A stretch of 64,000 nucleotides of DNA, taken from positions 8,496,501-8,560,500 of the forward strand of contig OY987244.1 of NCBI GenBank assembly GCA_963920765.1. The letters are read 5' to 3'. Shown one piece after another: positions 1-64,000 of the stretch (position 1 is its first letter; every line of letters begins with the position of its first letter). A model generated the notes under the pieces. That model did not search any database. It saw only the letters and a program-made list of their open reading frames with translations, and had not been told where the DNA came from. A program made the translations under genes and the position numbers. The stretch comes from Ulota crispa (Eukaryota > Streptophyta > Bryopsida > Orthotrichales > Orthotrichaceae).

Positions 1-565
1 AACACGTGTGTAACTAAAAATTGAACATTGGTCTCAAACCAGAAGTTATTAGAACAAGATTCAAAAAATGCATTTCATGGTCAAATTATTTTACAATTAT
101 TTTTATGTACTACATGATCCCCTCCCTCCATTCACTACCGTTCACAACGCTACCTAGTATTGATAATGTAACATGCAATTCACAAGAGAGCACTCAATAT
201 TGGCACGTAGTCCATTAAATGAGCTTGGCATTATAACTTACCACACACAAAAGCTTTATCAAATGCAGGCTGAAAAGAGAAAGAGAGAAGTTAATGCCAA
301 GCATCTAGCGTTCTATGTACGTATGCTTGAAGAGGCACACCCCTCAATGCTCTGGCAAACATTAGGAGGTAATTTAGAAACAAATACACTCACTTGCTGG
401 GGCCCCAATTTGGTATATAATTTCCACTGCCATGCCTCATTTAAGGAACAGTAAACGCAGTTAGTATTAATCCATCAACTTGAAGAATGCCAAGAAATTA
501 AGACAAAAGGCCGGACAAAAATTAAGTGCTACATTTAACCAAGTATGATAAATCTAAATTCCAGA
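1..565. other. Left edge; weak exon-like ORF
   Basis: AT-rich sequence with one plus-strand reading frame (173-454). Its middle part, about 265-369, is Lys/Arg/Glu-rich and ends at a possible GT donor (GTAATT at 370). It may be an exon of a gene that starts left of the window. No domain is recognised and no acceptor is convincing, so this is a suggestion only. Confidence 0.2.
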
Positions 566-569
566 ATTA

Positions 570-1310
570 GGGTAGTTGCAAGAAACACTTCACAGTTTTG
601 TCTTAAACACCCTTAAAATTGGTAGTACTAGGTAGTACTATGAGCTTTTGAAATAAAATGTTAAAAAATAAAATAAAAGATGGACAATTTGTAAAACACT
701 TAAATTAGCATACTTGTGAAAATTCAGAATTAGAAATTTTTTATTCTAAAAGTTATGCACAAAAATAGAGGGACAAAAATTACCAATAAAAAGACAATTT
801 CTTTTTTGCTTCTTAGAAAATAGTAAAAAAGTTAAAAAAAAATAAAGCAAAAAATGGCCATTGGTAATCACTTTCATTACCATGGACTGATGCAATTGAT
901 TGTCAAAAAAAAAATTTGACCTTGTACAAGTGGAGGGAGAGAGGGTGCTCACTTTGAGTGAATGGCCAGGACAAAGAAATATAAATTTTCCAAAACTAGT
1001 CTACTGACACCTGTAACTCTTACTCTTTAACAACTACCCTCATTTGTGGCCATAAAATCACATTTTACAACCCAATGTAGTACTAAAAACCCCCAAAACA
1101 GCAAAAGTAAACAAATTATCTAAAACCCAAAAAAATACTACAATAATTTTAAAAAATAATTAAAAATCAAGGAACGTTTGCGACTTTGATACTCATGTTG
1201 TCCTAAAATTTCAGGTCAAAAGATCTTTTGAAGCAAAAGATACAACACTAAAACATGCTATCTAGGTAGTAGGGGACAAAATGTAGTACACCCATTTCTT
1301 GCAATCACCT
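570..1310 (-). mobile_element. GGGTAGTTGC-family MITE, copy A (reverse orientation)
   Basis: The ends are imperfect inverted repeats: GGGTAGTTGCAAGAAACACT on the left and the reverse complement of a close variant (GCAATCACCT) on the right. The left 100 bp are the reverse complement of the right end of copy C (10350-11082). The interior shares with copy C a block around GTTATGCACAAAAATAGAGG (750-770). Flanks are ATTA and AGTA, 3 of 4 matching, in line with the 4-bp TSDs of the other copies. No transposase frame is seen. Confidence 0.7.
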
Positions 1311-2505
1311 AGTACTACTTAGTCCAAAAACTATTTTTATCTGCACAACACTGAAAGGTACTTGCACGACATGGAGAGATACTTATAATAGGTTCAGAGA
1401 TATGTCCAAATGAGAAGAATATGCAATACTTCAGGAAAATACATGCAAAATATTGAGAAATCTGCAAAGCTCACGAGCACCGAAAGTCTGCGTTTACATA
1501 AATAGTCCATGAGTAGTTAGATGAGTCATCCAAAATTGAAGTCGAAGAAAAGTGTCTCGTTTGTGGTTATCATCAGCAAGCGACCACTGCTACTTGTAGC
1601 AAGCAAGCATCACTCAATCACTCTCAGAGCGCTCGTCAATGGAAGGTAGAAGCATGAAACAGGACAGATACTCCAATCCTAAGATGCTCCAGCCGTGTAG
1701 CTCGAGCTTGTTAGTCACGACCAGTTTTTTGGCACAAGGAAGCATACTTGAGCCAGGTCTCCATACCTTTTGCTGGTGGAAGCACCAAGGCCTTAACTGG
1801 CTGAAGTGATTGCCATACTTACCCATTCTTCACCCATCTACAACTACTGTAAGTTATATATAGTAGATTGGTTCAGGAAAAAATAGGCCCGTATCTAACA
1901 ACGACACTACCTACCAATATTAAACAGCCAACTTTCTACAATGTCAATGAAATGAGTGGAGATGGGGACGTCTACTCGTGATTGGGTTATTTTATTATCT
2001 GATGCTCTAAAATCAGAAAAACGTATTCCCTTATAGGGATAGAATGCAAGTCACGACTGATTTGTTTTTACTGGTATATTTTTGCTGCCAGAATGATACA
2101 ATTTAGCTCCCTCTGGATACGAGAGTTACCATTTTTGATCATCAGGGCACTTCATGGTGAGAGTATAAATAAGGGCATATTGAAGGATTTCCAAAGGGCT
2201 TGATAAATCCAGTACAAGTCTAATACTGAGGTGAAGCTACACTGAATCTTTACCTCCTCGTGCTCAGAATGCTATTGAACAGGACCCGTATTGCTGTAAG
2301 TTACGCCCTGCAGAAATTTCTAAAATCAGTCTAGAGCAGAGTGGTAGCTTTTGACATGAGACTGAACGAATCCGACTCCAAAGAGAGCTTTGCAAGAGGG
2401 TAGGGGAGGGTGTATTCAGGGCTTTTGCGGCAAAATAAATTATGGCCTGAGAAGAATCCTCGCATATGATCTTCATCTAGGTGAGTTGATGTTCTCTTCA
2501 CATCT
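1311..2505. other. Intergenic, no supported gene
   Basis: A slightly GC-richer patch lies at 1600-1830, with an unrecognised 70-codon minus-strand ORF. Nothing here resembles a known domain, and no splice pattern could be built. Confidence 0.4.
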
Positions 2506-3386
2506 TTAACCCCTAAAGGACCAAGGAGCTCGCTTTGGGCTTTTGAGATATTTGGGTAGGCATTTGCCAAGTAAATACAAAAGATAAGATTGTGAAAATA
2601 AGGGTGTATGTGCTCATATTGAAAAGCTTGCATATCTCCTCAAAAAAATGAAATTGAATAGTTTTTGAGTGAGATATGGTACCAAATGAGATGTAAATGT
2701 CAACACAGGCATTCTCAAAAAAATTCAAAAACAAAGGGATTGAGGAAGGATGTTGCCCAAATTGTGTTCAAAAGCACTTTACAATGGCTTAGTCAATGAG
2801 CCAAATTTGCAGTTAATTCTTATTGACTATGTAATAACTTCTATTTTACTTTTTATTTAATTTTTTTTAATATTTTGGCAAGTACTTCACATGATGTTCT
2901 AGGTTTGGATTGTACTAATTTTGTAATTAAGATTTATTTCTATAAGAATCTCTTTGGTGAAGTTTTCTTAGTGTAATGACATTTGAACAATGAAATTCTT
3001 GCTTCCTATTTTTTTCCATTATGTTTTAAGCATTGGGTGATCATGAAATTTATGAGGCATATAGCCAATTTCATGCTCTATAATAAAGTTCAATTGCACA
3101 AGAAATTCACATAGTAGAAGATATCATTTCGAATGACCAAAAAAAATTTGACACCTAAGAGAAGCTTCAAAAAAGTTTTGTTCTTACTTTGAGTGTTATA
3201 ATCTAATGAAGTATGACCTCACAAAGTCTGAATTTTTGAGAGAATGTACATAAGCAAGTGAAAAAATAGATCTTGTGGTTAAATTTTTGAAAAAAATTCA
3301 AAATTTTGATTTACTAATCATTTTATTGAGAGAGGTCAATTTTGAGCCATTTGATAATGTAAACACAAAAGAACTTTAGGGGTTAA
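2506..3386. mobile_element. piggyBac-like MITE (TTAA), copy 1
   Basis: Bounded by TTAA on both sides (2506-2509 and 3383-3386). The inverted ends are CCCCTAAAGGACCAAGG on the left and CTTTAGGGG on the right. A TTAA target with CCC-starting ends is the hallmark of piggyBac-type elements, although Kolobok also uses TTAA. The element is 881 bp with no transposase frame, so it is non-autonomous. Confidence 0.65.
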
Positions 3387-3499
3387 ATGAAGGGAAATAT
3401 TGAAAATAGGCCTGACAATAGGCTGTATTTCAAAAATAGTCTTGACAATTCAAAAATATAAAAAAATAGGCCTCATTCGGGACTTGAGTTTTTGTGCAT

Positions 3500-4337
3500 G
3501 GGTAGTTGCAAGAAACACCTATTTTGCTTTCTGTCCCCTTGCTGCACGGGGTGTGGTTTTAGGGGTGTATCTTTTGCTTACTAACTTCTTTTCATGTGGA
3601 ATTTTTGAGCAAGGTCCACACTGAAGTTATTGAACTACTGTGTTTTTTGGTTTTTTTAAAAATCAATCACTAATTTTAAATGTATTTCAATAATATGTCT
3701 ACCTTGGCCGTTTTGTGGGTTTTCAATATTGCATTGAGCCAAAAAAAGGAATTTGATGCCACAAATTTGGGCAGTTGTTCATCATTGAACAATACATGGA
3801 TTTGCCAAGGGGTTTTAGAAAAATGTAAATTATATGCCCTCCACGTCCCCTCAAAGTGGAAATCCATTGGATGGGCTTCTGTGCATGGAAACAAATATTT
3901 TTCAAAAACTTTTTGCATTAGTCAATGCTCCTCACAAGGTACCCAAATGGCTATTTTTTGTTATAATATTCTGATATTTCCTATATTTACTAAGATTTAA
4001 AAGGTGGCAACCTAGAAATTCTGGTAATTTCTGCTCCACATGCTTGCATAGTACTCCCCTCTATTAATTGGCACTACGTAGTACCACTAACCACTGACAT
4101 CATCTAAGGATGTGAATTTTTTTTCATCCATTCATTGAATTGCCATTATTGATAATTGGTCTTCCTAAATGACATGCCATGTGCCTTGTTCCCAATAGAT
4201 ATGGGATGGGAGGAACAATTCAGATTTCCACTGCGAGGATACTATACAGTACTTGCAGTACTAGTAGTACTACCCAGTGTTATACTCAAAATGAGGCATT
4301 TTGACACAAAACTATGAAGTGTTTCTTGCAACTACTC
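3500..4337 (+). mobile_element. GGGTAGTTGC-family MITE, copy B, nested in the foldback
   Basis: Terminal inverted repeats GGGTAGTTGCAAGAAACACC and GTGTTTCTTGCAACTACTC are flanked by GCAT (3496-3499 and 4338-4341), a 4-bp duplication. The matching position in the undamaged right arm of the host foldback (about 5400-5430) has no insert, which confirms it arrived after the foldback. The interior aligns with copy C. The 106-codon frame inside it is not conserved as protein and is not called as a gene. Confidence 0.8.
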
Positions 4338-5199
4338 GCATGATTTCCTTCAATTACCAAATGGGTTTATCAAGGAACTTTTTTGGTTATTATCTCTAAT
4401 ATATACTATAAATATTGAAAAATTAGATTTTCAACCGGCTTTTTAGCCAATATTTACAAATTGCAAATGTTTTTTTCTCATTTCTATTGGCTAGCTTTGA
4501 ACTAGTTGTCGGTTTTTCTTGGACCCCCTCATCATATATCAAAAGTAGGCCTTGCAACTAAGGTGACCAAAATTTTGTGCATGTTTATTCATGAGAATGG
4601 ATATGAGCACACCTAGGGTTTGATATATGCACACAAAGAGAGGGCTGAATTTTAGATATTTACCATCAACAAGCTGAATTTGGAAATTTGAAATTCAGAT
4701 TTGGATTTAGAGATCTTCATTTTGTTTAGAAGCATAATGGAGGTTACAACTAAACTACGTCCAATGGAATAGTTTAATTTTTTTTTACAAACAAGAGTAA
4801 AAGTAATAATTTATCCCGTAGCTTAGCTTTTCCATTGGACGTAGTTCAGTTGTAACCTCCATTGTGCTTCTAAACTGAATGAAGGTCTCTAAATCCAAAT
4901 CTGAATTTCAAATTTCCAAATTCAACTTGCTGATGGTAAATATCTAAAATTCAGCCCTCTCCTTGTGTGCATATATCAAACCCTAGGTGTGCTCATATCT
5001 ATTCCCATGAATAAACATGCACAAAATTTTGGTCACCTTAGTTGCAAGGCCTACTTTTGATATATGATGAGGGGGTCCAAGAAGAACCAACAACTAGTTC
5101 AAAGCTAGTCAATTGAAATAAGAAAAAACCATTTGCAATTTGTAAACATTGGCTAAAAAGCCAGTTGAAAATCTAATTTTTCAATACTTATAGTATGTA

Positions 5200-5342
5200 C
5201 ACTAAAAGAAATCTTGCAATAAATAATTGGTTCACAATGAATGCAAATGTACTAAACGACTTTAGTTGAGTCATTGTATAGTCGTTCAAGACATTTGCAG
5301 TCATTGTGAACTAGTCATTTAGGACATTTTTTTCTTCTAGTC
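5200..5342. mobile_element. CACTA-like MITE nested in the foldback right arm
   Basis: 143 bp starting CACTAAAAGAAA and ending with the complement of GACTAGAAGAAA, flanked by GTA and ATA. The left arm of the foldback lacks it, so it is a clean insertion. Terminal CACTA with a 3-bp duplication is the CACTA (En/Spm) pattern; the right end has drifted from CACTA to GACTA. The interior is itself rich in inverted TCATTGTGAACTAG-like segments. Confidence 0.55.
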
Positions 5343-5511
5343 ATAATAAAGATAATAACCAAAAAAGTTCCTTGATAAACCCGTTTGGTAATTAAAGGAA
5401 ACTAATCGCAAAAACTCAAGTCCCAGATGAGGCATGTTTTTTATATTTATGAATTGTCAATACTATTTTTGAAATATGGCCCATAGTCAGGCCTATTTTC
5501 AATATTTTCCC

Positions 5512-8500
5512 TTGAATGAATTGATTCATAACCTTGAGCAACAACCATGAAGCACTGAGTGATTAAACTAATTACGTGCATGAAAAACAGACGGTTCTTT
5601 TTTTCATTGTACTAGGATGTGCTTCATCCAATTCATATACGTACATCAGAAAAAAACCTTGGTTATATTCAATAGTGTTGCAGTATTGCATCAACACTAT
5701 TGTAGTGGCTTAACAATAAAATATTGATGCAATACTGCAACAATATTGCAATATTCTAGTATGGATGCAATACTAAGGTTTGACTTCTAGTAATTTATTA
5801 TTTTAAAAATATAACATTCGTTAAGTTTATTATTAACCACTACATGAGTCATTGAGTTGCTTACTCTATTTGGCCAAAAGAGAATGTACACGGAGAAACT
5901 ATATTTAGAATATTTCTTGAGTTGAATTTTAGTGAGGAGGAGGGGGGCCAATTTATTAGAAATGCAAACCAAACATTTGCTGCACTACCTCTATCTTCTG
6001 ATGGTACGCAATTGCAACAAGGTGATCTACTTATTTTTTGAATGCTTTTAAAAATCTTGGTTGTTGATTAAGAATAAAGGGTTTTAAAATGCATAAAGTA
6101 GGGAGAGGGTACATGCATAAAGTGGTTTATGTTGAGGCTTTACTTTGAATCAAGTTGATGGTATTTGTGAGTTAATTGGTCACTCATACTTTAGATTTTT
6201 AAATTGACCACAGTCTACTGCTAACGTAGAATTTGTTTTATGCAAGGATATTCTTGTTACCTCCATTGGTACAACATGTACCTTTACTAGTAAGCACATA
6301 ATAAAATTAGAGCATAACTACCAAAATTTACAAAAAACAAAAACTCTCTTCAATTTCCAAGGTAGTTCTTTGGTCAAAATCACACACAAACAAACAAGAC
6401 TCACCAACACTCTAGTCTTAGTTGGTAGTACATGCACAACATAAAAACTAGACAAATGCCTCATTCAATTTTCCAGCGCCAATTATCACCAAACTACACA
6501 ATGCAATAGTAGTGGCACTTCAAAACCAACATTTTTTCTTAATCCCAAACTTGCAACCAACACAACATGTTACCGTACTAAAAAAGGCTTAATAGTCCTC
6601 AAAGTTGCCATGGCAAGGTGTGTTGGAAACACAAAATTTTGAGTTAGGAACAAAAAAGCATCAAGTAGATTATGTTGACTTTAACATAGTTTTTTCAATT
6701 TTTCTTCTAGTATAATCTCTATAGATTAACCTATATGCCAACACACAATACTTACAACTAATGTCTTGTACAATTCAAAATATGCATAAGCTTTTACTCA
6801 TCTCTTTTGAACTTTGCATTCACATTTTCAACATGAAAATCTTGCAAACATCTTCATAAATCCAAAGCTTGAACCTTAGAGGTCATCATTGAATAAGGGC
6901 AAACAAATCTCAAACCCTGCCGCACTTTGTAATCATCTTAGTTCCTTGGCATTCACAATTTTATTTCAAAAGTTAGCAACGATCAAGCCAACCAATACAT
7001 TGTGGCATGAATAAAATTGATTAAATACAATTAAAACAAGAGATTAAAGATTTTTTTTATTCCATCTAGAACCCAAAATATCATGATATCACATGAACTA
7101 ACAATAAGACAATCATAAGTAAAAAAAACAAAGCATCTCCAAGTTCATATACATTCAAGAACAAAAAAACCAAAAACAAAACTATCTATATAGAGGTAGT
7201 AGTCATCATGTAAGTCATTGCCCAACTTTTCTTGTATTGTGTCTTTGTCCTCACCAACAACAACCTGTATCTTCTTCAGCAAGAATGAATTTCTTCAAAC
7301 ATTTTTTTTGTAAAGTCTCAATTCACTTTCTTTCATATTCCAATCACCATCCATAGCTAAATGCAATACATATTCAAACCACACTAACTACTTTGCAGTC
7401 AACAAAGAGATTCATTTTTTGAAAAACATTTTTCCAAACTTCACAATCACTATTGTGTTGCACAAAGCAATTGAGCCAAATGGATCATCTTCATTCCACC
7501 TCCAATTATTGCCTATAGTACTAAAAAAACATTATCAGTATAACAATGACTATTGATCAATTGACAAAATGAAGTAACCTTAATTTACTAGAGAAAATTT
7601 GACAAAACAAATTGAATTTAACAATGTAATATGCATCAATTGAACAAAAAGAGATTTAGTAATAATTATACACAATCATACTTTTAGCTAGTAGTTATAA
7701 ATTTGCCTTTCATTCTTTAATCTCCTTTGTTGTTGCTTGCTGTAGTTTTGAGACTTCCAAGTTACACCATTATTGATATTGGGTAGTTGTAGAGAATCTA
7801 CCACGTCTATTGGTGATGAGTGTCTTCAATTTCTTCCTCAAAGTCTCAATCCAAACCTTATCAAATACATTTTGAACACTACTGTTAGTGGTATTGAGAG
7901 CTTCCAAAATTGCCTCTTTAATGTGTTCTTCTTTGTGACTGCTTGGATTTCCACCCTAGAGAGATAGGAAAACGCAACCGGGTTCTAAAGTACTTCACAA
8001 AAATTTATAGCTAGCTATTTAGAGTGATGCATTTTAGATTCCAATTCTTTGCCTTCTAAACAATAGATATTCTAATTTTGATTTAAAAATCTAAAAAGAT
8101 ATGAGAGATCATACAATAAGTTACGAGTGAACCAAGAGTCTAAGCTAGAGGGATTTCACACAATAGATTAGGGAATTGTACTAACTAAAAAAGTCGATGT
8201 GGGCTATGGGAGACATCCTTTTATTTCATCCAAAAGAGGAGCATCTCCAATTTGGTCGTAAGCTACCTCCATTCTTGGTATTGTTGGCTGTGAATTGCTC
8301 CAAAATCCATACTGACGATCCAAAAACCTCTATTATTCTCTATTTTTCTCTAACTGGCTAATTTTACATACTAGTCTTAGCCCTTGACACCCTTTCTTAT
8401 GTTGACTCTGTACTCTAGATAAAAAGGTGAATAAAAAGTCAACTAAAAAAGAAAGATGAAGACCATGAATCTCCAAATCTCCCAAACTATGTTTGCAGGT

Positions 8501-8995
8501 GCAAAAAGAAACTCCAATAGCTAATCAAATTTTAAAGTATTTATATTTTTATGAGTTTTTTTAAGTTTAATTTAGGACAGTTGTTTAAAAGCTTACTAAG
8601 TAACCCAAAGATGTCTAATCTATCTTCTACACCTCCAAGGATCTAAACCAATCTCTACAAAAATATTAGAAATAGTCCTTCACCCCTAAAGAAGAGCAGA
8701 AGAAACTACCTCAATCCCCATTCTATTCTAAAGAAATCCCTTTACCCTCTTAAATTAATTTTGTAGAATTTTAGAAGAAATAAATTGTAGAATTAACAAG
8801 AACTCCAAACTCTAGAAAGAGATAATTAAAAGAGCAGAAATATGAAGAATATGAAACCCAAGAGGAATCCAAAACGAAGAAGAAAAGTAAAAGAGAGAAT
8901 TGAGGTTCTAATCTAACAAGAAGAAAAAGAAAATGGAGAAAATTAGAAAAAATGAGAGATTAGAGGTGGCTAGCCCCTTGGTCCAAGCTCTGGAC
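5512..8995. other. Intergenic AT-rich DNA
   Basis: No gene is supported. A small imperfect hairpin (about 5656-5783) has ends near ACCTTGGT and ACTAAGGT and internal repeats of GCAATACTGCAACA, and may be a decayed MITE. The remainder is low-complexity A/T-rich sequence without a coding or splice signature. Confidence 0.4.
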
Positions 8996-8999
8996 CTCT

Positions 9000-9330
9000 A
9001 TTGCTGAACTTGGGGCACATTGTATGCTACTACAGCGCCTGCCGTGGTCGCGCTGACAACGCGCGCCGCGCTGCTTAGCTAGTCGTGTACGGGGTGAATG
9101 CATCGGAGCTGGGATTTAAATACCTTGCAATTCCTTCTCTACTCGCAGCCATCGGGCTCCGAGCTGCTAGCCTTTGTGGTCCTGGTCGTGATACTGGTTC
9201 CCTCAGGCGCCGGCCTTGTAGCCGCAAGGTCATGGGTTTGAACCCCGCCTCCAACCTTACCCTTCGTGTGACTTTTTTGGTTGGTAGCCTTGGGTTCACC
9301 ACTTGTTGCTCCAGTCACTAGATCCGCTCC
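9000..9330 (+). repeat. GC-rich SINE-like block with tRNA-like head
   Basis: An abrupt GC-rich island in AT-rich DNA. It contains a B-box-like GGGTTTGAACCCC (about 9235) preceded by a hairpin CCTTG-6 nt-CAAGG that resembles an anticodon arm (about 9217-9232) and a possible A-box about 30 bp before that. The overlapping open frames on both strands reflect GC content. A tRNA-derived SINE is the best reading, but the acceptor stem is not intact and no second full copy is in the window. Confidence 0.35.
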
Positions 9331-9499
9331 TCCAATAGCTCCAGCAACTTTAGAAACTCTGAAGTTTGCTAATCCAACACTTCCAAAGTGGGTTCAAGCC
9401 CCACTTTGAATCAACCTTTTGACCTCTTGATCAAGAATACTAAAAATCTAATCAAAACAAACTTATTCTCTCCTACTTCCTTCTTGAACTTCAAGAGTT

Positions 9500-10085
9500 G
9501 GCTACTACTATAAGAATTTTGTAAAGGACTCCTTGGATTCCGAGGAGCACTTCTAAAAACAAATTTTTTTTATTTTTTTATTTTGTTGTTTTCTTTTGCC
9601 AAAACAACTAGTTAATTTTTCTTTTTACAAATTTGGTTTTTGTATTTTTAGACCCTTGTTGGAACCCATGAGGTCTATTTGTGCATGCTATGGATTTTGC
9701 AAAGGAGTCATAAAATTTGTTAAAATTGCACAATTCATTATAGCCATTGCATTTACTAGGCAATGAATTGATAAATTTGACAATTTACTTTTTAAAAAGG
9801 TCAATTTAATAGATTTCTAGCAAAAGCAACTAAATTTCTTATTAAATACACTAAAATTTGTTGAGGTTTCAAGAATTTTGCAATTTTAACAAATTTTATG
9901 ACGCCTTTACAAAATCCATAACATGCACAAGTAGGCCTCTTGGGTTCCAAGAAGGGTCCCAAGACACAAAAACAAAATAAGCAAGAAAAAAAACAAATTT
10001 TTAACAAAAAAAATTGAAAAAAAAAAACTACTATTTTTGGAAGTGCTCTTTGGAATGTGAGGAATCCTTTACAAAATTCTTAACT
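9500..10085. repeat. Imperfect inverted repeat with proline-codon-like blocks
   Basis: Sequence at 9650-9745 (around GCATGCTATGGATTTTGCAA) is the reverse complement of 9880-9965. Outer segments around 9513-9550 and 10040-10080 also pair. Further diverged direct copies of the CCTCTTGGGTTCCAAG segment follow at 10100 and 10280. This is a decayed foldback or tandem repeat with no coding potential. Confidence 0.5.
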
Positions 10086-10349
10086 ATCACAAGTAGGCCT
10101 CTTGGGTTTTGAAAAGGGTCCTAAAACACAGAAACAAAACTTGGAAAAAAAACTAAATTAAATAAAATTGTGAAAAGAATCTAAAATTAAATATAATAAA
10201 AGAAAGTAATTGTTTTAAAGAGCCCTCTTGGATTTTGAGAGGGCTCTTTACAAAACCCGTAACAATTGCAAGTAGACTTCTTGGGTTCCAAGAGAGGTCC
10301 TATGACACATAAATCAAATCTGTAAAAAGCAAAAAAAGAATCTGGATGC

Positions 10350-11082
10350 AAGTGATTGCAAGAAACACTTGTACTATTTCTTGTCCCCTTCACCTCCTAC
10401 AGGTGCTTTTTGACTTGTAACTTTTGCACAACAAGTTCTTTTTAGCTGAAATTTCAGAGGAAGGTATATGTCATAGTTACAGGCCTTCAATAATTTTTGC
10501 AATTTTTTCAAAATTATTTTACTATTTTTGAACATCCCCCAAATAGGTATCTACTTTGGCCATTTTGGAGGTTTTCAGTACTATTTTGGGTCCAAAAAAC
10601 AAATCTCATGCCACAAATTAGGAAAGTTGTTCATCATAGAGCAATACATGGATACATAGAAGGGTTTCATAAAATTCTAAATTCCATGCCATGCACACAC
10701 CCTCAAAGTGGGCATCCTTTCTCAAATGATTGGTGAAATAAAAAACTTCCTACAAAAACCACTTGCATTAGGTGAAGCTACTCAAAGAGATAAAAAATGG
10801 CCATTTTTTGTTTTATTTTTTTGAATTTTTTTACAATTTTCTAAATTAAAAAAAACTGTCTTTTTGTTTGTAATTTGTGGCCCTCTATTTTTGTGCATAA
10901 CTTTTGGAATAAATTTTTTCTAGGTCTGAATTTTCATATGTATATTATTTTAAGTGCTTTATATATTGTCCATATTTTATTTTATTTAAAAAATAATGAT
11001 TCAAAAGCTCATAGTACTACCTAGTACTATCAATTTTCAAGGTGTTTGAGACAAAACTGTGAAGTGTTTCTTGCAACTACCC
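10350..11082 (+). mobile_element. GGGTAGTTGC-family MITE, copy C
   Basis: The left end is AAGTGATTGCAAGAAACACT and the right end AGTGTTTCTTGCAACTACCC. Both sides are flanked by ATGC (10346-10349 and 11083-11086), a perfect 4-bp duplication. The interior matches copy B over most of its length, for example ATGCCACAAATT and the segment with CAATACATGGAT. 733 bp, non-coding. Confidence 0.8.
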
Positions 11083-11089
11083 ATGCAAA

Positions 11090-12100
11090 AAATAAACAAA
11101 ACTACAATTAAACTATGCTTCTAAAGCCAATGAAAATGAAACTTTGTTCAAAACACAAATTGTTTGTACCCTTATATATCCCACCTAGGTTCCAAGTTGG
11201 TCCCAAAAGGCTACTACTCTATTTTGCAAAACAAAAAAGATTGCTCCTAACGCACTCAATGTAAAAAAGATTTGTGTTGCAACAACATATGAAACCAACA
11301 ATATTTAAGATCCTATGCAAACTACCTTAACATATAATTGTCAAAATAAAATTCTCTTCAAATGATTTCAATAAAAGTCAATGATGGCATCATTGGCATT
11401 TACTAAATTTGGAGACATTTAGATGGACATTGTTAACCTAGAGTTTTGTAGAAAGTAACAACGTAAACAAACAATAGTTAGAACTATGTCCGGGTTCCAA
11501 GCTGCCTTTACTATGTGAATTTTTTAGCTCATGAAAAATTAGCTTAGTAGGAGTAGGCTTCAATCTAACTTGTAGTAGAGTTCAAGTATACCGTTTTGTT
11601 GTAAAGAGAAGGGTTAGTGTAAAAGCCACCTAAAGTCGCAAGCTCAAATTCCAACTAAGCAATTGAAACCACTCATATAGAATTGCCAAAAATATTATAA
11701 AGAGCTTTTTAAATGAATAACATTTTCTATGGTGTGAAATTGTCTTTGTACATGCACAATTTTAGAGACTTATCAAAATGATAATTAAGGACTATTGTTC
11801 AATGGGTTTATTGGTCATATTTGTATATAGGGTTCAAATTTAGTGTTATGGATGGTATTTGACTGTATTGAATTGCAATAAGAGACAAAAAAGAATTTCG
11901 CTATGTTAGATTTTGCATTTTAGGTTTCAAATGAGCATTGACTACACAATCACAACCATAAAATCAAGAACAATAAAAAAACACATAAAAAAATGCCAAT
12001 TGCAGCAAATCAACAATGTTGTGTGAATTGCTCTATTTGTTTGATGTGGCATAAGTAGTAACATTTATTGCTCTATATTACTATTTTTGTCAAGGTATAC
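11090..12100. other. Intergenic, nothing recognised
   Basis: A/T-rich DNA without gene, repeat family or palindrome that can be supported by eye. Confidence 0.35.
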
Positions 12101-12159
12101 TAAGAGCACATTTGGCATAATCAATTGACTATGTTTTAAGTCAATCAAACTTGTCTTGT

Positions 12160-12740
12160 AAAATCAAGGCTCTTTGGATTCCAATGAGGCTTAATATGTA
12201 TTATTCCTAAAGTTGTTAGTATAACTTGTTTGTCATTTACAAATTGCAACTTTGTCATTTTGTGACCTATTAGAATTTTAAAAGGAGGAGACATTTTTGT
12301 ACCAATGAATTTGTAAGCAAGAATTTTCTATGGCTAGAGCCTCCTTAGAGTTTGAGGAGGATATTATTATATCATATTTATGCTTGTTAGTCTAGATTTT
12401 TAGTCTTTGACAGATTTCATGGCAACTCTTTTGATACCTCTTTGGTTCCAAGGAAGGGGTTTAGTATGTGCCAACAAATTTGTCAATATGAGCTTATCAA
12501 AGCTTGCAACCTCCTCAAAATCCGAGGACGCTGTCTAAAATTCAAAATTATGCATGTATGTCTAGTTGTGTAGCATTTGACAAGTTCACATGGCAAGTTA
12601 TGTGAGACCTATTTGGTTCCAAAGAGAGGGTCTATAGTGTGCAAGTGAATTTGTAAATGTTAATATAACATAATTTGAAGCCTCCTCAAAATCCAAGGAA
12701 ATTGTCTTAATTTCATATTTATGCACGCCTATTCATTATG
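12160..12740. repeat. Diverged tandem array with ~190-bp unit
   Basis: About three diverged units. Each carries a TTGGTTCCAAGGAAGGGGT-like box followed about 90 bp later by a CCTCCTCAAAATCCGAGGA-like box (12440/12510, 12610/12680, and an older pair near 12170/12345). The boxes resemble those of the repeat at 9500-10300, so the two regions are probably related. Confidence 0.45.
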
Positions 12741-12897
12741 TACCCAAAACCCACGTAATAATCTCATTTTTTGGATGATACTTGGATGGATGATTGGATG
12801 AATATTTTTTGATTATGGATGATTGAAATTCAATTTTCATCCAATTCAAAGTTCTCTTCATGTGCATAAAATAAGATTTCTACCATTTTTGCCTTTG

Positions 12898-13376
12898 TTA
12901 ACCTTATTTGGATATTAAATGAGCTTATAAAAGCTCATTTCTTCCAAGTTTATTCAATAATTTGTCAATTTGATTTGTTTTTTCACTACAATTTTTGAGC
13001 TTAACCTCACTTTTTGTTGTTTTAAAATGCACATTTTTTAGTAAAATGTGGATTTTCACTGCCCAAATCCAAATGTTCATTGCTCAATGCTCAATGCTCC
13101 TTGCTCACACCTTAGCATTGTTGTATTTGAGGCTCATAATTTCCAAGAGCTCTCAAGATTAAAAAAGTCAAGATTGCAATGGGCACCCTTGCACAAAATC
13201 TTGATAGAAAAATCATAATCAGTCATTTACAAAATCAATTGTTTGATGCTAAAACTAGACTTCAGAAAAAATACTTAAAAATAAAATCTACTATAAGTAG
13301 CCACTTATTTAGGTTATATAGAAGTTCAAAATATTGTCAACACCATAATGTGGTATCATGGGCATTGCAAGGTTAA
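12898..13376 (-). mobile_element. Possible diverged TTAA MITE
   Basis: The right end GGGCATTGCAAGG followed by TTAA (13373-13376) and interior text (GTATTTGAGGCTCAT, GGGCACCCTTGCACAAAATC) match the elements at 18009, 41716 and 58512. The left end TTAACCTTATTTGG is only weakly similar and the element is shorter than its relatives, so it is either a deletion derivative or carries a misplaced left border. Confidence 0.4.
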
Positions 13377-13839
13377 TAGCCCATTTGTCAACATCGTTTC
13401 AGAGTCACTAAACCTGTTCTAAGTGAAGACAAATAGACGAGAAATGGACAGAGTCAATACTTATCAAGGTCGCTTCCTCGAATTATGGTAGAGCATTGAA
13501 CACGACAAAATCAGTCATATGGTGAGGATGGATGAAGTGGATGCATCACGGCAATTTTCCATCACGCCAAGTGAAGGGGCGATTACACGAGCGTATGTAG
13601 AAGCAACGTTCTTGGAGCGGCACACGCATGCACACCTATGCATACGCATTTATATTTCCACTTGTTGCATACACATGGGTAAGTAGAAGGTAATTCCAAT
13701 CTGTAAATTCAGTAGATGCATGTTAAGAGTTGCTTTCACTTTCAATGCCTATAAGTTTTGAAAATAAAAACTATTAATTCACAATGGGTTCCAATTAACT
13801 TTAAGTGAATTAAATGAAATTTCAACTATGATTGTTTTT
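13377..13839. other. Intergenic, moderately GC-rich
   Basis: No gene found. A purine/pyrimidine stretch near 13620-13660 (ACGCATGCACACC) resembles, in inverted sense, a block at 19155-19197 upstream of the HINT gene, which suggests a short dispersed repeat. Confidence 0.3.
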
Positions 13840-14429
13840 GGGAATTGATATCTGCACACCCAGGGTTTAATACATGCACACTCGGGGTTTGATATGTGCA
13901 CACCCAGGGTTTGATATGTGCACACCCGGGGTTTGATATGTGCACACTCGGGGTTTGATACGTGCACACCCGGGGTTTGATACGTGCACACCCGGGGTTT
14001 GATACGTGCACACCTGGGGTTTGATATGTGCACACCTGGGGTTTGATACTTGCACACAAGGAGAAGGATAAATCTTAGATATTTATCACCAACAAGCTAA
14101 TTTGGAAAATTTGAATTCAGATTTGGATTTAGAGACTTTGGTTTAGTTTAGAACCACAAGAAAGGATACAATTGGACAACACCCACTAGAAAAATTTAGC
14201 TAGAGCCCAAATTATTACTTTTATCCTTATTTGTTAAAAAAACTAAACTTTTCCATTGGGTGTTGTTCAATTGTATCTTTCTTTGTGGTTCTAGACTAAT
14301 TCAAGGTCTCTAGATCCAAATCTGATTTCAAACTTTCCAAATTTAGCTTGTTGATGGTGAATATCTAAGATTTATTGCCTCCTCCATTGAGCATATATCA
14401 AACCCCTGAGTGTGCACATATCAATTCCC
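13840..14429. mobile_element. MULE-like foldback element, copy 2 (inner form)
   Basis: Ends GGGAATTGATATCTGCACAC and the complement of GGGAATTGATATGTGCACAC. Flanks ATTGTTTTT (13831-13839) and TTTGTTTTT (14430-14438) match at 8 of 9 positions, a 9-bp TSD. The long arms pair around a centre near 14215 and are homologous to the core of the foldbacks at 3392, 51388 and 59251. The left subterminal zone is expanded into a 22-bp tandem array; the right one is not. Confidence 0.8.
13856..14054. repeat. 22-bp minisatellite inside the foldback
   Basis: About nine head-to-tail copies of a 22-bp unit containing GGGGTTTGATATGTGCACAC, with minor substitutions. Because 22 is not a multiple of 3 and the unit lacks stops on the minus strand, all three minus frames stay open and read the same cyclic peptide. 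That explains the long minus-strand ORFs here without any protein being made. Confidence 0.9.
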
Positions 14430-15280
14430 TTTGTTTTTTGGTGCAAATCATATTGGATGTTTCGTATTTGGTATGCATTGTAATATATAGTATACTATAA
14501 TCTGGCAAACAAAATACAAAAATAAAAAAATAAAATTTTAAAGATCCCTTTTAGTGGAATTTTGCATTGTTTTTTTGCAAACCTGTGTAACCTATACAAA
14601 GGTTAGGAATTAAAGAGTTAAGACATATAATAACATGAATATATATAAACATAATTATATACATGTAAATATAAACATCAATAAAAACATAAATATAAAC
14701 ATACATACAATGATATGTATTGTGAGTGCTCAAACCTCCCCCTTGAGAAATAAATGCAAACAAAATTGGATTCTAACACAACTGGAAAATGAGCTATAAT
14801 AGCAAGAGGGTGGGTTTGGTTGTAGATTTCCAACTAAAGATGCCTTCCAAACAATGAATCTTTACTAACAAGCCTACAACATAAAATGATGAACAAAGAG
14901 AAGGGCAATTCTACTTAATATTTCTCACGTGGAATCTTGTGGTTAGTTGAAATGGTGACGTAAGTAATCATACCTCATCATGGAGGTTCTCATACCCTAT
15001 GTCTTGGTCATGAATGGCCTCCATCTTTGGGTGATATGGTGGTGCTGGATCAACGGATAATAACTCTATTCTAGGGACAAATAATCACAACATTCTAGTG
15101 GATTGCTAGATCAATCCTTCCTATCGTACCGGTTTAGTTCATAGTGATGTGACAAATAATCACAACATAAACCAGTTTCCAAGTTTCAATGTTTTGGATG
15201 GTCTCTCCTTCTTTGAAAGAGTGCAATAAGGTCTCCAATGTAAGGAAATATCCCTTAACTCCTCCAATGGGTCAAATGTG
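14430..15280. other. Intergenic
   Basis: No gene found. A tract of ATAAACATA-type simple repeats (14635-14715) gives the only open frame. Confidence 0.35.
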
Positions 15281-15335
15281 AGGGGTTATCAGTTGGCGGA
15301 CCCCCTATGACGCAAGTTCTAATCCAACAAAATAA
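15281..15335 (+). repeat. tRNA-like SINE head (weak)
   Basis: An A-box-like TTATCAGTTGGCGGA followed 15 bp later by a B-box-like AGTTCTAATCC has the spacing of an internal Pol III promoter. The stems are incomplete, so this is not a functional tRNA. A tRNA-derived SINE fragment is the likely source. Confidence 0.3.
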
Positions 15336-15529
15336 GGGTCCTCCCTTACTTTGGATCAATTGTTAAACTATCATGTTAATCCAAAAAATGGGTGAGGGCA
15401 TTTAAGAGCTCCCAAAACTACCATCAAAAGTCAAGAAAAATCCTTGAAATGTAAGGCCAAACCTGTTGGCAGGGGGACCAAAGTTTGAGGCTGCGAGGCT
15501 GGGATCCAAGGGCCAAAGGTCAAGTATCA

Positions 15530-15612
15530 GTGGCCCAAGTATTGGCGGCCAGGGTATCGGCAGGCTCGGGTATTGGCGGCTTGAGTATCGGTAGGCTCAA
15601 GTACCAGCGGCG
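15530..15612. repeat. Short tandem array (~22-24 bp unit)
   Basis: Four to five copies of AGTATTGGCGGCC-like units, GC-rich compared with its surroundings. They create an open plus-strand frame that looks like repeat translation rather than a gene. Confidence 0.55.
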
Positions 15613-15664
15613 CTACGGTGAGATTGGAGAGAATGGGAGTCGGAAGTCGAGAGGGTGCTGGGAT

Positions 15665-16125
15665 TTCGAAGGGCATTGCTGGTCATAGCAAAGAATTTTG
15701 AGAGTAAGGGCTAAGCTAGGGTTTGATGAGCAATGCTGGTCACGGCAGAGAATTCTGAGAAGTGAGGGCTTGGCCGAGGGCTCAATGAGCACGCTAGTCA
15801 CTAGCAAAGAATTCTAAGGGTGAGGGCTGGCTTGAACTCAATGAGCAAGCTAGTTACTAGCAGAGAATTTTGAGAGTGAGGGCTAGCTTGAGCTCAATGA
15901 GCAGGGCTAGTTGCTAGCAGAGAATTATGAGAAGTGAGGGCTGGCTCAAGCTTGATGAGCAGGCTAGTTACTAGCAAAGAATTCTGAGAGAGTGAGGCTG
16001 GCTAAAGCTCAAGAGCATGCTGGGGCTAGCAAAGAATTTTGAGAAGCGAGGGTTGGCTTGAGCTCGATGAGCAAGGCTGGTTAATAGCAGAGAATTCTGA
16101 GAAGTGAGGGTTTGGCTAGAACTCG
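15665..16125. repeat. 58-bp minisatellite, eight copies
   Basis: Eight copies of a unit with GAGAATTCTGAGAAGTGAGGG and GAGCAAGGCTAGTTACTAGC. The GAATT core recurs near 15692, 15750, 15809, 15866, 15923, 15981, 16036 and 16098, giving a 55-62 bp period. Half-unit palindromes (GCTAGTTACTAGC) recur in each. No protein is implied. Confidence 0.8.
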
Positions 16126-16129
16126 AGAG

Positions 16130-17400
16130 CAGTGTGGGGTGTCAGGCTTGGAATTTGAAGGGGTGAAACCTAGGTGGCGTCTTCACAGTAGAATGTGGGG
16201 AGTCTGAGGCGGTTGGTAGTGCCACAAGCCAAAGAACTTGTGAGCAAGGCTAGGCCTCAAGCTAAGAGAATCTAGAGACTCAGTGGTTTCTCAAAGAGCT
16301 GCGAGAGGAATCGGATCAGCTGGCCAAAGCTGAGCTAAGATGATTCCAAAGGAGCTACTAGGAGGGCTTGTTTTGATATGGTGGGAGAGTTTTGGTAACC
16401 CAATGGTAAGCTGGCTCTAAACACTCAATATTCCTCTTTTGACTGACAACCTTGAGGGTTGATGTGGTGACTACAGTGCTTAATTAGGACTTCTAAGAAG
16501 TATGGAAGAGCAGCATCACCAAGTCTTAATCCAACTTCCTAGGGGTTAGTAGCACTCAAGGTAATGCAAATAAGTTCTAACTATCTAATGCTTGGAGTGG
16601 ACAAGGGCAAGTGACAAAAGAGACCTTGGAGAGAGTACAAGTGATCCAAGAAAAAATGCAAGAGTTGGTAACCAAAAAAGAGGACAAATGTCTGTTTGGG
16701 GAGGAGGTGGGCCTCCCTTTATACATTTGGAAGAGGACTCTTTGGCCGTCTATCTAGGAGATCCATAGATCCCTTGAAATCTACCTAAAATCTAAGAAAA
16801 CTAAAAAATGGATGAAATCTGGATGAATTTGCCATAACTTTTGGAGCGTAGCTCCAAACAACAAATGGACAAGGGTATTGGATTCCTTGGATCCAAAATA
16901 GCTGGTTTTGGTTGTTCACACTCCCAATTCCAAGCTACAAGGCGTTGGGAAACTTGAATGAAGGGTTAAGGGTGGATGGATGAAAAATCCAGAATTGGGA
17001 ATTCACCCCAAAATGAGAAATTGACTTCCTGAGGTCTTCCAACATTGTCGGGGGAGCCGGGAAGCACTCACTAAATCTGTCAATTAAGCTCCAAATGGAT
17101 GATATCTTGAAATTGGATGTTGCGCGCCTTCTCAAAACTAGATGGATGTCATTGTTTAAGACCTCGCTATTATCAAAACGACTTGAGACTTGGGGGATTG
17201 TTGTAAATCCTTGAGAAACTCTTCCATGAATTTTGGTGGCATTTTACTGCCATTTGGCAACCTCCTTTCACCGGGGTTGACTAGTAGCCTAGTAGGGTTG
17301 ATTGTTTGGAATCACGCTCTCTATGGAGCAAAAGGTGTTGGATACCTTGGGTATAGATGCACCAAATGATCTAGTGATGGGAAATGTGAGCTGGATGATG
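16130..17400. other. Region flanking the minisatellite
   Basis: Less A/T-rich than average. Open frames at 16935-17135 (minus) and elsewhere are short and unrecognised. No splice-compatible gene model could be assembled. Confidence 0.3.
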
Positions 17401-17409
17401 TGGTCATTG

Positions 17410-17560
17410 GCCATAGTAGCAAATCCTAAACTAACCCTCTCTTATTAGGCTAGTGGGGGCTTTAGGAGGGGGTCCCAAGCCCCAAGTAGCTAATCCTAAA
17501 CTAACCATCTTTAATTAGGTTACTGGAGACTTTTGGAGGGGATCCCAAGCCCCTAGCGTA
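17410..17560. repeat. Two-copy tandem repeat (~75 bp)
   Basis: Two adjacent copies share AGTAGCAAATCCTAAACTAA then a TCCCAAGCCCC end. Simple local duplication. Confidence 0.6.
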
Positions 17561-18008
17561 TGTGTTGCTCAAACAAACTAAAAACTACTAAAACCTCACC
17601 AATCGCTCCTAACAACTCACCAAATGGAGTAGGGTAAATGGCAAACCGCTAACCATTTGGTCTAGCTACTCTAAATTAACATAAATGGCTATTCCACTTA
17701 TATTGATGTGATTTCAAAGCTAAGTAAATTAAAAAATGAATTCAGGACTTCTGGTGCTGAATCTAGGACTTACATGTATAGAGATAAAATTAAAGATAAT
17801 CATAAATACAACATATTTTAGTGTTTTTGTTTTTGTTAAATGGTAAATTAACTAAAGTAACAAAGTAAGCATTCAATGTCAGTTATGGTTATCAATACTT
17901 TTTGCCAAAAATAACACAATCCATACTCCTTTACCTTGTATTTTTGTTTTTCAATTTACTATAGAAAAAAACCCCACATTGTCAAGATCACAAGTCACTA
18001 TAATTAAA

Positions 18009-18946
18009 TTAACCTCTAAATGTGCAAGGCTTTTTGAGCTTCTTGAAATCCCATGAAAATGATCACTCAACCAACCTTTTCATTAATTTCATCAAGTTTA
18101 TTTATAAATGTAACTCTACACATTTAAACTAAACATATTAGCAATTGCATAGAAAAGTAAAACAAAATAGTATTGTTTATAGTTTGAAAAATAATAATGG
18201 TTAAACAAGAGGGTGTTAAAATTGCAAAAGTGATTATAAGCCTTCTAATTCTCATTTCACATGTCAAATCTAAAAAATTGGTCACCAAAAAAGTATGAGA
18301 ACATCATATTCGTTAATATGGGAAAAACGGTACATTCTGGGACTTTCAAATTTTGAGGTGAAAGTTTTAGGAGGTCTCCTAAAACCTAGCTCACATAGTT
18401 TTTTTGTACAAGTGTCCTCATCTAAGAGGAGGAATTTGCGAGGGAAAAACTCTTAGTGGCTCATACTGAATTTGATACCTTGGAATCTAGTTTAAGGTAA
18501 CTTTTTGGGTTTAAGGTGGAGTACAAAATGGTACTTACTTTTTTCCCAGATTAACAAATATGGTGTTTGAGGTTTAAACCTTTAAGGTCATTACATGTCT
18601 AACTTTAATTAATATATGGCTTTCAAAATCTACTCCTATTTTTTTAGATGAATTTCTAATGTAGAGCTTGTCTCTAAGCTTTATTGCATTTGAGGCTCAT
18701 TTTGAAGATTTTCTAATACTAAAAACCCCAAGATAGCAATGCACAATGCACACCCTTGTACAAAAAATTGAGTATAAAAATCATCCACATTTATTTTCAA
18801 AATTAGTTTTTTTATTGTTGAAAATAGACTTCAAAACAAACTTATACTGAAAAAAAACTACTAAAAATTAATAATTTGATAAGGTTTTATTCAATTTCAA
18901 AGTTTTGTAAACACCCAAATTGGGGGCTTGGGCATTTAGGGATTAA
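18009..18946 (-). mobile_element. piggyBac-like MITE (TTAA), interrupted by a second MITE
   Basis: Runs from TTAACCTCTAAATGTGCAAG (TTAA at 18009-18012) to GGGCATTTAGGGATTAA (TTAA at 18943-18946). Read in reverse it aligns end to end with the 653-bp element at 58512-59164. The alignment is broken exactly once, at 18300-18567, by the insertion listed next. Removing that 268-bp insert and its 4-bp duplication gives about 666 bp, matching the relatives. Confidence 0.8.
18300..18567. mobile_element. 268-bp MITE with TGAG target duplication, nested
   Basis: Inverted ends AACATCATATTCGTTAATAT and the complement of AACACCATATTTGTTAATCT are flanked by TGAG on both sides (18296-18299 and 18568-18571). 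The empty site in the homologous element (TATGAGG near 58872-58882 on the opposite strand) shows the duplication directly. A second copy is at 62735-62992. A 4-bp non-TTAA duplication does not fix the superfamily. Confidence 0.8.
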
Positions 18947-19203
18947 GTAGAAACATGTAAGGGTGAATTGGGTGGTGAAGCCGCTTCAAAAAGTTACCCA
19001 AGAACATGTGGCACTTCAAGATCCTCCCCTAAAATTGTGTTGCACACCCCTCTTGCTACAGCACACACATAAAAGTGGTAGCAAGACTGCACACCCTTTA
19101 CATACTCCTATTTTCACTCCAAAATTATACGATGCCCAATTTAGTATTGTTTTTCAGTGCACACGCATACGCACACAGTCGTGTAAACGCCCCATGAGAA
19201 GAC
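18947..19203. other. 5' flank of the HINT-like locus
   Basis: No element or gene is called. GC content rises from about 19140 on. An unrecognised 100-codon frame (18963-19265) overlaps the start of the tandem 5' repeats and has no domain. Confidence 0.3.
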
Positions 19204-19875
19204 GTTGCAACTCCTTGCACCGGTTCGCTTTTCGGCAAGCTCTTGCGAAACCATCTGTCGATTGATCGATCGAGGAATGATCACAAGTTGGTCATCATAT
19301 CAAATCGGACACCCACAACAAACGAATAACCAGTACTTTCAGGCAAGCTCAGGAAGAAATCCCCACAGCCGCCATGTCGACCGGCGCGAACATAGATGCT
19401 ACAATTCCAGACGTCATTTGAGCAAGTGCGTGCGAGAAGAAGTTGAAACTCCAAGCGTCTCTTCGCTCTCCGGCATGATCTTGCGGAAGCGCTGATCAAT
19501 CGAGAAGAGCTCGAGAGTTGGTCGTAATCTGAATTTGGATACTTACAACAGTCAACCAATCGTTCACGGCAAGATCACTTGTACGAAATTATTGCTAGAA
19601 ATCCAGTAGCCGAACGAGCTAGCACCGTCGACAGGGAATCGAAAATTCCAAGCGCAGCTGCTCCCTCCAGCTATTGCTGTACGTACCATCGATTGATAGC
19701 GGAGCTTGGCCACAATCTCGAATTGGACACCGTATCACAACAAACACACAAACAATCATTCAAGACTCGATCTAAATTTTTTAATCGCAGCCACAATCAT
19801 GTCGATGAGCGCGTCGAACGAAGACTCAACAATTATATCAGTAACATCGAAAATTCAAGCGGGAGACGTGCGCGA
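19204..19875 (+). repeat. Three degenerate tandem copies making the HINT gene 5' region
   Basis: Copies run at about 19204-19438, 19439-19636 and 19637-19875. Each has an AACTCCAAGCG-like box, a GATTGATCGATCGAG-like box, a GTTGGTCATAATCT-like box and a GGACACCCACAACAA-like box in the same order. The third copy contains the chosen start codon. The first holds a matching ATG (19374) that opens a 15-codon frame ending at 19421, whose first residues resemble the real N-terminus. The upstream units therefore look like duplicated promoter, leader and start regions. Confidence 0.65.
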
Positions 19876-20500
19876 TCCTACAGAGGCGGCCTTATTGGCC
19901 ACCGACACCACTGTTCTGATTCCGGCGGTGGTGCCCGACGCTGTACTGCCGTCATTTACCGTACCAGTCAATGCTGCGGAGCAACTGGATCATCGAGAGC
20001 GCATCTACGCCTCACAACTGAAGCAAGCCCGCTCAGACGACGAGCATGACCCGCACGAGCGAGCCGCATCCATCCACGCCGCCATGGCCGAGGGCGACGC
20101 CGTGGCGCTCTCGCAACGCATCGTGCGCGCGTCATTGATAAACGAGCCCGGGGTTCAGACGCCGTTCGACCAGATCATCAGGCGGAAGGTCCTGGCGTTC
20201 GTGGTGTACGAGGACGACGACGTGTTGGCGTTTCACGACAGTGTGCCGCAGGCGCCTGTGCATATCGTCATCATTCCCAAGTTCCGCGACGGCTTGACGG
20301 GGCTGTCGGCGGCGGAGAGTCGGCACAAGAAGATCCTGGGCCAATTGCTGTACACGGCGAGCCGTGTGGCAAAGATGGAGGAGACACTGCGCGATGGGTA
20401 CCGAGTCGTCATCAATGAAGGCGGGAGTGGGGGTCAGACGGTGCTGCATCTGCACTTGCATCTGCTCGGGGGCAGGTTCATGCAATGGCCGCCTGGTTGA
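19799..20500 (+). CDS. HINT1: Histidine-triad (HIT) nucleotide-binding protein, HINT1 type
   Basis: A 233-residue protein. The HIT domain occupies about residues 121-233 and shows the family landmarks: an FDQII start, LAFHDSVPQAPVHIVIIPK, VVINEGGSGGQ, the catalytic triad HLHLHLL (codons at 20447-20467) and the WPPG terminus typical of HINT1. HINT proteins hydrolyse adenosine 5'-phosphoramidates and aminoacyl-adenylates, with the central triad His as nucleophile; they act mainly in cytosol and nucleus. The roughly 120-residue N-terminal extension is low in complexity with no clear targeting signal. The frame is open from an ATG at 19706, but the ATG at 19799 has A at -3 and aligns with the duplicated upstream start, so it is preferred. 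The gene is intronless and far richer in GC than the neighbourhood, which could mean a retrocopy or transferred gene; that part is inference. Confidence 0.85.
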   Translation: MSMSASNEDSTIISVTSKIQAGDVRDPTEAALLATDTTVLIPAVVPDAVLPSFTVPVNAAEQLDHRERIYASQLKQARSDDEHDPHERAASIHAAMAEGDAVALSQRIVRASLINEPGVQTPFDQIIRRKVLAFVVYEDDDVLAFHDSVPQAPVHIVIIPKFRDGLTGLSAAESRHKKILGQLLYTASRVAKMEETLRDGYRVVINEGGSGGQTVLHLHLHLLGGRFMQWPPG

Positions 20501-21670
20501 GATTGATCAACACCATTTTCCATCCGCCTTTCTCATCCAGTAATTAAGTTCTCAGATTGCGAGGAATCGTAGCTGCCATTTTCCAATCATGTATTGATCA
20601 GCAAGCCCATGCTCCAAAAGAATCTGTCCTCTCCAAAGTTGTTACTTTGGGTAAGGTTTGGCTGTCAGACAACACATGCAAATGCACAAAATAGACAGCA
20701 AGTATGGACGTGTCAGTCTCCTTGTGTTTTTTAGGGCATTATTAGGGTTTTTTGACCTAAAATAGGAAGAACCATATTATTATGATTTCATTTTTAATAC
20801 TCAATATGGCTTTAAATCCATGTTTTGACGTCATGGTGACAGCAATGAGTGTCACCAACATGTATGAAATAAGTTTTTTTTGTCATTTTTTATCACTTTT
20901 TGATGTTTTTGACTACATCAGACGACAATGAGCAGAATTGGGCACTTCAAGCATATGGGCAAGTGGACAAATAGACGATCCAATGTGACAATCATGATCC
21001 TCTTCATGGTCTGAAATACTTGCAGTCAAGATTTTAAATCGTTCAAATTGCAGTGAAATTGAGGAAAACGAACGGAGTTGCGTCTGCTCGATGGCATGCT
21101 GGTTGTTTGATTATGGTGTTCCTGTTCTTTTTGTCTTTCCATAATGCCATATTGGGGATTCTTAGTGGATGATTTAGGACATTTGTTGCGATGGAGAAAC
21201 CATGGTTGCTGCCGGAGCTTTCATCGACTGGCAATCAGTCATGTAACAGCGAAAGCATGCTCGAATGTGCTTGCGCTACATCCTGAATGATTTCGGTTAG
21301 AGATGTCCTTCGAACTGCAGTGATATTGATTCTGGTTGGGGATCGATGTATCAAATTGATAGAATTGAAGAATATTAGGTTGTTGTTGAGTTGATTGATT
21401 CCAATGATTGCCTGTTCTTTTAGGGTTACGGTGTTCTTCACAGGTATGACAAGATAAAATTTCCGAGCTTTTGTGTTTGAGACTTGGGAGTTGGGATCCA
21501 TCAATGGATGAGTAATCATTTTGTAAGTATGAGAAAGATGTAATATCGTTGGAGGTTATCTGGTGTATGGTTGGAATAATTCCTAGTATGTGCTTCTGTT
21601 GTTCATTTTGTACAATTTAGGTTTTAAATTGTGTTCAGCATGATATGCAGCTGATGCAAGCCTCATCAGT
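20501..21670. other. HINT 3' flank, including one member of a repeat pair
   Basis: Probable 3' UTR followed by non-coding DNA. The part from 20650 to 20995 is repeated in diverged direct orientation at 22655-23000. Markers in both are GACAACACATGCAAATGCAC, GAGTGTCACCAACATGTA and GGCTTTAAATCCA. No ORF of note. Confidence 0.5.
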
Positions 21671-21899
21671 TTAACCCCTGAGCACCCGGAGTTGTTTTAG
21701 GGTTTAGGAGAAAATGGGATGTTTAATGGTCACCAAAGTTTTGAAAATTACATTTAAAAAAAGTGACTGTAGGATTTGAAAAAGGACTACTTTCTTTACT
21801 GATGGGGACCAATTACGACTACATTCCCTGTACAAATCAAGAGAAAAATGAGATAAAGTCGGGATCCCTAACGACAAGGTCCCGGCACTTAAGGATTAA
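21671..21899. mobile_element. Short TTAA MITE
   Basis: 229 bp bounded by TTAA (21671-21674 and 21896-21899). Left end CCCCTGAGCACCCGG, right end the complement of TCCTTAAGTGCCGGG. Same TTAA-CCCCT layout as the longer elements but with a different inner sequence, so a separate subfamily. Confidence 0.6.
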
Positions 21900-24316
21900 T
21901 ACCTAAGCACCAGTATGGCTCACCATCAGCATCGACTAAGCATTTCTCGGGGAGATAGACAAATTTCATGTCAGGTCATTGATTTGCCACTCCCAATAAA
22001 GCCATATCAACATTAGTTCCTACAACGTTGACTCTCACCAACTAGCTGAACTACCCATCTAATCATCATTTGGAGTTTTGGACAGATAAAACCCCAGGAT
22101 TGTGCGTCCCTATTGTTTACAGCAGGTTTTCAGTGCTAATTGACCTTTCCTAAAACAAAATTGACTCCAGTGATCTGGAAGCACCGCCATCTCTTACAAA
22201 GTACACCAGTGAAAACTGCCTAATGATTGATTGGATTCGGAAAGCAAATCTGAAAATGGTGAATAAAAAGTGGAAAGATTGAAAATCCATTGTCAAGAGA
22301 AAAAAAGTTGCATGGGTTTAAGATACCTTAGCTTTTGATGCCCAAATAGTGTTGATATCAATCGACTTTTTTACGGTAAAGCTTGATATTTGCATGTTGA
22401 ATTAATAATGTCATGATAAATACTTAGAGTTCAACGGGATTTTGACCTGGTATGGGATTGTGGATTGGGCATTAGTATTGGATTCAAAAACAATCTTGAA
22501 CTTTAAAGGTAAAATTTTCTCAGGTATCGATGTTCATGCGCCAAAGCCCGCAAATACATTGTGACATATTTTTCACAAAATCTTAGTTTCAATTTCAGTT
22601 TTGAAACTGGGGCGCGTATCGATTTAGAGTTTAGGTTGGCAAGGCCCAGGGTTGTTGTTTTGGGCAAGATTTGGTTGTCAAACAACACATCCAGATGCAC
22701 AAAATAGATGGTATAGATATGTCCGTTTTGTCTTGTTTTAGGGCATTTTTAGGATTTTTGATTTAAAAAAACAAAGAACCAAATTACTATTTTTCATGTT
22801 TACTACTTGATATGGCTTTAAATCCACATTTTGACTTCTTGATGACAACAATGAGTGTCACCAACATGTACGAAGTAAGTTTTTTTGTCATATTTTATCA
22901 TTTTTTGAAATCAACTATGAGTTAACTACATTGGACGGATCATGAGCTCAATCGAACACTTTGAGCATACAAACAAACGGATGGACAATTGGTCCAATGT
23001 GTACGGCAAGGCCTAAATTGTGTCATTGGAAATTGACCATCAAAACTTTAATCATTTTTAGAGCTTGACAATGTGCAAAGCTCTCAATAACAACATCTAA
23101 TCAACCATATATCAATTTAGATAACCATAGGCCTTCATATGGTGAAAGACTATGCTAGGTTCAATTATTGCTAAAGATGCAAAGAAAATGAATACTTTAG
23201 AATCCTTAACTAAGAATTTCACAACATAAGAATATTCAAACTTCAAAGAGAATAAGCAGGTAAGACTTCATTATAAAAGAAAGAGTAGGAAGATTTTGGA
23301 GTAAAGAGGATGAAAGCGGTGATTGTGGAGCAAATGTTCTTGTGAGTGGAGGAGAACAATTATCGTGGGAGCTTGAAAAAATCCCTCACCAGTGCAAGTC
23401 TCTCAAAGTACGGTAAGTTATAGGTAGGAATTTTTGCTATAATTGACCCAAGGTGCACAGACTCTGAAACTTTTGATATCGTTCGCATTGGTTGCCACAT
23501 CCAGCTCTCACAGTGCCCAGTTATTTGTAGGAAGCAGTGGCACTTTTGTTGGCTGCTCACAAGCCGGATTAAATGTATGAACTTCTCAAGTAGTTGTCCC
23601 AGTTCTCAACAATTATCTGGTCAGAAACGTGGTATCACGTCTTTTTCTCATAGACACCCACCAGTTGTGTTCACTCTTCTACTACCCACACAATGTTGAA
23701 GTTTCCTTCAATGTATAATACATTTTTAGTTTATTTTGGTTCAAAGGGGTGTCACATGTGCTTGGGCACCAGCTTGTGTTTGACATGTTTTTCATACCGT
23801 TTGTCCTCTTGTCAAAATCTTCATGTAAAACTAATTTTTTTGTTGAATGATACACTAATAAAACTAAAATTTGGCAGCAAGAAGTTGTCCTAATGGAAAA
23901 TTGCCCAGAGCAATCTATTCAGTTCCAAACTAATGGGTTCTGGAATGCTTGGGAAATGATGAAGATTCATGTTTCATGGAACACCTACAACAACTGGGTG
24001 GTGCCGTGGTGATACGTTGATGGTTTAGAAGAGGATTTTTTCTCGTAATACACTTGCTCATTGCAAGCCCTTGGATCATCCAAAAGTATGTCAAGTACGT
24101 AAGTGCATGCTTTGTCATTTGGTATGAGATCTAGTCATTTGTTCCAATACCTTTCTTCAGCCACCTGGCTCATGACGCATCTATAGTCCTTTAGAAGAAC
24201 ACTCTTGAATTGGCCGAAACAGCAAAGGCACCAAATGGGTTGGTGCAAAATCAATCAATTTATCTTGGGAAACTGCAAAATTGGTTTGCTCCAACCAAGG
24301 TTTTCTTTTCTGGCGT
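21900..24316. other. Intergenic, holds second member of a repeat pair
   Basis: 22655-23000 is the diverged direct duplicate of 20650-20995. The rest (23000-24300) is of moderate GC content with short unrecognised ORFs and no splice-consistent gene. Confidence 0.4.
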
Positions 24317-25232
24317 TTAATCCCTAAAGGACCAAGCAAACTTTTCACCAAAAACTCTTAAAAACTGCCATTTTTAGAGCATCAACCAAATTTGAAAACA
24401 AAATTTTTTTTATACATACATGACCATAGGATTTTGAAGAATAATAGTTCTAGAAGATGTGGAAAAAATTTCAGAATTATTACCATGTGGATTGGAAGAT
24501 AGAATGGTTTGAATATTCAAAAACGTCTTGTGAAAAATCGGGCAGCTACCCTTCAAAAGGTGAAATTCTTAAGGAAAAAAGGCCATGTGGGTGATGCTTC
24601 TCTAAATTCCTTATTCTACCTAAGTAAAATACATGTCAAAAAAGTTTCAAATCATTTGGAGTTGTATAACATATGGGAAAAAAATAGTAAGTAAAAAGAA
24701 GTAGAGAATGATTCAAAACACTAAATTGTTAAGAATATAATTGTGGAAATGAAAAATGCCAATACCAATGGTCATTATGTTTTTATAAACAATATTCATC
24801 CTTTGGTTTGGTTTATTTTTCAAAATGTTGAAATTTGAGTAAAATAAAGGACTTCAAAGTTTATTTTGGAGTAGAGAATCCATAAGTGCTAGCAAACAAA
24901 AATCCTCATAACTTTCATCTCATCGATCCAAACGGAATGATTCAAAGCTTTGTACATTCACATAAATATCCTAAACCCATTTAAAGATTTTGTTTTTGAA
25001 AATTGGATTTTTAAAAATCTGCCTAGGCTACCTGATGAACTTAAAAAACAAGATATTAGGCCATAACTTTTACTCATGATTCCAAATGTCATGAAATTTA
25101 GTGCATATGAAAGATAAACCTTGTCCCCACATTCTATTAAAATTTCAACCTAAAATATGAAAAGCTCCAATCACAAGTACCTGCCTGATATCGCTATGTT
25201 TTGAAAAAAGGGTCTGGTCCTTTAGGGGTTAA
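24317..25232. mobile_element. piggyBac-like MITE (TTAA), copy 2
   Basis: Bounded by TTAA at 24317-24320 and 25229-25232. Inverted ends TCCCTAAAGGACCAAGC and the complement of CCCCTAAAGGACCAGAC. The interior matches, in inverted sense, the element at 56338-57265 (a shared block around AAAATAAAGGACTTCAAAG). 916 bp, no transposase frame. Confidence 0.75.
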
Positions 25233-25326
25233 AACGCTAGGTTCGTTGTTTTGAGATTCAATATAAACCAATCAACTTGTGTCCCTTGTTAAATTTTCCT
25301 CACCAAAGACGCCACGTTGAGTTTTA

Positions 25327-25945
25327 GGGTGGCTTCACACTATGACCAATCAAGTCAGGAGGCCGTGGAATTGAATGGCCAAACTTTGGTGAGAGGCCAA
25401 CAAAATGAGTTGAAAATAGGTATTAAATTATTGTTTTTGACATTTTTGGCTGCCCTTAGTGTGAAGCCTCCAAAGGCCAAACTCTTAGCAATGAGCTTCC
25501 ACAGACTTTCAACTTGAATGGCCATAGGGTGAAGCCTTCAAAGGCCAAGCCCAAAGTCCAAAGTCATAAATTTCATGGCCTCTCAACTTGAATGGCCATA
25601 GTGTGAAGCCTCCAAAGGCCAATCCCAAAGTCCAAAGCCAAAGCATTTATTAGACCTTCCAAATCCAATGGCCAAGACCTTGTAAGCTTTTGATTATTTT
25701 ATGAAAATAATGTGATGGCCTCTCAACCATAGTTTGGGTCTCCATTTTTGCTTGACCCAAACTATTATTGAGAGATAGTTAACCTTGGATGATAAAGTAC
25801 TGCCATGTAGGGCATTTGGAGGATGATGACCTTTGGAGTTTGGCCCCTAGTGTGAAGGGCTAAGTGGCCGGACTATTGATTTCTTGCAATCTGATTGGCA
25901 CGTACCAACGGCCTCTTGACCTTTAGCCATAGCGTGAAGCCGCTC
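25327..25945. mobile_element. Harbinger-like MITE with TTA duplication
   Basis: Ends GGGTGGCTTCACACTATGAC and the complement of GAGCGGCTTCACGCTATGGC are flanked by TTA (25324-25326 and 25946-25948). A 3-bp TTA target with G-rich ends is the PIF/Harbinger pattern. The interior carries several copies of a GTGTGAAGCCTCCAAAGGCC unit, that is, the terminal motif spread inward. Confidence 0.65.
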
Positions 25946-26447
25946 TTACTGCTCATCTATAGTCCCAAAAAAAACGCTGGCTCCAACTGAAAAATTATAC
26001 CTAATTTAAAACCCAGCGTCAACATAGGAGTACAAATATAGGTTGGTACTATTTTGGTGGAGAACATGTGAAGCTAAAAGCCTCAGAAAAACTTGCGGGT
26101 GAAGTTGCACAGCACTTGTGATAATCATAGAAACCTTGTATTGCCCTCACTAGAGGAGGTTTGAAACTCATGGTTGATGCACAGTTGGTGCAGGGTGGGT
26201 TTGAGATCTCCTATGCAATATAAATCAAGTTCAATTAGTTTGCCCAAACACAGATTTCATCAAACAAACTTGGTTTGTTGATTAAATCGTAATGGATCCC
26301 TTTCCCCATTTTATGGCCTTTTTAAAATTTCAGACACCTAGTCCTTGGCTCCAATTGCAAGTATCTAACAAAAAGAAGTAGCCTTTTTAGGCTTTGTTTT
26401 TGGTCTATTTTAAATTTTGTAAACTTCAAGAAGAATGATTTATACAA

Positions 26448-26831
26448 GGAATTGCTAAAGCCACACCCAAAATTGCTAACGCCACATCTCTTTGAATATG
26501 CAATTTGAGAATCTAATGCTGTTTTTTTATTCAAGTAGTCCATCATTCATTCAATCATGGTACTATCACCTCCTTGAATGAAAAAAGATCAAAATCAAAA
26601 ATTTGTTGAAATTTTATTGCATCCTTGCTATTTTTTTGATGTATTTTGCTTAAAGGAATTAAAGAATCCTATATTTTAAATTTCAAATTCAAGCACCTCC
26701 AATTTTTTTAGAAGTGGAAACTATTCTTTTGATCCAAATAAAAAAATTTAGCATTAAATTCTCACATTTCATGCTCAAAGCACACCTTGAGATGTGGCTT
26801 TAGCAAATTTGGGTGAGGTTTCAACAATTCC
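26448..26831. mobile_element. GGAATTGCT MITE, copy 1
   Basis: Long inverted ends: GGAATTGCTAAAGCCACACC and the complement of GGAATTGTTGAAACCTCACC, pairing over about 45 bp. Interior related to the element at 53501-53908 in reverse orientation. Candidate TSD TTTATACAA/TTTATATAT is imperfect. Confidence 0.6.
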
Positions 26832-27879
26832 TTTTATATATTGTGGAGTTTTAAATCCCAAATCCCAAAACATAACCTCATATTCATTAAAAATGGGAAT
26901 TTTCCATTAAAATGAGAAGTAATGTAAAGGAAATTCAACAAAAGGTGTTATGTCAATTCAACTTGATTTGAACTGAATTGACATAAGACCTTTCAGATTT
27001 GACCTAAAATTAGAAAGTTTTATTGCAATTTAGCTCAAACCCTTTCAAAACTAACCTAAAATTGAAAGGTTTTATGTCTCAATTGTTTATTTTGGGAGGT
27101 GCCTAATCTCCCACTTCAATGAATATGATGTTACATCCTAGAATTACAAAATACTCTATAAAAATCCCTTACTTTTGGGTAGATTGTCTATGAAAGAATT
27201 TCTCCTTCACCACAAACTTCACCTCACTGTCATAAAGTTTTACATAAAGTATTCATGCTAATTTATACTAGATGTTATGACCATGATTTTGGTAAGGAAT
27301 TTTTTTAGATTGTTTTTGTAATTCCAGATTTGTATTTACAGTATTGAAACAAACAAATATTATAGTCAGAGGTATTGACGAGGATAGACCAGTTACTGTA
27401 GCTTTGAGGCATAAATGGTAGATCAAAATGCACATTATCGAAGGTTAGAATTTAAGGAAGGTTTGATGTACCTCCAAATGTACTGTACAGTACTAGTTAA
27501 TATTGATACGTAGAACTTGTTTTGGCATTCTAAAGAAGTTTGTATAAGAAAAAATGTAAAGGTCATTTTAAACTCATACTTTTGATATATGATTCTCATG
27601 CAATTCCAATAGACCATACCAAATTTTGATCACTAAAAATCAAAATCCTATTTTTGGTACGTTGTTTTGTCTCAAAATCACGGTTTTACAAGAAAGTTGA
27701 TCAAAACACTTTGGTGTGAATTTTTTACAATTTGATTGCATGGATAGGTAGGAGATATTCAAACACACATCTTTCTTTTTAACAAACATCTTCAAAAAGT
27801 TCAAAATTCCTTCAATAGAGGTTCAAATGTTGGAGTGATTATGACCAAATTTAGTAAACTAGAGGATCAATTGGTTTAC
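26832..27879. other. Flank of the retrotransposon; short palindromes
   Basis: Contains a small palindrome around TATGTCAATTCAACTTG and its complement (26950-26990) and two diverged copies of ACCTAAAATTGAAAGGTTTT. A 5' long terminal repeat for the following retrotransposon was looked for and not recognised. Confidence 0.4.
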
Positions 27880-28985
27880 CAGTGCCAGATGTCACTACTG
27901 TCTCACGCGTACGTCATAGTGGTCTAGCTGATTCCATTGGTTAGGCACGCCTACCATTATCTTTTGGTTTGGCTGATATTGTTGCCACGGGCAAACACTC
28001 AGTTGATGCACTCCCACATCTTAGAGATTCTGCCTCATCTGATTTACTACAAACCATGGTTTCCAATATTATGCAGATTTCAATATTTTCTGGCTCCGAG
28101 TTAATGGCACTTAGTTTCTAGACCTTTGAGATCTTTCATATGGTGAGACGTGTTTTAGAAAGGAAGGCGGATATGCTATCTCTTCAGGTTTCTTAAGCTG
28201 TTGTCAAGATCTCTTCAATTCATGATTCAGAGGCTCAAGCAAAGCTACGTGCTAAGCTTATAGCTAAAGCCATTACAGAATTTGATGAGCATGTAGATAG
28301 CCACACACTGCATCATTCCTCTATAGATGCGCCTGTAGCGATGGCAGTAGCTTATTTTTCTGACGCTTCAGCAAGATCCACTAAAGAGCGACAAGCCGTA
28401 TATCTTGGTGTTGTTTGTTTGGTAAACAACAATGGATATCTATGATTTCACGTGGTGGAGAGCAGAGTTATTGAGCTACTTCGCTTAGAATGATGATGGA
28501 CTCAGGTATCCAACCAGTTATAATAAGCAAAAATTTGGCGGCAAAATTTGTCTTGACGACTAAAGACTTGGTGCCTTATCTATTCAATATTGTCACTTTA
28601 GTTGGGAGCATGGAGTTTGCCACAAGCTATACCAAAGAGCCTCTACAATTGATATTTTGAGTATGGGGAACCTACGTATTCTCATTTTTCTTTGAGGTGC
28701 GCTGTCACCAATGCTACTAACTATGATATTTTAGTTGATCAGCAGGCGCTTTACCCTCCTGATTTTAGTATGGATATTTAGAATAAAGAGGCGTGAATTT
28801 GACCGGGTTGGTTTTCTGATGACGGTCTGAAATAGTTGATTCCAGTGGCATTTGCAGCATTGACTATGTCTATGACTGCTAATGCTATGTTTAGATGTGT
28901 GGCGTTTTTTGAGAGTCTCCCATTTAGTCTTTCACTTTTGGAAGAGACCTTGGCGTTTGTTGCTGCATTTCTAGAAGACTGATGA
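27880..28985 (+). pseudogene. gag-like and aspartic protease region of the retrotransposon
   Basis: A coding-like frame with several stops runs from about 27880. It is Ala/Leu/Ser-rich and has no zinc knuckle, so calling it gag rests on position. From 28490 the frame reads MMMDSGIQPVIISKNLA, a retropepsin-type active site (D-S-G at 28499-28507), followed after a frameshift near 28665 by a stretch with RCAVTNATNYDILV that fits the second half of such a protease. Stops at 28779, 28794 and 28800 lie a few codons apart. It would cut the polyprotein in an intact element. Confidence 0.65.
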
Positions 28986-29042
28986 GAGTTATCAATTTTG
29001 GTGACTATACTTCAATATTCCAAGGATGTTTTGTCACTTTGA

Positions 29043-29616
29043 ATTAGCAGTCAGGAGTTGTTCCGATGGTGTATGGACATTGTAGCTTCTGTTCTTTTTT
29101 ACTCTTTGGCTTTTACTTCCATCAGCTCTGTATTTGAGCGACTTATTTATTGGCGTCTATCCTCAGACGATATCACTTTTGTGGAGCTTTTTGGAAGCAT
29201 TGGCACCGGTTTGGCAGCCATTTTAGAGGCTGGACTCATGATTAGGCAGTATATTCATATTGACGACAGTTATGTGCGTACCAGAGCAGCCCGGCATCAT
29301 TTTCAAAGGTTGATGGCTCAGTTTCTTGAGCAGTTGCCTCTATCATCCATTCATGGATGTTTTTGCCACCTTCTTAGAGACGTTACCCTTATCAGTGATG
29401 AAGATTTGAAGAAGTTAGGCCAAGTTGATTTACTTGTGACAAGATGGCCTCGCCAAGATTACTCACGAGCAAGTGCAGGTCAAGAGTTAGATGACCCAAG
29501 ATCTAGTCTATTTATGAAGTTGGTGAGGAAAATATAGTGGTGGTATAATCATCAAACTACTCCACTTGGATATATTTTTGAGAATGTACCTCCATTGAAC
29601 GATGAACGATGTCCTG
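29043..29616 (+). pseudogene. C5-cytosine DNA methyltransferase domain, N-terminal half (catalytic Cys lost)
   Basis: The open frame 29058-29537 (159 codons), and its continuation past one stop, carry methyltransferase landmarks. They are VELFGSIGTGLAA (motif I, S-adenosylmethionine binding, 29181-29219), VDLLVTRWPRQDYSRASAG (motif IV region, 29422-29478) and FENVPPL (motif VI, ENV at 29580-29588). In active enzymes motif IV is PCQ and its Cys attacks cytosine C6; here the codons at 29458-29466 read Pro-Arg-Gln, so this copy cannot be catalytic. Homology breaks off near 29616 and resumes at 31766. The domain lies between protease and reverse transcriptase in the polyprotein frame, so it is part of the element and not a host gene beside it. 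Confidence 0.8.
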
Positions 29617-31765
29617 ATGGAGATATCTCCATCATATAGGTACTCGTTATTTATTTATGTTTGTGTTTATTTCAATAAATTAACAGTTCTGGCAAAAAGG
29701 GTGGTCGTGGTGAAGACCACGGTTTAATGACAGCGCAACGGCTATAGATTCCAGTGCGCTGCGCCGTCTTGTCACATGCATAGCTCAGGGGAGAGGGTAG
29801 GTAGCAGGTTGGCTGGGCCAATTTCCTGCCTCACTAGCTGCCAAGCCGTGCGCCGCCATCACCGCTCGACGAGTCCGATGGAATTCGAACCCGGATCAGC
29901 GAGCGGCTAGAGACGACCGCTTCTCTAGTCAACCAAGTTCACGACTTGGCGACTAAAGACAAGCGTTTGACGCTATTATATGCTTACAAGGGCACGTGGC
30001 CACTATACGATGGTATTTTTTTTGTAATTTAATCATTTTCATATATTTATCTAGATGTTTTGGAAGGCTCATATATTTTGCCTTTGTTTGAATAAAAATA
30101 CTAAGGGTTTAGAAGTTAATGGAAAAAGTGTAAAAGGAAAAAAGATTTGGCATTTATGGTGGGGTTAGGATAGAGAGGGGTATGGCTGATGTGCCTCACC
30201 TCCCTACTTTAGATAGGGTCGAAATTATGGAGGAAAGATTCCTTAGTTGTTAGAAGTTAGTGTATGAGTATTGGTGGAGAAGAAGGAAAAAATCTCAAAA
30301 CTTTGATGTGAGAGAATTTTTTGTGTATGCATGGTTTTGAATTGAACTTTGAGGAGGTTGTTCCTTGTGTGATTATCTTTTCAAAATGAATTTGCAATTT
30401 TGATTTGGAGTTGTGATGCAAAAGTTATGAGTGTTTGAATTTTGGAGTCAAAAAGCCAAACTATGAAGAAAGGCTGAGACTTTGACAAGCCATAACTTAT
30501 GATTTATAAATCATTTTGCAACAAGATTTGGAAAGAGTGTTTATTTTAATCTTGGATTTTTAGAAAATCTTTAAACTTGAGGTTTGAAGCTTGGATGAGA
30601 AAGTTATGGAGGTGTGAAGGATAGAGGTGGCTGCTCTTTTGTTATGAGAAGGCCGAAACTTTGAAAAGCCACAACTTTTGGACAGTATGAAATTTTTTTT
30701 TCAAAATTTTAGGAGCAATAGTTTGTTATCATAGCTTTTTGAGTTGTTTTTAATCATTTTATTTAGAGTCTTATTGAAAAAATTATAGTGTGTAGAAGTT
30801 GGGGTTTTGGGTGCTCTCTAAAAAATTGAGACCCATACTTTGATTGAGTAGAACTTACAAATAGAGTTTTATTTTGAATTGAAAATTTTACAAATTGTAG
30901 CCAGTGGTATCATCTTTTTCAATTGATATCACGTTTCTATAGGTGATGTGTAGAACAAAAGTTATAGAGGTTTATAGAGGCAGTGTTTAGTTTGCAAGAA
31001 GGAAAAAGAGCCTCAATTTTGAACTCGCATAACTTTTGAATAGTAGTTTAGAATGAATTGAAATTTGAATGGATGTTAGAAGGTTAGAAGAACTTTCCAA
31101 ATTATTATTACACTTAGCATTTAGATCCTTGAGCCATCTGTGATTATAGATAGAAGGTTGCAGCTTTTCTAAGACTTGTTTTTTGTGATTTTCCACATTG
31201 TTTTTATTAAAACATGAAGACCTGAAGACATGAAGACTTGAAGATCTGAAGATATGAAGATTTCAAGAGGAACATTTTGGGTTTATTTTTTATGTATGTG
31301 TAAGATGTGGCTTTGTTATTCCTAGCCGGTTTTGGAGGCTCGTTTATCAATTCATTTCCATTATGTTTTATAAATCTTGTTGCGGGTAATTTGGATTAAA
31401 CCAAACTTAACCCTATTTATTGTCATGATGACAAAGTGGGATTGATCATCCACATGGTCGAGACTTGCTCTGTTTTCACAATCTGAAATTTTAGCCAGCA
31501 GATCATGAATTTGAATTTAGGATCCCGTCATACGGACGGCAGCTCGTGTCTGCTGTCCCAATCTACCCGTTCCATATCCAGTGGGCTCTTATCCCTACCT
31601 TGTCCATTATATTCTTAGAGCTAGCCACAGGATATGCCAACAGAAAACTGAAGACTGAAGATCTAAAAAATGAAGATCAAGACCGAAGAAAATTTTAGTC
31701 AGTAACGCACGAATCGCAGCAAGACACCCTGCGTGTTCCCAAGGCGCGCTCCTGTCAACCTGATA
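29617..31765. mobile_element. About 2.1 kb of foreign DNA splitting the methyltransferase
   Basis: The methyltransferase alignment stops after ENVPPLNDER and resumes with HYICQFLGPPNFVDAA, which in the family follows within a few dozen residues. The intervening DNA has no coding signature of the element. It starts with a GC-rich block (29700-29990) that holds a tRNA-like sequence on the minus strand, continues A/T-rich, and ends with GAAGACATGAAGACTTGAAG-type short repeats (31210-31265, 31640-31690). Borders are approximate and no clear terminal repeats or TSD were found. Confidence 0.6.
29855..29960 (-). repeat. tRNA-like SINE head
   Basis: Read on the minus strand it has an A-box-like TGGTTGACTAG, a stem AGCGG/CCGCT where the anticodon arm should be, and a near-perfect B box GGGTTCGAATTCC. 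The anticodon loop is too long and the T stem is poor, so it is a tRNA-derived repeat and not a tRNA gene. Confidence 0.45.
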
Positions 31766-32405
31766 GCGGCCAAAGGTGATAGAGGTTGGCCATTATATTT
31801 GCCAATTTCTTGGCCCTCCAAATTTTGTGGATGCCGCTACACTATGGTCGTTTACCCATTGACTACTTTGGATTTGGACCAATATAATGTTACATTCCAT
31901 ATTGGCCAAAGCATTTTTACAAGTCATTATACCACCAAGACGTGTGGTGAAAGACATTTTAGATGACTACATGGACCCTTTGATTGTGACCAGAAATGAT
32001 TCACTTCCCTTTGCTTTTATCAACAAGATTGAAAAGCCTTGCAAAGCATTATCGACATTTGTTACATTTCCAAAGTCCTTTGCATTCCGAGCACGCGGAC
32101 TTGGCATGGTGTGGAATTCTCATAATTACACTTATAAGAAATCCAATGCGGATGAGCGAGAGCACGCCATGGGTTTTTCTACTAGCACTATAGCAGCTCA
32201 TGATTTCACTAAAGATCAACGACGTTTTGTATTGGGTCAAGCTATGAATCTGTATACTATGGTTTGGACCCTTGGCATTTGCCTTGCTGTTCAGCAGCAA
32301 CATGGCCAATTGTTTATTCTAGGGGTAGAGGACAATAGTCACGGGACAACAAGAATGTCAATCGCTACAGTTGAAGAGGATTCGAAGCATTATTTTCATT
32401 TTTAA
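31766..32405 (+). pseudogene. C5-cytosine DNA methyltransferase domain, C-terminal half
   Basis: The frame reads FLGPPNFVDAATLWSFTH, a stop at 31860 (TGA where relatives of this enzyme class carry Arg), LWIWTN, and then an open stretch to 32405. That stretch includes the C-terminal methyltransferase signature ADEREHAMGF (about 32148-32177) and QRRFVLGQAMNL, matching motifs IX-X, where the chain folds back to complete the cofactor pocket. The part after residue HGQLF links to the reverse transcriptase frame. Together with the 29043-29616 half it makes one complete but inactive domain. Confidence 0.75.
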
Positions 32406-33500
32406 TGGCAGGCTTTAGATGAGTTTCAAGCTCAAAAAACCTTTGCTACTTTGGCCTTAAATAGCGATGTTGGGGGCAGTGATACTATCCATTTCTTTTC
32501 TGATTAGCAACCACAGGTTGTGTCCACATTTGGTGGTGGTTTTTTGATGGAGAAGACTACCATGGAGTTTGATGGTTGGCTTTTGAGTTTAGATCATCAT
32601 CTCACAAATTTTGAGGCACATGAGGTGCGAGCATTTAACCACTTGTACCGGAGTTGCTTTGTGTTTAATTTTCAAGATTTAGAGGATTATAAAGGCAAAT
32701 TCATTCACATTCAGCTTGAGGATGATCATCCAACCTTCAAACGTCCTTATAAGCTGAGTAATTCTGAGAGGACTGATATTCAAGCACAATATCAGGAGCT
32801 TTTAGCTGCAAGTTTGATTGACTTATCCAATGGCAAGTACACTTGTATTATGGTGATGCCTTCTAAAAAGGATATCTTTGATAATTGGACTGAAAACATG
32901 ATGTGTAGACATTATCGTCCGGTCAATAAAAAGACCAAATCATACTGATATCCTATGCCAACGCTAGAGGAATTATTTGATGCAGTGAGATTGGCTCAAA
33001 TCTTCAGTACATTGGATTTGAGATCTGGATACCACCAGTTGTCATTACGATTAAAAAATCGGGTGAAGACTGCATTTTGGGAAGTGGATCATGATAGCAG
33101 AGATCTACTCTATCATTGGAAGTTTCTTCCATTTGGTTTTAAAAACGCACCCGCTGAGTTTCAGAGGATAATAGATCATATTTTGACTGGATTGCCATTT
33201 GCTTAGTGCTACATTGATGACGTTATTGTCTTTAGTAATTCACCTCAGGAGCATGTGAAGCATTTGCAAGCCGTTTTAAATGGTTGCATGAATGAGGATT
33301 GTGCTTGCATCATGGCAAGTGCAAATTCTTCCATGACTGTTATTAAATTTGGGACAAATGATAGTTCCAAGAGGATTTGGTATATAGCATGCAAAGGTGA
33401 ATGCTCTTCAGAAGCTTCCAGCACTTTGTAATGTTCCAGGGCTGCGTGCATTTTTTGGCTTAGCAAATTATTATTGCCGCTTTGTTAAAAATTTCAGATT
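32406..33500 (+). pseudogene. Reverse transcriptase domain
   Basis: Clear Ty3/Gypsy reverse transcriptase. Motifs in order are LEDDHPTFKRPYKLS, VMPSKKDIFDNWTE, YRPVNKKTKS, FSTLDLRSGYHQL, FLPFGFKNAPAEFQR and the catalytic YIDDVIVFS at 33210. It copies the element RNA into DNA in an intact copy. Stops at 32946 (TGA) and 33204 (TAG, directly before the YIDD box) and a frameshift near 33290 break it. The thumb and connection region after 33290 is heavily scrambled. Confidence 0.85.
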
Positions 33501-33504
33501 GATT

Positions 33505-34020
33505 GCCAAGCTTTTGACTTTGCTCACAGGAAAATACCAGATTTGGACATGGAGCCGTGAGCAGCAGTTGGCTTTTGACACGTTGAAGTAGAAGTTAGGC
33601 TTAGCACCTGTACTTTAACGTCTTGATGTTACTAGACCTTTCCAACTGCACACGGATTAGAGTACCGTGGGATTAGGTGCAGTTTTCACTTAGAAAGATT
33701 ATGCAGGACGGGAATATGTTATTGTTTTTGCTTCAAAGAGTAAGAACTCGGCAGAGTTCAACTATTTGTTTTATGAGTGAGAAGCTTGAGCTACGGTATG
33801 GGCCATTTCTCATTTTTGGCCTTACCTGTATGGGCAACGGTTCACATTGGTGACAGATCATCAACCTTTAAAGTGGCTTATAGAGTCAGATAAATTCACC
33901 GGCAAGCTTGCTAGCTAGGTTCTGCTGCTTCAAGAGTACGACTTTGAAATTGTTCATTGAGCTGGTATCACTAATTTAAATGTAGATGGACTTTATTGCA
34001 ATCCAAGTCCCTCTGATGAG
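33505..34020 (+). pseudogene. RNase H domain
   Basis: Follows the reverse transcriptase. FALANYYCRFVKNF-like text (33440-33490) leads into the domain. LHTD (33646) gives the first catalytic Asp, FASKSKNSAEFNY and LVTDHQPLKWL are family motifs, and YDFEIVH marks the end. Stops at 33589, 33658, 33691, 33776, 33916 and 33958 interrupt it. RNase H removes RNA from the RNA-DNA hybrid in reverse transcription. Confidence 0.8.
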
Positions 34021-34234
34021 GATTTGACTAGTGCTAGATGGCATAAGGATGGCAATAGAGAGGTAGTTCCAAGCTGGCATGCAATTGCTTATTTGACTTT
34101 GATGTCAAACTTTGCTATTAAGGTGGCTGATCTAGGTTTGGATGATGAGCTTGAAAAATCTCAGGGCATTGAAGATGTGTAGGAAGACTCGGTGGTCTTG
34201 TACAAACTCTAGCATGGATCATTTCCTATAGGTA

Positions 34235-35270
34235 TTCCTACCATGGAGCGAGACAAAGTTTACCATCAAATAACAAGGTTCCGTTGAGATAACGGCTTGT
34301 TGATTTGAATTTGGCCGGATGGAGCTAGGCGCATAGTTCCTCGGTTGGACCAAAATGCTTCTTTGATACGCTAAGTGCATGAGGAGCTTAGTCATTTTAG
34401 AGTGCGCATGACGCATTTTATGTTACGCAACCAGTATTCGTGGACTGGCATGTATCAGCAAGTTTCCACATATGTTTCACAGCATAAGGTGTGTGATCAA
34501 GTGAAATCAAGTTTCAACACTTTATTGCCACACTTAATGCCGTTATCTATCATGGGTTTAGGTTATCGTTGGTCTTTGGACTTTGTCGGTCCGCTTGTTG
34601 TCACTCCACGTGGAGCCAAGTACGTGTTGGTAATGATGGAACATTTCAGCAAATGAATTGAGTTGGTTGCTTTGCCTCAGAACTCTTTGGAGTTGGCAGC
34701 TATGGTATTTCTTGACCAAGTACTGGCACGCTTTGGACCACCGGCTGAAGTCTTTTCAGATTAAGGCCAAGAGTTTCTAGAGGCTTTTGAGACTCTATGC
34801 ACCAAGGCTTTGATTGATTATTGCACCACCTCTAGAGATCACCCTGAGGCGAATGGTTTGGCTCAGCGAATTGTTCAGACAGTCAAATGTGATTTACGCA
34901 AGTATGGATTGCTTTGTGGAAACCATTGAGATTAGGGTTTGATATTACCATGGATTGCCATGGATTGTCATAGATTGCCGTTTTAGTAAGTAGGTTTCTT
35001 TGGTTTCTTATAGCCCTTACCAGTTGCTATATAGATGGAAGCCTATTTTGCCTAACTTCGTGAAGGAGAAACTGGCTTCAATTGTGGACTTGGATAGTCC
35101 AGATGTTTGGGCTCAATGTCTACATGATCGAATTGAGTTCTTCAAGAAGGCCATGCCTATGACTTTGGAAAATTTACACATAGCTCAGCATTGAAATTCT
35201 TTGCGTTATGCGTGCATTTGTAGCGACGCTTATCGACCTCACCTACGAAGGTTCTTTCAAGGAGATTATA
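34235..35270 (+). pseudogene. Integrase
   Basis: An N-terminal zinc-binding stretch (VHEELSHF to HKVCDQ, 34375-34500) has lost at least one Cys. The catalytic core has YRWSLDFVGPL (Asp at 34579), FSD (Asp at 34759) and, exactly 35 codons on, Gln (CAG at 34864) in place of the third acidic residue of the DD35E triad. SYSPYQLLY and a basic C-terminal part follow to about 35270. Stops lie at 34285, 34306, 34372, 34654, 34762, 34927, 34933 and 35192. Confidence 0.85.
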
Positions 35271-35334
35271 TATTTGCAACGTGAAGCACCTATCACATTG
35301 GATGTCAGAGCATGACGTACCATTCTTTGAGTGA

Positions 35335-35640
35335 AGAACGTCTTGCCTAGTGGCATTCTTTTGTTGGAAGGCAAAGATGGGCAAGAGTGCAAGGAGCATT
35401 CCAAAAATTGTGCTCCTTGTCACTTGCCTATCGATAATACCGTGCAGCCGGAGTTGGCAATGGTGCCAGAAGGATTACCTTGTTTTATTTGTAGAGAGAA
35501 GAAAGACGCGGCTACTATGCTTTTGTGTGACTAGTGCCAACGTGGTTGGCATATGGCATGCTTAGTTCCGCCATTGTCGACTCTGCCTCCAGGAGATTGG
35601 ATTGTCCTCGTTGTAGGAGATCTTCAGGTCATGCTACATC
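35335..35640 (+). pseudogene. C-terminal PHD finger of the polyprotein
   Basis: After a linker with LLEGKDGQECKEHSKNCAPC the frame reads CFICREKKDAATMLLCD, a TAG at 35532, CQRGWHMACLVPPL and PPGDW. A one-base frame change then gives CPRC (35603-35614). The Cys4-His-Cys3 spacing and the WHMAC core are those of a PHD zinc finger, a module that reads histone H3 tails. In the retroelement it may steer integration or bind chromatin, as chromodomains do in other Gypsy elements; that role is inferred. Confidence 0.8.
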
Positions 35641-35989
35641 TCTGGACAAGCGCTGATAATCTCTTGAGGTCAAGCCTCTTAAGTTTGAGATGACAGCATT
35701 GCCACCTTTGTTGACTAAGCACCAGATTTGTAGTATACAAGGTTGGACTAATGGAAGATTGAATAAGAAATTGGCACTAAAAACCTGCCAAAGACGATTA
35801 ACGATGGGGCTTGTTATTGCACCCGGCCTACAATCTTTTATACTTTCTTTCATCATGTTCACTTGACATTGTCGGCCGCCGACAACATCACCTTCAGTGT
35901 AGATAGATGTTGAGGACTTTCATTCATCTTTGCATTTGGATCTAACTATACTTTTAGAATAGTCTTAGCTGACTCGCGAGTCTCTAGTA

Positions 35990-37378
35990 GCCAGCTAGAG
36001 GGGGCAATTGAGAGCATATTTGTATATATGTTTTTGGGTTACATTTTTGTTTTTATCTGCTGTTAGTGATAGTACACGATGTGTTGTGTTTAGCAATATC
36101 TATGTACATGACAGCCTTCTTGCTGGTGGCTGGCCCTTCAACACCAAAGGCCCAGCTTAGGTTTTCATTTTATCCTGGCTTTTCTCAGTATTATGGAGGT
36201 TCAAACATGAAATCTGGCCTACGAGTTTCTCACCTCACATGATCCCCACTCACTGGTGAATTATTTTTGTTCTCCCCTATGCCAAAAGTTTGACACACAT
36301 GTGAATTTGCAATTAGGATTTTGTGAGCAAGGCGGGGGTTTGAGCGTTTGAGATAAATGTGAGGATGGAACTTGCAAAAGTGAGTTTATGAAGTTCACTC
36401 CTCATGTGAATCAAGTTTGGAGTGAATTCTAGAGGTCAGTCACCTAGCTGTTCACTAGTAAATTCACAGAGGTGAATTGTGATGTGAGTCACCTCAAAAA
36501 GTTTAAGTTTGAAGCCCCCTATTGTTGATCCTTTGTTACCAAAGTTCTACCTTGAATAGGCAGTACATATGAACTTTTCTATAAAATCGAGATTTTTAAT
36601 GGTTAGTCTTGACTGTATCGATCAAGGGCCTCAATGATCCTGATATAAATTTGTCACTATGTTTTCTAGTGCAATGTTTCTAGTCCAGCTAGATCTAGTT
36701 TAGTTTCATGTTTTTCTTGATCTTTTCTTGACTTTTGGTGCCAAATGTTGAAAATATGCAAAGAAGATTATGAACGGGTGTGATTATTCCAGGCCACCTA
36801 GGTTAATTAATTTATATATTTGCAATATTTTGTTTCAATCAACATTTTTATGTCAATGTAGTATATATCAAGTTTCATTAATCTTGTTTATATTGTCTGA
36901 TTTTAGTTTTGTTTTAGAAGCTAAGCAACAACAAAAAAGCTAAGATACCTTTCTACAATCAAGTAAAATCAATTCATAGCAAAAGGGAAAATCAATTTGG
37001 AAATGGTGACGGCAATCTATATGTTGCCATCGTAAATGACTTTGTTTGAGCATTTCTGCAGGTGGTCCAATACCATCACTTTTTGCAAGGTGATCATGGT
37101 GGCCATGGTCTTAGTAAAGAAGAACTTCAAATGAGACTTGCTCATTGAATTGTTGTGCACACAAATGACCCATCTAAATTTGCAAGGGCTATGAATGAAG
37201 TTCCAAGTTTGGATGAATTTTATACTTAGAAACCTCATTTTGAAGGACAAGAGATTTTTGGCTCCTTTAAACAGAAGGTAGGGGTGCCTTTTGGTTCAAA
37301 ATGTGAGTCACATCAACTTGGCAAGGTGAATTTTCTCGTCCTAGAATTGAACTCACAAGTGCTTTTTGTTTCAATTGA
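35990..37378. other. Possible polypurine tract and 3' LTR zone
   Basis: AGAGGGGGCAATTG at about 35998 is a fair polypurine tract directly before a sequence that could start the 3' LTR. No downstream or upstream copy of this zone was recognised, so the LTR length is unknown. The DNA between 36300 and 36520 repeats GTGAATT and AGTCACCTC-type segments. No gene is seen. Confidence 0.35.
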
Positions 37379-37980
37379 ATGAGCAACATTCAATCTGACC
37401 CGGGAGAATCACCAAACCTCATCCTAGATGTGACAGTTGTTTTGCCTTCACGGCTTGCTCTAAACTGCTCACTTGACTCTCTTATAGCACATGTCACCAG
37501 CATTCAAGAGAGTGCTTGTGATGAGATTGAGTGGCACATTACTCGTTTGCCAACAATTTTGCAAAAACATGCTTTGTTCAACAGGCTAATACTAAAAAGA
37601 AATGTGCAGCCAAGATTATTCAAAATAATTGGAGCACGGCAGCTTCTACTTACATAGCTGGCATGCATAATTACAAGAGAAATTTAGTTGATAATATGCA
37701 ATTTTTCTTTTGCAATGATGACATCAGCCGTTGCGTGATAGGTACCAAGTGCAAGTGGGTTATCTCTTGCCCACCTCTGCCTCAAATATGGCCAGTCAAA
37801 TCAAGTACAAATTTGACAACAAAGGAAATCCTTGCTTTAGAGAATGCAGGCTTTTAGCTTCCTCAACAACATGCAATATCTCCTCGTTGTCTATTTGGTG
37901 ATAGCTCCTTACCTATGAATTTATTATCATTTTTTGTTCCAGATTTGCCTTATGAATATCCCAAAGTTTTTCTCTAATAA
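37379..37980 (+). pseudogene. Degenerate gag-like ORF fragments
   Basis: Two overlapping frames (37379-37657 and 37531-37857) form one coding-like region across a frame change near 37580. It starts at an ATG, has a leucine/alanine-rich helical part (CSLDSLIAHVTSIQ) and then an IQ-motif-like CAAKIIQNNWSTAA. It ends in weak similarity past stops. It resembles the N-terminal part of a retroelement polyprotein more than a host gene, so it may be the start of a second, truncated copy. The identification is tentative. Confidence 0.35.
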
Positions 37981-39265
37981 GGCTGTGCAGCGGAATATGA
38001 AAGGGCCATCAACCAAGCAATCTAACAACTGTGCTTCAGCTCACATTGTATTTGGTCACATCTGTCAAGTTACTTTGGTTCCTCATCCATGATTTGGATG
38101 TATTATATCATTTGATTTAGAATCCAAGTCTAGGATTCATAACTACATACTTACAATTGGTTCATTAATTTCCACATTGCTCTTGTCCTTACTTCACAAA
38201 GATGCTCCCAAAAGCATTTGGAAGGCATGGGCCATTTGCATATTGCAAGCAATTATACTTCTTGTTTCTTGTTGTTTGCAAACTAGATCCAGATGTAGAC
38301 CTCTTCATCCATGCTCCATCATTCAATTTTTTTGAAGTGAAGCGTGTGCTATTGAGCTCAAGACTTTTTCAATGATGATGACGTTAAACTTCATTGGATT
38401 CTCAACAGATTCTATAGAATTTTCATGAACTTTGTGATTAGCCAACTGCAAAAATTTGGTTTGCATTGAGATCATATGTGACACTCTGGTTTTAAATACA
38501 TTTAATTATTTGTTGTATTGCAATTTCTAGTTGAATTTTTTAAAAGTTATTCTATACACGTACATTAGTATGTCCTTCTGTATGTCAATGTCCCAAACCA
38601 ATTATATATCTAAACATTAAATGATGTTCAATATCTCAATGTTCATTTTGTGGAGTACTACAAGTTTGATCATTTTAGTTTTCAAAATATGTATTGACCA
38701 AATGAATGTATTAGTTCATGGATTAGATAGTGGTTTTTATTCTATGCTCTTGCATTGTTGTATGGTCATTTGATATCAATAGTTCTACATTTTGAAGCAT
38801 ATTTATAGTTGTGTCTCCCAAATGCGCAAAGATTTTATAAGACTTTCAATTTTGTCCAAATTGGCTTGCATTCCATTAATCCTAATAAGATTTTTAGTTT
38901 TGCAATTACTATTGCCATGTTCCATGCATGCACAGACTCTTTAGATTCCCTAATCATTACCCTTATCATCAATTGTAGGTAGTACAATTTATCAAACTTC
39001 TTCCACTTTGAAGAATATTCCACTTTCCCTCCATGGTCATAAGACCCGTACTTACACGGTCTTGGATACTCAGATTTTAGAATTCAAATTTCAAAATTCA
39101 AGTGTGACCCTTTTCCTTAAAGTTCCTGATGCTTTCGAAAAAAATTCAATGGTTTTCAGCAGAATTTTTCTCACCGCTCACAAAATCCAGGCTCACCGCT
39201 CACCGCTCACAAAGTTACGCTCACAAAATAGCACCTTCCAATGGTGAGGCACATTTGAAGACTGC
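37981..39265. other. Intergenic
   Basis: No supported gene. 39170-39230 has short CTCACCGCTCAC repeats; a similar CTCAC-rich patch lies at 60425-60480. Confidence 0.35.
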
Positions 39266-39268
39266 TTA

Positions 39269-41012
39269 GGGCTGCTTTACATATGGGGGCCGGGCCAATT
39301 TGGCTAGGGGCTGATTGCCTCAAATTTCAGCCCACATTTTGCTTAAGGCCAGCCTTCACTACTAATTAAAATAAGATTAGAGTGGGGGCCAATTGTCTCA
39401 TATGTAAAAGGCCTTGAGGCCAAGGAGTTGGGCCAATTCAATAAAGTTAAGCCATCTTTACACTAGAGGTGAGAAGTTGTGACAAAAATCTCTTATGGGC
39501 CAAGGCTTGTATTCAAAAAGCTAGCATTTGGAGATAGTGGCTCTTGTTGCAATGTAAAGTGAGAATAGGCCACAATTTTTTTTAATTAATTAATTTTTTT
39601 ATTTTTTATTTTTAAATTTGAATCAATGACATGACAATAGACACCAAAAAATAGCTAGTTGGACAGAGGGGGACGTTGCCAAAATGTGCATGAACCTTAA
39701 ACATGAAATTTGAAACAAACTCTTAAGTTCTTTGTTTACCTTATCAAGGTATGTTATACCAATGGCCTTCATAATTTTCTCTTTATCAACCACAAAGCAT
39801 TTATAATATTTTTGCATATTGATTTGTTCTTCCATAAATCAAATTTTATGCAGATAGTATCTAGCAGAATATATACTATAAGTTATGGATCATCAAGAGT
39901 ATCTTGCATAAAGGATGATAGAAAATGAAATCAAAATATCAACATATGCAAGGTTGAAAACTTCATGAGAAGCATAGAAGGAAAAAAATGATTTGCAAAT
40001 AGATACTTCCTCTATCCTATTATAAAACTCCAAAAAACTTCTCCATGAGGGATTAATTGTATTTTTAGTCATTATGCTAGTGGCAAATGCATTCTAGAAT
40101 CAATATACCACCTACCAAATGTTTGAAAAATCTCCAATTTTTATGTTGCCGTTTAGACACCCAAATTGCTTGCAAAAAGTACCATATTTGTACATGTTGC
40201 TAGCTCCTCATTATTGATAATTTAAAGATTAGTAGCAACTATGGTACCTCATAAGCGCAAGGCCAAGCTTGTTAGGAGAGGAATGCCCTACAATTGCTTA
40301 ACTTACCTCCATGAGATCATTGGACATGACAAACACTTTCTTAGCAATTGAAATTAGCAAAAGGGAGGTTTTTTGTGGAATAAGAACTATTCCTAATTTG
40401 GAGCTTTATATTGGGATGGAGGGTATACAAGCCTATGCAAGTAATCAGTAAATCCATTTAGCAAACTAAATGCCCCATGCTCCCCATGCCATCCCCCATC
40501 TCCCATCCCCCATCTCCCATCCCCCCATGCCATCCCCCATCTCCCATCCCCCATCTCCCATCCCCCCATGCCATGTCCCCCATGCCATCCCCCCATCTAG
40601 CCATCCCCCCATGCCATCCCCCCATGCCATCTCCCCATGCCATCCCCCCATGCCATCTCCCCATGCCATCCCCCCATTCCCCCATCCCCTGGCTTCTGTT
40701 GTACCCCGGCTTTTGTTATAACCCATTTTATTGGAGAAAAAATAATATTTTATGAAAAAAAAAAAATTAATGAAACTTGGCATTGGGCCCCAAAGCCAAG
40801 AATTGGCCTCCCATTTTTGGTGCACCCAATTCAAAGAGCTCGAGCCATGTCAAATCTTGTTTTTGTTGAATAAAAAATTCATCCCACCAAATTGGCCTTG
40901 CCATTAGGTGTAAGGGGGTTGGAGCTAATTTCAGCTTTTTGTCCAATCAGAAGCTAGGATCAGTGGCCTTTGACGCAGGCAGTTGGCGTGGCCCCCATAT
41001 GTAAAGCGGCCC
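39269..41012. mobile_element. Harbinger-like element, 1.74 kb, non-autonomous
   Basis: Ends GGGCTGCTTTACATATGGGG and the complement of GGGCCGCTTTACATATGGGG pair over 20 or more bases. Both are flanked by TTA (39266-39268 and 41013-41015), the PIF/Harbinger target. No transposase frame remains. The interior includes the minisatellite at 40470-40690. Confidence 0.75.
40470..40690. repeat. C-rich minisatellite
   Basis: Variants of CCCCCATGCCATCCCCCATC repeat with 6-12 bp modules over about 220 bp. The strand asymmetry is complete (G-rich on the minus strand). Long open frames on both strands here (Met-Gly-Asp or Pro-Ser-His repeats) are repeat translations. The G-runs could form G-quadruplexes. 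Confidence 0.85.
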
Positions 41013-41153
41013 TTAAATCCTCTCTGAACACAATTTAAGAGTACAAGGCAAGTACATAAATTGCAATGTGTTTATAAAAACTAGCCCATTTATTTGAAAC
41101 ATCGTCCTCTTTGGGTCAATTTTGGATTCTCTTTTAACCAAAGATTAAATATA

Positions 41154-41560
41154 GGGAAATTACAAATAGGGGCATGTAAATGAAAACTATTATAGATAGA
41201 GGCGCAGTTTCAAAATAATTACAAATAGGGGCGCAATATCACTATAATTTGTAAATTTCTGTAATTTTTTTGCTTTGGACATTGGTTGATTTTTAGACAT
41301 TTCACATGAAATGTTGGCTAAATTCCAAAAAACTTAAAGGCCTTTCCAAAAATTGTCATCCCCTTTACTAAAATTTCTTTATTTAGGCTTGATTTGGAGA
41401 GGCCTATAAGTTTTTTGGAAGTTAACTAGCATTTCATTTGATATGTCTAAATCAACCAATGTCTTAACCAAAAAAAATTGCAAATAATTAAAAATTATTT
41501 TGAAATTGTGCCCCTATTTGTAATATTTTTCATTTTCATGCCCCTATTTGTAATTTCCCC
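41154..41560. mobile_element. MULE-type MITE with perfect 9-bp duplication
   Basis: Ends GGGAAATTACAAATAGGGGC and its complement. TTAAATATA is present exactly at 41145-41153 and 41561-41569. Subterminal copies of ATTACAAATAGGGGC repeat inside each arm. 407 bp, non-coding. Confidence 0.85.
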
Positions 41561-41715
41561 TTAAATATACCATGATTTTAAATGCACATTGTTCAAAAAA
41601 CACATACCAATAGAATTTGGAATTTTTGTTTGTTTGTCAATAAGCCTTTATGAAACAAGAACCAATGACGCTATATTTCATGAAAAAGTTGCATTGGCAC
41701 GTGAGATTTTTTATA

Positions 41716-42367
41716 TTAACCCCTCACCGCCTAAGAGGCCCAAATTGGGCCCCTCTAAATTTTATTCAAAGATTTGCAACATTTTTTCAAGATTTTCTTA
41801 GTGATTATTATTATTTTTAAATTCTTATTGAAGTCTATTTTTAGCATCAAGAGTCTGATTTTGAAAATGAATTAAAGTGATTTGTCTATTCAAGATTTTG
41901 TGCAAGGGAGTCCATTGCAAATCTTCACTTTCTAGTGTTGAAGGATCTTGGAAATGAGCCTCAAATACACTAGAACTTGGAGAAAAATCACATTAAAAAT
42001 TCAATTAAAGAAATTGTAGAATAGATTTTGAGAAGTCAAAAATTGATTGGGGTTATACATGTTATACTTTACATACTCATTTTTTTGTGGTACCTCCAAT
42101 ATTAGGTTTGAGATGCAAAATGAAGATTGAAAGACTTCAAATCAATTTCGCAGTTTTAACACCCTCATGATCAAACATTATAAACTTTCAATCCATAAAT
42201 GATGTTGTTGTGATTTCTTTTTCTATGTGATCTATAACATGTCTACTTTGAATTTGTATAGTTGCACTTAAGAGAAAATTGATAAGACTGATCAAAATGC
42301 TTGCATTTTTTACACTTTCAAGCAAATTCTGAGATACTCAAAAATACCATGGGCGGTGATGGGTTAA
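41716..42367 (+). mobile_element. piggyBac-like MITE (TTAA), 652 bp
   Basis: TTAA at 41716-41719 and 42364-42367. Ends CCCCTCACCGCC and the complement of CCCATCACCGCCC. The interior (GAGCCTCAAATACACTAGA, TCTAGTGTTGAAGGATCTTG) is shared with the elements at 58512 and 18009, though their outermost 15 bp differ. Confidence 0.75.
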
Positions 42368-43479
42368 GGGGGACCAAACTTCATCCTACATGAATGGACT
42401 AGCTTCTTCAAGTACAATGCAAATTTTTATTAGTTGTGCAAGTGACTTGGGGATCTTTTAGTATATTCATACAAACCACGTGCAATCAAATTTTGAATCC
42501 CCTATTTTATGTTCCAAAACTTAAATAAAAAGAAAAGAAAAAAACATGAGAACATTTTCCTACTTTGGAAGTTTATGTTCTAAATTATTGATAATTTTAT
42601 TGGTTAATTATAATTACTTACAAGTTTTTGAAGTAAAATGATACACTACATAGCTAAAAATAACTTTCACACCCCTATTTTATGTAAGATTTTTTTTAGA
42701 TACACAAAAAATCCCAAAAATGAAGCTCTATTGAAAGTTACATTTCTTGTATATTGATGTAATGGTCATTTAAATGTGTTCTTTATAAATATTTGAGTTG
42801 AAAAACTTGCCATTTTAGTCTATTTTCAACCTTCTCTAGAAATCATTTAGCATATTATTTGGATTGAAGATTTTGGCAATAGAATCTATAGTCTTGATTA
42901 AACAATGCTCAAAATTATAAGTTGAAATCATAGTTTATTAAAAAGTAAATTAAGGATCAAAAGATCACTTGAGTGCACGTGGTGTACTATAGATATTGTA
43001 AGTTGATAGGCAGATTTGGCATAAAATAATTCCCTAAAACTTTGCCTAATTATAAAATAAATTATTCTCCAAAAATGTCCAATATCAAACAAATCAAAAA
43101 ATCAAAATGTTGAATATTATAAAAATCATTAAGCTTACTAACAATGGAAGGTCAAGGTTGATTCCAAGAGGGCTCAATTCATTGCAAATTTTCTACCCAG
43201 GACTAATTTTAGAAAGTAAAAGATGCTTAGAAAAAGCCTTAACTCTTCTAAATTTTTTGGTTGAATGCCAAATAATAACAATTTTTTTGAAAGTGCCTAA
43301 TCTTGATTAATTATGAAATCAGATGCCTAATTGGGTTTTTCTCTAAAAATAATTGATTTGGCAGAGACTTGCCAAATTTGCTCCCAACCTACAATATACT
43401 AAGTGACCTCCCTCCCCCCCTCCGAGGCAAGTGATAAGCATTGAACTCTTTTGTGCATAATATTAGTGAATGCTATCAT
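42368..43479. other. Intergenic
   Basis: A/T-rich, no gene or element boundary recognised. Confidence 0.35.
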
Positions 43480-43571
43480 GGAACTATTAAAACTTTTTGT
43501 TGGTAGCAAATGCCAATTATACAGCAACATACATAGTATGTATTATAGTAGCTCGGTTGTTCAAGGGTTAA
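43480..43571. mobile_element. Right-end fragment of a TTAA MITE
   Basis: Nearly identical to 61278-61366 (AAAACTTTTTGTTGGTAGCA through the terminal GGTTAA), but the left half is not present. A truncated copy. Confidence 0.6.
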
Positions 43572-43859
43572 TATATACATAAGTTATCTACATAGTCTTT
43601 CCCACTTGGATGTTCTCATACTCAACTTAGATAATTGGTATCAATTTATTTGATTCAACTCTAACTTTATATACATTCTCTTGATGAGATCTCACAAAGA
43701 TTCTTTGTTTCTAAAACAACTAAATTCATTTGATTCATAAGAATTGTGAAAATAAAATATTTTGCAAAACTCTAATTTAAATAAACTATTCAATTTATCA
43801 ATTAAGTATAGTCTAGTTTTTTGTGAAAAAATAAGAAGTTAGAAGAAAATTTGAGAAAA

Positions 43860-44900
43860 ACTCATTGCCCCCCTCTCAGGTCTCCTAGTGAAAAGCTCTT
43901 GGAGGTCCATGCCCCCTCTAGCTCTTGGGCCTCTAGGAGCTCTAAGAGCACATCCACCCATCTAATGGCTTTGGAACGGGTTCCGAGCATTTGAGCAGGG
44001 ACAATTTGGGGAAAATGGACGGCATGGTCGTTGTTGTCCAGTAGTTTGCAAAAGGAATGACCTGCAAACATATTTACTGGGCGGAATTATTTTGTGACCT
44101 ACCACGTGTACTCCTTATGGGACCAGAGACAAGTCAAGTTGTGGGTTCAATTCCCATTGCTTTGTTGGGACAAGCATTGGTGCATAGGGGTCCACACTCT
44201 TTGGAAATAGAATAGCTTACCGCAATACAAGCTCGCTCAAAAAATTATGAGTCCCAGGGGAGAGCGCCTCCAATTAACCTTTTTGACGATGCCGCTCAGC
44301 CAATCTCGCTGAGCATACTGCTGATGAAGACATGAGATGCGGCACGGACCCTCAAGCCACCTTGAATGATTGTTTATCAACAACCGGTGTAGATGCTCTA
44401 ATGTAAACCGACTGTAACATGACCCCAAATTGGATGAGAAATTTGGATGAGACTGTTACGTGGACGGGATCTCCACATCCATCCATCCAACTCCCTTAAT
44501 CGCCTCTCCTCTCTAGTCGTCTCTTCTTTCTTCCGTTTTTCCTTCTTCTTTCTCCCCTCTCCTCTTTCTTGCTTGCAGGCGAAGCTGTAAAGGACGAGAC
44601 CCTGTATGAAGAGACTTGAAACAGAGGGCCCTGGGAAGCGGATCAACCATGCCTTTGTGGTGAGGGGTGGTGAGGTAGGAGGTGCGGTGCCAGCACATGT
44701 TGACCAACTCGGAGTTGTTTCGCTCAGCTGCTCGCAATGACTGAGGCTTTGCTCGAGGGTGAGGCCGTGGCAGGGCTCATTGGTACTGTTCGCCAGCTTG
44801 ATGATTTTGCTGAGTACGTGACACGGCCCTTGACTTCGCTCCAATGTACTCCAACAGGATACACAGTCTCCTTGCTAATTTATTATGGAACTCTCGTGAT
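43860..44900. other. GC-rich region upstream of TRM6, no resolved gene
   Basis: The composition changes sharply here. 44095-44160 contains a tRNA T-arm-like GTGGGTTCAATTCCCAT (a 5-bp stem counting one G-T pair), probably a SINE remnant. A minus-strand frame 44398-44844 (148 codons) and a plus-strand frame 44737-44904 (55 codons, MTEALLEGEAVAGLIGTVRQ) overlap. The second looks more protein-like but is isolated and matches nothing I recognise; it may be an exon of an unresolved gene. Confidence 0.3.
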
Positions 44901-45054
44901 CTAGTTGTAGTACGAATATTTGCTTCGCATGTGACCTTACGTCAAATTCTCCTGTCTTGAGCACTTTAGGAGGTCACATTGCCTTTTTAGAGCAACACCT
45001 GATATACCAGCTGTAAATTTGGAAACACGTAGGTGTTTATACCTTGTCTTTGAT

Positions 45055-45072
45055 GTTTAGGGTTTAGGGTTT
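45055..45072 (+). promoter_or_regulatory. Telo-box array, distal
   Basis: GTTTAGGGTTTAGGGTTT, about 190 bp before the TRM6 start. It is an exact reverse complement of the proximal array at 45204-45221. In plants such telo boxes (AAACCCTAA) are enriched in promoters of translation-related genes, which suits a tRNA-modifying enzyme. Confidence 0.65.
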
Positions 45073-45203
45073 CCCCAAAGTCCCGATTGTTGAGTTGCTG
45101 CTGTGTCCTTTTTTTATCATTTGAAAGTGGCTGTACAAACGCTGGGTGCCGCGTGAATCATGGTTATCTTGCAACTGCAAAGAAATATAGCCCGTTTTTC
45201 GTT

Positions 45204-45221
45204 AAACCCTAAACCCTAAAC
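45204..45221 (-). promoter_or_regulatory. Telo-box array, proximal
   Basis: AAACCCTAAACCCTAAAC, 37 bp before the TRM6 ATG, so probably in the core promoter or leader. With the distal array it forms an 18-bp perfect inverted repeat separated by 131 bp. Confidence 0.65.
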
Positions 45222-45258
45222 GTTTGGTCGATTCAGATTGGACAAACGGAGAGAAACT

Positions 45259-48200
45259 ATGATTACTCCAGGTTGCGCAGTGCTTCTGGACATCAACAAT
45301 GGAGACAAGCTCACCTTTGCGCATCTGAATAAGAACGCGTAAGTCTATTATTCCATGCGGGTCACTTTTGTTTTTGTTGTGAGCACGCTTTTTTAGGGTT
45401 AGGTTTTTTATTTCATTACGAGTTGTTTGATATTTGTGCTTTTTGGGGTTTCCTGGAAATCAGAAGCGTGAAAATTGCGAACACCAAATGCTTGCTTGAT
45501 GCGCTCGTTGGTCATCCGTTTGGATCTGTTTTTGAGGTCCAATCTGGACCTAAAGGAGCTTCTTTTGTACGCGTTTTCCCTATTGGTGCAGGTTAGGGTT
45601 TCCTCTTCATTCTCAATCTGCATTACCCCTGAATGCTTCATATATTAGTAGGAAGCTTACTTTGGAGTGGATTACCTTAATTTGATACTCATGTTTCTCT
45701 TTTTCAAACTTGTAGGACATGGTTTCTTCTTTCTATTGATACATTGTTTTACCAGAAATTCCTAAATGATTCGTCTCAACTACTATATGTAAACAGGCTA
45801 TTTGAACGCTTAGAGAGTGCCATCCTAACCTACGGTGGCAAGCAGAGTATTCTGCGAAGTTGTTATGCCTGAGTGCAATATCAGTGATCGATTCTTGACT
45901 GTCTAGTCTAATTGTTCTTCTGCAGATTCACATGACGGGATTGCAGAGAGAGACGATGGAGATGCCGGGGCTCTTGATGAAGCGAAAAGCAAAGACAATC
46001 GAGCTCTGATCGACAACAATTCCGCACAGACACTTTCTTCCGAAGATATTACCAAAATGCGCACGTATGAATTTATCACCTAACTCGATTCTCCTAAATT
46101 TGCTATTTATCATCTTTTAAAGGACCTTGGAGTCCAAATTAGGTCTCATGCTTTTTAAGCAGTTTTGAGTAGGTAAGATGGGGTTTCCTTTCTTCCAATT
46201 TTATTGATTTATTGACCAACATATGCAGTGTTCTTCACTGAATGTATGGTTCTAAAGTTTGTCCCCATCCGAGTTATGTTTTTTGCAATCTGATTAATTT
46301 TATTGGTCGTTTTATAACCACGAATACTTGGTTATTTAAGGTTAAACGCCCTTGTTTTTATGCATGGTTTTGCGCTGTATTAGTGTAGATTAGTGCGGAT
46401 ATCAAAATCATAGTCAACTTCTCTTTGGAGAATATGTTGCTCGGATCATTATGTTAGATGCTTGCTTATCCCCGTGATTTGTTCTGCAGAGAGGGGGTCT
46501 CTGGGAAGGCAATAATGAAGGCTTTGGTTGCAAATAGTGCTACTTTCCATACGAAGACGGCATTCTCACAGGTTTTTTTATATTTCTTTTGTCCAGTTGC
46601 AGCTTTGGTAGTAGGCGTGTGGAAAATCTTGTTCAACATGGGGCTGAGAACTTCTGACTAACAAGTTTGAGTGGCAGGAGAAGTATTTGCGAAAGAAGCA
46701 AAAGAAGTATGCGCCTCGGGTCGTTGCTAAACGGCCGTCCGCTAGAAGGTTAGAATTCTTAGTCTTGTGTTTTGTTTTTACATCATGGCAGCAACGAAGA
46801 GACCTTATAGTTGAACGAATAATTTTTTGTGCCGATTTTGTAAGTATGTTTCCAAATCTTTCTTTCAGTAAAACAAGATGTAGGTTATAGCTCTAATGAG
46901 TTCCTACTTGTGTTGTGTACAGTGTTTGTGAGGCCTATTTTGCCAAAGACCCCAACAAAATAGGGTTAAGTGTTTTTTTCACCTCTCCATGTTTTTTGCA
47001 TGGTGTCTATATGCTAGTTTTTGCATGGCGACAAGGAACGGTGATCGTGTTTTTTGAATTACAACTAGTTTTATTGCGCCCTTCAATGTGCGGATGCTTT
47101 GTAGCTCTTTAGAATGAAAATTCTTTGTTATTCTTTTGTTCTATGTGTGACATTACAGAGTTTGCCAGATTTTCTTTGTGCCAGGCATTTACGAATGGAC
47201 ATGTTGGCACTTATACTTTCACTTGCAAACGTTGGAGCCAATGCTGAAGTTCTTGTTTTGGATATGTTTGGAGGCCTCCTTACTGCCTCTGTAGCTGAAC
47301 GATTAGGAGGTAACGTAGTCGCACTGGTTGATTGTTCACTACTTCTCAGGATTTTATAGTATAAATAAGATCTATGACATACTTTGTTCTTCAGGAGTTA
47401 ATGCTAGGGTCCATTCTTCATTGTGGAGGTTTTAATGGAGCTGAAGGTTGAGGTGCAGTTTGCCTGGATTGCAACAGCTGAGGAATATCGGTTGATGGTG
47501 ATGTAGGGTATGGGTCTGTCTGCAGCACATTCCACACAAGCAGGCCGCAGACTATTGACATGGTGCGGCTTTTCAATTTCGATGCGGCTACATCCAGCAG
47601 GTGATCCATTGTCTCCTCTTAGGTGCTGTATTCTTGGTCGAAGTGTTCCCACGTCCCATCCTGCGCTGTATTAACCTGGTAAAAATAGCTATGTTATTTT
47701 TTTAAATGTTCTAGTAATTAATAATCACTGCTCCAGAACACATCTGCCATTGGTTCATGTAGAGTATTCTTCTTCTTTGCATTGATATGTTACACTATCT
47801 TTCCTGAAACTTTTTCAATGAATACCAATTGGGTGAAGTGGGAATTTCAAAGCATTCATCATTCAACTGGTTGAGCTTGGTTGAGCATGTAGGGTTTTGG
47901 TTCACGTGTTTCACTAAGCGAATTTCTTCAAATTCTCAGGGTGGTGCGGGCTTCTGCGTCACAGCTGATTTCAGCCAGAAGTGCGAAGGTAAAGCTGTGC
48001 ACTGAGTCCGAGTTGAAGGGAATGGATGGAGAAGATGATATCAAAGTTATACTGAACGAGCCTCATGACCTTTCTACAAGTGGTAAGCCTTTTATTACGA
48101 GCAGTAGAAGTTTCCAAGGCTATATAGTCTGCTCTCAGGGTTGACATTGTCGTTGTTTTGAGTGCATTTCGCTAACCTGGAACCTTTCGGTAGAACTTCC

Positions 48201-49529
48201 AATCTACGTGCAAATATTGATTGGGACTGGTGTAACACCTGCAGTTAATCCCATGGAGATGGAAAAACCACTGGATGACTGGACAACAAGCTCAAGCGAC
48301 AAGGCAGAAGTGTGTCTTAGTGTTGAGAGCACAATTTTAGTAGAATCCATCGAGGTCAATGAAACAACAAATATTACACAAACAGAACAAACAGGTACTT
48401 AACAGATCTCTATATGAAACTCTAAATTTATTTCTCGGTGCAATCAAAGAGTCAGATCCTATTAACTGACTCTAAGGGTATCTATTTTTGCAGTCGTTGT
48501 TGCAGCAATGGTAGAAGATGTACCGAGGCCTGAAACTGAGCACCTATCAAAACGAAGCGCCCCATCCAGAATGAATGCTTCTGAACCTGGCAAGGCAATA
48601 AAACCTGGTAGGTTTGCTTCAGAAGAAGATATCAAGCGCTGGGCACATGAAGGGTTCACCAGGTAGGTGCCTAAAAACATTCTCTCTGGCGTATGATTCT
48701 GGTTCTCCCTCTCAATATTCTTCTCATTTGAGATGTGATTCATTGGACTCGCCTGGCTTGGTTGTGCTTGCAGCTTGATAGTAGGAGCTCCTTTCTTGTA
48801 TCCCTGGACAGTGGTAGAGAAGCTTCTACCATTACTCGCTCCCTCAGCGCCGTTTGTTGTCTACCATCCTTATTTGCAGGTACCGACTCTTGAACTTGTG
48901 CAACTTCGATGTTAATTCCAATTCTCTACTTCGAGGGAAAGATATTTCCCGACTCTAGCAACTGACTCTTTGCAGGCTTTAGCAGCATTTTTTGCTACTT
49001 ATTCTTGTTGCAGTGGTGTGTGTCTTGCACCGATTTGAAGGATTAACAATTTGTTCATGTGGACAGCCTCTTGCAGAATGCATGAATAAGTTGCAGACAG
49101 AGCGCATGGCAGTTGGTTTGCAGCTTCAAGAGCCTTGGCTCCGTGAATACCAGGTACGTTTCTGTCCTTGAAACTTCATATATTGGGAATGATTCTAGTT
49201 TTTAGCTTCCCCACTTATAAGAGTATGAATTGAAATATATGTGATGATAGTGTTCCGCAAGCTGCCAAAATCCTCAATTTATTATGTTGTTTAGACTAGC
49301 TCTTTTATATATTGATTTCCTGTGCTTTATAGTCGCGGTTAACTATTTGTTGGTAGGTAGTTGTCTTGACTTTCCATTTCTGACCAGTATGATGTTTTGC
49401 TAGACCTGATATTGATTAGAATTATACATGCTTCTAATGCAGGTTTTACCTTCAAGAACTCATCCAAACATGCAGATGAGTTCTACAGGAGGGTGGGTTC
49501 TCAGTGGCACATGTATAAACAAGACCTGA
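45259..49529 (+). CDS. TRM6: tRNA (adenine58-N1)-methyltransferase non-catalytic subunit TRM6/GCD10, 15 exons
   Basis: Exons: 45259-45338, 45464-45591, 45926-46064, 46490-46571, 46678-46748, 46923-46964, 47185-47309, 47395-47428, 47526-47600, 47940-48082, 48245-48394, 48494-48662, 48774-48879, 49067-49153, 49443-49529. All introns are GT-AG and all phases join, giving 505 residues ending in TGA. Family motifs: VLLDINNGDKLTFAHL at the N-terminus, NRALIDNNSAQTLSSEDI, GKAIMKALVANSATFHTKTA, EKYLRKKQKKY, LVLDMFGGLLTASVAERLGG, IDMVRLFNFD, then LIVGAPFLYPW and GGWVLSGT at the C-terminus. TRM6 pairs with catalytic TRM61 to methylate A58 of tRNAs in the nucleus and helps bind tRNA. Exon 8 is only 34 nt. 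Exon 11 could instead start at 48194, adding 17 codons in the same frame. Regulation is probably through the telo boxes upstream. The exon 8/9 junctions are the least certain. Confidence 0.9.
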
Positions 49530-50356
49530 AAGATGAATCGAGGATGTGAAGGCCATATTCCTAGACTCATTGTGATTTCTAATGTCCATCTGGAGTCAAC
49601 CCATTATGAATATATACTTTATCTTGGATTTGTTGATGGGTCTTTTTAAGTATATTTTTCTTATGCTTCTGAATGTGGTCTTGTCTAATAGTCCTTGTCT
49701 CAATTCAGAGGGTTCTTTGTACAGCAGCTGCCTTAGGGTATTTACCAATTGTTGCTCTTCTTTCACAAATGCTAGCCCTTCTTGATATAGGGATTTAATC
49801 GCCTGTACTTGCCTGATGACAGCATCTTTTAATTGGATAGTGTCCTTGACTTTTTCGGCACTTCGCTTATCTTGGTTGCAAACAATCTCTACTAATAACT
49901 GCAATGCAAATGGCCAAACGTCAATTTCTGAGCTATTAGTTAAGTTTGTTAACAACCTAATGAATCATAGTTGAACGGCTACATTATGGCCTTTTGGATT
50001 ATCTTGAAGTAATTACTGCATTACTTGTAGAGCTTTCCTATATTTGCAAAAAAAGAAACACACCATGAGAGTGGTGAGATGAACCTTTTGAAACATAGAT
50101 TCTTTATTGCTTTACATGTACTTGATGGTCCCAATCCCAACTCCCCAAACTAGCTCCTAAGCTGACATGTGACAAGATTTGTTTGTGCAAGTGGCATTCA
50201 CTACTCCACTTTGGGTTCACAATGAATGTGGACACCTCAAATATAGCTCAACTATATGGGTCAGTTTTCGGAACCGGTTGGAGAAAGGTGTACATACCTT
50301 AGTGTGATTTGAAATCATAGTACAAATTGAAATGTTGGAATTTAAATTAACACTGG
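49530..50356. other. TRM6 3' flank
   Basis: Probable 3' UTR then intergenic DNA. A minus-strand 119-codon frame (49596-49955) has a Gln/Glu/Leu-rich sequence with coiled-coil character (QAIKSLYQEGLAFVKEEQQL). It has no splice partners and no recognised family, so it is noted but not called as a gene. Confidence 0.35.
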
Positions 50357-51126
50357 CTAACCCCTAAAGGACCAAAGGTGTTCTTTGAGAAAGAAATTCA
50401 AAAATTGCCAACTTTTAGTGCATTGCTTGAAATTGAAAACAAAAACTTTATTTTTGAATAATTGTAAAATTTTATGTTAAACAACTACGTCAATGTGTGC
50501 TAAAGATTGTAAGATTATAACGTTTGAAGTGAAAAAAACAATTTTTTTCATTCATGCAAAACAGTATATGATGTTAGACTGTGAAAAATTAGAGACAAAC
50601 ATTTAGAATATGTGAAGAAAAGTTCAAGAGCTTTGAATTTATACACTACAAGAAAAACCATGGTTGAATCTACAAAGAGTTGACCATGGTTTTCTTGTAG
50701 TGATAGAATGAAAGATAATAGGGCCCAAAGTTAGAAGATTTTTTTATTTTTGAAATTGCCTAAACATAGTTAACAAATTTTAACTCCTCTTAGAATGTGA
50801 TGTGCAAGCTCTATTTTTTTATTTGTTTTTTGACAATTGTATACCAAATCATATTAGTTGCATAAATGCCAAATTTCAAAATTTGATGAGAGTTAGTATA
50901 AGATTCTCCAAAGATGCCCAAACTGCTTAAGCTACTCAAATTCTTTTAGGCAGCATAACATTTGAACCGGGCATCTGATTGGGGAAAAAATTAAATTTCC
51001 ACTTGAGGGACACATATTTGCACCTTGTGTAACAATTTTGAAAACATCCAAAAAAATTTGACTTTGTATGACCCTACCCAAGTTCTCAAGTGTTTGTTGA
51101 ATGGACACTTGGTCCTTTATGGTTAA
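50357..51126. mobile_element. piggyBac-like MITE (TTAA), copy 3
   Basis: Left CTAA (a mutated TTAA) followed by CCCCTAAAGGACCAAAG; right end CTTGGTCCTTTATGG followed by TTAA (51123-51126). The interior resembles copy 2 (GAAATTGAAAACAAAAACTT). It carries the micro-CACTA insertion listed next. Confidence 0.7.
50644..50702. mobile_element. 59-bp micro-CACTA element
   Basis: Starts CACTACAAGAAAAACCATGG and ends with the complement of CACTACAAGAAAACCATGG, leaving only about 20 bp between the arms. Flanked by ATA on both sides (50641-50643 and 50703-50705). The CACTACAAGAAA end and 3-bp duplication are those of plant CACTA transposons. Confidence 0.8.
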
Positions 51127-51387
51127 TTGTTGTAAGGAGCTTTCGGGGTACAAGATTTTTGTTTCCACTGCAAAAACTCACCTAGTTTATTTGTTTTGTT
51201 CACCATGCTTCTTTTTGTGATAAAACAGTGCTTGGTTATTTTGAACTCGGCTTAGAAATATTTAACTCTTTGATATTAATATTGTGTTGAAGGTTTTAAT
51301 CTATTGAGCAGATTGTATTAATTTTTGCTATTTATACGTTGGACATATAACGTTTTGTAAAACACAAAATTTTGTATAAAAGCTATA

Positions 51388-51911
51388 GGGAATTGATATA
51401 TGCACAGAGGGTTTGATGTATGCACACACATGTTTGATATATGCAAACATAGGGTTTGATATATGCACACATAGGGTTTGATATATGCACACATAGGGTT
51501 TGATATATGCACACATAGGGTTTGATATATGCACACATAGGGTTTGATGTATGCACACACAAAGTTTGATATATATGCACACGGGGGGTTAATTTAGATC
51601 TTTACCATCAACAAGCTGAATTTGGAAAGTTTGAATTCAATTTTGGATTTAGAGACTTTGATGTAGTTTAGAATCACAAAGGAGATTATAATTAAACAAT
51701 GTCTAGTGAAAAAGCTTAGTTTTTTTAAAACAATGGTAAAAGTAATAATATGCCCCCTAATTAAGCTTTTCCATTGGTTGTTGTTCAATTGTATTCTTCT
51801 TTGTGATTTTAAACTAAATCAAAGCATCAAAGTCCCAAATTTAGCTTGTTGATGGTAAATATTAAAAATTTACCCCCCATTGCACCCCGGAATGTGCATA
51901 TATCAGTTCCC
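51388..51911. mobile_element. MULE-like foldback element, copy 3 (inner form)
   Basis: Ends GGGAATTGATATATGCACA and the complement of GGGAACTGATATATGCACA. Arms are homologous to those at 13840, centred near 51745. No clear 9-bp duplication remains. The left subterminal zone is again expanded into a 22-bp tandem array. Confidence 0.75.
51408..51580. repeat. 22-bp minisatellite inside the foldback
   Basis: About eight copies of AGGGTTTGATATATGCACAC plus two bases. Same unit as at 13856-14054 but a different consensus (ATA versus CGG variant), so the two arrays expanded separately. Minus-strand ORFs here are repeat translations. Confidence 0.9.
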
Positions 51912-52861
51912 TAAATATGTCTTTTACAAATCTTTCACAAGCTTTCCAATCATTAATTTTTTTTTTTCAAACAACCTCTAAAAAGACCTTTACATTTTTG
52001 GTGATGAGTAGCATTTTCCTCTAAATCTTCTTTTCAAATGGTTCATTTTACCTCTCAAATAAATTTTACTTATAAAAAAAAGGTTGTTTCTTTAGTAGTT
52101 TTACTAATACCAAGTGACATTTTTTCAATACTGTGGTGCACTATTCTCATAGATTGTGTACTCATCGATGACTTATGTGATCTTGAGATTGCAAAATTTG
52201 TATATAAATGTTTTACTTTATTCAACAATAATACTCAGATGAACTAGTTGAATTGAAGGGAACCACTTGATATCTTTTACCATTTGTATTGTATTGTTTG
52301 ATAAACTTTATTTTTTACAATATTTGTAACACACTTCTCCATCTTTATCATAAAAATTTTGAGATATGTATACAGTGAAATAGAATTTGTGTTTGAATTT
52401 ACATAAATAGATACTTGTCACTCTAAGCTATTTTTCTTCAATCTAAGCAAATTTCAGTCATGCTTGGCAAGTTGCAATCCTACTCGACCTAATTTTTTTT
52501 TCATAATTAAGAAATTACAAGGCAAGATCAAAAAATGTCAAACACAAATTAAGTATAAAAAGATCTCAACCGTTCTACCTTTTCAACCTCAACCCTTCAA
52601 TTTGCAGCTGATATATAGGAAAAATTTATATGTGCATCAACTTTTGAACTTTCACATTTGCAGTATTTTAAGAATAATCAATTGTAAAAATACCAAATTG
52701 TTACAAATATGAAAGCATATTTTTTTATTGCTTTTTATTTGATTGGATTTTTTGAGAACCAAAATTATGGAATGTACAAGAGATTCAACAAAAAGAGAAC
52801 CATGTCAAAGTCGCAAATTGGAGGAAACTTCTCATTAAACTTGATTTACTTACAATCATAG
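51912..52861. other. Intergenic, upstream of the coiled-coil gene
   Basis: No domain or element recognised. AT-rich with short ORFs. A CAG/TAG-like acceptor directly precedes the next gene's ATG (52859-52861), so a 5' UTR exon may lie within. Confidence 0.35.
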
Positions 52862-54213
52862 ATGGCAGAAAAGAAAAGAATCAGTGCAACAAGTAAGAAT
52901 ATTGAAATCAAGAAAGTAATACACAATGGGCCTACAAGTAAGCAAGCTTTTAAAAAAGTAGAAGAAGAACAACGTGCTCGGCTTGCCAAACAAAGAAAAG
53001 TAGAAGAAGAGTGGCTACACAGACTTATTCAAAGGGAAGAAGATCGCAAGAAACGTATCCAGGTGTTTATTCTTTCACACATTCAAGTCCAAATTCATGA
53101 ATTATATACTGAATTTATAATTCATTGATTTAATTAGGCTCTTCTGGCATAATAGTTTAAATATGGTTCATGCGCAGAAAACCAATACAAACGAAGAAGA
53201 TAAGAAGACAGTTCAAATTGCAAACGTCAACAAAAAGAGTGAAATGGACACACGGCAAAAAGTTATTAAGAATTTAGAAGTAGAGCAGCAACAAATAAGT
53301 GCTCAAATGAAGCGTGTAAAGGTGAAACTCTAACTATTTTGTATCACATAGGATACAGCAAATATCTTTAATGTTATAGCAAATTTTGTTATACATATGA
53401 TTTTGTAATTGTGCATTGGTCTTAATCAATTTGCTCTTAGAATACCTAAAATTCATGCTTGAAGTGAATAATATTGCTATAAGATAAATCTATAAAAGAA
53501 GGGAATTACTATTGTGACACCCTAAATTGCTAACGGGACACACCCTTTAAGCATAAAAATGTGATTTTTATTTGTGGATTTGCTGATTTTTTTATTTTGA
53601 TCAAAAGATTTGTTTCACCTTTATCATTCTAAGGCTCTACTAAAAAAAATATTGGTGTGCTTAAATTTCAAACTAAAAATATAAGACTTTTGAGTTACAT
53701 AAAGCAAAAGTATATCAAAAAATAGTTTTAGTGCAATTATATATATATTTTTTTTTTGTATTTGTCATTTTTTCTTTTAGGAGATGATAATGTTGTGATT
53801 GAATGAATGATGGACCACTTAATAAATCAAAAATAGCACTAAATTATCAAATTTCATACTCAAAGGGGTGTCCCTTTAGCAATTTAGGGTGTTGCTATAG
53901 TAATTCCCTAAAAGAAAACCAACGTATTCAACTATATTTGTATAATCTACTATTTCAAATAATCTTTAGCTTGTCTAGTTGAAAGTCCTCATGAAAATCA
54001 TATATGCATGAGGTATGAATTTTTTATTTGCAATGAAAACTAATAAATCATGTCTACTTTACTTTTTTTATACAGGCCATACATAGAACCCAAACACTGG
54101 GTAGAATCAATGAAGAAACGGAATGTACATCATTTCGAAATCAAAGCACCGTAGCCCATCAACCTTCAAGGGTTTCACCTCGTAGGATCTATGTATCAAG
54201 TTCATTTGGATAG
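52862..54213 (+). CDS. Charged coiled-coil protein, unknown function, three exons
   Basis: Exons 52862-53062, 53178-53321 and 54076-54213 (67, 48 and 45 codons plus stop). All junctions are GT-AG in phase 0, giving 160 residues. Residues 25-67 are Lys/Glu/Arg-rich with heptad-like spacing (FKKVEEEQRARLAKQRKVEE). Residues 68-115 continue as a charged helix. The C-terminus is Ser/Arg-rich (SRVSPRRIYVSS) and basic. No enzyme motif, signal peptide or membrane segment. Intron 2 hosts the MITE at 53501-53908. Exons are richer in coding-like codons than the introns, and the joined frame has no stop, which is the support for a real gene. It may have further exons, and the family is not recognised. 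Confidence 0.6.
53501..53908. mobile_element. GGGAAT MITE, copy 2, inside an intron
   Basis: Ends GGGAATTACTATTGTGACAC and the complement of GGGAATTACTATAGCAACAC, pairing over about 45 bp. TAAAAGAA flanks both sides exactly (53493-53500 and 53909-53916), an 8-bp duplication. It lies in intron 2 of the coiled-coil gene. Related in reverse to 26448-26831. Confidence 0.8.
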
Positions 54214-56337
54214 CACATTTTCACTTTGAAATCTCCCCATTCGAAACAATTGAGTTGAATATAAGCTTTTCAAGCAATTGATAGTAAGACTTTTGCCACA
54301 ATCAATTTGTGGATGTATTTTTAACAAGTCAAAAGGTATTTATCACTGGTATAGCTTGACTTTGCTCTCCATTCACCAAATCTTACAAAGTCTGTATTAT
54401 GACGTAATGGTACTTGATAAAGATATCTAAAATGTAGAGAATGGCATGTGTTTGGACACCCATTTTAGGTAAGTCAAATATTTTCAAACATGTACAAAAA
54501 TTCAAGTAAAGCCTATCCTCTAAGAGCTAAAACCTTGAAAGATAATTTGATTACTTAGAATTTCGAAGTAACAAACTCTTAATCCACATTTTGTTCAAAA
54601 AATATAAATTTTCTTTTTATGAACTTAAATCTTCACCTAACGATTATGCATTTATACCTCAATTCCTTGTTTTAGATTTTTGTGACCAATAAATCCATTA
54701 AGAATAAGAGTTTATTTGTTTTTTGAATATCCTTCAAATAGATGGTTGTTGATAAGTAGTGATTTAAAAGCATGAAAAATCCAAAATAATTCAGTAGTGC
54801 AAGTTTCTCATGTAAAACTTGTAAGAATGCAATACCTTCAAGAGGATAATTTGGATCCATTACATAACAGGTTCAAAATTTGAGAAAGAAGGCAAACATT
54901 CCTGATTTAAATTTCAAATCATGCCTCATTCTGTTGAATGTAAAATTGTACTATTATTAACACCTTTTTGAAGTTGTTATGCAAAAGGTATGGGACAATG
55001 GCCCTCTGCCATTTTATCATTTAGGTGTAAAAATTCAGCCACGTGTAATCTTTTGTTTAATTTACGTTTAGACTATTTTGGAAAGCACCCCGAAGTATAT
55101 AAAAAATCGACGCATTCGTAAAATGATAAACTTTCCATAGGATGCTCAGGTAAAGAGTTTTTTTGTGGAAACAATAAGTTCATTTTTTACTTATTTTAGA
55201 CACAAAGTTATTGATACTTGAGGTTTATCTAATATAAAAGGATTCATTTTCTGATTACCTTATGTCGAAATTCATAAATTTAATTGCTTGGAGAAAGAAA
55301 GATGTTCTTTTCATCATTTTCAACAGTTGTGTTTTTTTACAGTGAAGATCAAGAGCTAATGAGTTGTGGTATAACTTTCAAAAAGTTATTCATTAGGAAA
55401 TACTGAAGAAAATTGCACATGTGTGATATGTTTTTGAGGGACGTAAGAATCCCTTTGAGGTCTGTTTTTTCTTCATAAAATTTCTATCCATATACGCGTT
55501 TTAAAGATTGAGTATCCTATATATGAAAAGTGGCATATTTCTAACTGTTTTGGTGACCTTGAGATTTCAACCCATTATTCCGGAAGAAACTAAAAATTTA
55601 AAAGAACAAATCTCCATGTACGTCCAACTTTACATAATACCAGATCTATATGAGAGGTATCTACATAAGATTTTGAAGATTTCTTGCACACGTAAGTTAT
55701 AAACTTCATATTTCGTATCCATTTTTTTGGTACAGATTTTAGAAAGGTGAAGAAAGTCATACATTACAAAGTGGAAAGATGCTAAAAATTATCTTTTTTT
55801 TAAGACTGAGGCTCATTTTATTTGCACAAGAGTACATACAAAATTAATTTCTTGTAAGAATTTGGAATGATGATAAAATAGATCTACGTATTCTTTTCCA
55901 AAACCTGTAAAACTGAGGGGGATTTTCTGGAGTATCAAGGTGGAATAACTTATCCCTTTCGAACTAAATTCCTTTGATGATGGAATTGAATAATCCTAAG
56001 AGCCTTAATTTGGACAAATTGGAAGGCAACCTTAAATGTAAAGCTTGTGATAGGAAGAAAATTTTAATCTTAATTTTCTTGTAAGAATCCAAGCTCAAAA
56101 GTTGTGGCTCCTCACGTTGGTTGTAGCTAAGCTTCACTTATAGGAATTAAGTGTTGAAAGTGGAGACTAAAAAACAAAACACTCATGAAATTATAACAAG
56201 CCGTAAATTGTTGGAGAGTTAAAGAGATAAGCAATATAAATTGATAAAGTTCGTTTGTTATAACTTTGTGTTTTAAAACTTATGATTAGTTCAAAAAGTG
56301 AGAGTCTCACTCAAATCTGTTATCTGAATGACTAGTA
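54214..56337. other. Intergenic
   Basis: AT-rich, no gene or repeat boundary recognised. A 64-codon frame at 55508-55702 has no domain. Confidence 0.35.
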
Positions 56338-57265
56338 TTTACCCCTAAAGGACCATTGTCAGTTCAGGGGACATTTGGGATTTTGGGCGTGTATCTATGG
56401 TTAAACTACTTTGCATGATTTTATGAAATTTTTATTGAAGGTGAGGAATTCAAAGATCTGCGTGGGAATGTAATTTTTTCTTCATTTTGACATTTATTGA
56501 AGAAGTTATGCATGAATATCTTGAAAATGCTACTCCTTGGGCAGCCAAAAACTTCTTTAAATTTTTTATTTTTTTCAAATAAAAATTTGAAATAGGTTCT
56601 TTAGACTTATATAGACGTGGGGAGCTTTAAATCATTCAATTTTGATAAATGAGATGAAAGTTATGAGAAGTTTTTATTTACATGCAGTTCTAGATTCTCT
56701 ACTCTAAAATAAACTTTGAAGTCCTTTATTTTACTCAATTTTTATTATTTTGGAAAAAAAACAAAACCAAATGATATAGATTGTTTATCACAACATTATC
56801 ACCTTTGGGATTTGCATTTTTCATTTTAATAATTAAATTCTCAACAATTTAGTGTTTTGACTCATTCTCAAATTCTTTTTAATTACTATCTTTTCCCATG
56901 TGTTGTATAGTTCCAATCGATTTGAAAACTCTCCCACACATGCCTAACTTGGTCTCCTACATGGGAAAAATAAATCCTCAACTTTGTGTAGAGTAATTTT
57001 TTTGATCTAAGAGTGGTGAAAGCCTTTTGAAATTTTTGGGTAGCAGCAAAAAAACTTTTTTTTTGCAATTCAGATGTAAATATCTCACTCATTTTTGTGT
57101 AGATTGAGCTGATTTTTTACCATGTGTACCTCTTGTAGTCTACTATAAGATTTTAGGGTTGAATTCTTGTAAAAAACTTCTTTCTTACCATTGTACTTGC
57201 TTCTCCAAAAGTGGCAATTTTTAGTGATTTTTGCAGAAAAAATGGCTTGATCCTTTCGGGGTTAA
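56338..57265. mobile_element. piggyBac-like MITE (TTAA), copy 4
   Basis: Left TTTA (mutated TTAA) followed by CCCCTAAAGGACCA; right end TGATCCTTTCGGGG followed by TTAA (57262-57265). Interior is the reverse complement of copy 2 in part (CTTTGAAGTCCTTTATTTTA). 928 bp, non-coding. Confidence 0.7.
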
Positions 57266-57507
57266 GAGATTATAGATTGTGCAACACACTAGTAAAGTTT
57301 TTTTTTTATAAAAGAAGCTTATATTGATGACTAATCCACAACCATTGTAAGTTTCTACAATGACTATAAATGCCTTGATTATAGTCATTGTGAACATTTG
57401 TAGTTGTTATGAAGTAATTATTTAGGACATGTTTCTCTACAAATCTACATGTCTAAAGGGCACTAATGAATAAAGTATTTTAACCTATTTGTCATATGGA
57501 TTATGAA

Positions 57508-58223
57508 GGGAATGACTAGGAGGACACCCCCTAGTTGCTACGTGGACATCCTATGTAGCCCAACTTGTTAAATTTGAGATTCTTATTATTATGTTGAAAC
57601 ATGAAATAAAATCAAAATAATATTTTAGTGCACATTTGCGTTTACAAGCATTGCAGGCATACAACAAATATGTCTCATTTGAGACATGGTCAAAAGTTAA
57701 ATCACTTGCCCCCTTCATTTATAAGTTTAACTCCTAACCATGTCACAAAAGAGACATATTTATTGTATGTCCGCAACGCTTGTAAACGCCAATGTGTACT
57801 AAAATATTTTTTTGATTTTATTACATATTTTAACATAATAATAAGAATCTCAAATTTAACAAGTTGGGCTATTGGCAAGGTTTAATTTTTGTATCTTCCC
57901 TGGTAGAGCAACACGCACCCCACAATGCTAGCAGGTAAGGAAAATTTGGACAAGATTGGATAGAATAAGTGGTGTGTGCACATTCACCTGTAAAAGTTTC
58001 TAATACTAGTAACTTTCATCCAAAATCTGGCAAACCTAAACTTAATTAAGGGAGGGGTTTGGCGACTTCATCCAACTTTTCACTGATTTTTTATAGTGTT
58101 ATGATTGCTAGTTGGTTTTCTAGGTAAGATTTAAGTAAATTTTTGCCAAGAAATTTTCTGAGCTGTCCACGTAGCAACTAGGGGATGTCCCCGTAGCAAC
58201 TGGGGGTGTCCCTAGTCATTCCC
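57508..58223. mobile_element. GGGAAT MITE with 8-bp duplication and an inner hairpin
   Basis: Ends GGGAATGACTAGGAGGACAC and the complement of GGGAATGACTAGGGACACCC, followed by CCCCTAGTTGCTACGTGGAC-type repeats. ATTATGAA flanks both sides (57500-57507 and 58224-58231). Inside lies a second palindrome (57559-57868) with roughly 140-bp arms ending in AACTTGTTAAATTTGAGATT, probably a separate nested element. Confidence 0.75.
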
Positions 58224-58511
58224 ATTATGAAAACAAGGTTTTATGTTATATCTGTGTATCTATAAAGGTAGCACTTGGAAAATTGACAATCCGTTTTAAG
58301 TTTTGATTGAGATAGTGACTTGATACTAATTGGATAGAAAGTGGGTCTTAGAGGTCCTTTCAATCAAAAATATAAAGGAGGCAAGGAGGCAAGGCAGGAG
58401 ACGGGGAACTAACAAAGCTGGCCAAGAGTACTTTGAAAAGAAGTGGTATCTCTTCCCGCTATTATATTGAGCCAAGATGAGTTGAATTGCTCATGGGAAC
58501 TAACATTGGCA

Positions 58512-59164
58512 TCAACCCCTAAATACCCAAGGCACCCAATTTGGGTGTTTGCAAAACTTTGAAGACAAATAAAATCCTATCAAATACTTATTTTGGGTAT
58601 TTTCTTTTGAACACAAGTTTTTTTTGAAATTTATTTTCAACATCAAAAATCTGATTTAAAAAATGAATATTGATGATTTTTCTACTCAAGATAATGTACA
58701 AGGGTGTCCACTGTAATCTTGAGTTTTCTAGTGTTGGAAGATCTTGAAAATGAGCCTCAAATACACTAGAGCTTGGAGAAAAATTTGCATTAGAAATCCA
58801 TTTACAAAAAATACAAGAGTAGATTTTGAAAGGTGTAAATTGACTAATGTTAAACATGTAGTGACCTTAAACCTCATATTTTTTTAATGACCAACTTTTT
58901 AGATTTAACATGTGAAATGAGGATTAGAAAACTTCAAGGCACTTTTGCAGTTTTAATACCCTCATGTTCAAACGTTATAATCTTTCAAACTATAATTGAT
59001 ATTATTGTGTTTTCTTTTTCCATGTAATCTCTAACATGTCAAGTTCAAATTTGTATGGTTACAATTTAAATAAACTTGATAAGGTAAATGAAAAGGTTGG
59101 TTGATTGTTCACTTTCCTGAAAATGCCAAGAAGTTCAGAAAGGCCTTGGGCATTTAGGGGTTAA
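58512..59164 (+). mobile_element. piggyBac-like MITE (TTAA), 653 bp reference copy
   Basis: Left TCAA (drifted) with CCCCTAAATACCCAAGGC; right GCCTTGGGCATTTAGGGG then TTAA (59161-59164). This uninterrupted copy reveals the insertion in the 18009-18946 copy. Related to 41716-42367. Confidence 0.75.
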
Positions 59165-59250
59165 AGTGTAGATGCTTGCTTTTATTGCACCAAGAAGTGT
59201 TTATTTGCATCTTGCGTGGTTGCGTATTTCATCTTTCATATCATTAGTAA

Positions 59251-60130
59251 GGGAAAACATCGAAAATAGGCCTAACAATTGGCAATATTTTGAAAATAGG
59301 GTTGACAATTAAAAATATCAAAAATAGGCATCATCATATATCAAAAGTAGGTCTTGTAACTAAGGTGGCCAAAATTGTGTGCATCTTTATTTATGGGGTT
59401 TGATATATGTACACCGCAAGGAGGTGGGGTTAAATTTAGAAATTTATCATCAGAAAGTTGAATTTGGAAAGTCTGAATTCATATTTGGATTTAGAGACTT
59501 TGATCTAGTCTTAAATCACAATGGAGGTTACAATTGAACAAAGCTCAATGGAAAAGCTTAGCTAGGGGACAAATTATTATATTTACCCTCATAACATTCA
59601 GTAGCGCTCATTATGCTTGCCCTCCCTCCAGATGAAGTGTGTGGAATATTCCACACCCATTAGTAGCTAAGAGGACACTATAAAAAATATAAATAAATAA
59701 ATAAAACTTTCTTTTTTCTTTTTTTGGTGTCATGATGAAGTTTGTGGATGATACCTGAAGAGAGGGAAAGACAATCTCTCTTTAGGCTGCTGAATGTTAT
59801 GCTTGTTTGTAAAAAAAGCTAAGTTTTTCCATTGGGCATTGTTCAATTGTAATCTCAATTGTGGTTTAAGACTAGATCAAGGTCTCTAAATCCAAATCTA
59901 AATTCAAACTCTCCAAATTTAGCTTTTTGATGATAAATACTTAAAATGTACCCCCCCTCCCCTTAATGTGCATATATTGAACTTTGTAAATAAACAAACA
60001 CAAAATTTTGGCCACCTTAGTTGCAAGGCATACTTTTGATATATGATGAGACCTGTTTTTGATGTTTTTAAATTATCAAGCCTATTTTCAAAATATGAGC
60101 AATTGTCAAACATAGTTTCAATATTTTCCC
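59251..60130. mobile_element. MULE-like foldback element, copy 4 (outer form), with insertion
   Basis: Ends GGGAAAACATCGAAAATAGG and the complement of GGGAAAATATTGAAAC. Arms match the foldback at 3392 in reduced form. Flanks CATTAGTAA (59242-59250) and TATTATTAA (60131-60139) agree at 7 of 9. It carries the insertion at 59590-59801. Confidence 0.75.
59590..59801. mobile_element. CATAACATTC-family MITE, nested
   Basis: Ends CATAACATTCAGTAGCGC and the complement of CATAACATTCAGCAGCC. It breaks the foldback arm that is intact in the copy at 13840-14429. The interior repeats TGGAATATTCCAC, a perfect palindrome, and a segment ATGAAGTTTGTGGATGATAC shared with 63164-63534. Confidence 0.65.
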
Positions 60131-61124
60131 TATTATTAATGAGTCATGAGGAGTATTTAAATGGGTGACTAGCAATGTGGAATCTCAATTGAATGTCTAT
60201 GACAAAGTTGAACACTGCCTAAGGGTAGTTAGAATGGATAGTGCTATACTCTGAGGAAGGATTTGTGAACTATGAGCCGTGAAACTATATTTTTTTGGTC
60301 AAAATATTAAATTTTACCTATAATTGTGTACATAGGACTTAATAATTGTGCATCTTAAACTTTCATCTCTTGAAAATTTTGTCATTTTTTAGTTTTTTCA
60401 TTGATTTTGGGCTCAAATCTATTTAGCCTCACAAAGTCTTGGCTCACTACTCATGGCTCACTATTTTATGCTCACAAAATATTGTTTTTTGTAATTTTTG
60501 TGTACAAGTTGAAGTATCGACCTCGTTTTCACATGGTAAAAAATAGTCTACAATATGAAAATTTGAGACTGATGAAAATTAATTGTTTTCGATTCATTTT
60601 TTGGTAATTTGAAATTTATGTACAAAACTTATGGATGAATCTTAGAAAGATATATAAACAAACCCCCGGATGGATAACTTACCGCATTTTAGATTTAGCC
60701 TGTGGCATAATTTAGGGAGGGGTTTATTCTTTTCAGCTAAAAATTATAACAAACTTAGAACTAATAAAGGGTACATTAAAAGGGTTACATTTATTATAAG
60801 TAATATAGGGTGAAAACAAACCTGGGGTATTAATTATTATTACAAGTAATGAAGGGACCAAAGACATGGGTATCCTATGGTAGTTGTTATATTTAGTCTG
60901 ATAGGGTGGTATATGAGGTGCCAAGTGTTATTGGATGAAAAATGAGATCAATGATTATAGGAATGACTATGAATTTTCTTACATAATACATACATGTAAA
61001 TGAAGATTGTTCATTTGGTTTGATTTCTAATTTAGTTACTTATGCACTTTGGAAGTTATATTATTGTTTATTTTTTTAAGAATTTGCTCTTTGTTATTTA
61101 TCTTACCTATAAGACTATGGTGCA
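60131..61124. other. Intergenic
   Basis: AT-rich with a CTCAC-rich patch at 60425-60480. No gene is supported. Confidence 0.35.
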
Positions 61125-61366
61125 TTAACCCCTAATGAACCAAGCAGCCCTTTGTGACCACTACAATAAGGGATATTTTTCTTGTATATGGAGTGCATTT
61201 GCATCTTTATTATAGTTGAGATCAACAAAGAAGTTAGAATATAGATCAATGTTGTTCTAGTGAGGTAGTCAAGATTCCAAATTAAAACTTTTTGTTGGTA
61301 GCAAATGCCAATTATACAGCTCCATACATACTACGTATTATAGTAGCTTGGTCCTTTCACGGTTAA
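61125..61366. mobile_element. Short TTAA MITE, 242 bp
   Basis: TTAA at 61125-61128 and 61363-61366; ends CCCCTAATGAACCAAGC and the complement of CCGTGAAAGGACCAAGC. Right half is shared with the fragment at 43480-43571. Confidence 0.65.
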
Positions 61367-62734
61367 ACCCCTAAAATGTCACTTTGCTTAACAATCCATG
61401 CTTTTTTTTATAAGTAAAATAGCCTAGGAAAAAAAAGAATTGTCTAGCTCTTATAATTAATTGAAGAGTGCCCTAAAATAAGTAATTTGGCCGAATTATA
61501 TAATTATAGAGACCCTTTTATTCAACCAAAAAAAAAATAGCCCCCTAAAAATTACCCACTTGCCGCATGTGGGGTACCCAACTTACTAAGAGTGATCCAC
61601 TTGAGAACAAACCATAGCCTTTGGTAGCCTATGTTGGATTCTTATTTATTTGCTTTATTATTGATAATTGAGTTTCTTAGTTTGCAAGAAGTTTTAGACC
61701 TAATCTCTAATAATCATGTTGCCATTCAACAAAAAACTACTTTGTTATTGTTGGAATTGAGTTACACTAGGATAATTTAATTAGCTTAAACTTGATGGAT
61801 TTCAAAGTAGCTAAAGCACCAAAAATTGTTGAAAACTAGAAGGCCAAACTTGTACACAACTAATAGGTACATATAATACCCTAGTGGTTCTTACATATCA
61901 TAATATGTAAAGTGTCATTAAGGTAATATATAACTTTGCTTGATGGGTGAAAAAGACACACTTGATGACTTGAGTTATCTTGTTACACAATATCTCATTT
62001 TATGGTTGAATGTCTTGCTACACTCTCACGTCTTTTATTTTCAATAATTGTTGCTAGAAAACATCTCCTAGACCAGTGTGCTTTTGTCATATACTAAAAA
62101 CCTATTAAAAAAATGCTTTGCTTTGAACATAATACTAGTAATACATAATATGAAATTATTTCCAATCAATGATTGTTTTCTTATGAAGGTAAATTTATAA
62201 TAACTCAAACATAAAATTATGTCTTGTCTACTTATCATTATTTATGAGACATTGATTAGGACTCAAAATGAGTCACAATGCCAACAAATATGTCGCCTAA
62301 GCCATAGGCCATGACTTGCCTGTTGTTCTAATCAAAAAATGTCCAAAGATATTATGGATAAAAAGAACATATAAGAATATTAGACTTCATACAGAAAGAT
62401 CATATTTTCATACATAAAGTATGTATCTTCATACAATCATTATATTTTATGTGATGCATGACTAAAAATGATTTATATTGTATTATTATCATATTGTTTG
62501 TAAATAATATTACTGTGTTACTATCCCATTATTTTTAAAAGGTTTGGCAAAAATAAATTAAGCATGGGTTTGTCTATCATAGTCTTGAACAATCAATACA
62601 ATCAAGGAACGGCCATTTTCTATGGCATCAAGTCTCTAAAAATAACATTTAGGTGTTTGAGCACAGCATTATGGTATTTGATCACAAAAGCACTATCTTT
62701 TTTATTTCCAAGATGTCTTTTTTTTTTTACCAAG
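61367..62734. other. Intergenic
   Basis: A/T-rich, no gene or repeat recognised. Confidence 0.35.
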
Positions 62735-62992
62735 AACGCCATATTCATTAAAATGGGAAAACAATGGGTACCATTTTGTACCTCACCTTAATCCAAAATA
62801 GCCACCTTAAACCAAATTCAAAGATATCAGATTCAATATGAACCACTAAGATTTTTTCCCTCGCAAATTCCTCCTCTAAAGTGAGGGCATGTGTACCCAA
62901 AAAAAATGATGGAGCTCAGATTAAGGTGACCACCTTAATCCTTCAAAAGTCCTAAAATGTACTCTTTTTTCCAATTTAACAAATATGGCGTT
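62735..62992. mobile_element. Second copy of the AACRCCATATT MITE
   Basis: Ends AACGCCATATTCATTAA and the complement of AACGCCATATTTGTTAA. Same layout as 18300-18567, including a shared AACCACTAAGA/CTCTTAGTGG segment in inverted sense. Flanks CAAG and TAAA are not a clear duplication. Confidence 0.65.
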
Positions 62993-63163
62993 TAAAATAA
63001 TATGACCTTTTTTTTAGAAATTTGATTGTCAACTTCAAACACATTGTATTTTATAATAAATATCACAATTTAAGGAGACAAAAAGATTAGATTTACTTTA
63101 TTATGCACTTGTTAAAGGTTGGAAATCCAATTACAATGAGTTTTGAAGGAAGTACGCCAACAA

Positions 63164-63234
63164 CATAACATTTAGTAGCCTGAAGAGAGGCTGCCTTTCC
63201 CTCTCTTCAGGTATCATCCACAAACTTCATCATG

Positions 63235-63295
<61 letters not shown>

Positions 63296-63534
63296 CTCTT
63301 TTTTTTTCTTTTTTTTAAAATAATTTTTTGACATGGCTGGCCCCACATCGATGTGCACTAAATTGAGCCTCTCTTTCATAAATTTTCTGACAAATTTAGC
63401 CAAGTGTCCTCTAAGCTACTGATGGGTGTGGAATATTCCACACTCTTTCATACAGCTGAATGAAAGAGTGTGAAATATTCCACACTCTTCAGTTGGAAGG
63501 AAGGCAGGCCTGCTAAGTGCTATTGAATGTTATG
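63164..63534. mobile_element. CATAACATT-family MITE, copy 2, with AT microsatellite
   Basis: Ends CATAACATTTAGTAGC and the complement of CATAACATTCAATAGC. Shares TTTGTGGATGATACCTGAAG (inverted) and TGGAATATTCCACAC with 59590-59801. A long pure AT repeat (63238-63292) has grown inside it. Confidence 0.65.
63238..63292. repeat. (AT)n microsatellite
   Basis: About 27 uninterrupted AT units. Confidence 0.95.
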
Positions 63535-64000
63535 AATACGCAATCTAAGAACCTGTGAAACTAAAGTCTTTCCAGCACAGGAGCTTTGCAAGGGCCCGGC
63601 CCCGGACCCAGCATTTCACTTTAGAGTGGAAAAATTGCCACAAATTGGCCCTTCCTACTAATCATGTTGAGAAGCTTAAGAAAAAAAAATTAAATGGATT
63701 GGCACCAATGCAAACAATCTCTTTCAATTACTAATTTTCCCAAATATTATTACATACAAATATTTGCACTTGTATGAACTTCAAAGACCATAATACTAGC
63801 AAAATAGTGGTTGTGTCACCCAACAAACTAGCCTTCACCACTTTGGCAGTTTGTATGCCTCTCATTGGTGGAATGGACTTGCTCCTTTTGTTGTGTAAAC
63901 ATGTTGATCCCCATCTTAGAGTGCAAGCATCCATAATGTGGACAATGATTGATTTTGAATGTTTATTGTAGGATTTACATGAAAGAAACGAGGTTTATTC
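63535..64000. other. Right edge
   Basis: Short frames on both strands at 63731-63971. The plus-strand frame ends at a TAG directly followed by GATTTACATG and could be exon-like, but nothing is recognised. Confidence 0.25.

What the first reader, a model, noticed from the sequence alone, without database searches (positions are those of the whole stretch)
27880..35870. A retrotransposon that carries a DNA cytosine methyltransferase
Seen: methyltransferase motif I, ENV and the C-terminal signature lie in order between a DSG protease and a YIDD reverse transcriptase on one strand. Known: C5 methyltransferases write 5-methylcytosine, normally a silencing mark against transposons. An element that brings its own writer may use methylation to hide, to maintain itself or to control copy number. 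Such elements have, as I recall, been described in charophytes and dinoflagellates; this copy adds the full domain order in one frame set.
Basis: partly seen in the sequence, partly recalled or inferred. Interest (0 to 1): 0.9.

Follow-up and report, generated by a model that had tools for sequence, protein, structure and literature searches.

The report
Moss retrotransposon carrying a DNA methyltransferase
This is a decayed copy of a jumping gene in a moss that carries its own DNA-methylating enzyme, and relatives of that enzyme turn up in liverworts and green algae, so it is not a curiosity of one alga.

Summary
Window 27856-36113 is a dead Ty3/Gypsy-type element in the order gag remnant, protease, DNMT3-like methyltransferase (MT), RT, RNase H, integrase, PHD finger. 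The MT belongs to the family: 84 of 92 MT places in this genome have the RT within 3 kb downstream; 89 of 95 RT places have an MT within 8 kb upstream. The host is a moss (LEAFY piece 104/106 identical to PDB 4bhk). This copy is broken: several frames, many stops, a ~2.2 kb insert in the MT, catalytic Cys replaced by Arg.

(1) An in-frame stop (30 of 31 loci) followed by CAR-YYA (30 of 31) separates Gag-PR-MT from RT-RH-INT-PHD, so the MT is predicted to be made at Gag level.
(2) Repeats are DIRS-like (A-coding-B-A-B), yet the ends are TG...CA with a 4-bp target duplication, as a DDE integrase makes.
(3) An intact relative (L094) and homologous proteins of Klebsormidium, Closterium, Marchantia and Calypogeia show a wide family.

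Closest known: KnitGypsy-Dnmt3. New variant of a known kind; what the MT does is inference.

The parts
27856..36113 (+). remains of the whole element (5' end missing, 3' end at the end of repeat B)
   Evidence: homology to copy L041/L042 from 27856 to 36119; B repeat ends 36113
27903..28430 (+). C-terminal part of gag
   Evidence: tblastn with the gag of L094, 37%
28475..28657 (+). aspartic protease (DSG) open piece
   Evidence: below Pfam cut-off; same place in other copies
29043..29609 (+). DNMT3-like methyltransferase, motifs I to VI (FENV); catalytic Cys replaced by Arg at 29451-29453
   Evidence: Pfam PF00145 23.5 bits; 92 merged places in the genome; motif counts
29610..31766 (.). foreign insert inside the methyltransferase; class and strand not determined; no clear target duplication
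   Evidence: absent from copy L041/L042; related stretches elsewhere
31767..32501 (+). methyltransferase C-terminal half (motifs VIII-X) and tail
32505..32513 (+). conserved leaky-stop signal TAG-CAA-CCA between methyltransferase and RT
   Evidence: 30 of 31 loci have a stop here, 30 of 31 CAR-YYA after it; window letters
32508..33428 (+). reverse transcriptase (YIDD), two stops inside
   Evidence: RVT_1 41.6 bits; pieces
33349..33915 (+). RNase H
   Evidence: RT_RNaseH 39.9 bits
34375..35191 (+). integrase (H2C2 zinc domain, DDE core), broken by stops and a frame change
   Evidence: Integrase_H2C2 34.6 bits; 94 merged places
35331..35690 (+). PHD finger at the integrase C-terminus, one stop inside
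   Evidence: 95 merged places, 89 of 94 INT places have it within 600 bp; PF00628 38 bits in copy L042
35997..36006 (+). polypurine tract AGAGGGGGCA
   Evidence: a purine run stands before B1 in the copies listed
36007..36113 (+). terminal repeat B (single; no A2/B2 found in this copy)
   Evidence: 93% to reference B

Best explanation
A dead copy of a Ty3/Gypsy-type retrotransposon of the KnitGypsy-Dnmt3 kind, in a moss. Shown: the family carries, as a fixed part, a DNMT3-fold cytosine methyltransferase between protease and RT, and a PHD finger behind the integrase; a conserved stop in UAG-CARYYA context stands between MT and RT; the repeats of many copies are arranged A-coding-PPT-B-A-B; the outer ends are TG...CA with a 4-bp target duplication. 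Inferred: ribosomes mostly stop at the UAG, giving Gag-PR-MT, and sometimes read through, giving also RT-RH-INT-PHD. The MT is thus a Gag-level component of the particle, freed by the protease, and methylates CG sites of the new double-stranded cDNA. The cDNA, an LTR of form [B A] at each end by the PPT and PBS-like positions, is joined end to end, opened by the integrase at the CA-NN-TG junction inside the repeat, and inserted, with the PHD finger holding an H3 tail at the target. The host's own methylation then keeps the copy silent and it decays, mainly by transitions.
Against: No activity is shown: KnitGypsy-Dnmt3 gave no methylation in yeast, judged inconclusive by its authors. The MT is under weaker constraint than the RT: pN/pS against L094 0.39 (32 loci) and 0.21 (30 loci); between moss copies median dN/dS 0.58 and 0.47. 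Only 17 of 32 scored loci keep both the Cys and the Glu. No excess CpG loss. The stop is not universal: Klebsormidium and Closterium proteins run from MT to RT in one frame. Copies with a single B (10 of 27 examined) can also arise by recombination between B1 and B2. Three of the 16 copies with both ends show no TSD (1 of 4 bases each; in one, B2 is truncated). Six of 27 examined copies showed no B with these probes. The dinucleotide at the B1/A2 joint varies: GC in 4 of 11, AT 3, AC 2, GT 1, TT 1. The overlapping ends of contig L094 can be an assembly effect of repeats.
Confidence: 0.72

Rival explanations
1. The methyltransferase is a chance neighbour or a single host-gene insertion in this copy.
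For: A foreign insert does lie inside the MT here, so copies are disturbed by insertions.
Against: MT in 92 merged places, 84 with RT within 3 kb at one spacing; one long ORF with PR in L094 and with RT in Klebsormidium and Closterium proteins.
Confidence: 0.01
2. The MT serves another step: it methylates host chromatin at the target, RNA, or rival elements, or slows the element down (copy-number control), rather than its own cDNA.
For: De Mendoza et al. list RNA binding, chromatin at the insertion site and lowered transposition as possibilities (section 11). No excess CpG loss in copies.
Against: Fixed position next to protease and on the Gag side of the stop points to a particle component (inference).
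Confidence: 0.3
3. The stop between MT and RT is not read through; RT is made from a second start, splicing or a separate RNA.
For: ORF2-only proteins of 1033-1083 aa exist in the database (P0069, P0070, P0072, P0073); most are mechanical gene calls, P0073 comes from a transcript assembly. Klebsormidium and Closterium proteins have no stop there.
Against: Same frame on both sides in L094 and a TMV-type CARYYA context in 30 of 31 loci.
Confidence: 0.12
4. The A-coding-B-A-B form is made on linear cDNA by a DIRS-like copying scheme, not by joining LTR ends and opening a circle.
For: Same repeat order as DIRS elements (PMC5890265).
Against: 4-bp TSD and TG...CA ends; PPT before B1 and PBS-like sequence after A1; PBS/PPT scrap at the A2-B2 joint of copy a; rve and H2C2 and no tyrosine recombinase family among the Pfam matches of L094.
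Confidence: 0.35

Closest known systems
KnitGypsy-Dnmt3 of Klebsormidium nitens (de Mendoza et al. 2018, PMC5890265; first part of the text, sections 9, 10, 11 and passages read)
   Same: Gypsy-type pol, DNMT3-like non-rearranged MT, DIRS-like repeat order; the K. nitens protein P0059 has PR-MT-RT-RH-INT and aligns to L094 at 46% (MT), 43% (RT), 58% (RH), 56% (INT)
   Different: moss host; MT and RT separated by a conserved leaky stop (one frame in P0059); PHD finger (the word PHD does not occur in that paper's main text; P0059 is labelled partial); the 4-bp TSD and the opening at B|A are not described in its main text ('target site' and 'circular' 0 times)
SymbioDIRS-Dnmt3 (dinoflagellates, same paper)
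   Same: DNMT3-like MT in a retrotransposon with A-coding-B-A-B repeats
   Different: tyrosine recombinase there; DDE integrase with TSD here
Phygy and Selgy Gypsy clades of Physcomitrella and Selaginella (Neumann et al. 2019, PMC6317226; passages read)
   Same: non-chromovirus Gypsy elements of non-seed plants
   Different: the words methyltransferase, PHD and Klebsormidium do not occur in that paper's main text; sequences were not at hand for comparison
TMV-type (type I) stop readthrough of plant RNA viruses (PMC3542737, passages read)
   Same: UAG-CAR-YYA motif
   Different: used here between a Gag-PR-MT and an RT-INT part of a retrotransposon

Membership tests
KnitGypsy-Dnmt3 | Gypsy-type RT, RNase H and DDE integrase | tested here: met
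   Pfam in window and in L094: RVT_1 108.7, rve 51.7, H2C2 64.5 bits
KnitGypsy-Dnmt3 | non-rearranged DNMT3-like MT in the polyprotein | tested here: met
   order I-IV-VI-VIII-X in window and L094; DNMT3 best in PDB by sequence and fold; two host DRM loci are rearranged, read by eye
KnitGypsy-Dnmt3 | sequence kinship with the K. nitens element | tested here: met
   P0059 KFL_009030040; in the quick MT tree it lies outside the group that holds the bryophyte rows
KnitGypsy-Dnmt3 | DIRS-like repeats A-coding-B-A-B | tested here: met
   B1-A2-B2 at the 3' end in 11 of 27 copies examined; 10 have a single B (one with part of A after it); 6 show no B with these probes, for one of which (L39) the 3' end was not fetched; the window copy has one B only
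KnitGypsy-Dnmt3 | purifying selection on the MT | tested here: inconclusive
   pN/pS 0.39 on average and 0.31 for L039 against L094, but pS is 0.5-0.76 and copies are decayed
KnitGypsy-Dnmt3 | catalytic residues kept | tested here: inconclusive
   PCQ and ENV kept in L094 and L039; 17 of 32 loci keep both Cys and Glu; window lost the Cys
Ty3/Gypsy (Metaviridae) elements | integrase-made short target duplication, TG...CA ends | tested here: met
   4-bp TSD, 46 of 64, 0 of 20000 shuffles; not scorable for the window copy
Ty3/Gypsy (Metaviridae) elements | two full LTRs at the ends | tested here: not met
   the 5' pieces of the 16 copies with both ends hold A and no B match
DIRS elements | tyrosine recombinase, no target duplication | tested here: not met
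   rve/H2C2 integrase in L094; TSD
DNMT3 methyltransferases | de novo CG methylation activity | not testable with these tools
   needs an enzyme assay

The most novel reading that the evidence does not exclude
Across the green lineage there is an old clade of Gypsy-type elements that carry a DNMT3 writer. In the moss-type branch it is made as a Gag-level particle component behind a leaky UAG, and the DDE integrase inserts an end-joined (circular) cDNA by opening it inside the LTR at a CA-NN-TG site. It would be a retroelement that combines DIRS-like topology with retroviral chemistry and marks its own DNA before it enters the chromosome.
Probability: 0.35. Interest if true: 0.88.

Novelty: new variant of a known kind. 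Interest (0 to 1): 0.72.

Why it matters
The published case was read as an independent acquisition by Gypsy elements in the K. nitens lineage (PMC5890265), and a 2019 opinion stated that methylase-bearing transposons are absent from land plants such as tracheophytes (PMC6338049, passages). Here such elements sit in a moss in about 90 places (a lower bound), and proteins with a related MT, three of the four with a protease in front, are on record in two liverworts as hypothetical or unnamed; that these too lie in elements is inferred. So the association looks old and widespread. The leaky stop gives a directly testable prediction about MT dosage. The TSD on a split-repeat element asks how a DDE integrase uses a joined cDNA.

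Tried and rejected
Chance or one-off insertion: rejected by the census. DRM, MET1 or CMT origin of the MT: DRM is much weaker than DNMT3 by sequence, and no chain named DNMT1, MET1 or CMT appears among the 50 sequences up to E 0.01; a tree with true plant DNMT3s was not built, because no such sequences were at hand. Excess CpG loss as a trace of self-methylation: not seen. Viral contigs: no relatives confirmed. First AlphaFold model (12 sequences) was poor (pLDDT 45.5) and not used; the second, on L094 with 41 sequences, was good. Target duplication of the insert inside the window's MT: none clear. Which tRNA fits the PBS-like TTGGCAAAGAATC: considered from memory only, not found. A longer host-DRM stretch was fetched and not used. 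tRNAs in the window: none.

Rows dropped before counts: one search merged pieces of one place (104 to 92 MT, 111 to 95 RT, 100 to 95 PHD, 98 to 94 INT; all are lower bounds by the tool's own note). One search left out duplicate loci, non-element loci and loci whose RT piece did not start within the first four residues. Searches used only proteins with long enough domain matches (93 and 68 rows, including L094 and, two bacterial rows and L039). The protein searches scored only the candidates sharing most words (7992), and one search listed 120 of 361. The end point TG/CA used for the TSD count was set after looking at four copies.
Full report
1. The observation. Three-frame translation of the window shows, on the + strand, DSG protease, MT motif I, a motif IV that reads WPRQ instead of WPCQ, FENV, the MT C-terminal part, RT with YIDD, RNase H, integrase and a PHD finger. 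Pfam supports PF00145, RVT_1, RT_RNaseH and Integrase_H2C2 above cut-off; the protease piece and this copy's split PHD are below. The copy is dead: the frame changes five times between gag and PHD, stops are many, the MT Cys is Arg (29451-29453), and the RxR motif reads stop and Leu. About 2.2 kb (29610-31766) inside the MT is foreign: in the collinear copies the pieces on either side are about 175 nt apart, here 2.3 kb. Only the C-terminal part of gag was found (27903-28430).

2. The family in this genome. The window lies in a 274.8 Mb assembly. Searches with MT, pre-RT, PHD and integrase-tail pieces gave 104, 111, 100 and 98 matches, merged to 92, 95, 95 and 94 places. 84 of 92 MT places have the RT within 3 kb downstream (median 1301 bp), 89 of 95 RT places have the MT within 8 kb upstream, 89 of 94 integrase places have the PHD within 600 bp. 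68 of 92 MT places have the full canonical spacing. A distant subfamily (C2:7962350, C2:3241350, C3:26965211, C5:2214601, C5:22168623, C9:18719468) is only 34-38% identical in the MT piece and 41-46% in the RT piece, yet also has MT, RT, INT and PHD in register. The MT is therefore part of the element and older than the split of its subfamilies.

3. The host. A LEAFY search hit two exons on contig C4; the 107-aa piece matches PDB 4bhk 'Floricaula/Leafy homolog 1' in 104 of 106 residues, and scores 245 bits there against 174 or less for the other four LEAFY sequences. That 4bhk is the Physcomitrella protein, and that Asp in MRDYVHCYALH is the moss type, are recalled; a paper search for the latter gave nothing usable. 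Two host methyltransferase loci are DRMs with rearranged motif order (read by eye). The exact species is not known.

5. An intact relative. The scan of bacterial genome contigs confirmed one locus, L094 (CADCWO010000201.1), 9285 bp, in a bin labelled Synechococcales; it is almost surely eukaryotic contamination. It has two open stretches in the same frame, 3-3491 (gag, PR, MT; by eye one CCHC knuckle of normal spacing and one that departs from it) and 3492-6635 (RT, RH, INT, PHD; rve 51.7 and PHD 39.9 bits), separated by a single TAG. Its protease match is below cut-off (20.5 against 24.3). Its ends overlap by 127 identical bases; read across that overlap the first frame has 1346 codons from its first Met, with a start much like that of independent proteins P0022-P0027. 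The overlap may be an assembly effect of repeats and is not taken as a real circle.

6. The leaky stop. At the MT/RT boundary 30 of 31 loci (29 of this genome, window, L094) have a stop: 27 TAG, 3 TAA; one has AAG. All 31 are followed by CAA and 30 of 31 fit CAR-YYA, the type I readthrough motif of tobamoviruses (PMC3542737, passages). Copies of one genome are not independent; the stronger point is that L094, about 54% identical in the MT, has the same signal. Other stops are decay: over 598 codon positions with 20 or more copies the mean stop fraction is 0.020 and the highest 14 of 30, mostly at Trp, Arg and Gln codons. Proteins P0001, P0002, P0004, P0006, P0007, P0011 and P0012 (7 of the 13 closest) end in GGM[ND]AL[SA]AT[KQ] at this place, P0022-P0027 in GGM[NDR]ALSAT[KQE], and 26 of 186 collected proteins have PR and MT but no RT. 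So the MT sits on the Gag side. That it is made in Gag-like amounts is inference.

7. The ends. In 27 copies examined (26 plus window; DNA; results in 55), 16 have both outer ends. The 5' end is repeat A (reference 370 bp) beginning as a rule TGTCACG; the 3' end is repeat B (107 bp) ending as a rule ACGACA or ACAACA. Eleven copies end B1-A2-B2, ten end in a single B (including the window; one has part of A after it), six show no B with these probes (for copy L39 the 3' end was not fetched). The inner B1/A2 joint is CA-NN-TG; NN is GC in 4 of 11, AT in 3, AC in 2, GT and TT in one each, and GC in L094. A purine tract precedes B1, and TTGGCAAAGAATC or a decayed form follows A1, so by these landmarks the LTR is [B A]. 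The bases outside the ends match as a 4-bp duplication in 46 of 64 positions (four copies exact, nine with 3 of 4, three with 1 of 4), against a shuffled mean of 17.6 and 0 of 20000 shuffles; 3, 5 and 6 bp do not stand out like this (899, 4037 and 12443 of 20000). In nine of ten main-family copies with B1-A2-B2, A2 meets B2 directly; in copy a (C3:17339294) 37 nt of PBS- and PPT-like sequence lie between, as in faulty 2-LTR circle joints of retroviruses (recalled). Model: linear cDNA [B A]-coding-[B A], joined end to end and opened at B|A, gives A-coding-B-A-B (two-LTR circle) or A-coding-B (one-LTR circle). The second form can also come from recombination between B1 and B2.

8. Age and decay. 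A1 and A2 of one copy differ by K2P 0.07-0.17 in nine copies, transitions to transversions 249 to 51. CpG observed/expected is 0.42 in 27 element interiors, 0.53 in the window copy and 0.40 in 17 window tiles. Against L094, mean pN/pS is 0.21 for RT (30 loci), 0.39 for MT (32) and 0.54 for gag (29); for L039 alone 0.18, 0.31 and 0.35. The MT was constrained, but less than the RT; decay after insertion inflates all these ratios.

9. Relatives. The MT search with L094 gave 47 proteins (from the 7992 best candidates), among them Klebsormidium nitens KFL_009030040 (P0059), Closterium NIES-53 (P0050), Marchantia polymorpha (P0043, P0046, P0048) and Calypogeia fissa (P0039). P0059 and P0050 run MT-RT-RH-INT in one frame; the Marchantia proteins show PR and MT, the Calypogeia one MT only, so that these lie in elements is inferred. 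The INT-PHD search gave 361 proteins (120 listed), with Haematococcus (P0071, INT and PHD, no MT match) and Volvox (P0109, partial: a weak MT-like match of 26% before INT and PHD). A second domain order, RT-RH-MT-INT-PHD, is seen in 24 of the 186 collected proteins. In the MT tree the second order and its likely fragments form one group of 44 rows (SH-aLRT 99) that includes Volvox; a group of 35 rows (support 86), most from metagenomes, holds Marchantia, Calypogeia, L094 and moss copy L039. In the RH+INT tree 24 of 25 rows of the second order lie together, with two rows of other labels (95). Both are quick trees without bootstrap; the root of the second is for drawing only.

10. Comparison with print. 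De Mendoza et al. 2018 (PMC5890265; first part of the text, sections 9, 10, 11 and passages read) describe KnitGypsy-Dnmt3 in a Gypsy Pol ORF with DIRS-like repeats, read it as an independent acquisition in the K. nitens lineage, and found its yeast test inconclusive. Morozov et al. 2019 (PMC6338049, passages) state that such transposons are absent from land plants such as tracheophytes. I found no report from mosses or liverworts in searches (listings; passages of a few papers); the library holds open-licence PMC papers only. The survey of plant LTR elements (PMC6317226, passages) does not mention methyltransferases or PHD in its main text. PHD fingers behind Gypsy-type integrases are known from one Ginger1 DNA transposon family (PMC2836005, passages). 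The PHD of copy L042 resembles those of PHF12, KDM5A and UHRF1 in the PDB; that many of these read an H3 tail unmethylated at K4 is recalled.

11. Verdict. The function of the writer remains open.

Noticed in passing
G000 C3:32753934(-) and 32773749(+); C4:9403135(-) and 9413141(+): Two pairs of element copies with identical scores in opposite orientation 10-20 kb apart: large inverted duplications or an assembly effect.
   Followed up: no
window 29610-31766; relatives in L040, L047, L050: A ~2.2 kb repeat of unknown class inserted in the MT; related stretches lie inside or near other element copies.
   Followed up: partly
P0057, P0063, P0134 and others, 24 of 186 collected proteins: A second domain order in related elements, mostly metagenomic: the MT sits between RNase H and integrase; quick trees keep this order together, and a partial Volvox protein (P0109) falls in the group.
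   Followed up: partly
L044 (copy C3:17339294), between A2 and B2: 37 nt of PBS- and PPT-like sequence at the joint of two LTRs, like a faulty 2-LTR circle joint.
   Followed up: partly
L094 and P0003: Eukaryote-like retrotransposon sequence sits in public bins labelled cyanobacterium and Obscuribacterales (probably contamination).
   Followed up: no
window 19700-20497 +: Open frame with a HIT / DcpS C-terminal domain, probably a host gene.
   Followed up: no
window 40468-40699 and 41154-41559: A 13-15 bp minisatellite and a 67-bp inverted repeat pair.
   Followed up: no
moss copies, RxR codons of the MT and Trp/Gln codons: Stops arise mostly by C-to-T or G-to-A change (CGA to TGA 12 of 30; TGG to TAG/TGA/TAA up to 14 of 30), as after heavy cytosine methylation in several contexts.
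   Followed up: partly
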